Assembly (NCBI GenBank): GCA_950295325.1
Contig: OX485803.1
Location: 19,716,001-19,780,000, forward strand
DNA: 64,000 nucleotides
From: Polytrichum commune
Lineage: Eukaryota; Streptophyta; Polytrichopsida; Polytrichales; Polytrichaceae
Direction of reading: 5' to 3'
The position numbers were made by a program, and so were the translations under genes. Shown here in pieces: positions 1 through 64,000 of this stretch (its first letter is position 1; each line of letters begins with the position of its first letter). The notes below the pieces were generated by a model. That model saw nothing but the letters and a program-made list of their open reading frames with translations. It made no database searches and was not told where the DNA came from.

Positions 1-3000
1 CCGAATCAACAACTTCTTAAGAGCCAATACATAGGAAGGTATTTTTAGTAGTCAATAATGAAAAGGGCATAAATTTTAAGTAAAAAATGAGAATGAGTTC
101 AAATTTTGGGAAGTGGTTTATGGTTAAATTTTCCAATCGCCATCAAATTTTGAAATGTTTTGGAGTAAGTGAGAAGGAGTTATGATATTCTAAAATTTAC
201 ATTATATTTACACAATGAAAATAACATAACTTTTAGGAAAAAAATGAGAATGAGTTGAAAAATTGGGAGATGGTTTATAATTTGTTTCTCTAATCACCGT
301 CAAATTTGAAGACATTTGGAGTAAATAAAAAATACTTATGATATTTTGAAGACTGCCTTATATTTACACAAAGTTGTATTTTATGGATGTTTTTTGGGGG
401 CCTCAAACAAATATTCATGCAATATATATTCAAGAGGGTATAATTTGGAGAACAATAGATGTTAGAGGCTCGGGGGATGAGCTGCTTGCCGAAGATAATG
501 TAATGAATGCGATACTTATAGCTATCCGTCTTCTTGAGTTTTTGAGAGGCAATGGGGCATTTTAATTGAATTTTAGTATATGTAAAAATTTCAAATTTGA
601 GTTATAGGAGTAGGAATTACAATAGCTAGCAATTCCAATGTTTAAAGGTTTAAGAATGAAGATCCATAAACGTTTCTAATAATTTACAAATGCACACACT
701 TAAAATTATTGGGGCAAATGATACATGACAATTGGGAAGGGGCACATCGGCAAAAAATTATGTTTATACCACTAGAAGAAGCAACATCATCAGACGAATT
801 CGATTCTGGTTCGCTAGAGACTGACAATTCGGAATTAGAATAAATTTACATAGAAGATTCTTCAAAGGTGATGTCGAACTTTAAGCAATTAAAGCAGTTC
901 CGAAAGGAGAATTTATTCTTTATAAATAAATTTGGTTTTGTCGGCATATTTCAATGTTGATGGCAACATACGCATGCAATTTGTAAAATATTGACTATTT
1001 CCTATTGTTTATAGTAGTGAAAGATAATATATATAATTATTTGTCATATTCAACCAAATAAAACATAGCACAAGAAAAAATTTGTGGGTGCAAAATTCAA
1101 AAATATCATCTCATTCTTGTACTTGGCGAGCAATCATGGTAAAATATATAGGAAAATGCTCTGAATTAACACCAAATTGATGAATTTTTTTCACTTTAAA
1201 TATTTTTGAACCCATTAAAAATACAAGTGCATAATTTTAATCATAATTTTTGTTCTACCACAAATTAACACAAGCGCCACACATATTTGAATTTCTCATA
1301 ACATATATCACAACATTCATACCTTGATTACGTAATTTGAATAAGATTTCAATGCAAAATGTCAATTAAAAGCTTGTTGGTTAAGTAAAATCTTGAACCA
1401 TGTGTTTTAGCGCGTAAGTAGAATCTGAAAAATCATTAGTAAATGGTTTGCACTTCATTGCATGCATATTTTAAAATACTAAAATTAAACACATTAATTC
1501 TCTAATTTAGTCTAGATTGGCTCAAATAATTTCACTTTGAAGTTAAAATCAACTAACAATCAATTCCTTCATATTTTAAAATTTATGATATATTAGAAAA
1601 GTAATTTAAAATTTGTTAATCACAAGGATCGAAAATGAGGAGGAAACTCATTTCAAAATCCTTAAGTTTTAAAAGCAAAATATTTAAATATGTATTTTCA
1701 ATTACTTTTAAATTAGCGATAATTTCTAACCCCCCATTTTTGGAAAAAACTAAATGCACCACTAGATTTACAATACCTAAAAATAGGTGGGTAGATTATT
1801 TCAGAAGTCCAATTTTATCCAAAATTTAAAAAATCAAATGTTAACCAAAAAAATCAAAATGCCTATATCTTTCAAATGGTGATACATTATGAAAACATTT
1901 AGACATATTCAAGATCACAAGGGTCAAAATGCAGGGGGGTAGTTCATATTAAAAATTTCAAATAATCATATACTTCTTGCGAAAATACCTATGAAACCCT
2001 AAACTTTAAAAAAAAATTGTTCAAAATAATAAGAAATTGTTCACAACCACTTCTAGAATTAATCGTAATAATAATTCTTAGAATGTTTTTCATGTATAAA
2101 ATTTATTAATCATATGGACCATTCATATATCATGAGCATTTTTTGTATCGGTCAATCAATGTGTTCAATAGGAAAATTAGATACTTATGACATGTATACA
2201 TGATAAATTTCCTAATAAGACTTTGCGTTTTAAGATCCAGAAACATTAATTGATTATCAATAATTTTAAAAAATATAAAATCAGGATCAGAGTCTAAAAT
2301 TTGATAATAATGATTTTTTTGTATTTTATCCTTTATAAATTCATGCACTTCAAATATATCTTTGACGACAAACAATATTGTAGTAGTTGTTGCTACATTA
2401 CTAGGCACTAAAGAATTTTCTCTTGTGCAATGTGAGCAAACCTTATATATCATTCTTACCTCGTTCATATAAGTTATATTGGTTGTGATACTTTCTAAAT
2501 CACATTTATATAGGTATGTACAAGTTTAGCCTTATGCTATGCAATTTTTATTATTTTGATTATTATTTTTTTCATAATAATTTGAAGTGACTCACAACCA
2601 CCTCGAGAATTCAATAGTAACAATAAATTTTTGAATATTTTTTATATAAAAATATTATTAATTACGTGGATCATCAATGTATCTTGAACTTTTTTGTATA
2701 GATCAATCAATGTGTTGAGAAGGAATTTTTCAAAAACAAAACCAAACACTTATGACACATATGTATGATAAAACATACCAATAAGATTTTTCATTTTGAA
2801 ATCTTACAAATCACATTGATTATCAATGATTTTAAGTCTCGTAAAAAAATCACAGTCAAATTTAAAATTTGACATTAATGAATCTTATTTGTGTTTTATT
2901 TCTTACAAGTTCATGCATTTCAATATGTTTATATCGGCAAGTTATGTTGCAGCAACAAAAAAATAATATGACATATTTTATTATTCTTACATTTGTTTGT

Positions 3001-4373
3001 TATTAGTTAAGAGGTTGACGTTGTTAAGCTACTTATGATAGAGATATACATATATTAATTACGTATTTTTCTTCTCGTAAATTTTTTAAATTTATAGTTC
3101 AAAGTTTGTTTCTTATATCATGGCAGAGCTTAACCGCATTCATGAACGTGTTTTCTAGAGGAGATCAAGATAATGACATATTTCTTTTCAAGACAAATAT
3201 AGAATGCACTTGGGAGGGAATATTGACCAACATGGCGCCCATTGTTTGGCCAGAGAGTAGTTCAGATACAAAATATATATAAAAAAATAATTCAGATATA
3301 ACGAACAATCCTCACTTAACTATGACATGAATGGGTTTACCTACATAATATATATTGGTGAGTACAATCCATGAAGAACATATAACGGTTAATAATCTAT
3401 AACTTCAAAAAAAATCCATTATTTGGGGTTTTCAATTGACACTCTATTTAAATAAAAAATAATATTTAGCCAATTATACTAGAAGATGACAATGTAGGGG
3501 GTCCCATCAATGATTCCACAATACTTGATTTATATGTAGTTTGTATACTTATGTGTACTTTGGAGTTTCATGTTTTGTTGGGTAACATAGCTCGTCTAGC
3601 CAACTGACAAATAATGATCAAAGACAATGTAGCCTTCAACAATTGGATTCATGTAATTTTTGACCCACTAGTAGTCAAAATTTACGATGAAAACAATAAA
3701 CAACAGAGTATAATGACCAAACATTTCATCATCTACACCTTCGAGAATACCATGCCTTGACGCTCACCAACAATAGCGACCACTTGGTTTTGTCCAAAAA
3801 TCAAGTCAGTGTACATGTTTCAACAATGACTAAAACTATAAATCATTGTAACGGAATAGTTTGTCGAGTTTGATTTTTTGGCATGCAATTGACTATACTG
3901 GTTGTTAAATGCATAATGAATCATTCGATTTAATGATACATCGACACGATGGACGTTGACGTGGTACGTGGCGGAAATTGATTCAATATTGGAATAGTGC
4001 ATCAAGATTCATGAAGTCTTTTATTGTTGTTTTAAATATTCAAATATAAAATATCAATATAAAATCTTTAAATTTTATTATGAAAAATATTTTTCATAAG
4101 GTAATGGCTAAATTTAAATTTTAACATAGATTTCATAACTTTGAATATTTTGATATTGGATTTTTTATTCATATTTTTATGGCACCATTACAAAAGTTAT
4201 AGAAGTCATCAATTTATTTTATTTTAAATTTTTTTTAAAATTAAACAATTACATGTTCAATATATGTATTTGCACACTACTTGCACCGTCTTCTAAAATA
4301 TGTAGATTTTATTTTTGAAAATTTATTGGTTAACATGTATTGCTTGGTTCTTTTAAATCAATAGGTTTTTCTA
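1..4373. other. AT-rich gene-free stretch
   Basis: Strongly AT-rich DNA with only short open frames, none recognisable. Two sections (around 2000-2480 and 2570-2960) resemble each other: both carry a run about fibre-like AT sequence followed by a similar series of words such as a gatcaatcaatgtgtt stretch, so this looks like a decayed dispersed repeat present twice. I see no gene, RNA gene or regulatory site I can support. Confidence 0.5.
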
Positions 4374-5280
4374 TTGTTTATGATTTTTCCTTTACAAGAT
4401 TCAAAATTAGTATATAGTTTTGAATCACTTTCACTCAAATCTATACATGATAATGGAGTTGTGCACTTGACCATGCTTGTGCCCTTTGTTGTAAACATTA
4501 CATGCATTGACAAGTTGAAACCCATGATTATTTACAAGTCTCTACACCCGAGATGCTTTGGAAGGTGGTTGCCAACATATTATTTGTGATGGTTCGTAAA
4601 TCAAATGGCCTTGATGACATCATATGTATTTGAGAGTTGGATAACGAGCCTCAATGTACATTTCAAAACTAAAAGTGGAAGGTACTTTTAATTATAAAAC
4701 CATTATGCTACTCATTCATTTAAGCATGATGATAAGGGTGAATCATTTGGTTTTTCAACCTTGCAATTGAGCAATATTACTATTGCTTTCTTACCACCTA
4801 ATGTTACAAGTGTGGTGCAACCCTTGGATCAAGGAATCATTGCTTTCCTCAACGTTTGGTACAAGAAGAAGCTTTTGGAATGGGTCCTCTCTTAGTTTAA
4901 TTCTTCTACTACTCACTAGAACTCCAGGGAAATAATGCCTAATGCAAAACAATCTATTGTGTGGTGTTGTCAACTGTGGAGATAGATGAATCCCCAAATC
5001 ATACCAAACAATTGGAAGATTCCATCATTTTACCGACAAGTCGGAGTGCCAATTTGCCATATACAATGAATGTGAGAAATCGAGAATGACAAAAAACAAC
5101 TAATGAATTGACATGTCTCATTTCCTCTTTGAATCTTAGAATTGAAGAAATGCTTATTGAGGAATATGTGCAATTGGCAAGAGAGGAAATTGTTGATGTA
5201 GAATACAACATGGATGAGTTGGCGGATTTGGCATGGGGTAGACAAAACCCATTTGGGTTTAGATTCAAATGAAGAGCCAG
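4374..5280 (+). pseudogene. pogo/Tigger-type DDE transposase remnant
   Basis: Broken plus-strand reading frames match the DDE_1 (pogo/Tigger/Jerky) transposase catalytic region. In order they give KPMIIYKSLHPRCF with LPTYY (about 4520-4587), an ALMTSYVFESW block (about 4604-4642) after an in-frame stop, a HYATHSFKHDDKGES block (about 4703-4745), the family hallmark FLPPNVTSVVQPLDQGII (about 4790-4843), KKKLLEWVLS followed by a stop at 4894, and a tail EYNMDELADLAW (about 5199-5235). The second catalytic aspartate, expected just before the HYATH block, is lost to a frame change. There are several stops and frame changes, so the gene is dead. No terminal repeats were found. The family assignment is from recalled motif patterns. 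Confidence 0.72.
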
Positions 5281-6023
5281 TAGAGAGGAATGATTTGGAT
5301 GACCAACCAAACACCAATAGTCAGGCTTCCTCAAGCCCATGAGTATGCCCAATTACTATCGAATTTTGCAATGTAACATCCTTCAAAGTTTTCAGTTTTA
5401 AATGTGATGAACATGCAATCTTTTATGAATAAATCAATCAAGATATCAATTTTCAACATCAACAAACATCATTAGAAGATAATTAATATTTACTTTCATA
5501 GTGTATGATATGGCGAAGACATCACGGGACTATATATATTTTTGAAACTCCATATCGTGTGACATTGTGAGCATAATTTTGTGATAAAATTTTATTTCAT
5601 ACTTATGTATCTTCATTATGTATACAAAATGACATTTTACATTGAAATAGGCCATTTTCTTGAAAAACCTCGATAGCATGACATTTGAGACTTCAATATC
5701 ACATTATGTAGATTACGACATTCGGATCATACAACACTTTCTTGCGTGACCAAACGTGTCATATTAAAGGGGGAGATCTAAACCTTCACCATTTTGGCTA
5801 GTCATAGGCAGTCAATTATCATACTATACGTTTTTAGATTCAGCAATCCCAAATTCAAAGAAAAAAAATCAAAATCAAAATTTCCATATAAATTTGTCAT
5901 ATTTAAAAAAGATAATTTCCGAACATGTTGATTTTCCTTTAAATAATCTAATCAATGCCGAAGTGATAAAGGTACTATACGATGGTATGCGTACTACAAA
6001 AGAAGTGTTGGCCTCTTGGCCAA
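5281..6023. other. intergenic, no gene seen
   Basis: Low-complexity AT-rich DNA after the pogo remnant. Short opposing open frames at 5875-6114 have no recognisable protein. I see no supported feature before the MITE at 6024. Confidence 0.4.
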
Positions 6024-6243
6024 TGATTGGGGAGAACCGGCCGTTAGTTACAAATGAACCGGTTGACTTTGAGAAATAACCGGTTGAAGTTCCAGACTGC
6101 AGGAAAATTACCAATCATTCTAGAGGAATTTAAAGAATATACCCAAATTTAATAAAGGAAAACCGGAGGATGTCAACATGTAACCGGTTGGACTTGCAAA
6201 CACTAGGATCTCAACCAGTTATGCCCAAAAATCTCCCCGATCA
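6024..6243. mobile_element. 220-bp MITE, family with TGATCGGGGA ends
   Basis: The segment begins TGATTGGGGA and ends TCCCCGATCA, so the termini are inverted repeats of about 10 bp. Its interior is rich in the words ACCGG and CCGGTT. A second copy of the same length lies in opposite orientation at 43229-43448 and also has TGATCGGGGA/TCCCCGATCA ends. A diverged internal fragment lies in intron 1 of the lipase-GTPase gene A at about 37668-37830. Equal length and matching ends make this a non-autonomous DNA transposon family. The superfamily is not determined because I could not define the target duplication. Confidence 0.65.
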
Positions 6244-6535
6244 CTGCTCATGGCACCTTGAATTTCTGGCACTGGTTCATACAGAGCTTGACCAGCACCA
6301 AAGATGATCCAGGAATATTGCATGGCAGCAGAACAAGACACAGGCTACGCTTAGGCAGTGTGGGCCCCACGGGTACTCTCATATATTGTGGGTCCCAGTG
6401 CATACGCCCTTGGGCAGCGTGGGCCCCGCGTGCTCTGTAAACAAGCTTATAAAACCAGTTGTGATAAGTCTGAGCGTGGGATTTAGGGTCGACTGATGAT
6501 TAGGTTATGTGTCTATTTCCCAACACATCGGCTTC

Positions 6536-8153
6536 ACTCCAGGCAGTGTTCAAGATTGAAGTCTTCAATGCCCTTCAAACGCGATTTGGCCCTTCAAAAT
6601 ATACCTCTCTCAAAACAACCCTTCAAAATGCAACCCCAAACTCAAAATGAAAACTTCACTTGACGTCTTCAAATTTTTTACACCCGTCAACACTGTAGCG
6701 CTACAGTGACGAGGAGGTCGTTACAGCAACGAGGAGGTCGCTACAGTGACAACCTCAACACCTAGCAAATGATTCATTCAACATCGATCTGACTTGGAAT
6801 TCAACTTTTTAGGTCTTGCAAAAGATTGGAATCCAACCCTTTCTTTGGTAAGCATTGAGTCAGTGTTGTAGTGTGATGTGATTCAATCAATGTGAAATCA
6901 GTGCTGATTTGAAATCCCGTGCAACTTTACAGATCCATTCGGTGAGATGGTTATCCTGTGGCTTGGTCATGGAGAGATTGGTATTTTGTATGCCTGCAAT
7001 TTTAGAAATTTGGGAGGTTGAAGAACCCACATGGTACAAGGATCTAACTTCTCTTCAGTTCCAATTTTTCATTCACATGCTAGCTGATATATTATCAGAG
7101 TTGAATAAGGTCAATCGCAAGTTTCAGTTTGATCTTGTAGATATCACTAGCATAGCTTCTACGATTGATGTAACAATCAGCTTGTTTCGTAGACACTATC
7201 TGGGTGTAAGTTTTGGCCTGACAACCAAACACCTAGGAAAGTTTCTCCGCGAGGTGGTACCCAATGGGCAAATATTGTATGTTGATAGTTTTGGGTGTGA
7301 AAAAATGCATATCTTGCATTATGATTCCATGCCCGAGTGTGACGTAGGAGGCTCATTGGAGGCATGCATCATGTTGGGGAGGCAGTATGTGCAGAAAATC
7401 ATCGATTCACTCAATGATCGATTTCCTGACTTGTCCATTTTCAATGCGGCCCGGCTTTTTAGCCCGAAGCACTATCCCGTAGATGAATTGGACAGAGGGA
7501 CATTAACGGAACAATGGTTGAACCGGTTGGTGACACATTTCCGTTGGAGCGATGACCTTGTTAATCAATGCAATGCGGAATTGCTAGAATTCGTGGAGAT
7601 GTTATGTTCTGTTTGTGAACGCCGAAGTATGCAAGAAGCTTGGGTTTTTTGTGGCAATGACCGGGAGTTCATGATTAATTGGCCAACTATGATGTCGCTA
7701 TGGCAAGCCATACTTGTGATCCCAACTAGCACTGTTGTTTGTGAGCGTGGTTTTTCAAAGCAAAATTGGGTTAAGAGTGAAAGGAGAACTAGACTCAACC
7801 TTGACACACTAGATGCTTTAATGAGGGTTAGTCTAAATGGGTTAGGAGTTGAATTCATGGATTGGGATAGTATTTTTGAATCTTGGAAAATTGGCACAAG
7901 AACCAACAAGCGTAGGGCATTATCACTAGAAGAGGTGGAGTTAGATGGTTGATTCTTAATTCTTCACATTGTATTGGAAGCATGCACCATATAAATCATG
8001 CATAAGTTTAATATGAGTTTTTTATATTTTATTTCTATATTACTGAATTGACGTCTTGAATTTGAACTAGCCCTTCAACCGAAGGGCTCAAATTTTAGAG
8101 CCCTTCAAAATGAAACTCATATGAGGGCTTCAATCTTGAACACTGACTCCAGG
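6536..8153 (+). mobile_element. hAT transposon with perfect 8-bp target duplication
   Basis: The element spans 6544-8145. It starts CAGTGTTCAAGATTGAAG and ends with the exact reverse complement, an 18-bp perfect terminal inverted repeat of the hAT type (CAGTG). It is flanked on both sides by the identical 8-bp direct repeat ACTCCAGG (6536-6543 and 8146-8153), the hAT hallmark. It carries the C-terminal half of a hAT transposase. Subterminal regions are rich in the word CCCTTCAA on one strand. Perfect ends and duplication imply a relatively recent insertion. At about 1.6 kb it is too short for a full transposase, so it is probably a deletion derivative. Confidence 0.92.
6909..7952 (+). CDS. 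hAT transposase, C-terminal half (ZNF862-like)
   Basis: A 347-residue open frame inside the hAT element. It opens with a TTG-context frame, not an ATG; a plausible splice acceptor (ttacag) at about 6933 suggests that it is a 3' exon. RWLSCGLVMERL near residue 15 matches the start of the RNase-H-fold catalytic half in ZNF862/KIAA1586-like hAT proteins. The C-terminal part contains the hAT dimerisation region: a W..I...PTSTVVCERGFS block near residue 275-285 followed by RTRLNLDTLDALMR. The N-terminal BED zinc finger and the first catalytic part are absent, and the sequence between the left terminal repeat and this frame (about 360 bp) has no room for them. The frame has no internal stops, so decay is slight. 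It is unlikely to make active transposase alone. Confidence 0.8.
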   Translation: MKSRATLQIHSVRWLSCGLVMERLVFCMPAILEIWEVEEPTWYKDLTSLQFQFFIHMLADILSELNKVNRKFQFDLVDITSIASTIDVTISLFRRHYLGVSFGLTTKHLGKFLREVVPNGQILYVDSFGCEKMHILHYDSMPECDVGGSLEACIMLGRQYVQKIIDSLNDRFPDLSIFNAARLFSPKHYPVDELDRGTLTEQWLNRLVTHFRWSDDLVNQCNAELLEFVEMLCSVCERRSMQEAWVFCGNDREFMINWPTMMSLWQAILVIPTSTVVCERGFSKQNWVKSERRTRLNLDTLDALMRVSLNGLGVEFMDWDSIFESWKIGTRTNKRRALSLEEVELDG

Positions 8154-8974
8154 GTCAGCAAATTGGGCCAGGGCTATGTAAAGTAGATGCCTGCCACCGC
8201 TTTCATCTGGGCCCCACCACTATTACCAAGGTACGGGAGGTCTAGATAGTAAGGGCCACTTCACACACGAGCCAAGAGCCGTGACCGTGAAATTGTGAGA
8301 GCCCAAAGGCCGTCCCAACACACCTCCAAAATCATGTAGTGGGGGTCACGGACCCTCAAGTGTAGTGTGAAGTCATATGTGGCCATGGCCCTCAACCAAA
8401 TGTTATTTCGATGACTTTTTATTCATGCGGGTCTTCTTCACACATGATAAAATAGAATAAGTTAATGGTTGTGAGTGTTTGGAGTCTCATGGTTTCCCGG
8501 TTTTGTGTTAGGCCTACCTCCAAGTGATCATGAAACATGATCCATTCGATGCCTTGTAGGAATCCATGTAGACTTTACATCCATCATGCATTCACATACT
8601 CCGTGGTCCTTCAAGCATAGCGTGAACCGAACTAAACCACTACAGTAGTGTCAGGTTGGTGTTGTTTGAGTCGTTTTGTGATGAAACCTTTCGGATATCT
8701 ATAGTGAGAATCTTACATTTTTTCGATACTAGCATGGTATGGATATTTAAGGATATGTTTTTGTTTTCGATATCATTCATGTCTATATATCAATCCAAGA
8801 ATCTTCATGTCCATGTAAAATCACCTTAGTATCGATAACCTTTAGAATGGTTATTGAACCAAATAATAACTTGGGTAACAAGGATTCTCTCACCTTGAGA
8901 TACATTCCACTAAATATCAATATTTGGTTGGTACTACAAACGTTGACACTAATCAAGTAGGTTTTTTTGATATC
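8154..8974. other. intergenic, no gene seen
   Basis: Moderately GC-balanced DNA without a supported coding frame. Words such as gggccccac recur here and at 6350-6430 and 10260-10400, which suggests a shared dispersed repeat. Nothing further can be supported. Confidence 0.35.
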
Positions 8975-9333
8975 GGTAATGGCTGGGGGGGGGGGATAGT
9001 CATTGGTTGGAGTAGCAATATACGTGTGAACAAATGATAGGGTATTTTAAAAACACGGGGGCTAAAAATTATAAATGGACTTAAGAGTAATATAGGGTAT
9101 AAAAAATGCCACTGGACATCTTTAAAGTACTATAGGGTATGGAATAATAGGTAATTTGGAATTATAAGTAATGCAAGCCATTTTTCTATTAATCCAAAGT
9201 AGAAGTTTACATAATGATAGCATGTGAAAAAATAAGAGAATTGAAAGTAATACCCCCCTATAAAATAGTGGTTATTCGCACCTATATCCTTAACTTTTTA
9301 ACACACTGCCCCCCCCCCCCCCGAGGGTAATGG
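8975..9333. mobile_element. Putative MITE bounded by G and C tracts
   Basis: The segment 8983-9325 begins CT followed by 11 G (8985-8995) and ends with 14 C (9309-9322) followed by GAG, so the ends are inverted homopolymer tracts. It is flanked by an identical 8-bp direct repeat, GGTAATGG, at 8975-8982 and 9326-9333. A flanking 8-bp duplication with inverted CT(C)GGGG ends fits a small hAT- or Mutator-type non-autonomous element of 343 bp. No coding content is seen. Confidence 0.5.
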
Positions 9334-9559
9334 TATTGATTATTGATACCGTGTATTCACCTATATAGCAGGGTGGCATTGGGAAAACCCTAACCTTCGT
9401 AAATTTATGATTAATTCATCACAATTGGGTCCCTTTGACTACTAAAACGGTTCAATTCATCTTAAATGATAAATATACATGTTACACCATATATGGTATT
9501 TAACTTGTCACGTGTGTAATAGTGTCACTTACCCTATTATGAGGCTTATGCTAGGTTAC

Positions 9560-9850
9560 ATTGATGATTAACAACTTCATCATAAGTATCACCTCATGAC
9601 ACTTGGCGTTCAAGTGCACTTACTAATATCTTGGCTTGAATATGTTCAATAGGGTTATGAGATGCATGCCTATGTTACACAATGGTCTACAAGTTGATGG
9701 AAGTGTACACAAATGACACTTGTCATTAGTATGCTCAAGACTATCATCTAAAGTATCCCAACGTGCTACTCTAAATGTCACAGCATAGATATTCTTTCAA
9801 CTTAAAAGAATCTACTTATGTTGACGAATGGAAACGTATTAGTGGGTGTG
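9560..9850 (+). repeat. Dispersed repeat, partner at about 42840-43200 (inverted)
   Basis: This stretch matches the reverse complement of about 42840-43200. Shared words include a match over cttactaatatcttgg, gcatgcctatgtta and acaatggtctacaagttg. The match extends over roughly 250 bp with small indels. It is probably an unclassified transposon family; the ends were not defined. Confidence 0.55.
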
Positions 9851-10883
9851 ACATTTTGAAACCTCCATGCATCTAAGGTCAAGACATCCATAGTTGACAA
9901 GGTCCATTGAACCACTCATCATGGGCATGTAATGTTGACATGGATGAGATATGTATTTTTCAGGCTAACGGAGTTAAGATTTATGTGGTAGTAGCTTGTG
10001 ATCGATTCCTTCATAAGAGATTTGACAACTACCGTAGCCAAGCCTTACCATTTAAACGATCTGTCATGAATTAACCTATAAATCAACTATGTGTTACCCT
10101 AACTTTACCGCTTCGAAACTTATAACAATTTCCATAATCATGATCTTATTATAATTTAGGTCCTTTGCAAACAGTGTATGTGGAATGGTAAAATACCATA
10201 ATCGGTGTAGTATGATATAGTGGGCTGCCTTAATTCACCTTGGGCAAGGTAATAGTGGCAAGTAGGGGCCCAGCAGCCAGGGGGTGGGTGTGATATACTG
10301 TAGGCTCTGGCCCTGAGGTTCATTGGCAACGTGGCAGAGACCGATTGGACTTGGAATCCCTCTCAAGCCGCAGTGTCAGATGGGCCCCGCCAGCTTGTCT
10401 GAGGGCGCGATGCCGTGTGGTGTGGCGACACGTGGCATCGGTCCTGCCGAGGCTTCGCTTGCATCGCGTTGGACCGTCGAAGCGGGCCGTCAGATGCGGG
10501 CCCTCCACTTGTCCAGTCTAGAATGCACGTGGCCCTTTTATTCTTGTTTAGTTATTAGTATTGTGTATTTGAGTCAGCTTCCCAACTGAGTCCTCGAGGA
10601 GCCTCCTTCATCTTTGTCCACTGGATCTGCCACTGACGGCCCTTTGGCCTTTTCATGCCATGCAGAGCTGGATATGAAAACAGCCCCCCAGTAGAGAGAG
10701 AGAGAGAGAGAGAGAGATCGTAACTTATGTGTACGAGCATACCTCTCATTCATCCAACACATGCAGTCTGGAGGTTGTTTTTTTTGCAGCTGATTGGACA
10801 TTAGAATTAGTTTCAAAGACCTTGAATTAGTCTAGCCAAGGTCATTTGAGATGGATTGGCAATGAATCTATAGGGGGTCGAAT
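9851..10883. other. intergenic with a GA microsatellite
   Basis: No supported gene. Opposing frames at 10320-10589 are GC-rich and unrecognised. A GA dinucleotide run lies at about 10692-10717. The 10250-10530 part is markedly more GC-rich than its surroundings. Confidence 0.4.
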
Positions 10884-11278
10884 CAGTGTTCCATATTGAA
10901 GCCCTCGTATGAGTTTCATTATGAAGGGCTCTCAAATTTCAGCCCTTCGATTGAAAGGTTGGTTCAAATCCAAGACGTCAATCCAAGAATATAGAAATGA
11001 AATACAAAACTCATATTAAACTTGTGCATGAATTATATGGTACATGTTTCTAGTGCAATGTGAAGAATTAAGAATCAACCGTCTAACTCCACTTCTTGTA
11101 GTGACAATGCCTTGCAATGCTTGTTGATTCTTGTGGCGGGCAAATTATATTGAGGATTTCAAGTGATGTCTTCATTCTCAATTTGGGGTTGTGTTTTGAA
11201 GGGTTGTTTTGAGAGAGGTATATTTTGAAGGGCCAAATCGCGTTTGAAGGGCATTGAAGACTTCGATCTTGAACATTG
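10884..11278 (-). mobile_element. Internally deleted hAT derivative (same family as 6544-8145)
   Basis: The segment starts CAGTGTTCCATATTGAAG and ends CTTCGATCTTGAACATTG, a mutated version of the 18-bp ends of the hAT element at 6544-8145. Its interior matches that element in reverse orientation: the part near 11070-11140 corresponds to the last codons of the transposase and its 3' flank, and 11180-11270 to the left subterminal region. The middle of the transposase is missing. Flanks are GGTCGAAT (10876-10883) and GGTCAACT (11279-11286), a target duplication with two mismatches, so this copy is older. Confidence 0.8.
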
Positions 11279-11286
11279 GGTCAACT

Positions 11287-12825
11287 TTGTTATGTTGGAT
11301 GAATGAGAGGTACACTTGTATGCGATGATTCCATGTCTCCCTCAAGCGACACATTGGGCACAAGTTTAGTTGCCATATAATAAGATTGCATATCACCTTA
11401 TGGTGATTGTTCTTCTTAAGCCACTTGGTACTCGCATGGAAAGCACTCAAGGTAATTCCAGAGACTTAAGTGGTCACTCAGTTAGCCCAACACATGTTTA
11501 GTTGTCGGGTCATAAAATTACAAACCACCTTTTGGAAATACTTTGTTCTTGAGTCACGTGGCACATGGGAATGAATGTTGATTTCTTGCCAATTTGTTTT
11601 TCAGATATCCACAACATTATTAAACCAAGCACATAAGGTTACTTAGTAGTCTTGGACACAACCTCACATTGTAGACTCTGTAGGTAAAATGACAAGATCT
11701 AGCAACAATACCCCCCTTTATCTCATGGTCCACCCAACTCACCCCGCATATTGACTAGTGTCTTATAATGCTCCCTTAGTCATTCTTAATAGAAAAAGAT
11801 GCCATGTTTCACATGAACTTTACCATGGCACTAAGACTAAAGCCATAATTTTTGAATGAATTGCAACGTGTTATTTCATGTCCTTGGTTGAAATATTCTC
11901 TTGCTTGAAGTAAGTGGCAAGTGGAGCTTAACAATATTATGTTCACATAGAGATGGGAATCTTCATGAAAATGGAATTTAAAAAAAAAACAACCAAAACA
12001 TGAGTTGTGTGTCTAAAGTACATGTCCCTAATTCAATGACTTATCTTGCTTAGACAACCATGTTCGAGTGGTCTGTGGTTAGTGTGTATATCCAAGAACA
12101 AATACCAAGAAGACACATGTTTAAAAATATAATGATTTGTGTGCTCAAAATATAATGATTGTTCTAAGCTCAATAGTCAACATATTTGGGAGGAAGAATG
12201 GGACATGTACAACCATTTAATGAGCATGAGAATCTTCACTGTGATCTTGAATAAGATCTTCATGTGAGCTCCAAAAATCATGAGGTAACTGGCTACAACC
12301 TCGATTTGAAGTGGCTAACCTTAGATCATACTACTCATGTGTTTCATATCCTAGAAGAAGTAGTGGTCCAGTTGGAAAAGTAACCATTTAAGGCCCATTT
12401 GCTTTAGATCACCTTACCAAGACCAAGTCCCAAGCTTTTTTAGAGTGACATTGTAATCTTATTGAGGAAATGCCGGAGTTGGCCGTGATGGAAGAATATC
12501 CGAATATAATTTTTTTTGTGCACAAATCGTTCTTGACGGAAGTTGAAAGGTGGCAAGGATGACGACATCAAACTTATGTATGTATGAATTGTGAGGAGGA
12601 CATGAGCCGACCTTTAAAGAGTGCAGCAGTTCCATCCATCCATATTTTGGATGAGATCACCTCAAATGGATGACAAACTGGATGATTTGTTTTGGCTATT
12701 TCTGTTTTCAGATTTGGAATGAAGTTTGCACAAAAAATGTCTGACATGCAGGAGGAAGTTGGGTTGCTACTTCGGGGATTAAGGGAAGAAAGAAACGGAG
12801 AAGACACGAACAATGTACTTAAGGT
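11287..12825. other. intergenic, decayed repeats
   Basis: No supported gene. The part around 12050-12380 shares words with 38620-38900 and 45890-46140 (for example gagaatcttcac and a caagaacaaataccaagaagacac-like segment), suggesting scattered copies of one transposon family. Short open frames here are not recognisable. Confidence 0.4.
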
Positions 12826-13005
12826 ATGTGGGTGTTGTTTGGTTCATTTTTCATGTTCTCCAACTTATGTTGATTAAATTTACACAACAATGTGTAAATC
12901 TAGTGTTGCACTAGCAAATCTATGATGAAACATATGCAAAAACTGGATCGAAAATCGAACCTCCCCCGATTCAATTACGGTTATTTGAAGTGCGTGTTTG
13001 TATAT
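12826..13005 (+). repeat. Solo end of the GGTATGTGGGTGTTGTTTGG repeat family
   Basis: The sequence starts GGTATGTGGGTGTTGTTTGG and continues with a segment (tttacacaacaa, gtgttgca, then a gatgaaa word) that matches, in reverse, about 33100-33246 inside intron 8 of gene A. Only one terminus is visible here, so it is a partial copy of that element. Confidence 0.55.
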
Positions 13006-14160
13006 TTCTTAACTGGATACATATGTCCTCCCCATTATTGAGTTTAGAGTAGTTATTAATCTTTGAGGACATAGTCCAATCCTTTTGAACATGTATCTTT
13101 AAGTTATGTTATTTGCTCTTTGATCCTCACTAATCCACATGCCAATCCAATGAAGAAAACAAGCCCCTTAATTCCTAATGTTCAACGAGACCATAATCTT
13201 GGTTGTGACCAATGTGCTATGACCCCTTTGACATTAATTTGGATGGTTCCTTGATTGTTTCAACTACTCTTCTTGTTCATGTGTCAAGCCTGTTATGTTT
13301 TGTCATGTAGATATTTCGATTCAACAAAGTTAGTTGTTTTTGGATTTACTTCAAATATAGGAGTGTGCTCTCAACTGGTTTGCGATGGAACCACTCCAAA
13401 ACCAAAACTTGACATTTGTCACCTCTATGGTTTAGGGACAACATATCCTAAACATGTTTTCTTTTGTTAATCCCTATGTGCAAATGATTCCCAATTGATC
13501 TGAAATTTTGCGCGACACTCAAATGTAGTATATCCTAAACATCTACCATTGGAATTTTTAGTTGGACATGTGTTGATGGGTGTAAATCCATGTGGAAGGT
13601 GTGCAGTTGCCACAATGCTACCTCAAATTGCAAAGCTTCCCCAAAAATCACAAACTAATGGTTTCAAGATTTGTGAGCTCATTTGAGTAGGTATATTGCC
13701 CCTCTTCTGAACTAGGGTAACATTTTGTCATTTGGAGACGGTTTCAGTGAAGGTTTGATAAGAAAATCAACCCTAATTTAATTTCTAAACTGATGCCCTT
13801 CAAACCACTATTGACATTCTTATTATAATCTCCTACATAGTAGAACGTTCACACTGAAAATGTAAGTAGTCGCGTCTAACCTGCAAACATCTATACGGTT
13901 GGATTTTTTGAAAAAGCTTTAGATCTTCAGCTAAGGTCGCTGAAATTGAGGTCACATTTTCTGGGCAGATTTGAGGGAAATTGGGCGTACGAAGTGAGGA
14001 GGGGTTTAGACCCATCTAGCTTACCTTACATTGAAGGTAGCAGAGAAGGGAAGGGAAGGGAAGGGAACGGAAGAAGAAGCAACGGTTGGGAGGGAGGGCG
14101 GAAGGCGAAGGGCAACCAGGCTGCCGTGTGGCAGTGCCACAGTAATATTCGCTCTCTCCC
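13006..14160. other. intergenic, upstream of the GH31 gene
   Basis: No supported gene. A purine-rich GAAGG repeat run lies at about 14046-14075. The last few hundred bases are presumably promoter and 5' leader of the glycosidase that starts at 14409, but I cannot place a TATA box or transcription start with confidence. Confidence 0.4.
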
Positions 14161-14408
14161 TTAACATAGACTTGGAACAATTTCGCTTCCATTTGCAGCA
14201 TCTCGCTTAAGAATCGCATCATTATCAAACGAACAAGCTTGGGTCTTCTTCTTCTTCTTCATCTCCCAGCGCGACCTTGTTCTCATACTGTGATCGGCCC
14301 CTCTCTCCGATCCAGGCATCTGCGATGACACTCGTGTAAGTACGTAATCGAGAGCTCGGTGATCGGCGGGGAAGTGTGTGAGCTTGGGGGAAAGTGCAGC
14401 AGATAGCC

Positions 14409-17400
14409 ATGGCGCGAGCAGCGGTGTTGCTGCTGGCTGTGGTGGTTGTCTTAGTGTTGGGAATGAGTGTGGTGGGATCTGTGGTCGTGTCGGATGTTGT
14501 GGGGCATGGGTACAAGCTTGTGGACATCAAGGAGTTGAAGGGCGGGGAGGGTGTAGTGGGGCACCTCGAGCTCATTAAAGCGACCGAGACTCTGGGTGAG
14601 GATGTCAAGCGCCTCCGCTTGGTTGCCAGGTACCTAAAACTTACTAACTATTTGACCATGACCATGACCGAATTCGGTTAGAATTTTTTTTTCTGCGTAC
14701 TATGTTTACGTGAAGAGGTTTGCAAGTTTTTTTAGTATTGTTGGAAGGATTCTAGGGGATTCATGAGAGGCAGAGAATTTGTGGCTGTCTTTTGCTCGTT
14801 TTGTCAAGGGGTGCAGATGATGCAATAGAGTTTGTTGAAGTGTTTGTGCCCATTATTGTCGAGAGGTGACGGGGATACAAGAAAGAGGAGTGTTTCTCTG
14901 TAATGTGTTTTTGCAAAGAGCTATGCAAGTTTTTGGCAAGGCTTCTAGTGGATTCAAGGGAGGCAGAGGCAGAGAGTTTGTTGATGTTTGTGTGCACATT
15001 TTGCCGAGGGGTGCATTTGGGATCAGGAGATTTTGTTCATGTGTTTGTGCACATTTGTCGAGGGGTACTGGAGTTGCAGAAGAGTTCGTCGATTGTTTTG
15101 TGCACATTTTGTCGAGGGGCACACAGGATGGAGGAGACTTTGTTGATGGTGTCGTGCATATTTGTGTCGAGGAGTACAGGAGATGCAGGAGACTTTGTTG
15201 ATGGTGTTGTGCATATTTGTGTCGAGGGGTGCAGCTAGATGATGGAAGAGAGTTTGGTGGTGTATTTGTGCACATTTGTGTCGAGGGGGTGCCTGGAAGT
15301 TGGGATTATTATTTTGGCTTGCTCGTGGTGTTTGAATCATTGCGAATCTCTTTGTTTGCTCTTAAACCTTGTTTGCTTATAGGCTTATGTGATGATTTTG
15401 TGTCTTCTACTTCTTTTCGTTACAGGTACCAGACCGGCGACAGGCTCCAAGTACACATTTCGGACGCGGATGCAAAGCGGTACGAAGTGCCCCAACAGCT
15501 CCTTCCTCGGGAGGGAGTGGACCATCTGGAGACAGAAGAAGGGGCTCCTTGCGGCCTACGAAAGGCGCTTGGGCTGCGGCCTCCGATGCCCAAGTCTGGA
15601 TCCTTGACGAACTCCAAGTACCAATTGGAGTTCAAGTACGAGTCTGAGCCATTTGGGTTCGCCATTGTGCGACGGTTGAATGGAGAGGTTCTCTTCAACA
15701 CCTCGGCAACGGATGCACCCAACCCATTCAACAACCTGGTGTTCAAGGACCAGTATCTCGAAATCTCCTCCCACTTGCCATACAAGTCTGCCATGTATGG
15801 ACTCGGCGAGAGCTCGAGGCCTGATGGGCTCCGTCTCGCCCATGGCCGCCAGTACACGATGTGGGCAACCGACATTGGTAGCTGGAACATCGACATCGAT
15901 CTCTACGGCACTTACCCTTTCCTCATGGACATGCGTGACGGTGGCCTTGCCCATGGTGTCGCCCTCATGAACTCCAACGGCATGGACATCTACTATGGCG
16001 ATGACTTCATCACTTTCAAGGCGATCGGTGGAATCTTTGACTTCTACTTTTTCGCAGGCTCTACTCCTCTCAAGGTTGTCGACCAATACACACAGCTTGT
16101 CGGCCGCCCTGCCTCGATGCCATACTGGGTTCTCGGTACAACCTCATCCCCCCCTTACCTTACCATTCTCTAGCAACTTTTTCTGAGGTTTTGTGGTGGT
16201 GGGAACATTGTTGGAGCTTTTCCTCTGTGCTTGGTAGAAACAGCTTCTCGAACTGACTGTGTTGTTGCCGACCACCTTTCTCTAGAATTTTTGTTTCTGA
16301 GGTCTTGGGGTGATTGAGTATGGTGTTGCTGGATATTCTCTGTGCTTTGTGGAATCAGATTCTTGGACAAACTCTGTTATTGGAGGAATTTGTTTTTACT
16401 TGGCGCAATTAGTCGTCAGTTTTGTTAAAGCATTGTGTATTACGACGTTTGCTGGAAATTATAGGGTGTTTTTTAGTGTCGGCACAGGTTTTCCTTGCAC
16501 TTGATAGAATCAGCTTCTTGAACTGACTATGTTGTTGCTGATCACCATTATCTAGGATTGTTTTTTTGAGTTTTTGGGGTGATTGGGTATGGTGTTGCTG
16601 GATTTTCTCTGCTGGGTGGAATCAGATTCTTGGACAGACTGTGTTGCTGGAGAGAGAAGAACCTTGTTTGGTGCAAGTAGTCGTCCGTTTGTTGGAGGAT
16701 TGTGCATTACGAAGTTTTTTGAAATTTGAGAGTTTTTAAGTGTGGGTCAGGTTTTCTCTGTGCTTGGTAGAATCGGCTTCTTGGGCAGACTATGTTGTAG
16801 TAGTTTAAAAAACTTACACGGTGGAAGTAGTCGGTAGTTCGTTGGCCAGTTTGCAAGTACGACATGTGATAGAAATGTTCAAGTGGATGAAAAGTGTCAA
16901 GAATAGGTGGGAGTTTTGCTAGTGGGGGCCGGGTATAACTGCCGCCGCATTGTATTTGTGCTGGGGTTTAGGCGACGTGGCCACTCATGGGTGTGGTTGT
17001 CTTTCTTCCAGGTTTCCATCAGTCCCGGTACGGGTACAAGAATGTGGAGCAGCTGGAGACCGTGATGGCGAGGTACAAGGAGGTGAACATTCCTGTGGAA
17101 TCCATGTGGTCCGACATTGACCATATGGACCATTACAAAGACTTCACTCTCAGCCCTGAGAACTACCCAGTGGAGAAGCTTCGCCCATTTGTTGATACCT
17201 TGCACGCAAACCACCAGAAGTTCATCATGATTTTGGACCCAGGTGAACTCCCCATACCTTGACAGTCCCTGCATTATGTGGACTTCCATCATCACTTGAT
17301 TCTGTCCTTGTCTCTAGAGAGAAGTGATTCTTGTACAGTCCGTCATTCAAGGTTCGTGAGCTGAGGAGACTTGCACCCTAGCACGTACCAAATCCTGGAA

Positions 17401-19875
17401 CTTCTACAAATTGCTAACCAATATTTCTGTCGTAGTTCAATTTAGCCTCAACTCTCATGTTGTGATTTACAAGTGCTTGCAACAGTTCACTCTGCTCAAG
17501 GAGATAAGAAATCATGTCGTACAAATCATTATCAAATAACTGTCCAATTCTGCTTTTGACGTTTGTTCTGAGGACTCAAATAGATGGGAATTGGCGAGAT
17601 TGGCTGTTTCCTGTGTAAAGTCCCAGTCAACAAGACCCGCTGTCTTTTGATAAATGCCATGTGTATAACGTCCCTGTGGTCATATTGCAGGTATCAAGAT
17701 TGACAAGAACTACTCTACATACGTCCGAGGTGACAAGCTTGACATTTTTATGAGGAATGAGAGAAAGGAGCGCTATATTGCTCAGGTGTGGCCAGGGGCG
17801 ACCAACATTCCAGATTTCCTGCACCCCAAGTCGCAAGAGTTCTGGTCAACTGAGGTGGCAGAGTTCTACAAGGTGATTCCCTTTGATGGGCTATGGCTCG
17901 ACATGAATGAACCTGCCAATTTCTGTGGGGGGCCGACATGTTACTACCCTACAGAAGTTCAGGTGTGTCCACAAATTGACGAGTGCTGTATGATCTGTGA
18001 CAATGAGAATCTCAACCGGTGGGATGACCCTCCATACCACATCAATTCACTTGGTATTCACCGTCCTCTCTATGCGCACACCATGGCCATGAGCTGCTTG
18101 CACTACAATGGCATCCGAGCTTACGACACCCACAATGTGTATGGCTTTAGTGAAGGACTTGCCACATACCGCGCCTTGAAGGAGGTAATACTTTCACTGT
18201 GACTTCTGGTTGCAAGCATTTGTGACCTAACCGGAGCATACTGTGTCTTTTGAAATGCAAATTCATCTGATAGACCCTTTGATATTTGGGCATGTGTGAA
18301 TTTTTTTCTTGACGTTTGCACATTATCTTTTCAACTATCAACTGAGTGCTGTTTGTCTGAGAAGGTCATTAATTGACACTAAATTTTCTCTTCTTGCTTT
18401 GGGTGTTTCTGGGTAACAGTTGAATGGAAAGAGGCCTTTTGTGCTAGCTCGCTCTATGTTTTTGGGATCAGGCTCTTATGGAGCACATTGGACTGGTGAC
18501 AATGGTGCCACATGGGGCGATCTGCGGTACTCGATTGTCAGCGTGATAAACTCGGGAATGTTTGGGGTCCCAATGGTGGGAGCTGATATTTGCGGGTTCA
18601 ATTTTGAAACCAACGAAGAGCTGTGCATCCGATGGACGCAAGTAGGTTCTTCTTGCCCTCCCTGTGTTTGTGACACAGAGTATGATATGTCTGGGGTTTG
18701 ACTGCGTATCTCGAGCATTGTGTGAAATATGACATGTGACATCTATATGAAATTGACGTCCACAGTCAAACTGGGTTTACACTTGCATTCAAATCCTGAG
18801 GATTTCTGGAGTCAGTGATGCATTTTATAAGGCTTCAATTTGCTGCTTGTGATAATTGAGAGCATGTTTCGGATTTATGAGAGTCATCTTATTTTAGTCC
18901 ATCAGATTCCTCAGTGCAATATGGTTTGTCATCATCTAACATTTCACTCTTTTCGGTTCGCAGGTTGGAGCATTTTATCCATTTTCCAGGGATCATTCTG
19001 ATATCCACGTCGGTCCGCAGGAGTTCTACCTTTGGGAGTCCGTTACGGAAACTGCCCGGGCTATGTATGCATGGAGATACCGACTTCTACCATTCTTCTA
19101 CACTCTCATGTATGGAGCTCACCAGACAGGTGCACCAATTGCAAGGCCACTGTTCTTTGCTGTTCCGGAGGATGTCCAGACATGGGGAATTGGTGACCAG
19201 TTCATGCTTGGAACCGACATCCTGATATCACCAGTCTTGCAAGCTGGACAGATTTCTGTGAGCCCTTACTTCCCTAAGGGCGTTTGGTACAACTTGTTTG
19301 ATCCGTCCCAGGTGATTCGAGCTAACAACTCCATCCACGCCCTTGCTGCCCCACTGGACACCATCAATGTGCATGTTCGCAGCGGTGCAATTCTCCCAAT
19401 GCAAGACTTGGCCCCGAGCACCACTGAGGCTCGGAAGACCCCATTCACTCTCTTGATTGCCATGGCCCCAGAATCTGATTCCTGCACAGCTGAAGCTGCT
19501 GTGTGCAACGATGTGGACTTTGCCAGTGGTGAGCTTTTCATTGATGATGATGACCAGGTGCAGATGGAAGTCAAAGATGGCACTGCCACATTCGTGAAGT
19601 TTGCAGCATTCCGAAGCAATGGCCAGTATGTGTTGAAGGCTAATGTCACCGAAGGAGCATATGCTTTGAAGCAAGGGCTCATGTTGCAAACGGTTTCAGT
19701 GCTTGGAGTTCAGTCTCCTCCTACAGTTGTAATGGTAAACGGCAAGCATGCAGCTACCAAGATTGAGTTCAACCATGGCTCCTCGTCACTAAGCATCACT
19801 AACCTTAACCTGCCCATTGGCAAGAGTTTTGAGGTAGCTTGGGAGTGTACAAGCCGAGGTGTGCTCACAAGCTAG
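14409..19875 (+). CDS. XYL1-like: GH31 alpha-xylosidase / alpha-glucosidase (XYL1-like)
   Basis: Six exons: 14409-14629, 15426-16135, 17012-17242, 17691-18184, 18420-18641, 18964-19875. They join in phase to 929 residues, close to the about 915 of Arabidopsis XYL1. The start is the ATG in GCCATGG at 14409; residues 1-28 form a hydrophobic signal peptide, so the enzyme should be secreted to the apoplast, where this family removes xylose from xyloglucan oligosaccharides or acts as an alpha-glucosidase. Landmarks are GYKLVDI and [10 protein letters not shown] (N-terminal beta domain), GFHQSRYGY at the start of the barrel, the nucleophile Asp458 in WLDMNEP, the acid/base Asp579 in HWTGDN, and [13 protein letters not shown] Cys-rich insertion (Cys466, 471, 480, 486, 487, 490) follows the nucleophile. 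Introns 1 and 2 contain tandem repeats. The gene is convergent with the hydrolase ending at 21570. Xylosidase versus glucosidase specificity is not decidable here. Confidence 0.95.
14810..15300 (+). repeat. Minisatellite-like repeat in GH31 intron 1
   Basis: Inside intron 1 (14630-15425) a unit of roughly 55-60 bp recurs about seven to eight times, each with a core close to TTTGTGCACATTTGTGTCGA followed by GGGGTGCAG and a purine-rich GAGA stretch. Two adjacent copies near 15120-15235 are nearly identical. Long open frames crossing this part are a by-product of the repeat. The splice sites on both sides (gtacct at 14630 and tacag at 15425) argue that it is intronic. Confidence 0.8.
16200..16800 (+). 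repeat. About 265-bp tandem repeat in GH31 intron 2
   Basis: Within intron 2 (16136-17011) the segment starting near 16201 recurs near 16477 and in part near 16745. Landmarks at each repeat are a gcttggtagaa-like word, cagcttcttgaactgact, tggggtgattgggtatggtg and gaatcagattcttgga. Spacing is about 270 then 262 bp. Copies differ by point changes and small indels. Confidence 0.75.
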
Positions 19876-21569
19876 AGCACTCATGTTCACAAGTGCCTTG
19901 AACCAGCTTTTGTTGGTGATGAACCTGTTCCTCCAGCTGAGCAGTATAATTTATGTTGGAGAGAGAGAAAGAGCTACTCAAGAATACAGTGTAGCAGCAG
20001 CAAGCTGTGCTCCAGACTTAGTTCCGAAAGCCTGTGTTCATATCAGAGCTCTACACATAGGCGGTCTGTCTTCTTCAATTATTCATGTAGTTTTGTGAGA
20101 TTTGTAGACCACGTGGGTGGAATGCCCACGTAAGATTTGCCCTCTGCGGAGATTCAAACTCATTTTGATTCGAGTGTACCAATATTCTGGATTAGTTTCT
20201 CAAACTTGAATAACATAACCCTCTTGTCACTGCCCCAGATTTTGAGAATTCTGTGATTTCGATTATGGTTCAGGGATGAGTGGTCTTATTCCATAATTTG
20301 CATCAGCTTTATTGGTCTCTTGGGGTGTTGGTACTGGGCCCTCTCATGTCTTCTCCCTGGTGATTGTTCCGAGTTTGGTTAGACTCAGGTAGAGGTACTT
20401 AGATTTGTTAAGACTCAGCACCCCTGGTAGAGCTTCTCGAAGTTGCTCTCCTGGAAGAGAGCCTTGAAGCCTTAGTCGATCACCTTTCTCCTGCTCAGGC
20501 TTTGGATTGCTTTAGCCTCTGCTAAATCTGGGGCTTATTTTGATTAATTGTGCATGTAGTGTTCTAGGCCCTTGCCCTCAATTCTTCTTGATGACAGGGC
20601 GTTTGAATTTGTTTCTGCTGGGCTCTGAGATCTGGTTCCAAGATCTGGTTCTAAACTCTGCTGAATAGGACTAGATGCCCTCTTGCTGCTAGGTAAAATT
20701 TTCTTGCCGCCTCTTCTCGCCTTGAAACTACTCCTGGCTACTCTCATTTGCTAGATTCATTAGATTTGCTAGAAGTTCGGCAATACTCTCACAGCAATCC
20801 TGCTTCTAGAAACATACTTGCTCATATTTTGAGTGATGTCAACCCTCAGACTCTCTTTTCTACATGATCGAGTAAAAACTACCAATGAAATTTTTTGCAT
20901 GCTCTCAACTCTCAAGCTTGACATATGCATGATCTTAACCCTCGAGCTCGACATATTCTTAAGAAAAGAGAGTTGAGCCTGAGGGTTGAGATCACATGCA
21001 TATGAGTTTTGAGATCATGGATATTAGAACCATTTGTAATGTGCTAGAAACCTACTCTATTTTAGATGTTATTCGGAAATTCAGATATACTTCAAAATTT
21101 AATATCGCCCTTCTAATTGCAGAAAATGCCATGAAACTGTAGTAAGGCGCTACACCCTTTCTCATCATCTGTGTGTTGCAGGCTTCGGATTTCAGATTCC
21201 TTTGTGGCTGTTAATTTTGGAATTTGCAGTAGGGTGGAATCCCTAGTCAGCTAGATCAAAGGAGGATGTACAGCAAGTACTGTATCTTTCCAAGCATTAT
21301 CTTTCTGTGCACCGTTTCTGAATATTCGTCCTGCTTTGTATTGCAGCAGAATTTTCACAGGTCCTAACCTAGGACCTCATAAATGAACATGTAGTTGGAA
21401 CTAGTTTCCCAGAAGCAAGAACACTTGATCATGCTATTCGCTTTCTGAGACACCAAAAAATTGAATACCTACACTGCAGCTCAAGCTGAATCAAGAGCCT
21501 AGGAAAAATGAGAACTGAGAGAATTCGAATCAATGAGTTTAATCACTATAAGTAGAGGGTATTGAGCCA
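19876..21569. other. 3' flanks of two convergent genes
   Basis: Space between the GH31 stop and the hydrolase stop. It should contain both 3' untranslated regions. No classical AATAAA signal stood out at a sensible distance on either strand, and no further gene is supported. The middle part (20300-20760) is rich in tctgctg/ttctcg words on the plus strand without a readable frame. Confidence 0.4.
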
Positions 21570-24112
21570 TCAAGCACAATCTGCATCTTCAGGTGGCAAG
21601 ACCTCTTTCAAAAATTGACTAAGCTGATCACCATAAAGCTGGGGATGGCTTCGAAAATGGTCCACATGAGGGGAGGATTGCAAATTGCAAGACTTCACCA
21701 CATGCCCTGCTTTGCGTTGTTCTTCTATAAAGGCTTCAACAGCTTTAGCTGGAATGACCCTGTCTGCCGTGCTATATATGTAGAGTTGGGGACAAGGTGG
21801 CTGATTCTTTTGGAGTTTTGTCACAACTTCTGATAGTCGCCTGAAAATGTAGAGACAAGAAAGAATCAGTATCAGTGGCATGGGACTACACATACAAGTC
21901 ATTCAACTTATTTACACACACAATATGCCTTGATATATGGAGTTCCTCTAATCAGGCAAGTGAAACCACAAAAATACCAACAATAATCACCTTAAAGCAT
22001 CGATCCTTTCACTTCTTGCAAAAAAACCCCAAAAAACCTTGAGCATGACATCTTAAAGAACCCATGAGACTAAAAATTATGGTCTTACAACATAACCAGT
22101 CTCATACAAGAAAAAATTACGGTGGCAGGTCAGTCATTCTACACTTACTGGTTGATGGCTGGCAACTTCAGGAAGAGAGAGAAGAATCCTTCTAAGACTG
22201 ATAGCAGAGCAGCTTCAATACCAATATACTCCACTCTGGCAAGATTACTCTCACGTTGCCCCTCAATACGCATATCTTCCTCAGGCTCTACTTTCAGTAT
22301 ATGTGATTTTGTGGCACTGCTTCGCTTCTTTAATAAGGCTGCTGAGAAACCTGACGCCCAGACCTGAGATGCCATCATATTAATCAGTTATGTCGTCAGG
22401 AAACTACAGGACTTTTTGAAGGTCAACCACAAATACTGCCTAGCCAATCACACATATTACGAACTCCCACCTACACCAGTGAATGAAGACCAAAATACTT
22501 GAGGAAGCAAACCATGATCACACAAACATCAGCCCTACAGCAACACTAGAATATGCTGAGATCCAACCAACAAGAGACACCATACCTGAGGATCCAGGTC
22601 AGGAACAGGGGCAGAGTCTATAACGCATCCTTTGATTCTTCCCACAAGGTGTCCCCCATGCTCCTCCAGTTTCTCCAATATAGCTCCATATCTGCATCCC
22701 CCAAAGCAATTTCAACAAACTGCAACTACGACCTCATTCATTTCTTATGCGATTATTAACATAAGTTAATGACCAAACTACATTCCAGGAAAATGCTCAG
22801 GGTCGAGGAACCTACAAAAATAATCAGAGTTCACCTATGCACACTAAGCCCTGTCATTCACTTACAAGATCTGAGCTAGAAGGAAGGTTTTAATCATAAT
22901 ACTAGTGACAATGCCTGAACAGGTATAGTAGCACTCCAACAATCTGATGCCACATATTACAATACATATACAACTCATCAATCCACTGCCACACCTACAG
23001 GGCCTGAATGCTGAAACCTTAAAACTAGAACAAATCAGAACTTCAGTATCTTCATGTGCTACAGATGTGCATCGAAGAGGAAATGGACTCCTTCTACCAG
23101 GTTTTCTCTAAGTTGGCAGTGAAGGCCTACAGATGTGCAATAACCAAAGCCACCTGAAGCCAAAGACTGAAATGCATGCATAATTTTCTGATGAAGTAGA
23201 TACTTACGTCAGCCAACCAGTGTTACTAAACGTATGGAACATGAGCTGCTTTTCACCTTCAGCGATTGTGTCCCCCTCCTTCTCACACAACCACTGTGCT
23301 AGATCATGCGCTAAAGTGTTCAATTGTTCTTCTGCTTTTCCTACAACATTAAAGCTCAGGACGTCTGTCATGGGAATGACAAAGGTAACAGCTTGAATTC
23401 CCCTTGCATTGTACCACTCTGCATATTTCTTCAAGTGCTTTTGTTCCGCGCCTAACCATCCCAGAAGCACCACTGTTAAAACAGGCTTTCTTGTGGTCGG
23501 CACTAAGGAGCTGTTCTCCTTATTATCATTCGGGTGCCTAGAGATTGGGTTATGCCACGTGTGCAGAGGCTGAATGGGTGGCGATGAAGTAAGACTTGAG
23601 TAGATAAAATTTAGGTACGGGACAGACTTAATCTGTGCTATGTAAGAATATACCTCTGCAGAGCCTGTAGAAAGAGAAAGTATTGTACGATGGGCTGAAG
23701 TTGAAAATGATGAGACTTCTGAAGCCTCTTGGATGAGAGCAAAAGGAGAAAAGTAGGGCACGGAAGAGGATAATGTTGAATGTCTTGAAGACCTGGAGAT
23801 AAGCGCACAAGGAAGCAGAAGGGCAGAAGAAGAGTATAACGGTCGTACAAGGCCATCTTTTGATGGAAGAATTCGTGACAACAAGGGAAAGAGTTTCGGG
23901 TCAAAGCAGGAGTGAAAAGAAAGAGGGGGATGTGGAATGGACATTGGCACGGTATGAAATTGGGTACGGACAGCCTTCAAACGAGGAGTATCAGAGCTGT
24001 TCTTGGTCACGGCTGCGGAGGCCAAAACCGCGGCTGCGGCTGCTATGGAGCCATGGACAACTCGTGGTACTGTTCCCCCTCCCATCCAAGGCCTCCGAGA
24101 ATTATACGCCAT
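21570..24112 (-). CDS. DUF829 / TMEM53-like alpha/beta-hydrolase
   Basis: Five minus-strand exons: 24112-23208, 22811-22782 (30-nt microexon), 22691-22586, 22363-22149, 21840-21570. They join in phase to 508 residues. The start is an ATG at 24112. Residues about 210-508 match the DUF829 (TMEM53) family: [17 protein letters not shown] at 214-230, the nucleophile elbow HTFSNTGW with Ser296, CVIDSAP after the microexon, Asp445 in YSTADRVIP and His480 in [12 protein letters not shown], consistent with a Ser-Asp-His triad. The first 210 residues are a poorly conserved, Ser-rich extension with an Ala-rich stretch near residues 22-36 that may be an organelle-targeting or membrane sequence. The hydrolase's substrate is unknown; animal TMEM53 is a nuclear-envelope protein. 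A diverged tandem array lies upstream. Confidence 0.9.
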
Positions 24113-24319
24113 CTTTGCCAGTATTTTGTACCATGCTCCTTCCTTGCGAGCAAGTCAAGCCTTACTCACCGAGCTATGGGAAGTCCGTTGTTCCAAATAT
24201 AGACAAGCCTGCAAATTTCTGACTCGAGTTCACTAAGAAAGCCTCCACTTCAGTCTGTTCAACTGCACTCTTGAATATTTTTAAGCAGCTCAACGTCGAT
24301 TCACCGGAGTCTCCTCAAA

Positions 24320-25440
24320 AATTGTCCAGGGTCAAGGTATAGGGTTATTCAACAACACAAGGGCGCTGCTTGTCGCCGACCTTAACCTCGATGCTGATGC
24401 TTACACAATATAGTTTTCCTGGAAACCGATAAAGCCAACTGAGCACAGTTGATTATATGTACTTCGCATACTCCCATGGACATCTCTGAATTTATACGAA
24501 AATATAGTCTTACGTAAGACTCTCAAAACTTCTTCACCTTGTGAGGGTTAACAAGCAGAACTACTGTCTACAACAGGCCCCGATGTGATTATAGTCACAC
24601 ATTCTGTTCCCCGCACAGCTCACTTAAAATCGTCGCGCAGTATACTACACAATATAATCTTCAATCATGCCAAACGACGAAACCCTTGATTGAACTTGTT
24701 GGAACCAGCAGACTTGAACACGGGAATGCAGTAACGGGGATATGTAGTGCTCCCTGGAAGCCGATAAAGCCAACTGAGCACAATTGATCATACGTACTTC
24801 ACATGCTCCCATGGATCTCTCTAATTTTATACTAAAAGATACTTTTACGTTAAAATTTCTGAACTTGTTCATTTTTCACATGCTCCCATGGAACTCTCTG
24901 ATTTTACGTTAAACTAAAAGATACTTTTACGTTAAACTTTCTGAACTTGTTCATTTTATTAGGGTTCCCATGCAGATATACTGTCTACAACAGGCCTCGA
25001 TAAAATTAACTCCACACATTCTGTTCCCCACACAGCTCACTTAGAATCCTCGAGCCGTAGACTACACGCAATCGTCTTCAACCATGCCAAATGATGATAC
25101 ACCCTTAATTGAACTTTTAGAAACCAGCAGGCATGAGGACGGGGATGCCAACCGAGCACAATTGATCATACGTAGAACATATACTCCTATGGACCTCTCT
25201 GATTTTACTACAATATATGTTTACATTGGACTCTCCGAACCTTTCTTCCCTTCATTAGGTTACCCATGCAGACATACTGTCTACAACAGGCGTCGATTAA
25301 ATTACAGTCTCACATTCTGTTCCCCGCACAGCTCACTTCAGATCCTCGAGCAGTATACTACACACAATTATCTTCAACGATGCCAAGTGACGAAACCCTT
25401 GAATTGAGCATGTTGGAACCAGCAGGCATGAGCACGGGGA
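24320..25440. repeat. Diverged tandem array upstream of the hydrolase gene
   Basis: About three to four imperfect units of roughly 300-420 bp. Landmarks recur in the same order: a ctcccatggacatctctgaatttta-like segment (near 24470, 24805, 24880, 25185), ctgtctacaacaggc (near 24560, 24980, 25275), tctgttccccgcacagctcact (near 24600, 25018, 25317) and a gaaccagcag word (near 24700, 25118, 25412). The array begins about 200 bp beyond the start codon of the minus-strand hydrolase, so it occupies its promoter region. Confidence 0.8.
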
Positions 25441-26250
25441 TGTAGTAACTCACCAAGGAAGCCGAGGAAGAGGCCACAGCACCATATCTCACCATATCTC
25501 CATCACAGAATCTTCTCTTCCACCTCCCACACCATAATTGCTCCTCAAACCCTCTCACTTCACCTCGCTCACAATCAGAGTCCGAATCACGGAGCCAACG
25601 CACACCGCAAGCAGCTACCACTTCACGAAAGGAACAAACAGACAGAGTTTCTCGAACCTCTCCCCTGCTCACTCCCAATTCCATCCACCGGGCTTCGAAA
25701 CCCTAAACCGTGCTCCAAATTTACACCCAGAAGTGGACGAAACTCCAAGCAGAGCAAACTGTTTTCTTTTCGCTCTGGAATTGGTTGAACCAAGCGGCCG
25801 AGAGAATGGAGATGGAGCAACGGACCGACCGAGGCGCGTGCTGTGCACCAGCCGGTGGTGCGCGTCAATCTCCAGGCGTGCCATCCTACTTAAGTCGCGC
25901 CCGGGAGTGCGATTTCGGAGACCACCTGCACACCACACACTCGAGGGCGACCGAGAACTCGCCGCGCTTCGCAGGTCATCCCCGGATATCTTGCACCGGG
26001 TGTCAGACCGGGTATCCACCACGTGGCTGCTGGAGCGCTGAATGAATTGGGCCTCGTGGGCGCCTCGCGGTGCTGACGTGTCGACTCCGCGAGTGCAGTG
26101 ACCCTGGCTTTTGGGAGTTCGTGAAGGGATCCGAAGGTGCGTTATCATGCAACACTGCATTATTACACTAGAGTAGAGCCCCCTATTCCCGATCAGGAGT
26201 CCCATCATTTCAATCATGTTGGGATCGATTTCGGTAATTTCTTTTCGTGT
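25441..26250. other. GC-rich segment without a recognised gene
   Basis: Base composition rises here, with many CG dinucleotides, and overlapping frames on both strands reach 182 residues (25538-26041 plus, 25669-26217 minus). None of the translations resembles a family I know, and their composition (many Arg, Ser, Pro, His) is typical of chance frames in GC-rich DNA. It may be a promoter or first untranslated exon. Confidence 0.3.
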
Positions 26251-29200
26251 GTGGCTAAACTAAGGTTCCAAGTTTCATAGGTTTTAAGGGATACTTTCTT
26301 TGCAGGCTGCTCGTCCACTAAATTCTAGCGGAAATGTTGATGTTGTCAAGTGGAATCTACATTTTCACTAAAATTTGATGGGCAAAGTGGCCTACATGGT
26401 AACTAACCCTAAGCCTGCAACTTTAGTTATGGTATCACCCGAGAATCGATAGTGGCATGATACGTGTCCCCGGTTTTAAGTGTAAAGTGGGGAGGAATTT
26501 GTGTCAAAATGGATGGTTACCGCAAACTGTAGACATTGGTGATGTGTTCAAGCCAACTTTTGGCTTCAAAAATTCAAAGTAATTTCAATCTAAAAAACAA
26601 ATTACCAAAAAAATTATAGTCCTCCTAATTATTGGGAGTCAATAGGACTAGAGATGAGATTGCACAAGCATATACACATACACAAAGGCATATGACATAA
26701 TGCTTGGAGTGAGATGATCTCATGCTCTTCTTGCTTTGCCTTTTATTGCTTTTCTTCTTTTCTTTGGTTTATACAAACAATATGACATAACTCCTGTCCC
26801 TCTTCGGACTAACGTTGTGGCCTTATTCTAATCTTATTATTTCTCATGCCTCTTTCATTACATTTTTATGAATTACGAACAAATCTAATGCTCTACCTTT
26901 GACACTAATTTCTATCGTCCTACATGGAATTTTTTTGCACCACTTTATACTTATCCAAATTTGACACATTATCTCTTAAGTAATCAATGATTGGCGCCTC
27001 ATCTCTAATACAAAGTAACCACAGTTTGGTACATGCCCCCTCCCCCTCCTGATGTTATCAAGCCATCCCCACGGCTAAACAAGCAAACAACACACTACTT
27101 GTTCTAATACATGTTTCTTATGCTACAAGTGACGGGCATAGGTATTTATCTAATACCAACCTCGGTAGAGATATTCTTTGTTGGCCTACTATCTTGGTGG
27201 TTTTAGTTTACTTAGTTGTCTACTTCGTCTGTAGGCAACATATTGCACCACCTAGCCGATAGACATGCATGGTAACCGAGACTACTCCAAGTAATAGCAT
27301 AGCTAATCTTTTGGTGTTTGTGAATGAAAAACTGCAAAACCTACCTACCACAATGCACTTAGCCATGAATATTTTTGGTCACCCCTCCAACTTTTTCTTT
27401 CATGCAACCAGGGAAAATATGAAATTCGTTAATTAAAGACTTTGGAAAGTCTCAAAATAAATGCAAATGGTTTAATATTTGGTCCAATTTCTTATTGTGG
27501 TGCACGGCTGGGGGTTTTTTTTGTTTTGGGGCTATTTACCTTCAAGGGCTGAATTAAAGCCTCCCCAAAATTACTTAAATTTCAAAAATGGCCCATTTGT
27601 TTGCACCCTTCCATTACTTATATTGTCCAAGTCACTGCAATTTTTTGTACTCTATATTCCTTTTAAGTAATAAAAGCTAATCTACTTCCTAACGCAATTG
27701 ACGAGTGTTGAGGGAAAGCATGGAAACAAAGAAGGGTGCAAATAATAATACCATTGCAAACAAAGTTATGAAGAAAACACATAGGAGACCATAGCAAACA
27801 TACTAAACATACCTTCTAGGATCCTTATCTTCAGCCCCTATATTAATTTTACAAAAAAATAATGGCCCACGTTTTATGTTCATCTAACTTACTTATAATG
27901 GGATTGTCTACATTTAATGGCCCCTTCATTATTTGGAATTCCTTTATAATTTTTATTTCAAATGATTCTAATCCTCTCTATATTATGTCGCACGTCGTTT
28001 TTAAAATGCACTAAGTGATCTACCCGTGTTGTGGTGACATATGTTTGTGTCAAATTCATTAGTGTTGCCCATGCAAATCGCTTTAGGAAGTCACATCGAG
28101 TATATTTTTGTGTTGCTCTTGTTCTTTATTTGAAAACCATGTCCTTGAATAGTCTCAAAATCATGAAAAAATCTCCAATTACCGAATATAGTGATAAATC
28201 CTTGTGTCACCTCAATTTTTGTGTGAACATGTCTATATAGGCCTCCTTGTCCCACGGAATAGGCCCCTGCTCATGTTCATGCTCATGTTTTAGCTTCACT
28301 CGTGGTGGTGACGAGGACATTGCCCCACTGTTCCCCGCTATTCTGGCCTAAATAAATATTCCAAACAAAAAAGGCCACATGCACAAGATTCTTAGACCCA
28401 AAACAAACTTGTGACAAAAGAAAGAAGAGAGACAAACCAAATGCAAGAAGGTGGGAGGACTACAAGTGCAAAATGTGGGTATAGTGGGGAAAATTAGGGG
28501 GAGGTGGCAAGCATGAAGCCAAGGTGGAGATGTGGCACAAACAATAAGATAAAGTCGTACAATGTTTTTTGAATTTAATTTTGAATTTATTGTTAAAACG
28601 CTCCATGGGGCTTTTGAGCATTGTAGTAAGTTTTTGCTATGTCTCTCAAAACCAAAAAACCCAGGGAACAAGGTCTCCAGGAAGACTGAGCTAGTGTCTC
28701 TAAGGGTTAATGTCACATTGGATTAAGGTTTATAACAACAATATGTGGTATTCTTCACTCTTTTACTCTCTTCAACATTAATTCATCCCATTATTTCTCT
28801 TTCTTATTAGTTCATTCGTGTTGGTTCTGTAGTGAGTGTTGTCTGTCCTATCTTTCAGGTAGGTACTATCACTCTAAGGTTCGACCTATTTCTGTCGTGA
28901 ATTTCATAAATTGGGACTATTGTCTTTGAGTAACCGGTCAATATTCAGCCAATGGATTTTTCATCCTATTGGGGTTAGTATCCTTTGGTTTCCACAAAAC
29001 AACAATGTAATGTTTTCAATTCAAATTCACATAACTTCATTCAATGCAATTGATTCATTAATTATCTTATTTGCATCAATCTTCATTTAACAACTTATCT
29101 CATTCATGAACCATTTTCCATTCCAATCCGGTCTACAATCTCTGCACACTTCAAGATAAGATAATCACACCGGACTATATTCTATATTGGCTTAAGCCTT

Positions 29201-30822
29201 GGTTAACCACATATTACTCATGCCAATAACATAGGTAAACTCAATCACTCATCCCTCAATTCCTTGTCTCAACCTCATACAATCATCTCACATGCTAGGT
29301 CATGATCAATAGTACGTCTCTCCGCCTGTATTTCTCTCAATTCAGGGATTAACCCATCTGCACTTTCATCATTTTACTGCACTCCTACCTCCCTTCCTCT
29401 CTGCCTCTTTAACCTATATTCCTCTCAAGCTGCTAACTCTCTTTCTGGACTATAGTCTTTCTCTGCTCCGCGCTTTAGCGTAAGTCTCAACTCCATAACA
29501 ATCTCTCTCTCTCTCTCTCTCTTCACTTTGCCTCTGATTCGGTGCTCTTATCCTTAATGACCCTCAGTAACACAAGTAGGTATTTCTTCTCCCATTACCC
29601 TCCAGCATTACCTCTCCAGCAACGCTCCGATGGACTATAGTCCTATTGCTCTTACAACGTTCTCTTTTTTCCTCTCAGTAATTCATTCTCTCTAGGTTTT
29701 CTTAATCTTGAATATTATGTCTCCAATTTCCCTGATTTGTATCTCTATTCTCTGATACACATTCACTCGCTCTCTTTGCTTCCTTCCTCGTACAATCAGT
29801 CCTTTAAATCATCAATCACATTGTGACTCCAATCTCAGACTCTAGGTCGCTCGCTTTGAAATCTCTCTTCATTACACCATATTACTCACATACATTTATG
29901 CTTTTCCTCAAAGTTTACTTACTCAATTTCAGATTGCAAACTGTTTACATTGCCTACGCTTCACTCTATCACAGAGTTGAAGGAATGTTCTTCAAACTAC
30001 GGCACTTGGCCGATCCTACACTTTCGTCGCCTATCAGCGACTACTCTAGACTATAGCCCGTAAACACTCGTTGAAAATGGCCTTCTTTCTTCTCCGGACT
30101 ATAGTCCTTTATCACCCTTCTTCCCAGGCGGTTATAACTCCTTCCTGCGGCATCCGATTGCTCAAACCGCTAGGGATGTGCTTTCATCTGACTATAGTCC
30201 ACTGTTTTCATCTATCTTCCAAAAACTTAGTTTCAAAAAAAACTCTATTCGGACTATAGCCCAAAAATATGCTCTACAAGCATGGCATGGGCATACAAGC
30301 ATTTAATGGATATACATAGGCATGGGAAGCATGTGGACATTGACATATGGTTGTATGGGATTCCGGAGGGTGCACCTTTCATTAAAAACCAAGAACCATA
30401 TGCATTTGCAACATACTCTAGAAACCCCCTGTATACAAGTTTTTTTCTAATAATTTCTTTATGTATAATCAAGCAATACACGTACAATTTCAATGATAAA
30501 AATACAAGTGACAATATGCATACATAAAATAAATGACATTCATATATAGTCGTTAGCATAAGTATACAAATATACTTTTGAATAATAATGAACCCCTATC
30601 ATATGTATAATGTAAAACCCTAGCATTCATTACTAAAGTCATTGAAGATTTTTTAACTCCTTGGAGTTGACTCATAATCATCAAACTCTACGATATATGT
30701 CATAGATGCTAATGTAATTATTGTTTCTAAATCTACCCTAAATGACCCATAAGATTGTAAGTCCACTTATTGTTGGTTCATTTTTGTGACCGACATAAAC
30801 CAATCTCCATGCTTGATTGGTT
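26251..30822. other. AT-rich intergenic DNA
   Basis: No supported gene. A CT dinucleotide run lies at 29501-29522. A 12-bp palindrome recurs between 29447 and 30262 (separate entry). Short frames at 27479, 28031, 28348 and 29823 are not recognisable. Confidence 0.4.
29447..30262. repeat. Cluster of the 12-bp palindrome GGACTATAGTCC
   Basis: Perfect or near-perfect copies occur at 29447-29458, 29632-29643, 30048-30059, 30096-30107, 30189-30200 and 30251-30262. Variation is confined to the outer bases. The sequence between copies is not itself repeated as far as I can see. Confidence 0.7.
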
Positions 30823-30823
30823 G

Positions 30824-30906
30824 GGGCGAAACAACCCGTACACTCATTCCTTGGAGGCAAGGGTTTAGGCATCCAACAAGGAACGAGTGTATGGGTTGGT
30901 TTGCCC
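30824..30906 (+). other. Regular 30-bp hairpin with 23-nt loop (miRNA-precursor-like)
   Basis: The left arm 30824-30853 and the right arm 30877-30906 are inverted copies. As plus-strand RNA they pair at 26 Watson-Crick positions plus two G-U pairs, with two isolated mismatches and no bulge, around a 23-nt loop. This is within the shape range of a short plant miRNA foldback or of a small MITE hairpin. No promoter or expression evidence is available from sequence. Confidence 0.5.
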
Positions 30907-32383
30907 AAATCATGCTTGATCCTAGAATTTGCAACAATTACGATTCCTAAATGCTTGATCCAACCAAATTGTTGCACACAACGGAGGTTTTTTGATAATA
31001 TCAAAACAATTGAATGAAGACCCACCTAGGAATCAACACCTTTGCAAATTTGATGCCACCCATGATCTAACAAAGGCATCAACCACTTGCAACCACCCGT
31101 ATCAACCACAAAGAAGTGTCGGCCATTCCTCTTGCAACCCTAAGCAAGAAGTGGCCTCGTTCTCAGCTCAACCACCCCTTGCAAAACCCTAATAGTCCCT
31201 CTTTCTATACATACATGGATGAAATAAGGAAATGAGAGAATTAATCATCCTAGTCTCATCCAATAATAAATATATATCTCATAAGGTCTAGTATGGTCAC
31301 AAGTATGTATGTTAAATATTTTCTAGAGGTCCTCCATACATGTACATAACTACAAGTTATAATTTGTGTAGCATCTTTATACATAATACGGAAGGTTCAA
31401 GTTATTACCCCTTTTGTGCACTCACATATACTCATACATGTTATGAAAGGTGTGCCCCCGGGATGGGATTGGGATCATTAGGGATATCAAGTCATATGTA
31501 TAGGTGCAATTGTTTGGGATATCACGAGGTCCAACCTAGTTACTTTACAATGAAATGCCAGGGGTGGACTCTTCATCAGAAACCTAAATGACGTGTGTGG
31601 GTCACTATGACATTAAACCCCCTATGTACAAGAAATTAATAAAGAAAAACAAATATGTATATATGTACTAACGGTAGGCTAGAAAATAGACTCGTGTATT
31701 TGTACTAAGCTTTTGAATTTAGTGTGATAAATGCATAAAGAAAATATAAATCATGAATTAAACATACGATTATTACGTGTATAATCCACTTTCACCATCC
31801 AACGAGAAAGTCATTGAATAATTTTTTGTCCAGAGCATGTAAGTCAATAATTGCATCAAACAAAAGAAGACAAGAACACAATAACTTGGCCACAATCCGG
31901 AGAGCGAAACTCAAAGGAGCACTCCAAGAACCTCCAAATTCTTAAAACCTAGAACCCACATGCAAACCCTCACATGAATGGATAGGGTAACTATCAGGGA
32001 CTATTATATACAACAACAATGCATGAAACGTAAATTGAATGAAACCAACACATCTGTTATCAAATTTTCTCCAAACCTTAGAATCGCCCTTTTGTACATC
32101 TACCTTTACTTCAAAATATTAATAACCTTTTTGACTGTACACACTAAAGAAAAAGAATACCTCTCCCTTATATATACTATATACACTAATACCTCAAATT
32201 ATACTCTTTTTTTAACACATGTTAGTTTGTACATGGTATGAAGAATCCAACCCCCGGGAATCAAAGGTACGTATACATACAAGCGTACAAAACATGAAGG
32301 GTAGTGCAGCTCCAAGTTGTGAAGGCTCTTCAAAGTTATCAATGATTAGGGCCTATGGAACTTATTGCTAATGGCCCGAGTGT
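30907..32383. other. AT-rich intergenic DNA downstream of gene A
   Basis: No supported gene. It contains the presumed 3' flank of the minus-strand lipase-GTPase gene A, whose stop codon ends at 32384. Short frames at 30992, 31340 and 31978 have no recognisable product. Confidence 0.4.
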
Positions 32384-35300
32384 TCATTCTAGAGTCGGTG
32401 GGTGTACTACTTCCATAAGTTCTTCAAAACCAAGTACACCCACCTTCTTCAGTTCCTCGAGCGTGTCTGGACCTATGGGTTTCACACAACTATAATGGAT
32501 TGCATCTTTCTTACAACCCAACTTGGTGTGGGACTTTGCTATTTGATCCTTAAAGTAATCGGATGTGAACTCCTCCATGTTATCATTTCTAATCATCAAA
32601 TCCACTTTGTTGAACACAACGATGACCTCTGTCTCAGCTCCGAGATTCTCCTTCAGCTGCTTGTACATCTTTACTTGTGGCTTCTTGATATCACACTGCC
32701 ATAATTTTAACATGTAACAAATAAGGCTGGTTAGTTGCGATCAGTCGAAGCGAGTGTGGTCCCCTCCTAAAATAATTAGCAAGATTAGACGTTCAAATAG
32801 GTACACATTGTATGGCAAAACCATCAAATTATTATGTAGCAACTAACAAAACATTACTTTTGACTTTATTGTAAGGTATGTGGGTGTTATTTGGTTACTT
32901 TTCTTAAGCAAATACTTATACATTTTTTTTCTATTGGTGTGTGAATAGGTGACGATCATGAACAAACACCATAAAGACACATCTTTAAAAAAAGGGTTTG
33001 GAATACATCCTCAAATTCGATTAACTACTCCGGAGTCTATGCGGAATCCATACAATTTGGAGGACTTATGTATTCAACGGAGGAATCACCAAACATGCAC
33101 CTCTAATTAAAGGTCTGATTTTCATCCGATTTTTTGCTGATGCTCCATCGAAGATTTCCAATGCAACACAAGCTTTGTTGTGTAAATCTATTTGATAGAA
33201 GTTCGGGAACATGCAAAAGGAACCAAACAACACCCACATTCCTTAACAAGACATTTAGTAGTGCTCTCAAACTTATTGTAATTTGAATCCTTTCCATTCC
33301 TGTCTTTTCATGTTGCATCCTCTCATAAAAGGAAGTCACATGCTAATTTCTAACAAGATACATGCACCTTCAAACGGTGTAAGTTGGTTGCGTCAATTTG
33401 CAACCAAATTACAATTGGGTAACAAAGATGTGGACATGTGACGCTATGATCAATCCCCATTTACAGTGCCAATGCAAAGGTAGCCTTACCTTAAAATCAA
33501 GAAACATTATAGCAGAAGTGGAGAGTGCCGTGAATTGTTTCCACATTTCTGCATAATGCTCTAATCCGTCGCCGCCTGGGAAGTCCACCAGCCACAATGA
33601 GTTGTTCAACATGTATGGGACTGCAACTTTGGTGTGAGTGCAAATTCCCGTCTCTGGCAACCTCCCACCTGATGGGCCGAATTTTTTCAAAACTCTCTGC
33701 ACACCACCAAAGGTTGTGTTACTGAGCCATTTGGGGCATTGATGACATTACTCAGACTGTGCTTTATATGTTAGATGCACAGCCGGGCCCATGAGAGCTT
33801 GCTTAACTTTAATTAAACACCGGCAAGAATGAAATTAAGGTGACAGCACGGAAGTTTATGGCTCCGAATCAGATTCACCTTGATAAAGGTCGACTTCCCT
33901 GCATCCTCAGCTCCGAAGATACCAATATAATGTACACCGGTCACTACTTTATTGTACAAGGATATTGTGTCGCACACTATCTTGATTCTTTTCAATAGCT
34001 TCAACCTAGACTCCGCTGTTGCCTTCTGAAATTCTTCTGATTTGAAATCAGGAACATCCTTCGCTTTCAGAGAGTGAGCTCTATTGACCATGTCTTGAAA
34101 TTTTGAGCTGCTTCCTTCCACTGGAAACGCACATTTCACATGGTTTCAGATACAAACAAACAGCTTTTAAGTCTTGAGAAGTGAAACAGTTTCAGGTAAA
34201 TACATCGGCCTTTTTTAAAAAAAAAAAAGACATCATTGAAGGAGTCAGTAATAGTGATAAACATTACCAGAGGTACTGAAGCTCACAGTAAAATAGCTCA
34301 CATTAGATTCCTTCCACAATGCCTTGAATTTATAAACTTCTGGATTACAAAGGAAAATTGTAAATTCTTGTTTTTATTCCCTCTGTAGTTTGAGGACAGA
34401 TCTGCTTGGGTTAGCTCACCTATTTTATAAAGCACCATCTCCAGATGATCAACACTGCAGCTGTTTGCTCCGTCATCATAGTTCAGCCGCTCCGTAGAAC
34501 CCTCGGACCATTCAGAAGACTCAAGAATGGCAAATTCCAAGACCAAATCATATCCATCTATTATCGTCCACTGATTTGTGAATATGAGGACACCTAATAC
34601 AGCCCCCAACGTGATAGGCAATACCAAAAAGCCAGCAATCATTGTTGGTATGGCCAATTCTGGACGACCTTGTAGAAATGACGTCCATTTCCTCTGTAGG
34701 TTCCGTCTTCGTGCTCCATAGTCCACTTTCAAACTGGAGTTCAAACAATCACGAGTCAAAAAAGAATTATCTCTGCCAGATCATTTTCAAAATTGACAAG
34801 GAGTTTGTGCGTTGAACAGGGATCTGAAAACCACAGTTTTCTTCATACGTTGGAAAGCAGGTTGTGATCCTAGTAAAAACAATGCAATCCATTTGTAACC
34901 TAGAATTTTATAAATTCACACAATTTTTTACCGAGATGAGAACATACCGGCCTGTCAAACATTTTACAACCGACTTAAACATGAAATTTATCTCTTTGAT
35001 ATGATTCTCAAGATGTCCTCCATTGGTGTTGGTGAATGTGGTCGTCTGAGTAAGTTTTTTCGACACTCTTTCCCCTTTCAAAGAAGGTACACCTGCAATA
35101 ATTTGAAGTTGGTGAGAATTGAAGGATCTAGGGACTTTGCAAAGCTTCTCAGGACTAGTATTTCAAAGGAACTGGAGTAACCACGACAAATCATTAGCTG
35201 AGCAAGATCATGATTTAATATATTCGTAAAAGTGATGATAATAGATTCTCACAAACAGCAGTGGTCCATTACTACCTTCAAGTCCAGATTATGGTTGATA

Positions 35301-38300
35301 TTTAAGTCAAAAGCGGGTGAAAGCTTAATATTATATAATTGGAGTTTGTGTTCCAATAGAAACATAAATGTGGTGAACCTGAAGTGACATTTTGGATAAT
35401 GCTTGAGGATAACTTCTATACTGCAAGGTTGTTTTGATAAAAATGCTCAGATGCAATAGGTTTAATCTTGAACTGAGGTTCTGCTCACAATGCATTATAT
35501 TGTCCAAACCGGTCATGATGTCTCTGTTTGAGTCTGGGCGAATACTCAAGGGTGGAATGGCCTTCACCATCAATGACTGAGCAATCTGTAAAAGCTTCCT
35601 GCTGGCTCCAATTAGTCTTTTCTCCTCATTGGGATACTCCTGAAAACACAGGCAATAATCAATTCAAAATCAGTTGCACACACTTGAACAATTGCCATTG
35701 ACACTTATCACAGCTAAATTATACGCAACCACTAACCCTCAACATCTGAGTCAGTATTAAATTGATTACTAGTTGATCCTGAACATCTTAATCAACATAT
35801 ATCCAAGTTAGCGGGAAGATATTCAGTGTTATCAGATCAAGGGAGGTTGGACGAGTTAACAGCACATGTGTATATATATATATATACACACACACACCTG
35901 TCAAGGGGCACATTATTATTCTGGCCCTCGGAAAGGATGGACGAACCTCAGGTGGCAGGATGGGTTGATTAATTTCCCCAAAAGCTGTTTTGATGAAAAT
36001 CATAGAAATAGCATTCTCTGAGTCCTTGTGTGCTTGACCTGAATCCATCGGGCAATGAGGATCATAAATCATCAAAAAACCGTCACTTTGCGTCGAAATA
36101 CTCCAAGGTTCCTGTCCTTTGGATCCAGTCACACTGACAGGTTCACGAAGAAACAAAAGGTTCTCTCCCTTCACAACGATTACCCGTTGGTTGGCGTTCG
36201 GATCCAGCACCCTCCAAGTTGAAATTGTGACCTGCAATTAAAAGTGAGTACGGATCAGTTTCGAACCCTTCCAATGCACCGAGTACTCTTTCATTAAGAT
36301 CCCCGCTAATAAAATTAAAATCTACATTTCTGCGCCCCCTACCCCCGGGGTGGCATCTATCAGTAGCACTCGCAGGAGTCAACCGTCTTTAGAACATGGT
36401 GCGGAGCTGCTAAAACCATTTCTTACAAGCAATGTTTAGGAGCTACTTTCGCATTATGAACAAATTTTAAGGCTGTACGTCCTAAGAAATGTTATAGATT
36501 TTCTTAGAAGTAAAATTCAACAGGTAGGGGGTCTGGATGGTCACCCTTCTTTCATAAGAAAATGCTTCTAATTAATTTAAAAACTGACATCTGAAAGTGC
36601 AATCCTTTTCTGACTCAGACACAAATCATAGCAATGCATTTTTCTCAATGCCCGCTTTTCAAGCATGTGTCTCGTTGTGAACGAACAAATCATCAATACA
36701 TTAGAAACTGTATTAGAAGAGAGTAGAAACTGTTCTAAAAGACAGATTTGTCACCCCGGGCCCCTCGTGACCTTACCTAATAAAAAAGAGAATGAATTGC
36801 TTACCATAGGAGGCGGAGACGTGACAAGGGAACGGTCGCCCGATGACAGGCGAGATTGTGGATCAGAAACGCAATCACCAAGACCAGTTGGGACATCAAT
36901 AAAACAAGCTGCAATCAACGCAGTTTTATAACTGTCGATCCGATGGTGTTCCAGATGTCCCTGAGTAAACGGAACATCCCTCTGAAACAGCTCTTGGATC
37001 TGCAAATCACCGCCATAACACTGGCTAGAACTCCAATTTCCGGAGAGGGATATGTACTGCCCAATCGGGTGGAAATCAGGCTTCCGGAGGGCATCTAATG
37101 AATCAGATTCTTTCATGGACATGTCTTGCAATTTACTCGTGATCTTCCGGGCACCACTGACAACACCCCTAGCAGCGAGTTGAGCAGTCTCCCGTCCTGC
37201 TACTTTCAATGCTCCTACAGCCCTACCGTCCTCGAATCCGTCTATACAGCGCCCAGCAAAACCTCCTAGGGACTGCAGCGCACTGTCAGCTCCGTCAAGC
37301 GCGCTCTTCCACACCTCCTTAACCGTGCAGGGAAGATTGTGCAGCATGTGAGGCACATAGTCATTTTGGTTCACAAAGTTAATAAACCGCCACTTGTACT
37401 TCTCATTCCCGTTGATTTTCCGGGCAGCCTTCTCATCGCATATATGTGGTGCTCCGAATGCAATCGACACCAGAGAGTCAGGGTGTGTCTCCTGCAAGCA
37501 TTCAGAACCACCATTATCAAACACCCTTCCAGATTCAGTACCACCATGAATCTTAAAGGCCGCGTACGTATGACCACACCCCCATTCCATCTCAAGAACT
37601 TGCCTCAACTAAAGCTAAAGGCCGTGTATCAAAGTCCAGGGAGAGTGTGGGCAAAATTTGGAAGATTTTAAGATCCAAGTGTTTCCAAGTCCAACAGATT
37701 ATATGTTGATATCTTTCGACTTTCCTTTATTCATATTCTATAGACTCCTCTAAAATGATCGGAGATTTGCCTAAAGTCTTAATCTCACCTCCACCGACTG
37801 ATATTTCAAACTCAACCGGCCCATCTGTACGTATGGAGTAGTCGATTCTCATCATTCGTAGCCATGTATGACCGAAAGTGGCTACATGGCTACATGGCTA
37901 GACTTGTGACATGACTAGCGATGTTTTCATTTTCACATATCGAGTAAAATGCAAGAATACTAAATCATTCATGAAAATCTAATGCTCTATATTGCAAGCG
38001 ATGGAAACGGATTTGTATTGAAGCCAAACCGGACGTACGTTGATCACTAGCCCATCATTCTCCAGCAAAAAGCGAAACAACACTATGTGCGCAACTGCCC
38101 CGCCCAGGCTATGCCCGCAGAATATGATGCGTTTCTTGGTGGCAAGCAGGCCAGGTAAGGGGCTCTGGTCCGAACTCGCGAACGAATCCGCACGATCATA
38201 AAATCCTTTGTGAAAATAGCCCCCAAACTTTGCTGCGTGGCGATCTATCCTCATATCACTGGCCACGTCCTTCAGATTCTTCGTACCTCGAAATGCAACA

Positions 38301-38542
38301 AAAACACAATTTTCTGTATATGCCACAAGGAACTTCTGTGCGTTACGAAGCTCCTTAGCCATGTGGATCTTCTCAAAAGTTGCGTTGGGATAGGCTGTTT
38401 GAGCTGTACGAAATAAATGCTCTGCCCCTGCATTGTTCTTATAAACTGCCATTGAGCAGAACAGAGCTCGAGAGAGGTCATCTCTGCTTAACTTGTTATC
38501 AGAATTGCCCAGCAAAACCGGCCGATAACTTAAAGGCTCCAT
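32384..38542 (-). CDS. Gene A: class-3 lipase-GTPase fusion, triad intact
   Basis: Nine minus-strand exons: 38542-38039, 37491-36805, 36231-35947, 35639-35489, 35092-34948, 34733-34420, 34120-33879, 33696-33490, 32695-32384. They join in phase to 948 residues. Residues 1-397 are a class-3 lipase (PF01764) domain: FVAFRGTK near 81-88, nucleophile Ser145 in GHSLGG, Asp212 in NQNDYVPHM, and His351 in the H-x4-Y pattern (HRIDSY) typical of plant class-3 lipases. An Ala/Gly-rich helical insertion (about 219-330) is absent from gene B. Residues 398-492 look beta-rich. One hydrophobic segment spans about 617-643. A C-terminal GTPase domain has the P-loop GAEDAGKST (765-773), DFPG (814-817) and NKVD (874-877). 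It looks like a membrane-associated GTPase of dynamin/IRG/AIG1 character joined to a lipase. The start ATG at 38542 follows a possible acceptor (ttgcag, ending 38552), so a 5' untranslated intron is likely. The donor after exon 3 (gttcgt) is weak. Function is unknown. Confidence 0.88.
32872..33246. mobile_element. MITE in intron 8 of gene A
   Basis: The left end AAGGTATGTGGGTGTTATTT and the right end (reverse complement AAGGAATGTGGGTGTTGTTT) form a terminal inverted repeat of about 24 bp around 370 bp of non-coding DNA. The whole element lies in the intron between exons 8 and 9 of gene A (33489-32696). A partial relative is at 12826-13005. The GGGTGTTGTTTGGTT-type end recalls PIF/Harbinger (Tourist-like) elements, but no clean target duplication is visible. 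Confidence 0.6.
35868..35898. repeat. TA/CA microsatellite in gene A intron 3
   Basis: A short run of alternating TA followed by CA dinucleotides inside the intron between exons 3 and 4 of gene A. No function is implied. Confidence 0.7.
37668..37830. mobile_element. Fragment of the TGATCGGGG MITE family in gene A intron 1
   Basis: Matches the interior of the MITE at 43229-43448 over words such as aagtccaac, atgttgatatctt, ttttcctttat-like and ctctaaaatgatcgg. It lies in intron 1 of gene A (38038-37492). The termini are degraded. Confidence 0.5.
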
Positions 38543-38551
38543 GAGCGTCTG

Positions 38552-39700
38552 CAATTGACAACACGCCACCGATTTATAAAAGGTAAACAGCCCTAATTCG
38601 GTTACTATCTCAAACGGACACCTATATTCGAGTGGTCATGTGTAGTTAGGTGTGGATCTAAGAACATTCACCAAAAAGACATATTGTTGGATATGAAACA
38701 CACACAATTAGTGCAATAAGACTAGGAAATCTAAATCATGTCCTTAGGCATTTTCCTTGTATTTTTGGAGCTGGTATGAGTATCTTATAAAGTTGTCAAA
38801 GTGAAGAAATGTTATCTTTTCTATTGAATGACCATATAGTAGGTACCTCGATTATACTGATTATATCTTGAGCATGTAGTCCAATCTCTTTCAACCCCTA
38901 GAGGAATGAGGGTTTCAACGTGAATCAAAGATATGTAACTCCAAAATATGAAATATCTAAGACTTAATTCCGAAATGACATGTAACACAAATGTTTAGAC
39001 TGCTGAGTTTTGACCACATCCATGCAGTTAGAGTAAGGATCATCAGCTTTGAATTTTCTTTTTAGAACTGTCAAATCATTTGTGAAGGAATGTTTTCTAA
39101 AAAATTATCAAAATTTCAAGATGTATCAGAATTACTTGGACTTTCACACGGTTGGTTAAATGTATGAGTTTCATAACTTGGTGGAGAGAACCAAACATAT
39201 TCATGTCGATGACCTTGTTATTTTTCCCAAATTGTACATTCTGTACCAAAAATATTCTTAGGGGAACCACTTTAAGCCTCAAGGTGCATATCTTAGAGTT
39301 GTTCATAGATCAGTTCGATCGGTTTGCTCTAGACAGTGGAAATCTTCATTAGTGCAGAGTGCAAGGGGTGGAATTTTTTTGTTTAATTTATTAAAAAAGA
39401 AAAGTTCACCTCGAAAAATATATATCGGAAATCGATTGCAACCACATTTTGGCTTCCTCTTAGACATTTAGGGGTTAGACACAAGTGAGTGCATACCTAA
39501 ATCGACAAGAGCGAGTGGCTGAGTTGACTTGTTTCGATTACGCTGCTTGCAACGAAATTCAGGCGACGCCCGGGCAGGCCAGTGCGGTGATCCAGCAGCA
39601 GCAGCACTACATTCCCGCTCGGATGAGCTCCAGAACATGTAAACTACATCAACCATGGCGTGCACACAGTAAACAAAAGCTTAAGGGACGGCGGTGGTGT
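38552..39700 (-). other. Probable 5' leader exon and intron of gene A
   Basis: On the minus strand, about 39670-39595 resembles the region just upstream of gene B's start (44095-44155): both contain gttgatg, then agctc, then gcgggaatgta and a gctgctgc run. In gene B this block is joined directly to the coding exon. In gene A a donor (ttag/gtatgc near 39497) and an acceptor (ttgcag ending 38552) would remove about 945 bp and join the leader to the coding exon. The leader's own open frame is out of frame with the protein, so it would be untranslated or contain a short upstream frame. The 38620-38900 part carries a dispersed repeat. Confidence 0.45.
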
Positions 39701-40039
39701 ACCAATTAGCACCTGTCTATATACATGAATCTGAGGCCAATGATGGAAGCATGAATCGCTACACTACGTTACATCGGCCCTGACCAGAGCCAAGGTCGAT
39801 CTCCGACAAATCTGAGAACGGATGCACAGACCTACTGGATATTGCAGCACAAGCACGGCAGCAAACGGCAAACGGCAATCGACGTCACGTCGCCACCGTG
39901 TAAGCTCCCCTCATGTCGATCTTGGCAACACAATGTCGTTGCCAAGCTCCCGAAGCTCTCTGATCAAAGCTACACATACTTTGTGCCACTTGCATCTTCT
40001 GACACTTTTCCGACGGTTCCCGTTAGCGACGGGAAGCTT

Positions 40040-40368
40040 GGAAGCGCAGACTTGACCGTGGGGTCAAGTTTGAGTTATTTGAGGCCACATGTACTGCACA
40101 GTGCGCACTAGTATAAATAATAAAACATGCTCCCAAGCAATCAAATGCGGTTCCAACAAACTGCGCTGTTAATTCGACATGGCTTATCTTTTGAAGTTTT
40201 GAGGGAGCAGCTTAGATTGGGCATGTCGCTTTTACATTTGTAGTGTCATGCATATATAAGTTACATGTTTGCTATCATAGATACCCTTTCAGTGTAGTGC
40301 AGACAACCGTGTACAGACATTTAGCTTCGACACTGAAACCTACTTTGAGGAAGGTACCTGGAAGGCAT
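40040..40368 (+). promoter_or_regulatory. TATA-bearing promoter-like module, copy 1
   Basis: Starts GGAAGCGCAGACTTGACCG and contains TATAAATA at 40112-40119, preceded by a conserved ctgcacagtg word. The same module occurs again at 40369 and 43566, all in plus orientation, toward gene B. Copies 1 and 2 form a tandem pair with a unit of about 330 bp that shares a downstream atgtttgctatcatagata segment. Confidence 0.55.
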
Positions 40369-40902
40369 GGAAGCGCAGACTTGACCGTGGGGTCGAGTGT
40401 GAATTATTCTAGGCCACATGTGCTGCACAGTGCTTACTAGTATAAATAGAAAACATGCTCCCAATCAATCAAATGCGGTTCCTCAAATACAATCAAGATG
40501 ATTTGATGCGATTTGAGGGAGCAGCTTAGATTCGGCATGTCCCTTTTACATTTGTAGTGCCATGCATAAGTAACATGTTTGCTATCATAGATACAGTTTC
40601 AAAAGGATGTCCATAACCATGTGGTCTGCATACTTCGAAGCGCTTCCCCACTCCACACGCCTGGTTGTCAGTTAAGTTAACTTAGAACGGCACCGGCACG
40701 ACTGATGAGGCCAGTGGGTTTCATTGCAGCAAATATAGACAGCTGTGTGCAGACAATTAGGTTATGTCCATCCATGGGGGCAGGGCGGGGCGGGTGTGCA
40801 ATGTGTAAGATATTTGAGGCCACACCGTGACAGAAGTGTAGCCTTGATCAGACACAATTTTAGCTGAACTTTCTTCTCCGATGACGTTGTGCGGCCGTGA
40901 CT
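40369..40902 (+). promoter_or_regulatory. TATA-bearing promoter-like module, copy 2
   Basis: Begins GGAAGCGCAGACTTGACCG, with TATAAATA at 40441-40448. The block about 40297-40902 matches 43493-43890 in two pieces, apart from an extra 200 bp (about 40521-40725) present only here. Its 3' part holds a conserved ccgtgacagaagtgtagcc segment and a gatgacgttgtgcggccgtgac segment that may be a transcription-factor site of the TGACG type, also present upstream of gene B. Confidence 0.5.
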
Positions 40903-40965
40903 CTGATCAAGGCTACACATACTTTGTGCCACTTGCATCTTCTGACGCTTTTCTTACGGTTCACA

Positions 40966-41398
40966 TTAGGGCGTCCCCAGCAGCCCCGCCATAGGGCATG
41001 CCAACGCCAAAAATGAGGCATCCCGGGTTCTTAGGTGGCGGTACCGGCATAAATTGATCCCCACCAATGTCCGGTCCGGCATAATTTAGAAGCGGCCCGG
41101 GTATAGTAAAGGCCTTCCAACGCCATAAATGGTTCATATGGCGGCCCTCCTCCGGCCCGCCAAGAGATTACTTTAATATCAGATACTCCGATATCCTACT
41201 TTATCCCATGTCAGATAATAGGTGTCGTTGTCTTATTGATTGCTTCCTAATTATACCGGGGGTATGCCTAGGCTTTGGTGGGCTCTTACTCAAGATGAGC
41301 TGCCCCGCCCAAGATGGAGGGCTCCCCAAACACCCTAAACACCATATAATATATTATTTTTGGCGGGTTGCTTTCTATCTCTCCTGGGGATGCCCTTA
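40966..41398. mobile_element. PIF/Harbinger-type MITE with TTA target duplication
   Basis: The element 40969-41395 starts GGGCGTCCCCAGCAG and ends CTCCTGGGGATGCCC, giving imperfect terminal inverted repeats of about 15 bp. It is bounded by TTA at 40966-40968 and TTA at 41396-41398, the 3-bp target preference of PIF/Harbinger elements. The interior is GC-rich and non-coding. Confidence 0.75.
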
Positions 41399-41561
41399 GT
41401 GACCTGTAATTGCGCTTTTTTATCTTGGCAACCACTTGAATAAGTTAGTGAAAATCAAATCTCTATGTCAAAACACTGTATATCATGACTTAGAAACGGC
41501 GTTCTATCGGACAACACCTGAAAATTCTCACACCCTTTGAAGTTTTCAGCAATTCTTACGT

Positions 41562-42522
41562 CCATTACGGAGTGAAATTCGGCGGACATTAAGTCCCCCC
41601 CTACAAACTATGGGGGTGGTCATATCCAGGCTGAGGCAACCCTCCAAGGAAATTTTTGAACCCGACTGAAAATTGTTGTCCGCCCCGCCCAACTTCGAAA
41701 AAAAACATTGCCCTTGCATTCTTGAAGGCCGCTTGACTACAAATCCCATATTGAGTGCACTTCACCTTCAAGGTCTAAAATCCAATATATATATATATAT
41801 GTGCACTTCCAATTAGTAAATAAGCATTTCATTGGGATTTCATTCCGGAAGTGAAACCATCAATGAAGCATGTAATTAACTTGGAAGTCAAAAAATTACA
41901 AAATCCTCATTGAGGTTAGAATTTTTATGACTTACCATTTGAGATTGTCTTTGTCATTCTAAAATGACACTTGAATTTAGTGTGCTGATTTAGTATGTAT
42001 ATTTTATAATATTTTAGGGTAATGCCATCTACTTTCACAAGTATTCATATGCAATTAATTATAAAATATACTTACTGGAATTAATTAATTAACTAAATTT
42101 AATTACTGGAGTTAATTGGAGTTGATTCCAGTAATTACATTTTATGATTAATTATTCTGACTTAATTTGGTAAGCATACTTTCTGATTTATTTGGGCTTA
42201 ATTAGGATTAATCATAATTACTTAGACTTAATTACATTCAATCACACTTAATTGGTTTGAATGCGTATGAATACTTGTGAAAGTAGACGGCATTATCTAA
42301 ATATTATAAAATATACATTCTGAATCAGCAGACTAAATTCAAGTGTCATTTTAGAATGACAAAGACAATTTCCAATGGTAAGTCATAAAAATTATAATCC
42401 TCAATGCTAATGAGGATTTTGTAATTTTTTTGACCTCCAAGTTAATTACGTGCTTCATTGATGGTTTGAATCACTTCCGGAATGAAATCCCAATGAATTG
42501 CTTATTTACTAATTGGAAGTGC

Positions 42523-42555
<33 letters not shown>

Positions 42556-42784
42556 TAGACCTTGAAGGTGAAGTGCACTCAATATGGGATTTGTAGTCAA
42601 GCGGCCTTCAAGAATGCAAGGGCAATGTTTTTTCGAAGTTTGGGTGGGGGGGGGGGGGGCAATAGTTTTCAATCTCGTTCCAAAGTTTCCCTAGAGGGCT
42701 GCCCCAGCCCGGATATGACACCCCCCATAGTTTGTACGGGGAGGACTTAATGTCCGCCGCGAAATTCCAATACCCCGTTTATGG
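41562..42784. mobile_element. 1.2-kb foldback (palindromic) element
   Basis: Two arms of about 500-540 bp (41562-42065 and about 42245-42784) are inverted copies of each other over nearly their whole length, around a 180-bp AT-rich centre. Paired landmarks are ggcggacattaagtcc versus its complement near 42740, the TA runs near 41790 and 42525, ccggaagtgaaacca-like segments near 41848 and 42475, and tgtcattctaaaatgacac-like segments near 41955 and 42345. Differences are small indels and point changes. The transcript would form a very long hairpin. No coding frame is found. The target duplication was not resolved. Confidence 0.85.
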
Positions 42785-42839
42785 TATATAGTCACGTAAA
42801 CTATTTGCAAAGGGCCTAAACTAGATGCTTAGAGATCTC

Positions 42840-43200
42840 AAAGTGTAAAGCCCACTATTTGTCAATATGATTCCATTCATCAACATAAGTAACTTCAATA
42901 AGTAACATAGTAAGGGAAAAAATGTTTACATTATGATATTTAGAGTAGCATATTGAGATACTTTAGATGATAGTCTTGTGTTCTAGTATGCAAGGGGAAG
43001 ATATATTTAACATACTATTAACAAATATCATGTGTTAAAATATTAGTCTGTCAGAGGAAGATATTCTTGAGCAAGTGTCACTTGTAATATGCTTTTGTCA
43101 ACTTGTAGACCATTGTATAACGTAGGCATGCATCTTATAACACTATTGAACATGCTCCCGCCAAGATATTAGTAAGCGCACTTGACTGTCAAGTGACATT
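42840..43200 (-). repeat. Dispersed repeat, inverted partner of 9560-9850
   Basis: Reverse complement of the repeat at about 9560-9850, with shared words including gcatgcctacgtta, acaatggtctacaagttg and cttactaatatcttgg. The family is unknown. Confidence 0.55.
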
Positions 43201-43228
43201 TATGGTGAAGTTGTTTAATCATCCCCAA

Positions 43229-43448
43229 TGATCGGGGAACCTTTTGGGCATAATCGGTTGAGATCCTAGTATTTGCAAGTCCAACTAATTACATGTTGAT
43301 ATCTTCCAGTTTTCCTTTATCAAATTGGGGTATATTATATAAATTGCTCTAAAATGATCGGCAATTTTCCTGAAGTCTTGAACTTCAACCGGTTATTTCT
43401 CAAACTCAACCGGTTCATCTGGAACTAACTGCCGGTTCTCCCCGATCA
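43229..43448. mobile_element. 220-bp MITE, TGATCGGGGA ends, second copy
   Basis: Starts TGATCGGGGAAC and ends GTTCTCCCCGATCA, with terminal inverted repeats of about 14 bp. It has the same length and family as 6024-6243 but the opposite orientation. It is inserted just upstream of the third promoter-like module. Confidence 0.7.
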
Positions 43449-43492
43449 TAGGAATCATCGCATGTGACACTAAATACCATTATCAGTGAAAT

Positions 43493-43890
43493 GTGCAGAC
43501 AACCGTGTACAGATACTTAGGTTCGATACTGACACGTACTGTGAGGAAGGTACCTGGGAAGACATGGAAGCGCAGACTTGACCGCGGGATCGAGTTTGAA
43601 TTATTTAAGGCCACAAGTGCTGCACAGTGCACACTAGTATAAATAGCAAAGATGTTCCCAATCAATCAAATGCACTTCCTCAAATACAATCAAGATGATT
43701 GATGCGATTTGCAACAAATACAGACAGCTGTGTGCAGACAATTAGGTTATGTCCAGCCATGGGGGCAGGGCAGGGCGGGTGTGCAATGTGTAAGTTATTT
43801 GAGGCCACGCCGTGACAGAAGTGTAGCCTTGATCGGACACAATTTTAGCTGAACTTTCTTCTCCGACGACGTTGTGCGGCCGTGACTTGA
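43493..43890 (+). promoter_or_regulatory. Promoter-like module, copy 3, proximal to gene B
   Basis: Contains GGAAGCGCAGACTTGACCG at 43566 and TATAAATA at 43638-43645, about 540 bp before gene B's ATG at 44188, so it is the best candidate for gene B's own promoter. It continues with the ccgtgacagaagtgtagcc and gacgacgttgtgcggccgtgac segments shared with copy 2. The first part (gtgcagacaaccgtgtacag at 43493) also matches copy 2 at 40297. Confidence 0.55.
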
Positions 43891-44187
43891 AGGGAGCCTG
43901 GGTGGCGAAGACGATCGCTTCTATCTGCTGTGCTTGTGCGGAACCTCTGTGCTGGTCTCAGAGTTGTCGGTAAGTCGACCGAGGCTTCCATAGTAAAGTA
44001 ATCTAAGCATGCATGGTTTTATCCGTGGTTTCCGATGCATATAAGTGCTGATTGGTACACTCAAAGCCGGTCCATCGACTGATGATCATCAATGTGTGCA
44101 TGCCACGGTTGATGACGTTCTGCAGCTCCAAGCGGGAATGTATTGCTGCTGCCGACTTTCACTTCGATAAGCAAGTGGACAGATTCT

Positions 44188-47100
44188 ATGGATTCCAGAC
44201 GTCCGCAAATAAAGGACCTGGCACGAGCATATTTTTGCTCGGAGGCAGTTCTTTTTGAAAAGAATGAAGAGATTAAGGAGTATCTGAATGAGACCAAGTC
44301 GGAATTCCCAATCATCCATTTTGATGTTGTTCATGTATCAGTTGATCAGGACAATGATCTGCGCGGCTTCAAATTTTTGGTTGCTTACGCCGCTGATGCT
44401 ACTTTCATTGCATTTCGCGGATCTCGGACTTTTGAAGACTTAGGCCGGGAGAGTCAGCCGTCGTCCTCTGCCAGTGGGGTTCATGGGGTGGTTCTGGAGC
44501 TTTCCCGCAGCTTCATGGGATCTGGTTGCAACTTGCTCGCTCAATTGTCCAAATCGGAAAAGCGCATCATCTTTTGCGGGCACAGATTAGGGGGCTCAGT
44601 GGCGCACATGGTGGTGGTTCGCTTCTTCACGGATTTTGAAGACAAAGTGGTGAGCCTTTTGTGGCGAATTTCCATTTTTATCCTTTTGTTTTGCTTGCTT
44701 TATCTTCGTTAGCTTCAGTGTTGTGCTACTTACAATAACGACTGATGTAATTTTTCGACGATTCTGATATTTTCGTTCTGGTCGATAAACACTTTGAAGT
44801 TTGCTACTTCCTCTTTCTAGGTTCATTGCTAGGTTTCTTATTTCATCTTTCTAGGTTAATTTTGAATTACCTTGGCCGACTTTCTGAACTGGAGCATCCA
44901 ATTTAACGCCTCAGAGATGCAGTCATGTCGTTCCTATTTTTCAACATAAGAGGATGGCGCCTTTAGTTCTGGTCGTGAAGCCCTACTCCGTTTTGCTCAT
45001 TCGTCGATGTTCGCATAAAATTCTGGATGCTCTCCATGCGTTTATATTGCTATCATCGAATATGAAAAGACTTAGAGCCTACGCTTTCAAATCTTAAGTT
45101 CTCCTATACCTATTTGGCCACATAATCCCTGAAATTAGTATAGCTGCTCAGATTTGAGACTGTCCAAAACTGCGCTACTTGTTCTTCCTCGGTACTTCGC
45201 TGAGGATGCCATGTGATCGATACTGATACCTCAACGCATTAATTTGCGATTTTTCCTTTAATTTGCAGGAGGACCTGGACCCTAACACAATGATCTCGAT
45301 TGCATTCGGCGCCCCCAACATATGCGGTAACAAGCGCGCTCAAGAAATCAATAACAATGCTCATCTCAAGGTGCACCTCTTCAACGTGACTGATGAATCC
45401 GATCCCGTGGCTTCCCTGCAAGATGAATTTGAAGGGCACGAGGTGAAGGGGGATACTGCAGTTCGATCTGGCAGGTTTCCTATAGGAATTATGGTACCAC
45501 TGCGAAGCGGGTATCACCAGTCTCGTTCGAGTTCCGTTATGGGCTCATGTGTTCCAGGGAAAATCAAGCCCTGGAGCCGGAAGAAGTTTAGCAAATCTTA
45601 CAAATCAGCAGTGATTGCTGCGTATAAGTCCTCCGCCATGTCCAGCGATGAAGACGATGACTCTCCAAAGACGAAGGTCGAATCACCAGCTCCAGATGTA
45701 ACGTGGCCTTCCCCCTCTGCTTGTCTGCTGGAGCCTGGTCTTGTTTGTTAACAATATCACTTTACATACTAAAGTAGACATATGTGATGTTCTTCGGATG
45801 CTTTCTCTCTGTGCCAGCTTCTTGTAGGACATCAAGAACACAGTGAGTGGAAGATGATTGGCAAATCCTAATCTGCATGCCCGTAGTCATTTAACTCAAA
45901 AATTTTAGAGTTCATATGAGTATCTTATTGATTGTCAATGTGAAGATTCTCGTGGTCATTAAGTGGTCATATAGATTTTTTCAATCATGTTGACTATTGA
46001 GCTTAGAATGGTTAGCATATGTTGAGCATGTAGTTGAATTTCTTCTAGACAAATGTCTTTTTGGTGTCAAGTTTTTGATCCACACCTAACCACAAATCGT
46101 TCAAATATATAGGTGTCCATAATATTATTGTGGTGTTGGAAATAGGCACGTCAATTTTTTGCCCCTCATAAAATTGAGTTGTGAATTTTCCATTTCAATG
46201 ACCAGTTAGCAAACTTGTTTAATATTTTCTTTTCGCTAGCATATATTTGCTAGCAAGTGGCTAAAGGCGAAGACCATAATTTGTACATGAATTGGCCTTC
46301 ATGCACAATTTTTTTGATTCAACAAAGAAACCTAACAATCAAATTATACCTTTTAGAAAATACTTTGCAAAGGTGTTAAGGGTGAGTTTCCATGTAGGCC
46401 ACTTGCCCACTAGATTTTAGTATGAATAACGAACAACTTGCCCAAATATAGATGGAATTTGGTGGGGTAGGATTTTGTATGTCCCAACTAGCTACTCTCA
46501 TCTTCTCAATGTGGGCCCACCTACTATTAACCTCTTCCTTTTAGGTTAACAAGGATGGACTTCTAGACCATCGGTCTTTCAAACTTTGGTGATCAACACT
46601 TGTAAGTCAAAGAGTGCTTTAGTGGGCTCATGGAATTCTAGCAGCCCATGTCTAGTAGGCCACCAAAATGTGGTTGGTTAGTGGGTTGTGCTTATCTACA
46701 TGAGACCACCTCCCACCCACTATTATCTAGAATCTAGTGGACGAGCGACCTACGTGGAAACTCACTCTAAGAGACCCCATGATCTTAGACATGCTGAGTA
46801 TTTATTCTGGATAAGAATTTTTGTTTTAAAATTAAATTGTTTCAAAGTATACCAAGAAAATCGTTCCGTATGAAGGTTTTCTTGACATGAGGTGCTGTTG
46901 ATGTTTATCTTTCCAGGTCTTGTCTGCAAAATGGAAGGCATCAGATTTCAAAATTTTCATCACCATCAAGGGATTTAATCTGCAGTATCTACGTGAGCCT
47001 GTGAAATTGGATGGATTGCATCCGTGGGATACCATACTACAGACAGATTCTGAACTTGTTATTACTGCTCCTGACAACACTAAAGCAGAGGATATTAAGG

Positions 47101-50100
47101 CGGTGTCCATGGTCATCGTCAAAACTGCATTTGGGGCAACAACACGAGTTCTTCAACAGGTAAGTCCTGTTTGTGCCATGTGTTTCTTCACAAGTGTGAA
47201 CAGAATTGATCTGGAATTAGCAAGTTTTGAATCACTTAATATGTGTATAGGCACATGCATGTGAAATATGAATAGAAAAGTTGTATTTTCCATGTACAAA
47301 TCTAAACCAACAAACTTGGCTAGCGATTTGTGGCGAGCATGTACGGGGTCTAGCAAAAACCTCCCCTTTATAAGTTTCATCCCAACTTAGTGTCACTAGA
47401 CTAATTTGGGTTCTTTGATATTGACTTTGAGGTCAAATCAATTCAAAGTATAAAACTAGACTCAAGTTTTATTAGAGACTCATGTTCACCTTCATCTTTC
47501 ATGGTCGCCACAAATCCATGCATGGCCAACAAACTTACATGTGTGCATGCATGTATGTTATACATACGTTGATATTATAATAGTCTTAGACAAAGATCTA
47601 GACTATTCCCCAACATTTAAAGGACTGGCTCATATTACACCAAATTGTTCCATATTCTACAAAAGAAAAATATATACGTATTCTCAAAGAGTGAATGAAA
47701 TGTACTTAATAATGTGACAAGTTTGATTAGAAGTAAAATAAGTGAGGCAAATATAGATCATTAGTTTAAATAATAAATATTTTTATTACTTATTATTTAA
47801 TAGTTGTTTTGACATCAAAAACGAAGGACAAATATGACAAGACAAAAGGTGCTCTAACCTCTTTGAAGAACTATAGAATGTAATGAGAAAAAGTAGACAA
47901 ATTGTGCAAAATATTGCATACAAAGGGAAGAAAACAACTTAGTTTTTAGTTTCAAAAGTAAAAATATTTTTATTGAATACGTGTTTTCTATTCCAACCAA
48001 ATAAAATCTATGTCCCCTTTTTAGCACGACTTCCAAGTGGAAGTGGTCAGTGAGCAATGAGATTTACTAAGAGCATTAAGTTTTTCTGCACATCTTTACA
48101 CATCACACTACTAGTAGTTGACATTTATATACCTATTATATGTCAATTTTATATCAATTAAGCTATTTTGTGACAATGAACCCGAATGATCAACCATCGA
48201 ATGTGCACCAATATTAATTTTCGAGAACGTTTTTATGATATCAATCATTTTTATACCAATTACATGTGTAGGACATTGGTGAAGATACTACGAACATTCC
48301 TTTGAAAGTGTTGCCTAGAATTGTGCAAACTTTCTTTGTCTTGGCCAGGCCACCTTTGTCCTTTCTTCCATCAACAAAGACACTTGAGGATTTGGATAGC
48401 ATCATACAATGTAAGCTTCTACTACACTCATTATTTGCAAGAATTTGGATTTCCAATTCATACTAGACTTACTATTGGTATGAAGATTTTTATTATTATA
48501 GATTGGTCTTATTTTCTATGCCGTACTACATTGACAGAAAGGTCATACATTAGTAGTTGAAGAACCTCAACTCACCCTTGGAAAAGAAAACATTTGTATA
48601 CGCAAAATAATTGTACTTCAACACATGTGGTAACATGTCAATATATTGTATGAACCGAGATTGATAGTGTGGTATTATATGTTGCCTCCTTCTTTAATAG
48701 ATTTGACAATGTTTGGGATACCTTGCAACATTCTTTAACAAGTCTAATCAACTTAATAACATCTTAAGGACAACTGTATACAATATTAAGGCGATTTAAA
48801 TCACATGCATATTGCAGCCAAATGTTAACCCTTATTTTACAAACTTCGTATGCCATTGCCATGAGTAGATTGTAATTAATTGGATTAATAGCTTTGTTAT
48901 GACGTTGATATGCATCAGGTGTACCGGACCTAGAGGATAAAAAACTCTCTGAACTGTTGAGAGCCACAACAAAATTTGATGTTACTAAAGAAGACCTCAA
49001 AATATATACCAAAGAAATGAACGATGTTATTGACTCAGTGATTGAGTTCCTAAGGAGAAGGTTAGGTCTACTTCATTGACATGTGGTACAAATTTTCCTA
49101 TATGTATATGTTACATGGAGCTTTATAGTAAGTACTTGAGTTTTCATTAATAACGTTGTTCTTGAAGCAAACATTAGAGATTGACTAGAAATGCCTGAAA
49201 TTTGCTTTAGGTCGTATGACATGTTCATAACATAATACTTGCACATTGAATTAACCCAAATGGTCCAATGTGATCTTCCTCAAGAAATCTATGCAAGAAA
49301 AAAGTTAAAATAAATTCTTCGTCATTGAATTAATGAGGTAAAAGTTGTATTGTTGCAACTTGTTCCATACTAGCCTTGTTTATGAGGTCCTAGAATCTAG
49401 AATTGCTTAGACCTTTGTGTGTGGCTTGTGGAGACCTAATCATGTATCTTGCACAACCTTCCTCAAGACCGGTTAACCCCTACTTGCATGGGAGCAATCA
49501 TATGTGGTCATCCATTTGAAGGGAATGGGTCTCACATGCCTTTAAAGGGGATGACACTTCCCCAAAGTTTCGGGGGAAGTTCTTGACCCATGGAACTCTC
49601 TAGCTTCTTTAATACAATTTTAAAAAACGAGGTTACAGTTCTAGAGAGCTCAATATTCACATGCACATGCTTTCAACTGGTGTCAACTAAATTAATAGTT
49701 GATTTGTATGTCCGTTGCTACCATTATAATAGTACTAAAACCTTTTTGTTTGCGTTTGTAGTTACATTCTACAATTCTCAAAAAAAGACCAAATGATAAG
49801 AATCTTTGGATGTGTAGCGGGGTATTCTATCTTGACCGCGGGTCTTATTTTGCTACCATTCGGAGGAATAGGCTTAGCTATAGGTGGCGCAGAAACCATT
49901 GCAGCCTGTGTGACTGCTGGCGGTGTCCTAAGTGTTGGCGGTGTTAGGGGTATCATCATGCTTGTTCTTGGTAAAGGACAACACATGGTTCGTGAGTACA
50001 CTGAGATGCTGGAACTTGCAATCTATGAGGCATCTCTTTGGTCTATCGAGAAGTCCAAAAACATTCAAAAGCCTAAATTGTTACCAAGGGCTACTTCAGA

Positions 50101-52516
50101 CAACAAGCTTACAACGACAGAATCAGAATCATTGCTTCAAGAAGAAGGTAGACATGCCCAAACTCAGAATTTGTTATACCTCACTGCGTTTTCTTTCTTT
50201 ATTTATTTTTATTATCTTTCCTTCCTTCCTTCCAAGTACAATGAATGATTATGATTCTAGGCAAATAACTTCAAATTCCATCATATCCCAATCCCATTGA
50301 GCATTACTGTACATGATGTCATACATCTTCCTCAAGTAGCATGTTATTTTCAGCGTAAAGCCTTGCCACATTTCTCTTTGAAATCGGTGGGCTTCTTACA
50401 TGCCGTAGTTACCCTAGGGGATTTTGGCAGGATGTATAGCACCATCTGAGCCGTCCATTTCATCTAAATCTAGAGGTTGAAATCTGAGCAAGGGCTTACG
50501 CTAAGTAAAGCCCTCAGGCCGTGGCCTTCTAGAAATACGGGCCAACCCTCGGGTGGGCCCTTCTTCATGGAAAGCCCCGGCCCTAGAGCCTTACTTAATT
50601 ACTTTCTAGATGTTTCAAAGAAATCGGTAAACAGTGCGTCCACTTTGCATGTGTCGATCTGCATATAGCTTCGCATATATATAAGTATGAGTAAATAATT
50701 CCATGACTGACTGTTTCTCTTGTAATTTGCTCTTTTGCTGATTTTATGATCAGTGAATACAAATTGAATGCTCACATTTTTTTAGATTGTGAGTTTAAGG
50801 GATGCGCCTTTCTCACCTATTGATAAACCTGCACCTGTAATTCAGTTGAACGCAGTGGGAGCCATTTGGAGCGCATGATTGAGGAGATTCGCAAACCTGG
50901 GAAAACAAATATTGAACTCAGCTCCGAAGCAATGCAAGCAGCAAGCGTAGAATCCAAACACAATTTGGTACGAAGGATGCACATCGTGGCTAAGACAGTT
51001 GCCATGTACAACAAGGAAGTTAAGAGCACTGAGTTTCTGGGAATTGTCGGGGCGGAGGACTCTGGGAAATCAACCTTCATCATGGTTGGATAAACCACTC
51101 CTTTCAATAGCTGGCATTTTCACATCGTTTTTCTCCTTCTGTACATGATGTCATAAACTGAACTGTTGGTTTATCTATGTCTTTATCTGTAGCTTAAAGA
51201 TTGATGTTTGTTGTACAGAAAGCCATCAGAAGATTTGGAGAGAACCCTTCTGGAGACGTGCCTGAAGTAGGATTTAAGTGTCACACCACGACTGTAAGGC
51301 CGTACAAGCTCAAAGGTAGCTTGTATCTGGTGGATTTTCCAGGCAGCGATGGAACGGAGAATTATGCAAAAGCTTGGAAGCAATTCACATCGGTTCCCAG
51401 TTCATGTATCCTGCTTCTTGAATTCAAGGTATGTTTACCCCAGGGTGGCAACTTTTCCTTTAGAAAAGTTGTTCCTAATCACTTCTAAGACCTCTAATGA
51501 ACTGATGATTTGTTTTCTTATCAAGACTCAGGAGAAACATGCTTGGAGAGAGCACATTGAGAAAAATCCATTGATGCATTTTGTGTTTGAATTAGAAAAG
51601 CCTTGCCCTTACAAATGACATTTTTAGAAAAAATTAGAACAATTGTTTTAATCAGGGTCACCATCCAGACCCGTAGGTGTTGAGTTTCACTTTTAAGAAA
51701 AAAATTACATTTTTAGAATATATAGTCCTAAGAATGCTAATACTACAAAAGTAGCTCCCAAATCATGCTTCTTAGAAATGGTTTAGCAGCTCCAAGGATG
51801 TTTACAGAACCTGTGAGTCCGAACAATGGCACCAGGGAAAGATGTTTTAAAGGAAAAAAAATCAAAACACTGAGTTCCGAGTGCTCAAGAAGAAGCTCAA
51901 ATGCTTTCTTGAAGTTAACCTAAAACCACCTGTGCTGCAAAACCGATCATATGGGTCTGCGTCTGTTGCCCTCAACTATGTCTATCATGATATACTCTGA
52001 AGTTGTGTATACGAGTGGTTTTATAACCCACTCAAAATTTGGCCAGAAATGGGAGTTCACTACCTTACGCCCAGTGTAGAGTGAACAATGTTATATCTTC
52101 TGTGAATCAGCTGTCAATACCTAGTTAGCATGCGCTTCCACCAACAAGTTTCGTGTCCTCGCATTGTCATTTAGGGTGACATTAAGAAGGATCAGATGAA
52201 GATGTACAAGAAGAAGAAAAAAGACCTTGATTCTAAGGTCGCAGTTGTGTTCAACAAAGTGGATTTGCTGTTCTCAAACTCGGAGGAAGACAAATTTGAT
52301 GCGGATTATTTCAAGATCCACAAGGTACGAACGGCTGATAAGCTTGGTTGCAATAGCGAGGATGTGCATTATGTTTGTTTGGACCCCAGGAACAAGCAGA
52401 CATTCACCGAGTTGCAGAAGTTGGGTGTGCTTGATTTTGAAGGGCTTGCAAAGAAAATAGGAGGTTGGTTGGCAATGCACTCCGCCTCAGGGTCACATCA
52501 CATTCTGATGGAGTAA
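44188..52516 (+). CDS. Gene B: lipase-like-GTPase fusion, lipase triad lost
   Basis: Nine plus-strand exons: 44188-44649, 45269-45697, 46917-47159, 48272-48410, 48919-49060, 49762-50147, 50846-51084, 51219-51428, 52175-52516. They join in phase to 863 residues. Exon order and all intron phases equal those of gene A. The lipase-like domain (1-297) keeps FIAFRGSR, a VHG block and Asp199 (ESDPVASL), but the nucleophile position reads GHRLGG with Arg133 (codon AGA) and the catalytic His position is Lys260 (KFSKSY), so lipase activity is not expected. The Ala/Gly-rich insertion of gene A is missing. A long glycine-rich hydrophobic stretch (about 487-541) could form a membrane hairpin, where gene A has a single segment. 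The GTPase motifs are intact: GAEDSGKST (669-677), DFPG (719-722), NKVD (777-780). Introns are larger than in gene A and hold dispersed repeats. All donors are GT and all acceptors AG. It is probably functional, since no stop or frame break appears in 863 codons. Confidence 0.87.
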
Positions 52517-52850
52517 TTAAAAGATTAACCCCGTTAACCCTGAAGCGCAGTACAAAAACATGTATTTGACTTGCACACTCCCATTTGTACTTATTATGTC
52601 AAAAGTGACTATCTAAAATGAACTACTTCTTAAAGTTGTGTTTTTTTAATGTTAATTGGTTGAATGCCTTGGTGTACCGTGTTATTGAAGATGTGAGTTT
52701 AGGTGCACAGCTTGGGTGGCCTTTGATGCAAATACATATGTTGTATGTTGATCATCTTAAATGTCAAGCATGAGAGCATTTTTATATTCTCACTACCAAA
52801 ATAATACATTGGCTATGGATTACATTCCTACACACTAACCTACCCAATCT
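52517..52850. other. 3' flank of gene B
   Basis: AT-rich sequence after the stop codon at 52514-52516. It presumably contains the 3' untranslated region. No other feature is supported. Confidence 0.4.
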
Positions 52851-54030
52851 AAATCTAACCCCACTCCAATCCCCACCACAAGATTTTCACAATCAAAATA
52901 CTTTGGCTAGTACAATGCTATGTAATCACCCTACTTAAGGAAAAACCAAGAACTAACCCACACGCCAACCAACACGACACCCTACACCCCGAAATCACAA
53001 AACTAACTACTAATCAACTCTTTCAACATAACACAAGCCTACTATTCCTCCCCCCTCACATGCCCCCTACAACTCACCCCACAACTAAGATATTCTATTT
53101 GGATCTATGGGTAATAGACCCAAAACCTCGTAATAGACCGGTGTCAGCTTGGCGCATCCAACCGACCACACCACCACCCTCCAAGCCATACATTGGGCTA
53201 TAACGGCAACCAAAGGAGACCCCAACACAATCACCATCCTAGTTGTCAACAATCAAGACTAGACTGCCCAACAACTACCCCTCAACCAACATGTCGATAT
53301 CCGCACTTCAGCAACCACACCACCACACAACATATGTTATAACCCCACATTGGAATGGCCAAAATTCTATCAACACACAAAACCATCCCTCACATCCATA
53401 AATTGCATTCCATAATCAAACAAGCCACCCATGTGACACACAAACCCCACAAGACCTACAAAGTACCCTACAAAGAAACCACAACAATCACATAGACACC
53501 CACCAAAACCAACCTACCCTCACCTCCTACAAGGTTACATTTTCCCCACATGGAAACTAGCACCCAATAGAAACTTCCCCCCTGGATCAACCGCCACACT
53601 ACCCCTACCAAATGAATACCACAACATTCACCCCCTAAAATACAACCCGGCTTAGAAATTTATAGCCTCGATAACAACAATGTCCAAATATCAAAAAGAC
53701 TACCAAGATACCAATTTAACTATCCTTAAGCCAAACTCAACACTATCCTAATTGCCATAAAAACCATACCAAATCACCCACATCGACACCTATATATCTT
53801 CATGGACACCCTCAACAATATATTCATGATTAACAACCACATTCAACACCCATCCTCACAACACCACCACCTTGGCAAGCTACCTATAGCCACAGTACAC
53901 CAAATATATTGGACCAAACACAAAATATCCACCCACAATGTCCGCACACACACATGTATTATTGGAAATAAAAAAAACAAATGTTGTAGCAAACAAGGGA
54001 GTACAAAAAGACTAACCCCCCCCCCACCTC
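52851..54030. other. Strongly G-poor (A/C-rich) strand-asymmetric segment
   Basis: For nearly 1.2 kb the plus strand is rich in A and C and very poor in G: many 60-base lines have only three to six G. Composition changes abruptly on both sides. There is no long reading frame and no simple repeat unit that I can define. It may be part of an unrecognised transposon or a satellite-like sequence. Confidence 0.6.
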
Positions 54031-56310
54031 TCACATACACATAGCTATTTGGGTACTCATGCTTTTGGGTGCCACAGTTAGCCTCACTCTTCATTGTCCC
54101 TCGCACCTTGTTTGCTTTAAAATATAAAAAAAGGCGTGCCCTTAGAATATATAATTTACCTACTCTAAGTATTCCGGAAGAAATTTTAGATCTCATAGCT
54201 ACCTTTGAAGCCTGTGATGCATGGTTGTCTAGCGTGTATCAAAGGTTGTTAAATTAATCAAAAAAATTCACATCGTGCATTTCATTGAATAGTTCAAATT
54301 CAAAACATATTAACGTCATATATATCAATGCATTTAGTGTGTCATAGAAGCCAAGTTTAAGTAATGACTAAATGTTGAAATTTCTTTAATAATTGGATGG
54401 TCACACCATTGAAAAGGGGGGTTAGTGTGGTAAAGGGGTTCCAGTCACACCATTCTCTACATTCACATTTTCATTCTTTCATGCATTAAAAATAAATTAA
54501 AACATGAAAGTTAATTACATAGGATGATGAAACAAATAGTGGTGCACTCCTTTCACATGGAGCTATCTGTCTTCACCTATGAAGGTAAGGTGCCCCTTAG
54601 ATTGTCTATAATAGAATGTGGGTACAGAGGTCACCTCATCTGTAGATCAACTCCCCATCATTTGTCCAATTTCTACATAAACTAATAACGTTATGACTCG
54701 AACTTCTGTGGAGACAATTGTAAGTACCGTATGAGCTTGATGTGTAACATGAAATCCCTCAATATATTCACTTATGATATGAGAACATGAAATGTCATTA
54801 ATTGTTGACAAATCACAAGGTATAGTGCACACAAACATAGGCTCAATGTGACTAAGCATAAAACTATTGACTCAAAGGTGGATGTATCCTCAAGAAACAT
54901 ATTATTTAACAACCTATGATTTAATCTTTGTTTCTAATCTAGACCGAAATAATTTCCTCACTACTTGACATAATGATAAGTGTTTGATGGCAAAATGTTG
55001 CTCGTGCAACAAATTACTGCTTTGATGATGGAAATATACACTCTACTAATCTAGGTTCTAATCTATGATGATGATGATTTATACACAAACCTAAATTTTG
55101 TTGTAAAATGGAAGAAATTTGTGTTTATCATCTCAGACCCTGCGCTTAATACGGATGGGGAGTCGTTTACTCAACCTCGGAAAAGGGAAAAATGACACCA
55201 CTTCTTCACCAAGTAGCTCCCATGACCTGCGCATTTGGCCACATTCTTGTTATACATGGTTTAAGTTGGAAGCAATTTCTAAAATGTGTTAGGAGATAAC
55301 TTTCCCAAATGTTACGAAAGGGATTCTCACGAAATTCTATCACTAAAGAGAAGTTGTGAGGCACCATCAAAGGATCACATATGTACAATTAAAAATACAA
55401 TTATTAGTTTTGATCCTCCCATGATGCATCTAAGAGTCAAAGCGTTGAAAAGTAGTCATCATAATCAAAACTTAGTGCTTTGCTATAAACTTGATTTTGT
55501 TTGGCTGGAGTTACAAATCTTATAGATCACAAGCAAGATTTGATCTTGTCGTGATTAAACTATCAAAATATCTTGATGTGAGTAATTCATGAGCCTGGTA
55601 TGAAGAGCAACCATTCATGAAGTTTCATAAGCAAGCTTCTGGGGTGATACATGATTTCAATACCTTTGTTTGGGAGATTTTTTTTCTGAATAATATTTCT
55701 TTGGCAAGATCCATTCGCATTAAATTGAAAGTCCCATTTTGAAGCCCAGTGGATAACATAGACCAAAAGGACATTGGTCACAATGAGATTGGACTAGTAG
55801 GAGCTCAGACGATAGACACGGCTATTCTAAGTTCGACTCTCAACACAATTTGGAGGGCATATATGTGATCACTTCCAAATAATGAGAATCTTCACTTTGA
55901 CGTCCCATAACTTCTATATCTCAACTGCAATATTGAAATTATGAATGACAATTTGTTTGATTTGCAATTGCTAACCAAATGAAATGATTCATGATACGAA
56001 TCAGCTGTGAAGATTCTTTTTGGAGTTGGAAGTGCCCACAATAAGGCCAAAAACATTATATACAATAGAAGTTGCAAATACAAGAGAGGGGGAACCTGAG
56101 TTTACATGACTTACTCAAATTTTATGACAAGGTGGTGAAGGAAGATGCAGAGTTCCGCACGAGCAAGGTCCAGTCCTGGGCAGAGCCGTGCACGACCACC
56201 AAAGCCAAAGAAAGGCGCCTTGGACCCGTTTGCATCCTGTGCAATACATGGAAAAATTGGTTCCAATCGAGTGTTTTAACATGCAAAAAAACAAATAATT
56301 AATTCTTTAT
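54031..56310. other. AT-rich intergenic DNA
   Basis: No supported gene. Short frames at 54069, 54647, 55286 and 56072 are unrecognised. Words around 55780-56040 resemble the dispersed repeat noted at 12050-12380. Confidence 0.35.

Positions 56311-56317
<7 letters not shown>

Positions 56318-56351
<34 letters not shown>
56318..56351. repeat. TA microsatellite
   Basis: About 16 consecutive TA dinucleotides directly before the segment that may be a long terminal repeat. Confidence 0.85.
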
Positions 56352-56356
<5 letters not shown>

Positions 56357-57385
56357 AGTGTCGTACACCTCTCCATGAGGAGTGCCCGAAACACCATGGG
56401 CACAAGGGGGACCCCGGAGTGACACCCAGGACTTGTGGCGCCGTTGGTGAGAGGGCCCAAGTGATTCTAGTGTGGGTGAAGGCCCCGGGCGTTGGGAACG
56501 CCTCCCACCCACGGAGACTAGGAGATATGTAAGCCCAAAATGGTGCCCAAATGTGTTATTAACCCTTTGAAACCATTAGGAGTTATATTTTGATGTTTTA
56601 TAATTATTCTCAAAAATATAAAAAGAGTGAGGCTTGGTGTGAAGTTATGTTTAGGCCTTAGGCTTATGTGGTGTAGTTAATTGGAAGCTTAGAGGCATGA
56701 AGGAAATTCTTTGGTTAGGTGAGTGTAGCATGTGGTGGACCAAGGGGAGCTCCTTGAATTTAAATATTTGAATTGGGATCCATCTTGTTGGTTTAGGAGT
56801 TGAAGGCTTAGCGGATAGGATAAGAGCATACGAAGTAGGCGAGGATTGAGGGGCTTACTTGGCGGATAGGATAAGAGCCTACGAAGTAGGAGAGGATCGA
56901 GGGGCTTCTCTTGAGCTTTGAGGGGTGCTCACATCTTCCCTTCCCCTATATATTCATTTCTCTCACCTTCTTCACTCACTTGTGTTCCTATTCACTCTCT
57001 CTTCCTTCGCGCTCTTTCATCTTGCACGTGTGGGTGCACACATGTGTGTGGGCACATGAACATGTTGTATTGAGAGGGGAGTGTGGGAATTAGTAGAAGG
57101 ATTAGTGGAATTAGTAGAATTCATAGAGACTTGTAGGGAACTTAGTAAGGTTAAGTGTAGTAGTTGGTCGACCCTTTAGAAGGCCAATGCTCTACCTATT
57201 CAAGAGACTAGCATTAATAAAACATCATGATTTCAAGTGAGTTGGGAGCTTGTTGAGATGGAAGTACATTCCATGTTACCACGGGCTTTGGTATGACACA
57301 TGTGATTTTCAAAACCATCACCCGGACTAGGACGCTTAAGGGTGGTGGGTTTGGCCTCACATAAATGGTGCGTCCGCCGGGAGTG
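56357..57385 (+). mobile_element. Possible 5' LTR with primer-binding site of a Ty3-type retroelement
   Basis: A segment beginning TGTCG near 56357 and ending CACA near 57361 is followed three bases later by TGGTGCGTCCGCCGGGA (about 57366-57382). That resembles the TGGCGCC...GCCGGGGA primer-binding sites that follow the 5' LTR in plant Ty3/gypsy (Athila-like) elements. The putative LTR of about 1 kb contains a promoter-like CT-rich block. No gag or pol frame follows and no second LTR is seen in the window, so it is a truncated element or a chance resemblance. Confidence 0.35.
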
Positions 57386-58515
57386 AAGCAGGAAGTAGAC
57401 ACAAGACTTGGAAGCAATTAAGAAGACTTGGAGGTACAAACTTAAGAGAGGGGAATGAGCACTTGAGACGTGGTAAGTGTTTACTCTTAAGCTTTTATTT
57501 TTTGAATTATTTAGATTAGTTGCATTTTGATTATTTCCTTAGGATGGATTACATTGGAATTTATGCAATTTCATTTTGAGGAAGGAGCGCGGCAAAGGTA
57601 TGTCCGCATCATTTTTGGGGATTTGCTAAGGACATAAAAAGAATTTACGATCAATTAGTTCACTAAGACTTTAGAGGGATAATTAATTTTAGGAAAATTA
57701 GACTTTGACACTCACCAAGTCTTGGGACTTGAGAGTTGATGCTATAGATTAGAATTGTTAGTTAGAAATTATGATTGGGATGTCCCATTGAGTCACGGAC
57801 GAGGGGAGTACTAACTTACAGGGGAAAGCGATTGCTTAAGGTACGACGACTTCTTCAAAATGGGGATATTAACTAAAATGAGACAATTGGGCCATTATGA
57901 GACAATTCGTACCGATGGGAACGTGCATTGGGAACGTGGTTCACGAGTAAATACCCGTGAATTGCCATCATTGACAAGGTTTAGAACAAGAGAAAGGTCA
58001 TCAACATAGACTAACACACTATTTCATGCACATTGGTGTATATATATAAGCTACAATAATGCATATTCTTGCCCACATAAAAACTTAGCCCAGCTGTCAC
58101 CACGGGTGTTCACTCGTGACCAACCAACACCCCGCAACAGATGAGCCTATATCCATAATACAACATAAGTCGACACCACTAAGGAACAACCATTCGCATG
58201 TCAACAAATGTATGCAAATATAATGGGTCTAATCATAAAAGCTATCATGGGCACTTAATATTACTCAGAGAATACAAATACATCTAACCACGAGTGAACG
58301 CCCGTGACAAATCAACGCCATGCAACACACGATGCAAGATCCATAACACATGAAGGAAGGTCTACATGTCATATCCGACTACACAACTGAGGGTCAAAAA
58401 ATCATTTGAATGTATCATAGATGTCACAGTGGGCACAAAAAATGTGAACAAAGTATATGAATTGTTGTATCCACGGGTGAACACCCGTGGAAAATCTATC
58501 ACTATAAAGGTCCGG
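57386..58515. other. Non-coding stretch with four spaced palindromes
   Basis: No supported gene. It contains four 18-bp inverted repeats related to CACGGGTGNNCACCCGTG at 57942, 58101, 58289 and 58472 (see the separate entry). Confidence 0.5.
57942..58489. repeat. Four 18-bp palindromes spaced about 160-190 bp
   Basis: CACGAGTAAATACCCGTG at 57942-57959, CACGGGTGTTCACTCGTG at 58101-58118, CACGAGTGAACGCCCGTG at 58289-58306 and CACGGGTGAACACCCGTG at 58472-58489. Start-to-start spacings are 159, 188 and 183 bp. Each can form an 8-bp stem, often with one mismatch. Downstream of copies 2 and 3 a caa(c)accccgcaaca-like word also recurs. Confidence 0.75.
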
Positions 58516-60500
58516 CTATCTACAAGAGGAGTATGAATCCTTAATCATTTTCAACATCTTGTCATGAGGTTGTCTTTGAGCTATAGTACATTGCTTGTGC
58601 TTGACTTCTTCAAGCCGTTTCTTCTCCTCCATCAAACCTGTAGCTTCTCGAAGTTGTTTCACCCTTGCAGCCACATAATCAGACATGGATGAGGTGGTAT
58701 TGGGTGAACTACACCTCCAACATCCAGAACTATTTCCCGAGCCCGTGGGCTCACTGGGGTGAGTGGTTTGGAGAGAAAGGTGTCTCTTCACCCGAGCGCG
58801 TGTGACCGGAGCCGCAACAGCGACCGGTGTCGGGTAGAGAGGGTTCCGCCTTGGGAAAGCACTGGGTTTCTGGCTGCAACTAGATTTTATCGGACCCGTC
58901 GAATCTTCTGGTCTTCTAGTCTTCAATTTCTTCTAATCTTCAACCTCTTTCCTGTCGACCTATCCTGTTGCGGCTCTATATGGGTAAAGGGTAAGGGTAG
59001 TGTGATAAGAAATCACAGGCTTCGGACGGGTAAAACGGGACGTTAGAACACGAGCTGACGTCCGAAAGATTGGCTCCTAAACTTTCAAACCCACGGTGAC
59101 CAGCAATCGCGCCTCACCAGTGGGAACGACAGAAACAACCTTGTGGGTGATCAATCCCACTTCGTTGTCACAAACAACCTTGTGGGTCATTAATCCCACT
59201 TCGTTGTCACACAAGAAACAAATTACGATGCAGAAATGAAATACAACTAGCCTCCAAAACCGGCTTGGAATCACACACACAAGAAAAAGACAACGTGCCA
59301 CAAGCAACCACACATTCGAGTCTTAAAGCCTTCAATTCTTCAATCTGTCCGTCTTCTATGGTCGATCGAAGTCTCAGCTCTTCTTTTAAGAACCAACAGA
59401 CTTCCCTCCACTCAAACAAGCACAAATCTTGATTGCTAACTTCCAAAACAACAAGTGAGATCTCTCATGAATCACAAATCCCTCGTATTTTATTTCATAT
59501 TCTTCTCAAAACAACTCACACCGTGAGCTTCGAATCCACTTCTCTCTCTCCACAACTTCTCTCCCACAATAATCACATAACATCTTTCCTTCACCACCTC
59601 TCTCTATCCATGCGAGAGACAAAGTTCTATCTTATCCTCATCACATGGCTTCTAATCACCCATTGGTCCAAAAAGTAACTCAAGATAAACTAAGTAAGAC
59701 TAAAAAAAGTAAAGTAAAGGCAACACTAAGAGTAAATTGTGAGTAAACAAAAGGATAAAGGTAACTATCCACTTCTATCCACTTTTATCCTTTGGTAAAG
59801 GTAACTAAGAGTAAACTATGAGTAAATAAAAATGTAAGCAACTTCTATCCACTTCTATCCTTAGGTAATGATAACTAAAATAAACTATGAGTAAATAAAA
59901 AGGTAATCTACTTCTATTCTTTATTATTTTTCTCCAAGACCAAGAATCACAATGCAATATTAAATACGTACACATCTATATAGTGTACATATTTACATTA
60001 CGACACCGGAACAACCACCTCAACCGCGACTGGAACAGCCACCGCAACCGCAAGCGCAACATCGTGTGTTTGGAGCATATGTGTCTAACAAAACAAACGA
60101 CAAAATGATATTAGAATCCCTGGGATGAAACGCAACTAAAAAAATTGGGATTCATGTGGAAAATGAATTACCTTAGGGCATGGAGATGTCACTTCGGCGA
60201 AGTCGGCGTTAGCATCCGGAGGACGTCGTCGACGAGGTGGACTGGCAATATAGTTCTTAGGTCGCGTTTGGAATGGGGAATGTTGTTAGGATACAAGAAC
60301 ATAAGAGTCCATGGAAGAAGGACATTATGTGCAAGAGGAGCCCGTCCGTTGCCCCGTAGTAAAGATGAACATGTTCAAAACATATGAATTATAGCCGAAT
60401 AAGTCCTACATATTAAAATTCGCTATAACAACCATAATTCCCAAAAACACAACTAACATTGTCCAAGTGGTCTGATACATTCATTGAATCAACTACCACA
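58516..60500. other. Unrecognised frames and short tandem repeats
   Basis: A minus-strand frame (58926-58516, no ATG at its start) ends in a charged helical segment reading EEKKRLEEVKHKQ; I do not recognise it. A 40-bp tandem duplication lies at about 59129-59210 (caaccttgtgggt ... cacttcgttgtcac). The part 59690-59925 repeats words such as gagtaaact and tccacttctatcc at about 60-bp spacing. These look like decayed transposon sequence rather than a gene. Confidence 0.4.
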
Positions 60501-60792
60501 CACTATAAGAAAACGTTGTTTTTTTGGACGTAAAAAAAAATGGCAAATCGCGTTCGCTTTGACATGGAAGTACTCCTCTGAGACGTCACCTAAAATCCGT
60601 TATGAAGGACATGGCAAAAACGCCCAATAAACATAGATAACATGCCGAATTTCAACATGTTTTTATGTGACATCATATAAAACGACATCTTCCATGCTCC
60701 CGACATAGGGGCACGTGGAGGGCACGTGGCCTCCACGCAGGCAAGTTTTAAGTGGGCAGTGCCACAACGGCAAGTTTTGCATTTGTTCCCTT

Positions 60793-60955
60793 GCTGACGT
60801 GGGGTGTCATGTGGACCCCCTTTAGAAATGATGTGGACCGCCAAATTGCTGACGTGGCTTTCGTTATCGCTGACGTGGGGTGTTACGTGGACCACCTTTG
60901 GAAATGATGTGGACCGCCACATTATGACGTGGCATTCGTTATTGCTGACGTGGAC
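60793..60955 (+). repeat. CACTA subterminal repeats (TGACGTGG)
   Basis: Two adjacent units of about 78 bp, each reading gctgacgtggggtg, then gtggacc, then gaaatgatgtggaccgcca, followed by further TGACGTGG words. Such motifs near CACTA ends usually bind the element-encoded TNPA/TNP1-type protein. Confidence 0.6.
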
Positions 60956-62139
60956 ATTGTGTTCTGTGAAGTTATATGTCTTGTGCGCGGTTTGGCAGAC
61001 GTCCACTGGGACAGGGAAATGTCATGTGAGACATCTTGGTCGACGCGGATATTCAATTCGAAGGATTTTGGGTTTTGTGCATTGTTATGTTTGACGGCCT
61101 ATGTGACATAAGAACGTTTTCTGGGGCATCATGTTGGACATTACATGTTTTTACGATGTGGTGGGAAAAACATAGCATGTGTGACGGTGAATTCTTGGAG
61201 ACACCATCCCATTCATGAGAACATCGTTTTCAACATGGGCTTGAGTTGGCGTGGATGTTGGCCTGAAGTGCTCAATGACAATGCAGACATAGAGTCTAAG
61301 GGCTATTAGATCTACCAATTGTGAGGGGGTCATCTTTTAGGGCATCTACATGAATCAGCCTCAACGCCACGTGTTGCACATGGCCATTTAACAGACATAA
61401 AGGACGCAAGGAACAAATATTGTAGACCAAGGCGTTGCAAAACATAAAAAGCATTGTATTGATTGAGTAAACACTTTGCGACTACATGGACGCTATTACA
61501 TATCGGAAACTAGTCCACCAAAACTTAATGCTTGTTTGCAATGTCAAAGTTTACAACGGCTATTGTAGTACTGCAAGGCTGGCTAGAACATGCTTGAGCC
61601 ACTCCAAACTTCACGATAGGCATTACTGACGATGTCTCATTTCTTCCGTTGCGGCTGCGGTTTCGTACCACCCCCTACCTACCACATCCCACCGCCATTC
61701 ACAATACACCATGACATGTATTAGTGGGTTTCATTCCATATACGTGCCATACATACACTGTGCGCATGTGCACTTGTTCATGTCGATGCTCCCGCAAGCA
61801 AAGGGAGTCGACCCAAATTGACATACATGCACTGTTTCCCTCACCTTCGGAGGAATTTGGGGAGGTTTAGGCAAACCAACCGCTTTTGGAGCATTGAGTT
61901 TCACCATTGCTGATTTAGCTGCGCTCCTCCCAACGCGGCGAGGTTTGCCAGCTGACTCTTCAGTTGCCTGTACATCCTCCTGCCATGTGCAACCGCAAGG
62001 GTGGGAAATCTTTATGTCAGAGTAGATGTCCAAAGACATATCCTGCCGACAAGGTGTATGTCACGCAGAACATCATTGAGGACGTCAACATGAAGAACGA
62101 CTTAGCCCAGCGTTATTAACAAAATGCCCTGTATGAATT

Positions 62140-63934
62140 TTAGCATAGGGTCTTGGTCGATGTTACCTGCTCCGGGTTGGCAATGTCTTTGGGCACATCC
62201 GCAATGCCCTCAACCTCGGGCTGCCCTTCGTTGACCTCCTCCACGGCACACATATGCACATCCTCTGATTCGGGCTCTGCTACGTCCTCAGTTGCTTGTG
62301 GATCAATAGATTTTTTACCCTCTTCGTCTAGGATATCCTCAATGATGGACTCTATAACGGTGTCATCGCTGTTGTGGACTCCTTCGTTGTTTGTGGCAGC
62401 CTCGGTCGCAGCGTCTTCGGCGACGTCACAGGGAACATGAACCTCAGACGCCAATCACGTGTCCGCAACGGCCAAGGCGGTCACTAGTGCGGCGGGGACG
62501 GGATGATGTGGCAACGTTGTGGGCTCTGCCATGGTGGACGTCAGAGTAGATGTATCCAAGATCTTCGCAGATGACGAAGGTTCTGTAATGTCCTCACCTA
62601 CATTCGCGTGCTTCTTGCCTTGATTATGAAGAATCAAGTGCATCATATCCTCCAGGCGTTTATGGGACGCCGTCACGTTCTCCCCGAGGCGTGTGACGCT
62701 GCCCTCCAGCTCTGACACACGAGTGCGCACCTCATCTATCTCGCGGCCATGATCTGGTTTCACCCTGCGTTTTTCCTCCTATAGGCGTTGGTATTCTTTG
62801 GCGACTTCTGCGTTGACCTCAGCATCATACGGTGGCCGGCCTTTCAACATCGTCTGCAAAAACCGCAACTTTTATTTTTGATTACACGTGACAAAAAAGG
62901 CTTGACTAGAACATGTGAACGCACCAAGTGCCACCAGAAGGCCAACCTCACATGAATGTATGCTCCAATGAATTCAAAAATTAAATGAACATCTTCCACT
63001 TCAAGCAAACACTACGCTGAGTCAGACGCAGCTCATCAAAAATGACGTCGTTCTTGATGGATGAGGTTACATATATGGACACAATTGATGTCAACACCAA
63101 CATCTGCTTCAACAAAACCTCGTTGGTTACTTACCAATCGTGACACGACTTCCCTTTCAATTGCTTTCATCTGAGCTGTGGTCGACCCTTTCCCTTTTGA
63201 GATAGTTCGCATGTGGTCAGACTTTACCTGCGCAGCCTCGGTACCGCGCATAGATACTAGTGTCTTCCAGTGCTCTGCATCCACGTCAGCTGGTTTGGCG
63301 GCATTGTTGTCAATAAGCTGATTTAGTCTCCAACGAGTGTTGATGAGGACCTTTGTGATGATTGGCCGTATCCACTTCTCGCAGATTTTGTCGCTATGCC
63401 CGCACAGCTGCCATTATGGTGTGCAAAGGATACCAACAACATCTCATTCTTAGAAACAATGATTGCTCATGCAGAAAGAGGGATTAAAATACAAACGCAT
63501 TGCCGTCACGGTGGATGTTCCAAGCGACGTCTTCGTGTCCCTGCACATGTTCCTAGCGATGACGGTCTGGACACAGATCTGAAGGACCAGCGTTAATGTT
63601 TAAAGAGACATGAGCCCAAGTACTTTGGCATAAATCATGTGCTACGCTTACCTGTGTACAAGCGGCGGAATAACCGCTTTCTCTCATGCCGTGGTTGGCC
63701 TTCCCACCCCGTCGTGGGATCCAAATCCTTGGCATACTTCTTGATATCGCTGGCGAGTACGGCCTTCATTGAGCCAAAAGGTTGTCCCTGTGCGTCCAGT
63801 TCCACTCGTTTCTTCATGCCCGTGCTCCTTGCTCCTTTTCGTGATGGTTTCCGCTGCGAGGTTTCCACCGCATCACTATTGCCTCCCTCAGAGTCTTCTG
63901 TGTCCGAATGTGTTGCGTAGCTTCGGCTGCACAC
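62140..63934 (-). pseudogene. En/Spm-type (Transposase_24-like) gene, decayed
   Basis: Minus-strand pieces read in order as one gene. 63934-63655 gives a basic segment ending RKRLFRRLYT-like, with a gtaagc donor. About 63400-63133 gives WIRPIITKVLINTRWRLNQ, then DAEHWKTLV and a KGKGSTTAQ block with a gtaagt donor; this resembles the W..L / nR...h..GSKS pattern of plant Ptta/En/Spm proteins. About 62860-62455 gives LKGRPPYDAEV, an in-frame TAG stop near 62781, then a coiled coil with RVSELEGSVTRLGE. A frame change at 62455 leads into an acidic segment to 62140. The internal stop and frame shift mark a dead copy. The first splice junction could not be made to join in phase. Confidence 0.5.
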
Positions 63935-64000
63935 ACCACATTCCCTGGATCATTACATCCTATCTGTGTGTAGATGATGTCTGAGATAGCGCCAGGGCAG

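Follow-up and report, generated by a model that had tools for sequence, protein, structure and literature searches.

A moss protein family that joins a class-3 lipase-type hydrolase to a TRAFAC-type GTPase, with triad-bearing and pseudo-lipase members side by side in Polytrichum commune

Among the lipase-like immune regulators of seed plants (EDS1, PAD4 and SAG101), EDS1 and PAD4 are regarded as non-enzymatic scaffolds. Together with SAG101 they have a class-3 lipase-like N-terminal domain, as does gene A of the head-to-head pair (A and B) described here, and EDS1 and PAD4 were the closest solved chains to the lipase of A (E 2e-6 by sequence, profile E 1.1e-8), a likeness that consists of PDB sequence matches plus one negative control. 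In that control, which used an ordinary class-3 lipase of the same genome (L003) as query, PLA1 and fungal lipases were listed and EDS1 was absent at E ≤ 0.1. To our knowledge, EDS1 family proteins carry neither a GTPase nor a hydrophobic segment. A, B and the scanned relatives differ from EDS1, PAD4 and SAG101 in having no EP domain among their Pfam matches. EDS1 is described as partnering with PAD4 or SAG101 (PMC9654257). Bryophyte alpha/beta-hydrolase NLRs, in which a hydrolase is joined to a P-loop NTPase, are described from liverworts, Sphagnum and Ceratodon (PMC10952240). These differ from A and B in their NTPase, which is NB-ARC there and a TRAFAC GTPase here, and neither NB-ARC nor LRR had a Pfam match in A or B.

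On the GTPase side, A and B share a DxPG-type G3 motif and a putative membrane context with IRG, mitofusin, Leo and other dynamin-like GTPases. Chains of Mitofusin-1 and an interferon-inducible GTPase were weak profile matches (near E 0.01), and among the solved chains EngB (E 4.5e-7) and the Arf-like CIN4 (E 9.2e-7) were better ones. Dynamin_N (PF00350, cut-off 27 bits) scored 15.2 bits in A and 13.7 in B, compared with 27.0 and 28.8 in the relatives P0012 and P0027, while IRG/IIGP (PF05049, cut-off 24) was not listed for A or B and reached at best 17.8 bits, in P0012. PADLOC models matched as well, LeoA in P0012 (E 1.1e-8) and LeoBC in P0007 and P0012 (E 2.1e-6). We know of no IRG, mitofusin, Leo, dynamin-like, EngB or CIN4 protein with a lipase domain.

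The window, a stretch of 64,000 nucleotides of P. commune contig OX485803.1, contains gene A at 32384-38542 on the minus strand and gene B at 44188-52516 on the plus strand (Table 1). An earlier note had placed a class-3 lipase fused to a P-loop GTPase, in two genes, at 32384..52516, and these limits are exact, being the stop codons of A and B. The spliced models have nine exons each and encode 948 (A) and 863 (B) amino acids. All 16 introns are GT-AG, span about 0.13–1.2 kb by the model coordinates and have the same eight phases in both genes (0,0,0,1,2,1,0,0), in keeping with the phased-exon linkage read earlier.

Table 1. Exons of genes A and B and the region between their start codons (positions in the window).
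Feature	Coordinates	Strand	Content
Gene A exon 1	38039..38542	-	start codon, class-3 lipase N-part, nucleophile elbow GHSLGG; PF01764
Gene A exon 2	36805..37491	-	lipase C-part, catalytic Asp and His
Gene A exon 3	35947..36231	-	beta-rich domain, possibly IPT/TIG-like
Gene A exon 4	35489..35639	-	linker, read as helical; junction residues match relatives
Gene A exon 5	34948..35092	-	helical linker
Gene A exon 6	34420..34733	-	hydrophobic segment, probably membrane
Gene A exon 7	33879..34120	-	GTPase G1 GAEDAGKST
Gene A exon 8	33490..33696	-	GTPase G2 Thr and G3 DFPG
Gene A exon 9	32384..32695	-	GTPase G4 NKVD, C-terminus, stop
Intergene between the two start codons	38543..44187	.	head-to-head, repeat-rich; duplicate A'/B' oriented alike
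Gene B exon 1	44188..44649	+	lipase-like N-part, elbow GHRLGG, catalytic Ser to Arg
Gene B exon 2	45269..45697	+	lipase-like C-part; Asp present, catalytic His lost
Gene B exon 3	46917..47159	+	beta-rich domain
Gene B exon 4	48272..48410	+	helical linker
Gene B exon 5	48919..49060	+	helical linker
Gene B exon 6	49762..50147	+	two hydrophobic peaks
Gene B exon 7	50846..51084	+	GTPase G1 GAEDSGKST
Gene B exon 8	51219..51428	+	GTPase G2 Thr and G3 DFPG
Gene B exon 9	52175..52516	+	GTPase G4 NKVD, C-terminus, stop

As judged from their sequences, A and B are paralogues in a moss protein family of about 850-990 amino acids, in which one open frame runs from a class-3 lipase-type alpha/beta-hydrolase through a beta-rich domain, linker and hydrophobic segment to a TRAFAC-type GTPase. 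Both Pfam domains exceed their curated cut-offs in both spliced models, the lipase (PF01764, cut-off 22) with 69 bits in A and 34 in B, and the C-terminal GTPase (PF01926, cut-off 21.9), for which the earlier note had proposed a profile search, with 27.4 and 26.6 bits. The G1, G3 and G4 motifs claimed from the letters are all present. Chance origin of the two frames is excluded because both have homologues, A in Ceratodon P0007 (66% identity, 917 columns) and B in P0009 (46%, 787 columns). An IPT/TIG identity for the beta-rich part was rejected, as one of six pieces matched TIG, at E 0.055 and below the cut-off.

A hydrophobic segment ahead of the GTPase had also been proposed; it is present, as a single peak in A but as two peaks in B and in the family copy on C7 (19-residue hydropathy of 2.53 in A, and of 2.06 and 1.75 in B). 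Most full-length family members have such a peak in the exon-6 part. For two others, P0016 and P0027, the hydropathy scan gave no strong peak in the linker, so that the segment may be a peripheral one, or one that is transmembrane in some members only.

The two genes part company in the lipase, which had been described for both. In gene A the Ser-Asp-His triad is intact when aligned with relatives (GHSLGG, NQNDY, HLEHHRIDSY), so that the enzyme looks catalytically able, conservation being no proof of catalysis. Gene B lacks the triad in the same alignment, with the GHRLGG elbow and Lys in the His column.

Rather than the two copies first counted, the genome holds five, A, B, A', B' and the one on C7, with one exon order common to all five loci. 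A' and B', again head-to-head, duplicate the A-B pair and lie about 145 kb from it on its contig. A, B and C7 have full frames and B' is gap-free in every exon; insertions of +6 and +1 in exon 1 break the frame of A'. Between B and B' the GTPase exons have a dN/dS of 0.14-0.26, on few changes (six amino-acid, seven silent). The comparison of A with A' (overall dN/dS 1.03; eight amino-acid and no silent changes in exon 9) shows no constraint, but A' carries the frame shift. In exon 6 the duplicates are only 90-91% identical, with dN/dS of 0.98 and 1.33. Diversifying selection on this exon was considered and dropped as a finding, since Fisher tests on rounded counts gave the excess of amino-acid changes relative to exons 7-9 a p of 0.037 for B versus B', 0.69 for A versus A' and 0.29 for both pairs pooled. 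Within this genome, the nearest lipases outside the family are two stand-alone proteins of class 3 (L039 and L040; 29-35% identical to A), and nothing in the 9.5-kb stretches fetched for them matched the family GTPase at E ≤ 0.01. A bacterial origin, or copies in bacteria, was rejected on one scan of the genome_contigs collection with the full-length alignment, in which 82 pattern matches included no tblastn-confirmed relative.

The earlier view that no standard land-plant family has this domain order holds for seed plants, in which we know of none with the lipase-GTPase pairing, but not for mosses. A search for the same pairing elsewhere found a multi-copy family in Ceratodon and five Sphagnum species, with six Ceratodon and twelve Sphagnum sequences among the matches. 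The Ceratodon purpureus and Sphagnum database proteins with the complete architecture bear names that assign no function (hypothetical, unnamed, "Fungal lipase-like" or "G domain-containing" protein). All three triad residues occur together in 18 of 28 family sequences; the catalytic Ser is missing in the other ten, with four changes at this column on a 28-sequence tree built with the column masked. Five of these ten retain the His, so that losing Ser does not always entail losing the remaining triad. Ser and His are both lost in B, C7, P0009, P0015 and P0012, all of which retain the GTPase motifs. The P-loop Lys is present in 21 of the 22 sequences of at least 700 amino acids. A Marchantia paleacea protein (P0030) was rejected as a mirror case, with triad kept and GTPase dead, since its C-terminus matched the GTPase profile at no better than E 0.041 when six sequences were searched, too weakly to show homology.

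Conservation of the two domains was compared after excluding fragments and sequences with incomplete GTPases (P0001-P0006, P0017, P0019, P0020, P0022-P0026) and the divergent P0030 and P0031. Among ten sequences with Ser (45 non-independent pairs), mean identity was 48% in the lipase core versus 42% in the GTPase; the lipase fell below the GTPase by at least one point in six pairs, and one further pair was a near-tie. In the five-member clade of B the values were 36% for the lipase versus 54% for the GTPase, with the lipase lower in 10 of 10 pairs. A second clade (P0011, P0013, P0014) had 86% and 90%, the lipase being lower in all three pairs, and is too close-knit to interpret.

The reading we prefer, while holding it to be evenly poised between right and wrong, is that A hydrolyses membrane lipids under the control of its GTPase and that B is a pseudo-lipase GTPase, perhaps the partner of A. 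By the mechanism we infer, the exon-6 segment would tether A to a membrane or embed it there, and its lipase would be turned on and off as the G domain, perhaps by dimerising, binds and hydrolyses GTP. B would act through its GTPase alone, its inactive lipase domain serving as a surface for binding, and might regulate the A protein, the product of the adjoining head-to-head gene, as its partner. The putative nucleotide-controlled action on membrane lipids proposed earlier is conceivable for A and not for B, where Ser and His are gone; the alternative then offered, a signalling scaffold derived from such an enzyme, fits B.

Somewhat unlikely, though the strongest of the alternatives, is that all members including A are non-enzymatic scaffolds like EDS1 and PAD4, the GTPase being the sole working part and the lipase fold binding ligands or partners. 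The four changes in the Ser column and the solved-chain matches, with L003 as control, point this way; against it stand the 18 sequences with the full triad and a lipase core whose mean conservation in the Ser-bearing sequences exceeds that of the GTPase, which is what a role for catalysis would predict. We think it doubtful that A and B, and linked pairs elsewhere in mosses, constitute an immune-type module of an active lipase-GTPase and a pseudo-lipase-GTPase, copied and diversified under pathogen pressure. Such a module would be consistent with the duplicated head-to-head pair, the numbers of Ceratodon and Sphagnum sequences, the EDS1/PAD4 match and the divergence of exon 6, but the exon-6 excess is weak in one pair, absent in the other and non-significant when pooled, and Pfam found no LRR, NB-ARC or EP domain. 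Putatively linked genes in Ceratodon, Ser-bearing P0018 (KC19_5G133100) and Arg-bearing P0015 (KC19_5G132800), would also fit, as they and the head-to-head order of A and B and of their duplicates would fit the preferred reading; their linkage, resting on close locus tags and a contig of 19,969,424 bp for each, may simply reflect tandem origin.

Two further readings are much less probable. That duplication in repeat-rich surroundings left copies which are decaying or without function, as the broken frame of A' and the repeats of the intergene might suggest, is by now difficult to maintain and very improbable, given the full frames of A, B and C7, the gap-free B', relatives as similar as those of A and B, and purifying selection on the GTPase exons of B. 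As the main reading of B, decay was rejected because its clade without Ser (support 99/98) comprises five members whose frames are open, drawn from two mosses at the least (P. commune and Ceratodon). A lipase gene and a GTPase gene lying side by side and misjoined is scarcely credible: the exons are separated by introns, but the whole frame lies on the cDNA-sized contigs of P0009 (855 amino acids on 3067 nt) and P0012 (864 amino acids on 2967 nt), and the same join is annotated independently, as single proteins, in Ceratodon and Sphagnum, and on these grounds separate genes were rejected. The repetition of the exon order at five loci also argues against misjoining.

An extension of the preferred reading, which we put forward as an improbable one, is a paired GTP-switched lipid-signalling or immune module in mosses, in which a catalytic lipase-GTPase and a linked pseudo-lipase-GTPase would form an obligate heteromer on a membrane, with a logic like that of EDS1-PAD4/SAG101 but with a fused GTPase switch. 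As far as our literature searches reach, in which no published account was found, the multi-copy moss lipase-GTPase family is undescribed. The repeated loss of the catalytic Ser with the GTPase still constrained amounts to a natural experiment separating the two functions. If the preferred reading is true, a lipid hydrolase and its own GTPase in one chain would place the cutting of membrane lipids under direct nucleotide control.

Genes A and B stand head to head, and their hand-built models contain only GT-AG introns, with all eight phases identical between the two genes. When the spliced proteins were scanned with Pfam, both Lipase_3 and MMR_HSR1 scored above the cut-off in A and in B, confirming the two domains that the earlier note had read from the exons. 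Among the relatives' proteins (rows P0001-P0031), peptides run uninterrupted over the positions of the A and B exon junctions, with variable length at junctions 1/2 and 3/4; P0017 stops upstream of the exon 6/7 junction. For two relatives of B, P0009 (855 aa) and P0012 (864 aa), the source contigs measure just 3067 and 2967 nt, respectively. Eight introns like those of B would not fit into such lengths, so these contigs are most likely cDNA. Ceratodon and Sphagnum records also annotate the join as a single protein, one set of rows measuring 854-958 aa. Together, these contigs and annotations from relatives support the single lipase-GTPase transcript proposed in the earlier note over separate transcripts for the two domains.

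Features annotated in the window (window coordinates)
Feature	Position	Strand	Remarks
Gene A	38542 to 32384	minus	948 residues, nine exons
Gene B	44188 to 52516	plus	863 residues, nine exons
hAT-type transposase C-terminal dimerisation ORF	6882-7952		PF05699
Glycoside hydrolase family 31 gene, exons	15202-19875	plus	PF13802, PF01055, PF21365
DUF829 gene, exon	23204-24154	minus	
~430-bp element	40966-41400		A-B intergene
~1.18-kb element	41580-42760		large inverted repeats

The genome searched comprised 407.8 Mb, of which seven contigs make up ~406 Mb (C5 at least 52.8 Mb). Fifteen exon matches to the GTPase of A resolved to five loci, namely A, B, their duplicates A' and B' ~145 kb away on the same contig, and one copy on contig C7. 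The lipase of A gave 12 matches, representing the same five loci and two further lipases on C4 and C1, near which the family GTPase was not found. DNA identity is 97.2% for A/A' and 98.0% for B/B'; insertions of +6 and +1 break the frame in exon 1 of A', and B' aligns to B with zero gaps across exons. When window positions 43030-52660 were compared in steps with the B' stretch, only one base differed in the first ~6.6 kb, which includes exons 1-5, and divergence then rose abruptly from exon 6 onward (up to 21 of 200 bases). This pattern suggests that the 5' part of B/B' underwent gene conversion or exchange recently, with a boundary near exon 6. The C7 copy follows the exon order of A and B, with one additional intron in the exon-2 part and one GC-AG intron after its exon-8 equivalent (position 8866 of the fetched stretch L026).

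The ~430-bp element is missing between A' and B'; among the matches listed, several contigs carry numerous copies of it at 98-99% identity, which marks it as recently mobile. The ~1.18-kb element matches itself in reverse orientation and has many copies at roughly 75-87% identity among the matches listed. The hAT ORF is flanked by repeats (6.0-6.2 and 9.6-9.8 kb) whose inverted counterparts occur at 42.9-43.5 kb. GC skew in 1-kb steps is strongly negative at 29001-30000 (-0.48) and 53001-54000 (-0.57).

A carries Ser as the nucleophile (GHSLGG), whereas Arg takes its place in B and the C7 copy (GHRLGG); in B, C7, P0009, P0015 and P0012 the catalytic His is gone as well. Of 28 rows bearing the nucleophile elbow, 18 have Ser and 10 have Arg, Gly or Ala; Asp and His are retained in all 18 Ser rows, and His in five of the 10 others. 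On a lipase-plus-beta tree built with the Ser column masked, these states require four changes, the starred branches alone forcing three. A second tree, limited to the 22 rows that reach 700 aa or more, requires two changes, with B, C7, P0009, P0012 and P0015 forming one clade (99/98) and P0011, P0013 and P0014 another (100/100). The P-loop Lys is retained in 21 of these 22 rows, the exception being P0030 from Marchantia paleacea. P0028 has GKP in place of GKS, the G4 Asp is altered in P0024 and P0031, and the P0025 sequence ends after the P-loop.

Constraint on the two domains differed between Ser rows and B's clade. Among the 10 complete Ser rows, mean pairwise identity was 48% for the lipase core and 42% for the GTPase, the lipase falling at least 1 point below the GTPase in six of 45 pairs, with one near-tie. 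In B's clade (five rows) the means were 36% and 54%, the lipase being lower in 10 of 10 pairs, although pairs in both contrasts are not mutually independent. Thus, loss of Ser in this clade accompanies relaxed constraint on the lipase, that on the GTPase not being relaxed. The dN/dS of 0.14-0.26 between B and B' over exons 7-9, based on few changes (six amino-acid, seven silent), agrees with retained GTPase constraint. Unlike B/B', A/A' has an overall dN/dS of 1.03, an absence of constraint expected if A' is broken. The identity contrasts and the B/B' ratio support a predicted catalytic A-type and a non-catalytic lipase fold in the B-type.

The two types are also linked in this genome and perhaps in Ceratodon. 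A (Ser) adjoins B (Arg), and the arrangement is repeated in A'/B'. The Ceratodon rows P0018 (Ser, KC19_5G133100), which groups with A (98/97), and P0015 (Arg, KC19_5G132800), which groups with B, have close locus tags on contigs of 19,969,424 bp each. Such linkage may point to predicted catalytic and non-catalytic paralogues that were retained as a pair, simple tandem origin being the plain alternative explanation.

Relatives of A and B are for the most part from mosses. The pairing seen in A and B is present in Ceratodon purpureus (P0007, P0015, P0018, P0027, P0028, P0029) and five Sphagnum species (S. jensenii, S. compactum, S. magellanicum, S. troendelagicum and S. balticum), each of the latter having both domains together in one row; rows from S. 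tenellum and S. fallax have the GTPase cut or missing. Physcomitrium had zero rows among the matches listed, and its proteome may lie outside the searched set. P0003 from Klebsormidium nitens is partial, with GTPase and hydrophobic part only. The weak match from Marchantia paleacea, P0030 (997 aa), has an intact lipase triad and shows the beta part only faintly. Its C-terminus lacks a P-loop and, if homologous, is possibly a case of the reverse loss, of the GTPase and not the lipase. P0031 (1128 aa) is distant from the moss rows and retains the lipase triad and P-loop; because its domains follow the same order, the pairing may predate mosses or have arisen twice. One scan of genome contigs with the full-length alignment confirmed no prokaryotic relative.

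Hydropathy over exon 6 shows a single strong peak in A (2.53) and two peaks in both B and C7; one or more occur in this part of most full-length relatives, though not of P0016 and P0027. The beta part gave a single weak match to IPT/TIG. Among the best 60 of 156 solved chains matching the GTPase profile, EngB, Arf-like CIN4, GRN1 and Era were among the first, with Mitofusin-1 and interferon-inducible GTPases further down near E 0.01; P0012 is in addition hit by a dynamin-like profile, LeoA (E 1.1e-8). The top solved chains for the A lipase were EDS1 and PAD4, which were not among the matches of one ordinary class-3 lipase from the same genome; as this is a single control, the putative affinity is a lead.

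Both domain families are known, and joined proteins are present unnamed in databases; no lipase-GTPase fusion family was named in the literature searched. A related idea is found in alpha/beta-hydrolase NLRs, which are described as commonest in liverworts, Sphagnum and Ceratodon and as possibly binding or cutting lipids (PMC10952240), but their NTPase is of another kind than that of A and B. From these features we infer, as the favoured reading, that A would be a membrane-associated lipase controlled by its GTPase, and that B would be a GTPase with a dead lipase serving as a binding module, perhaps as a partner of A.
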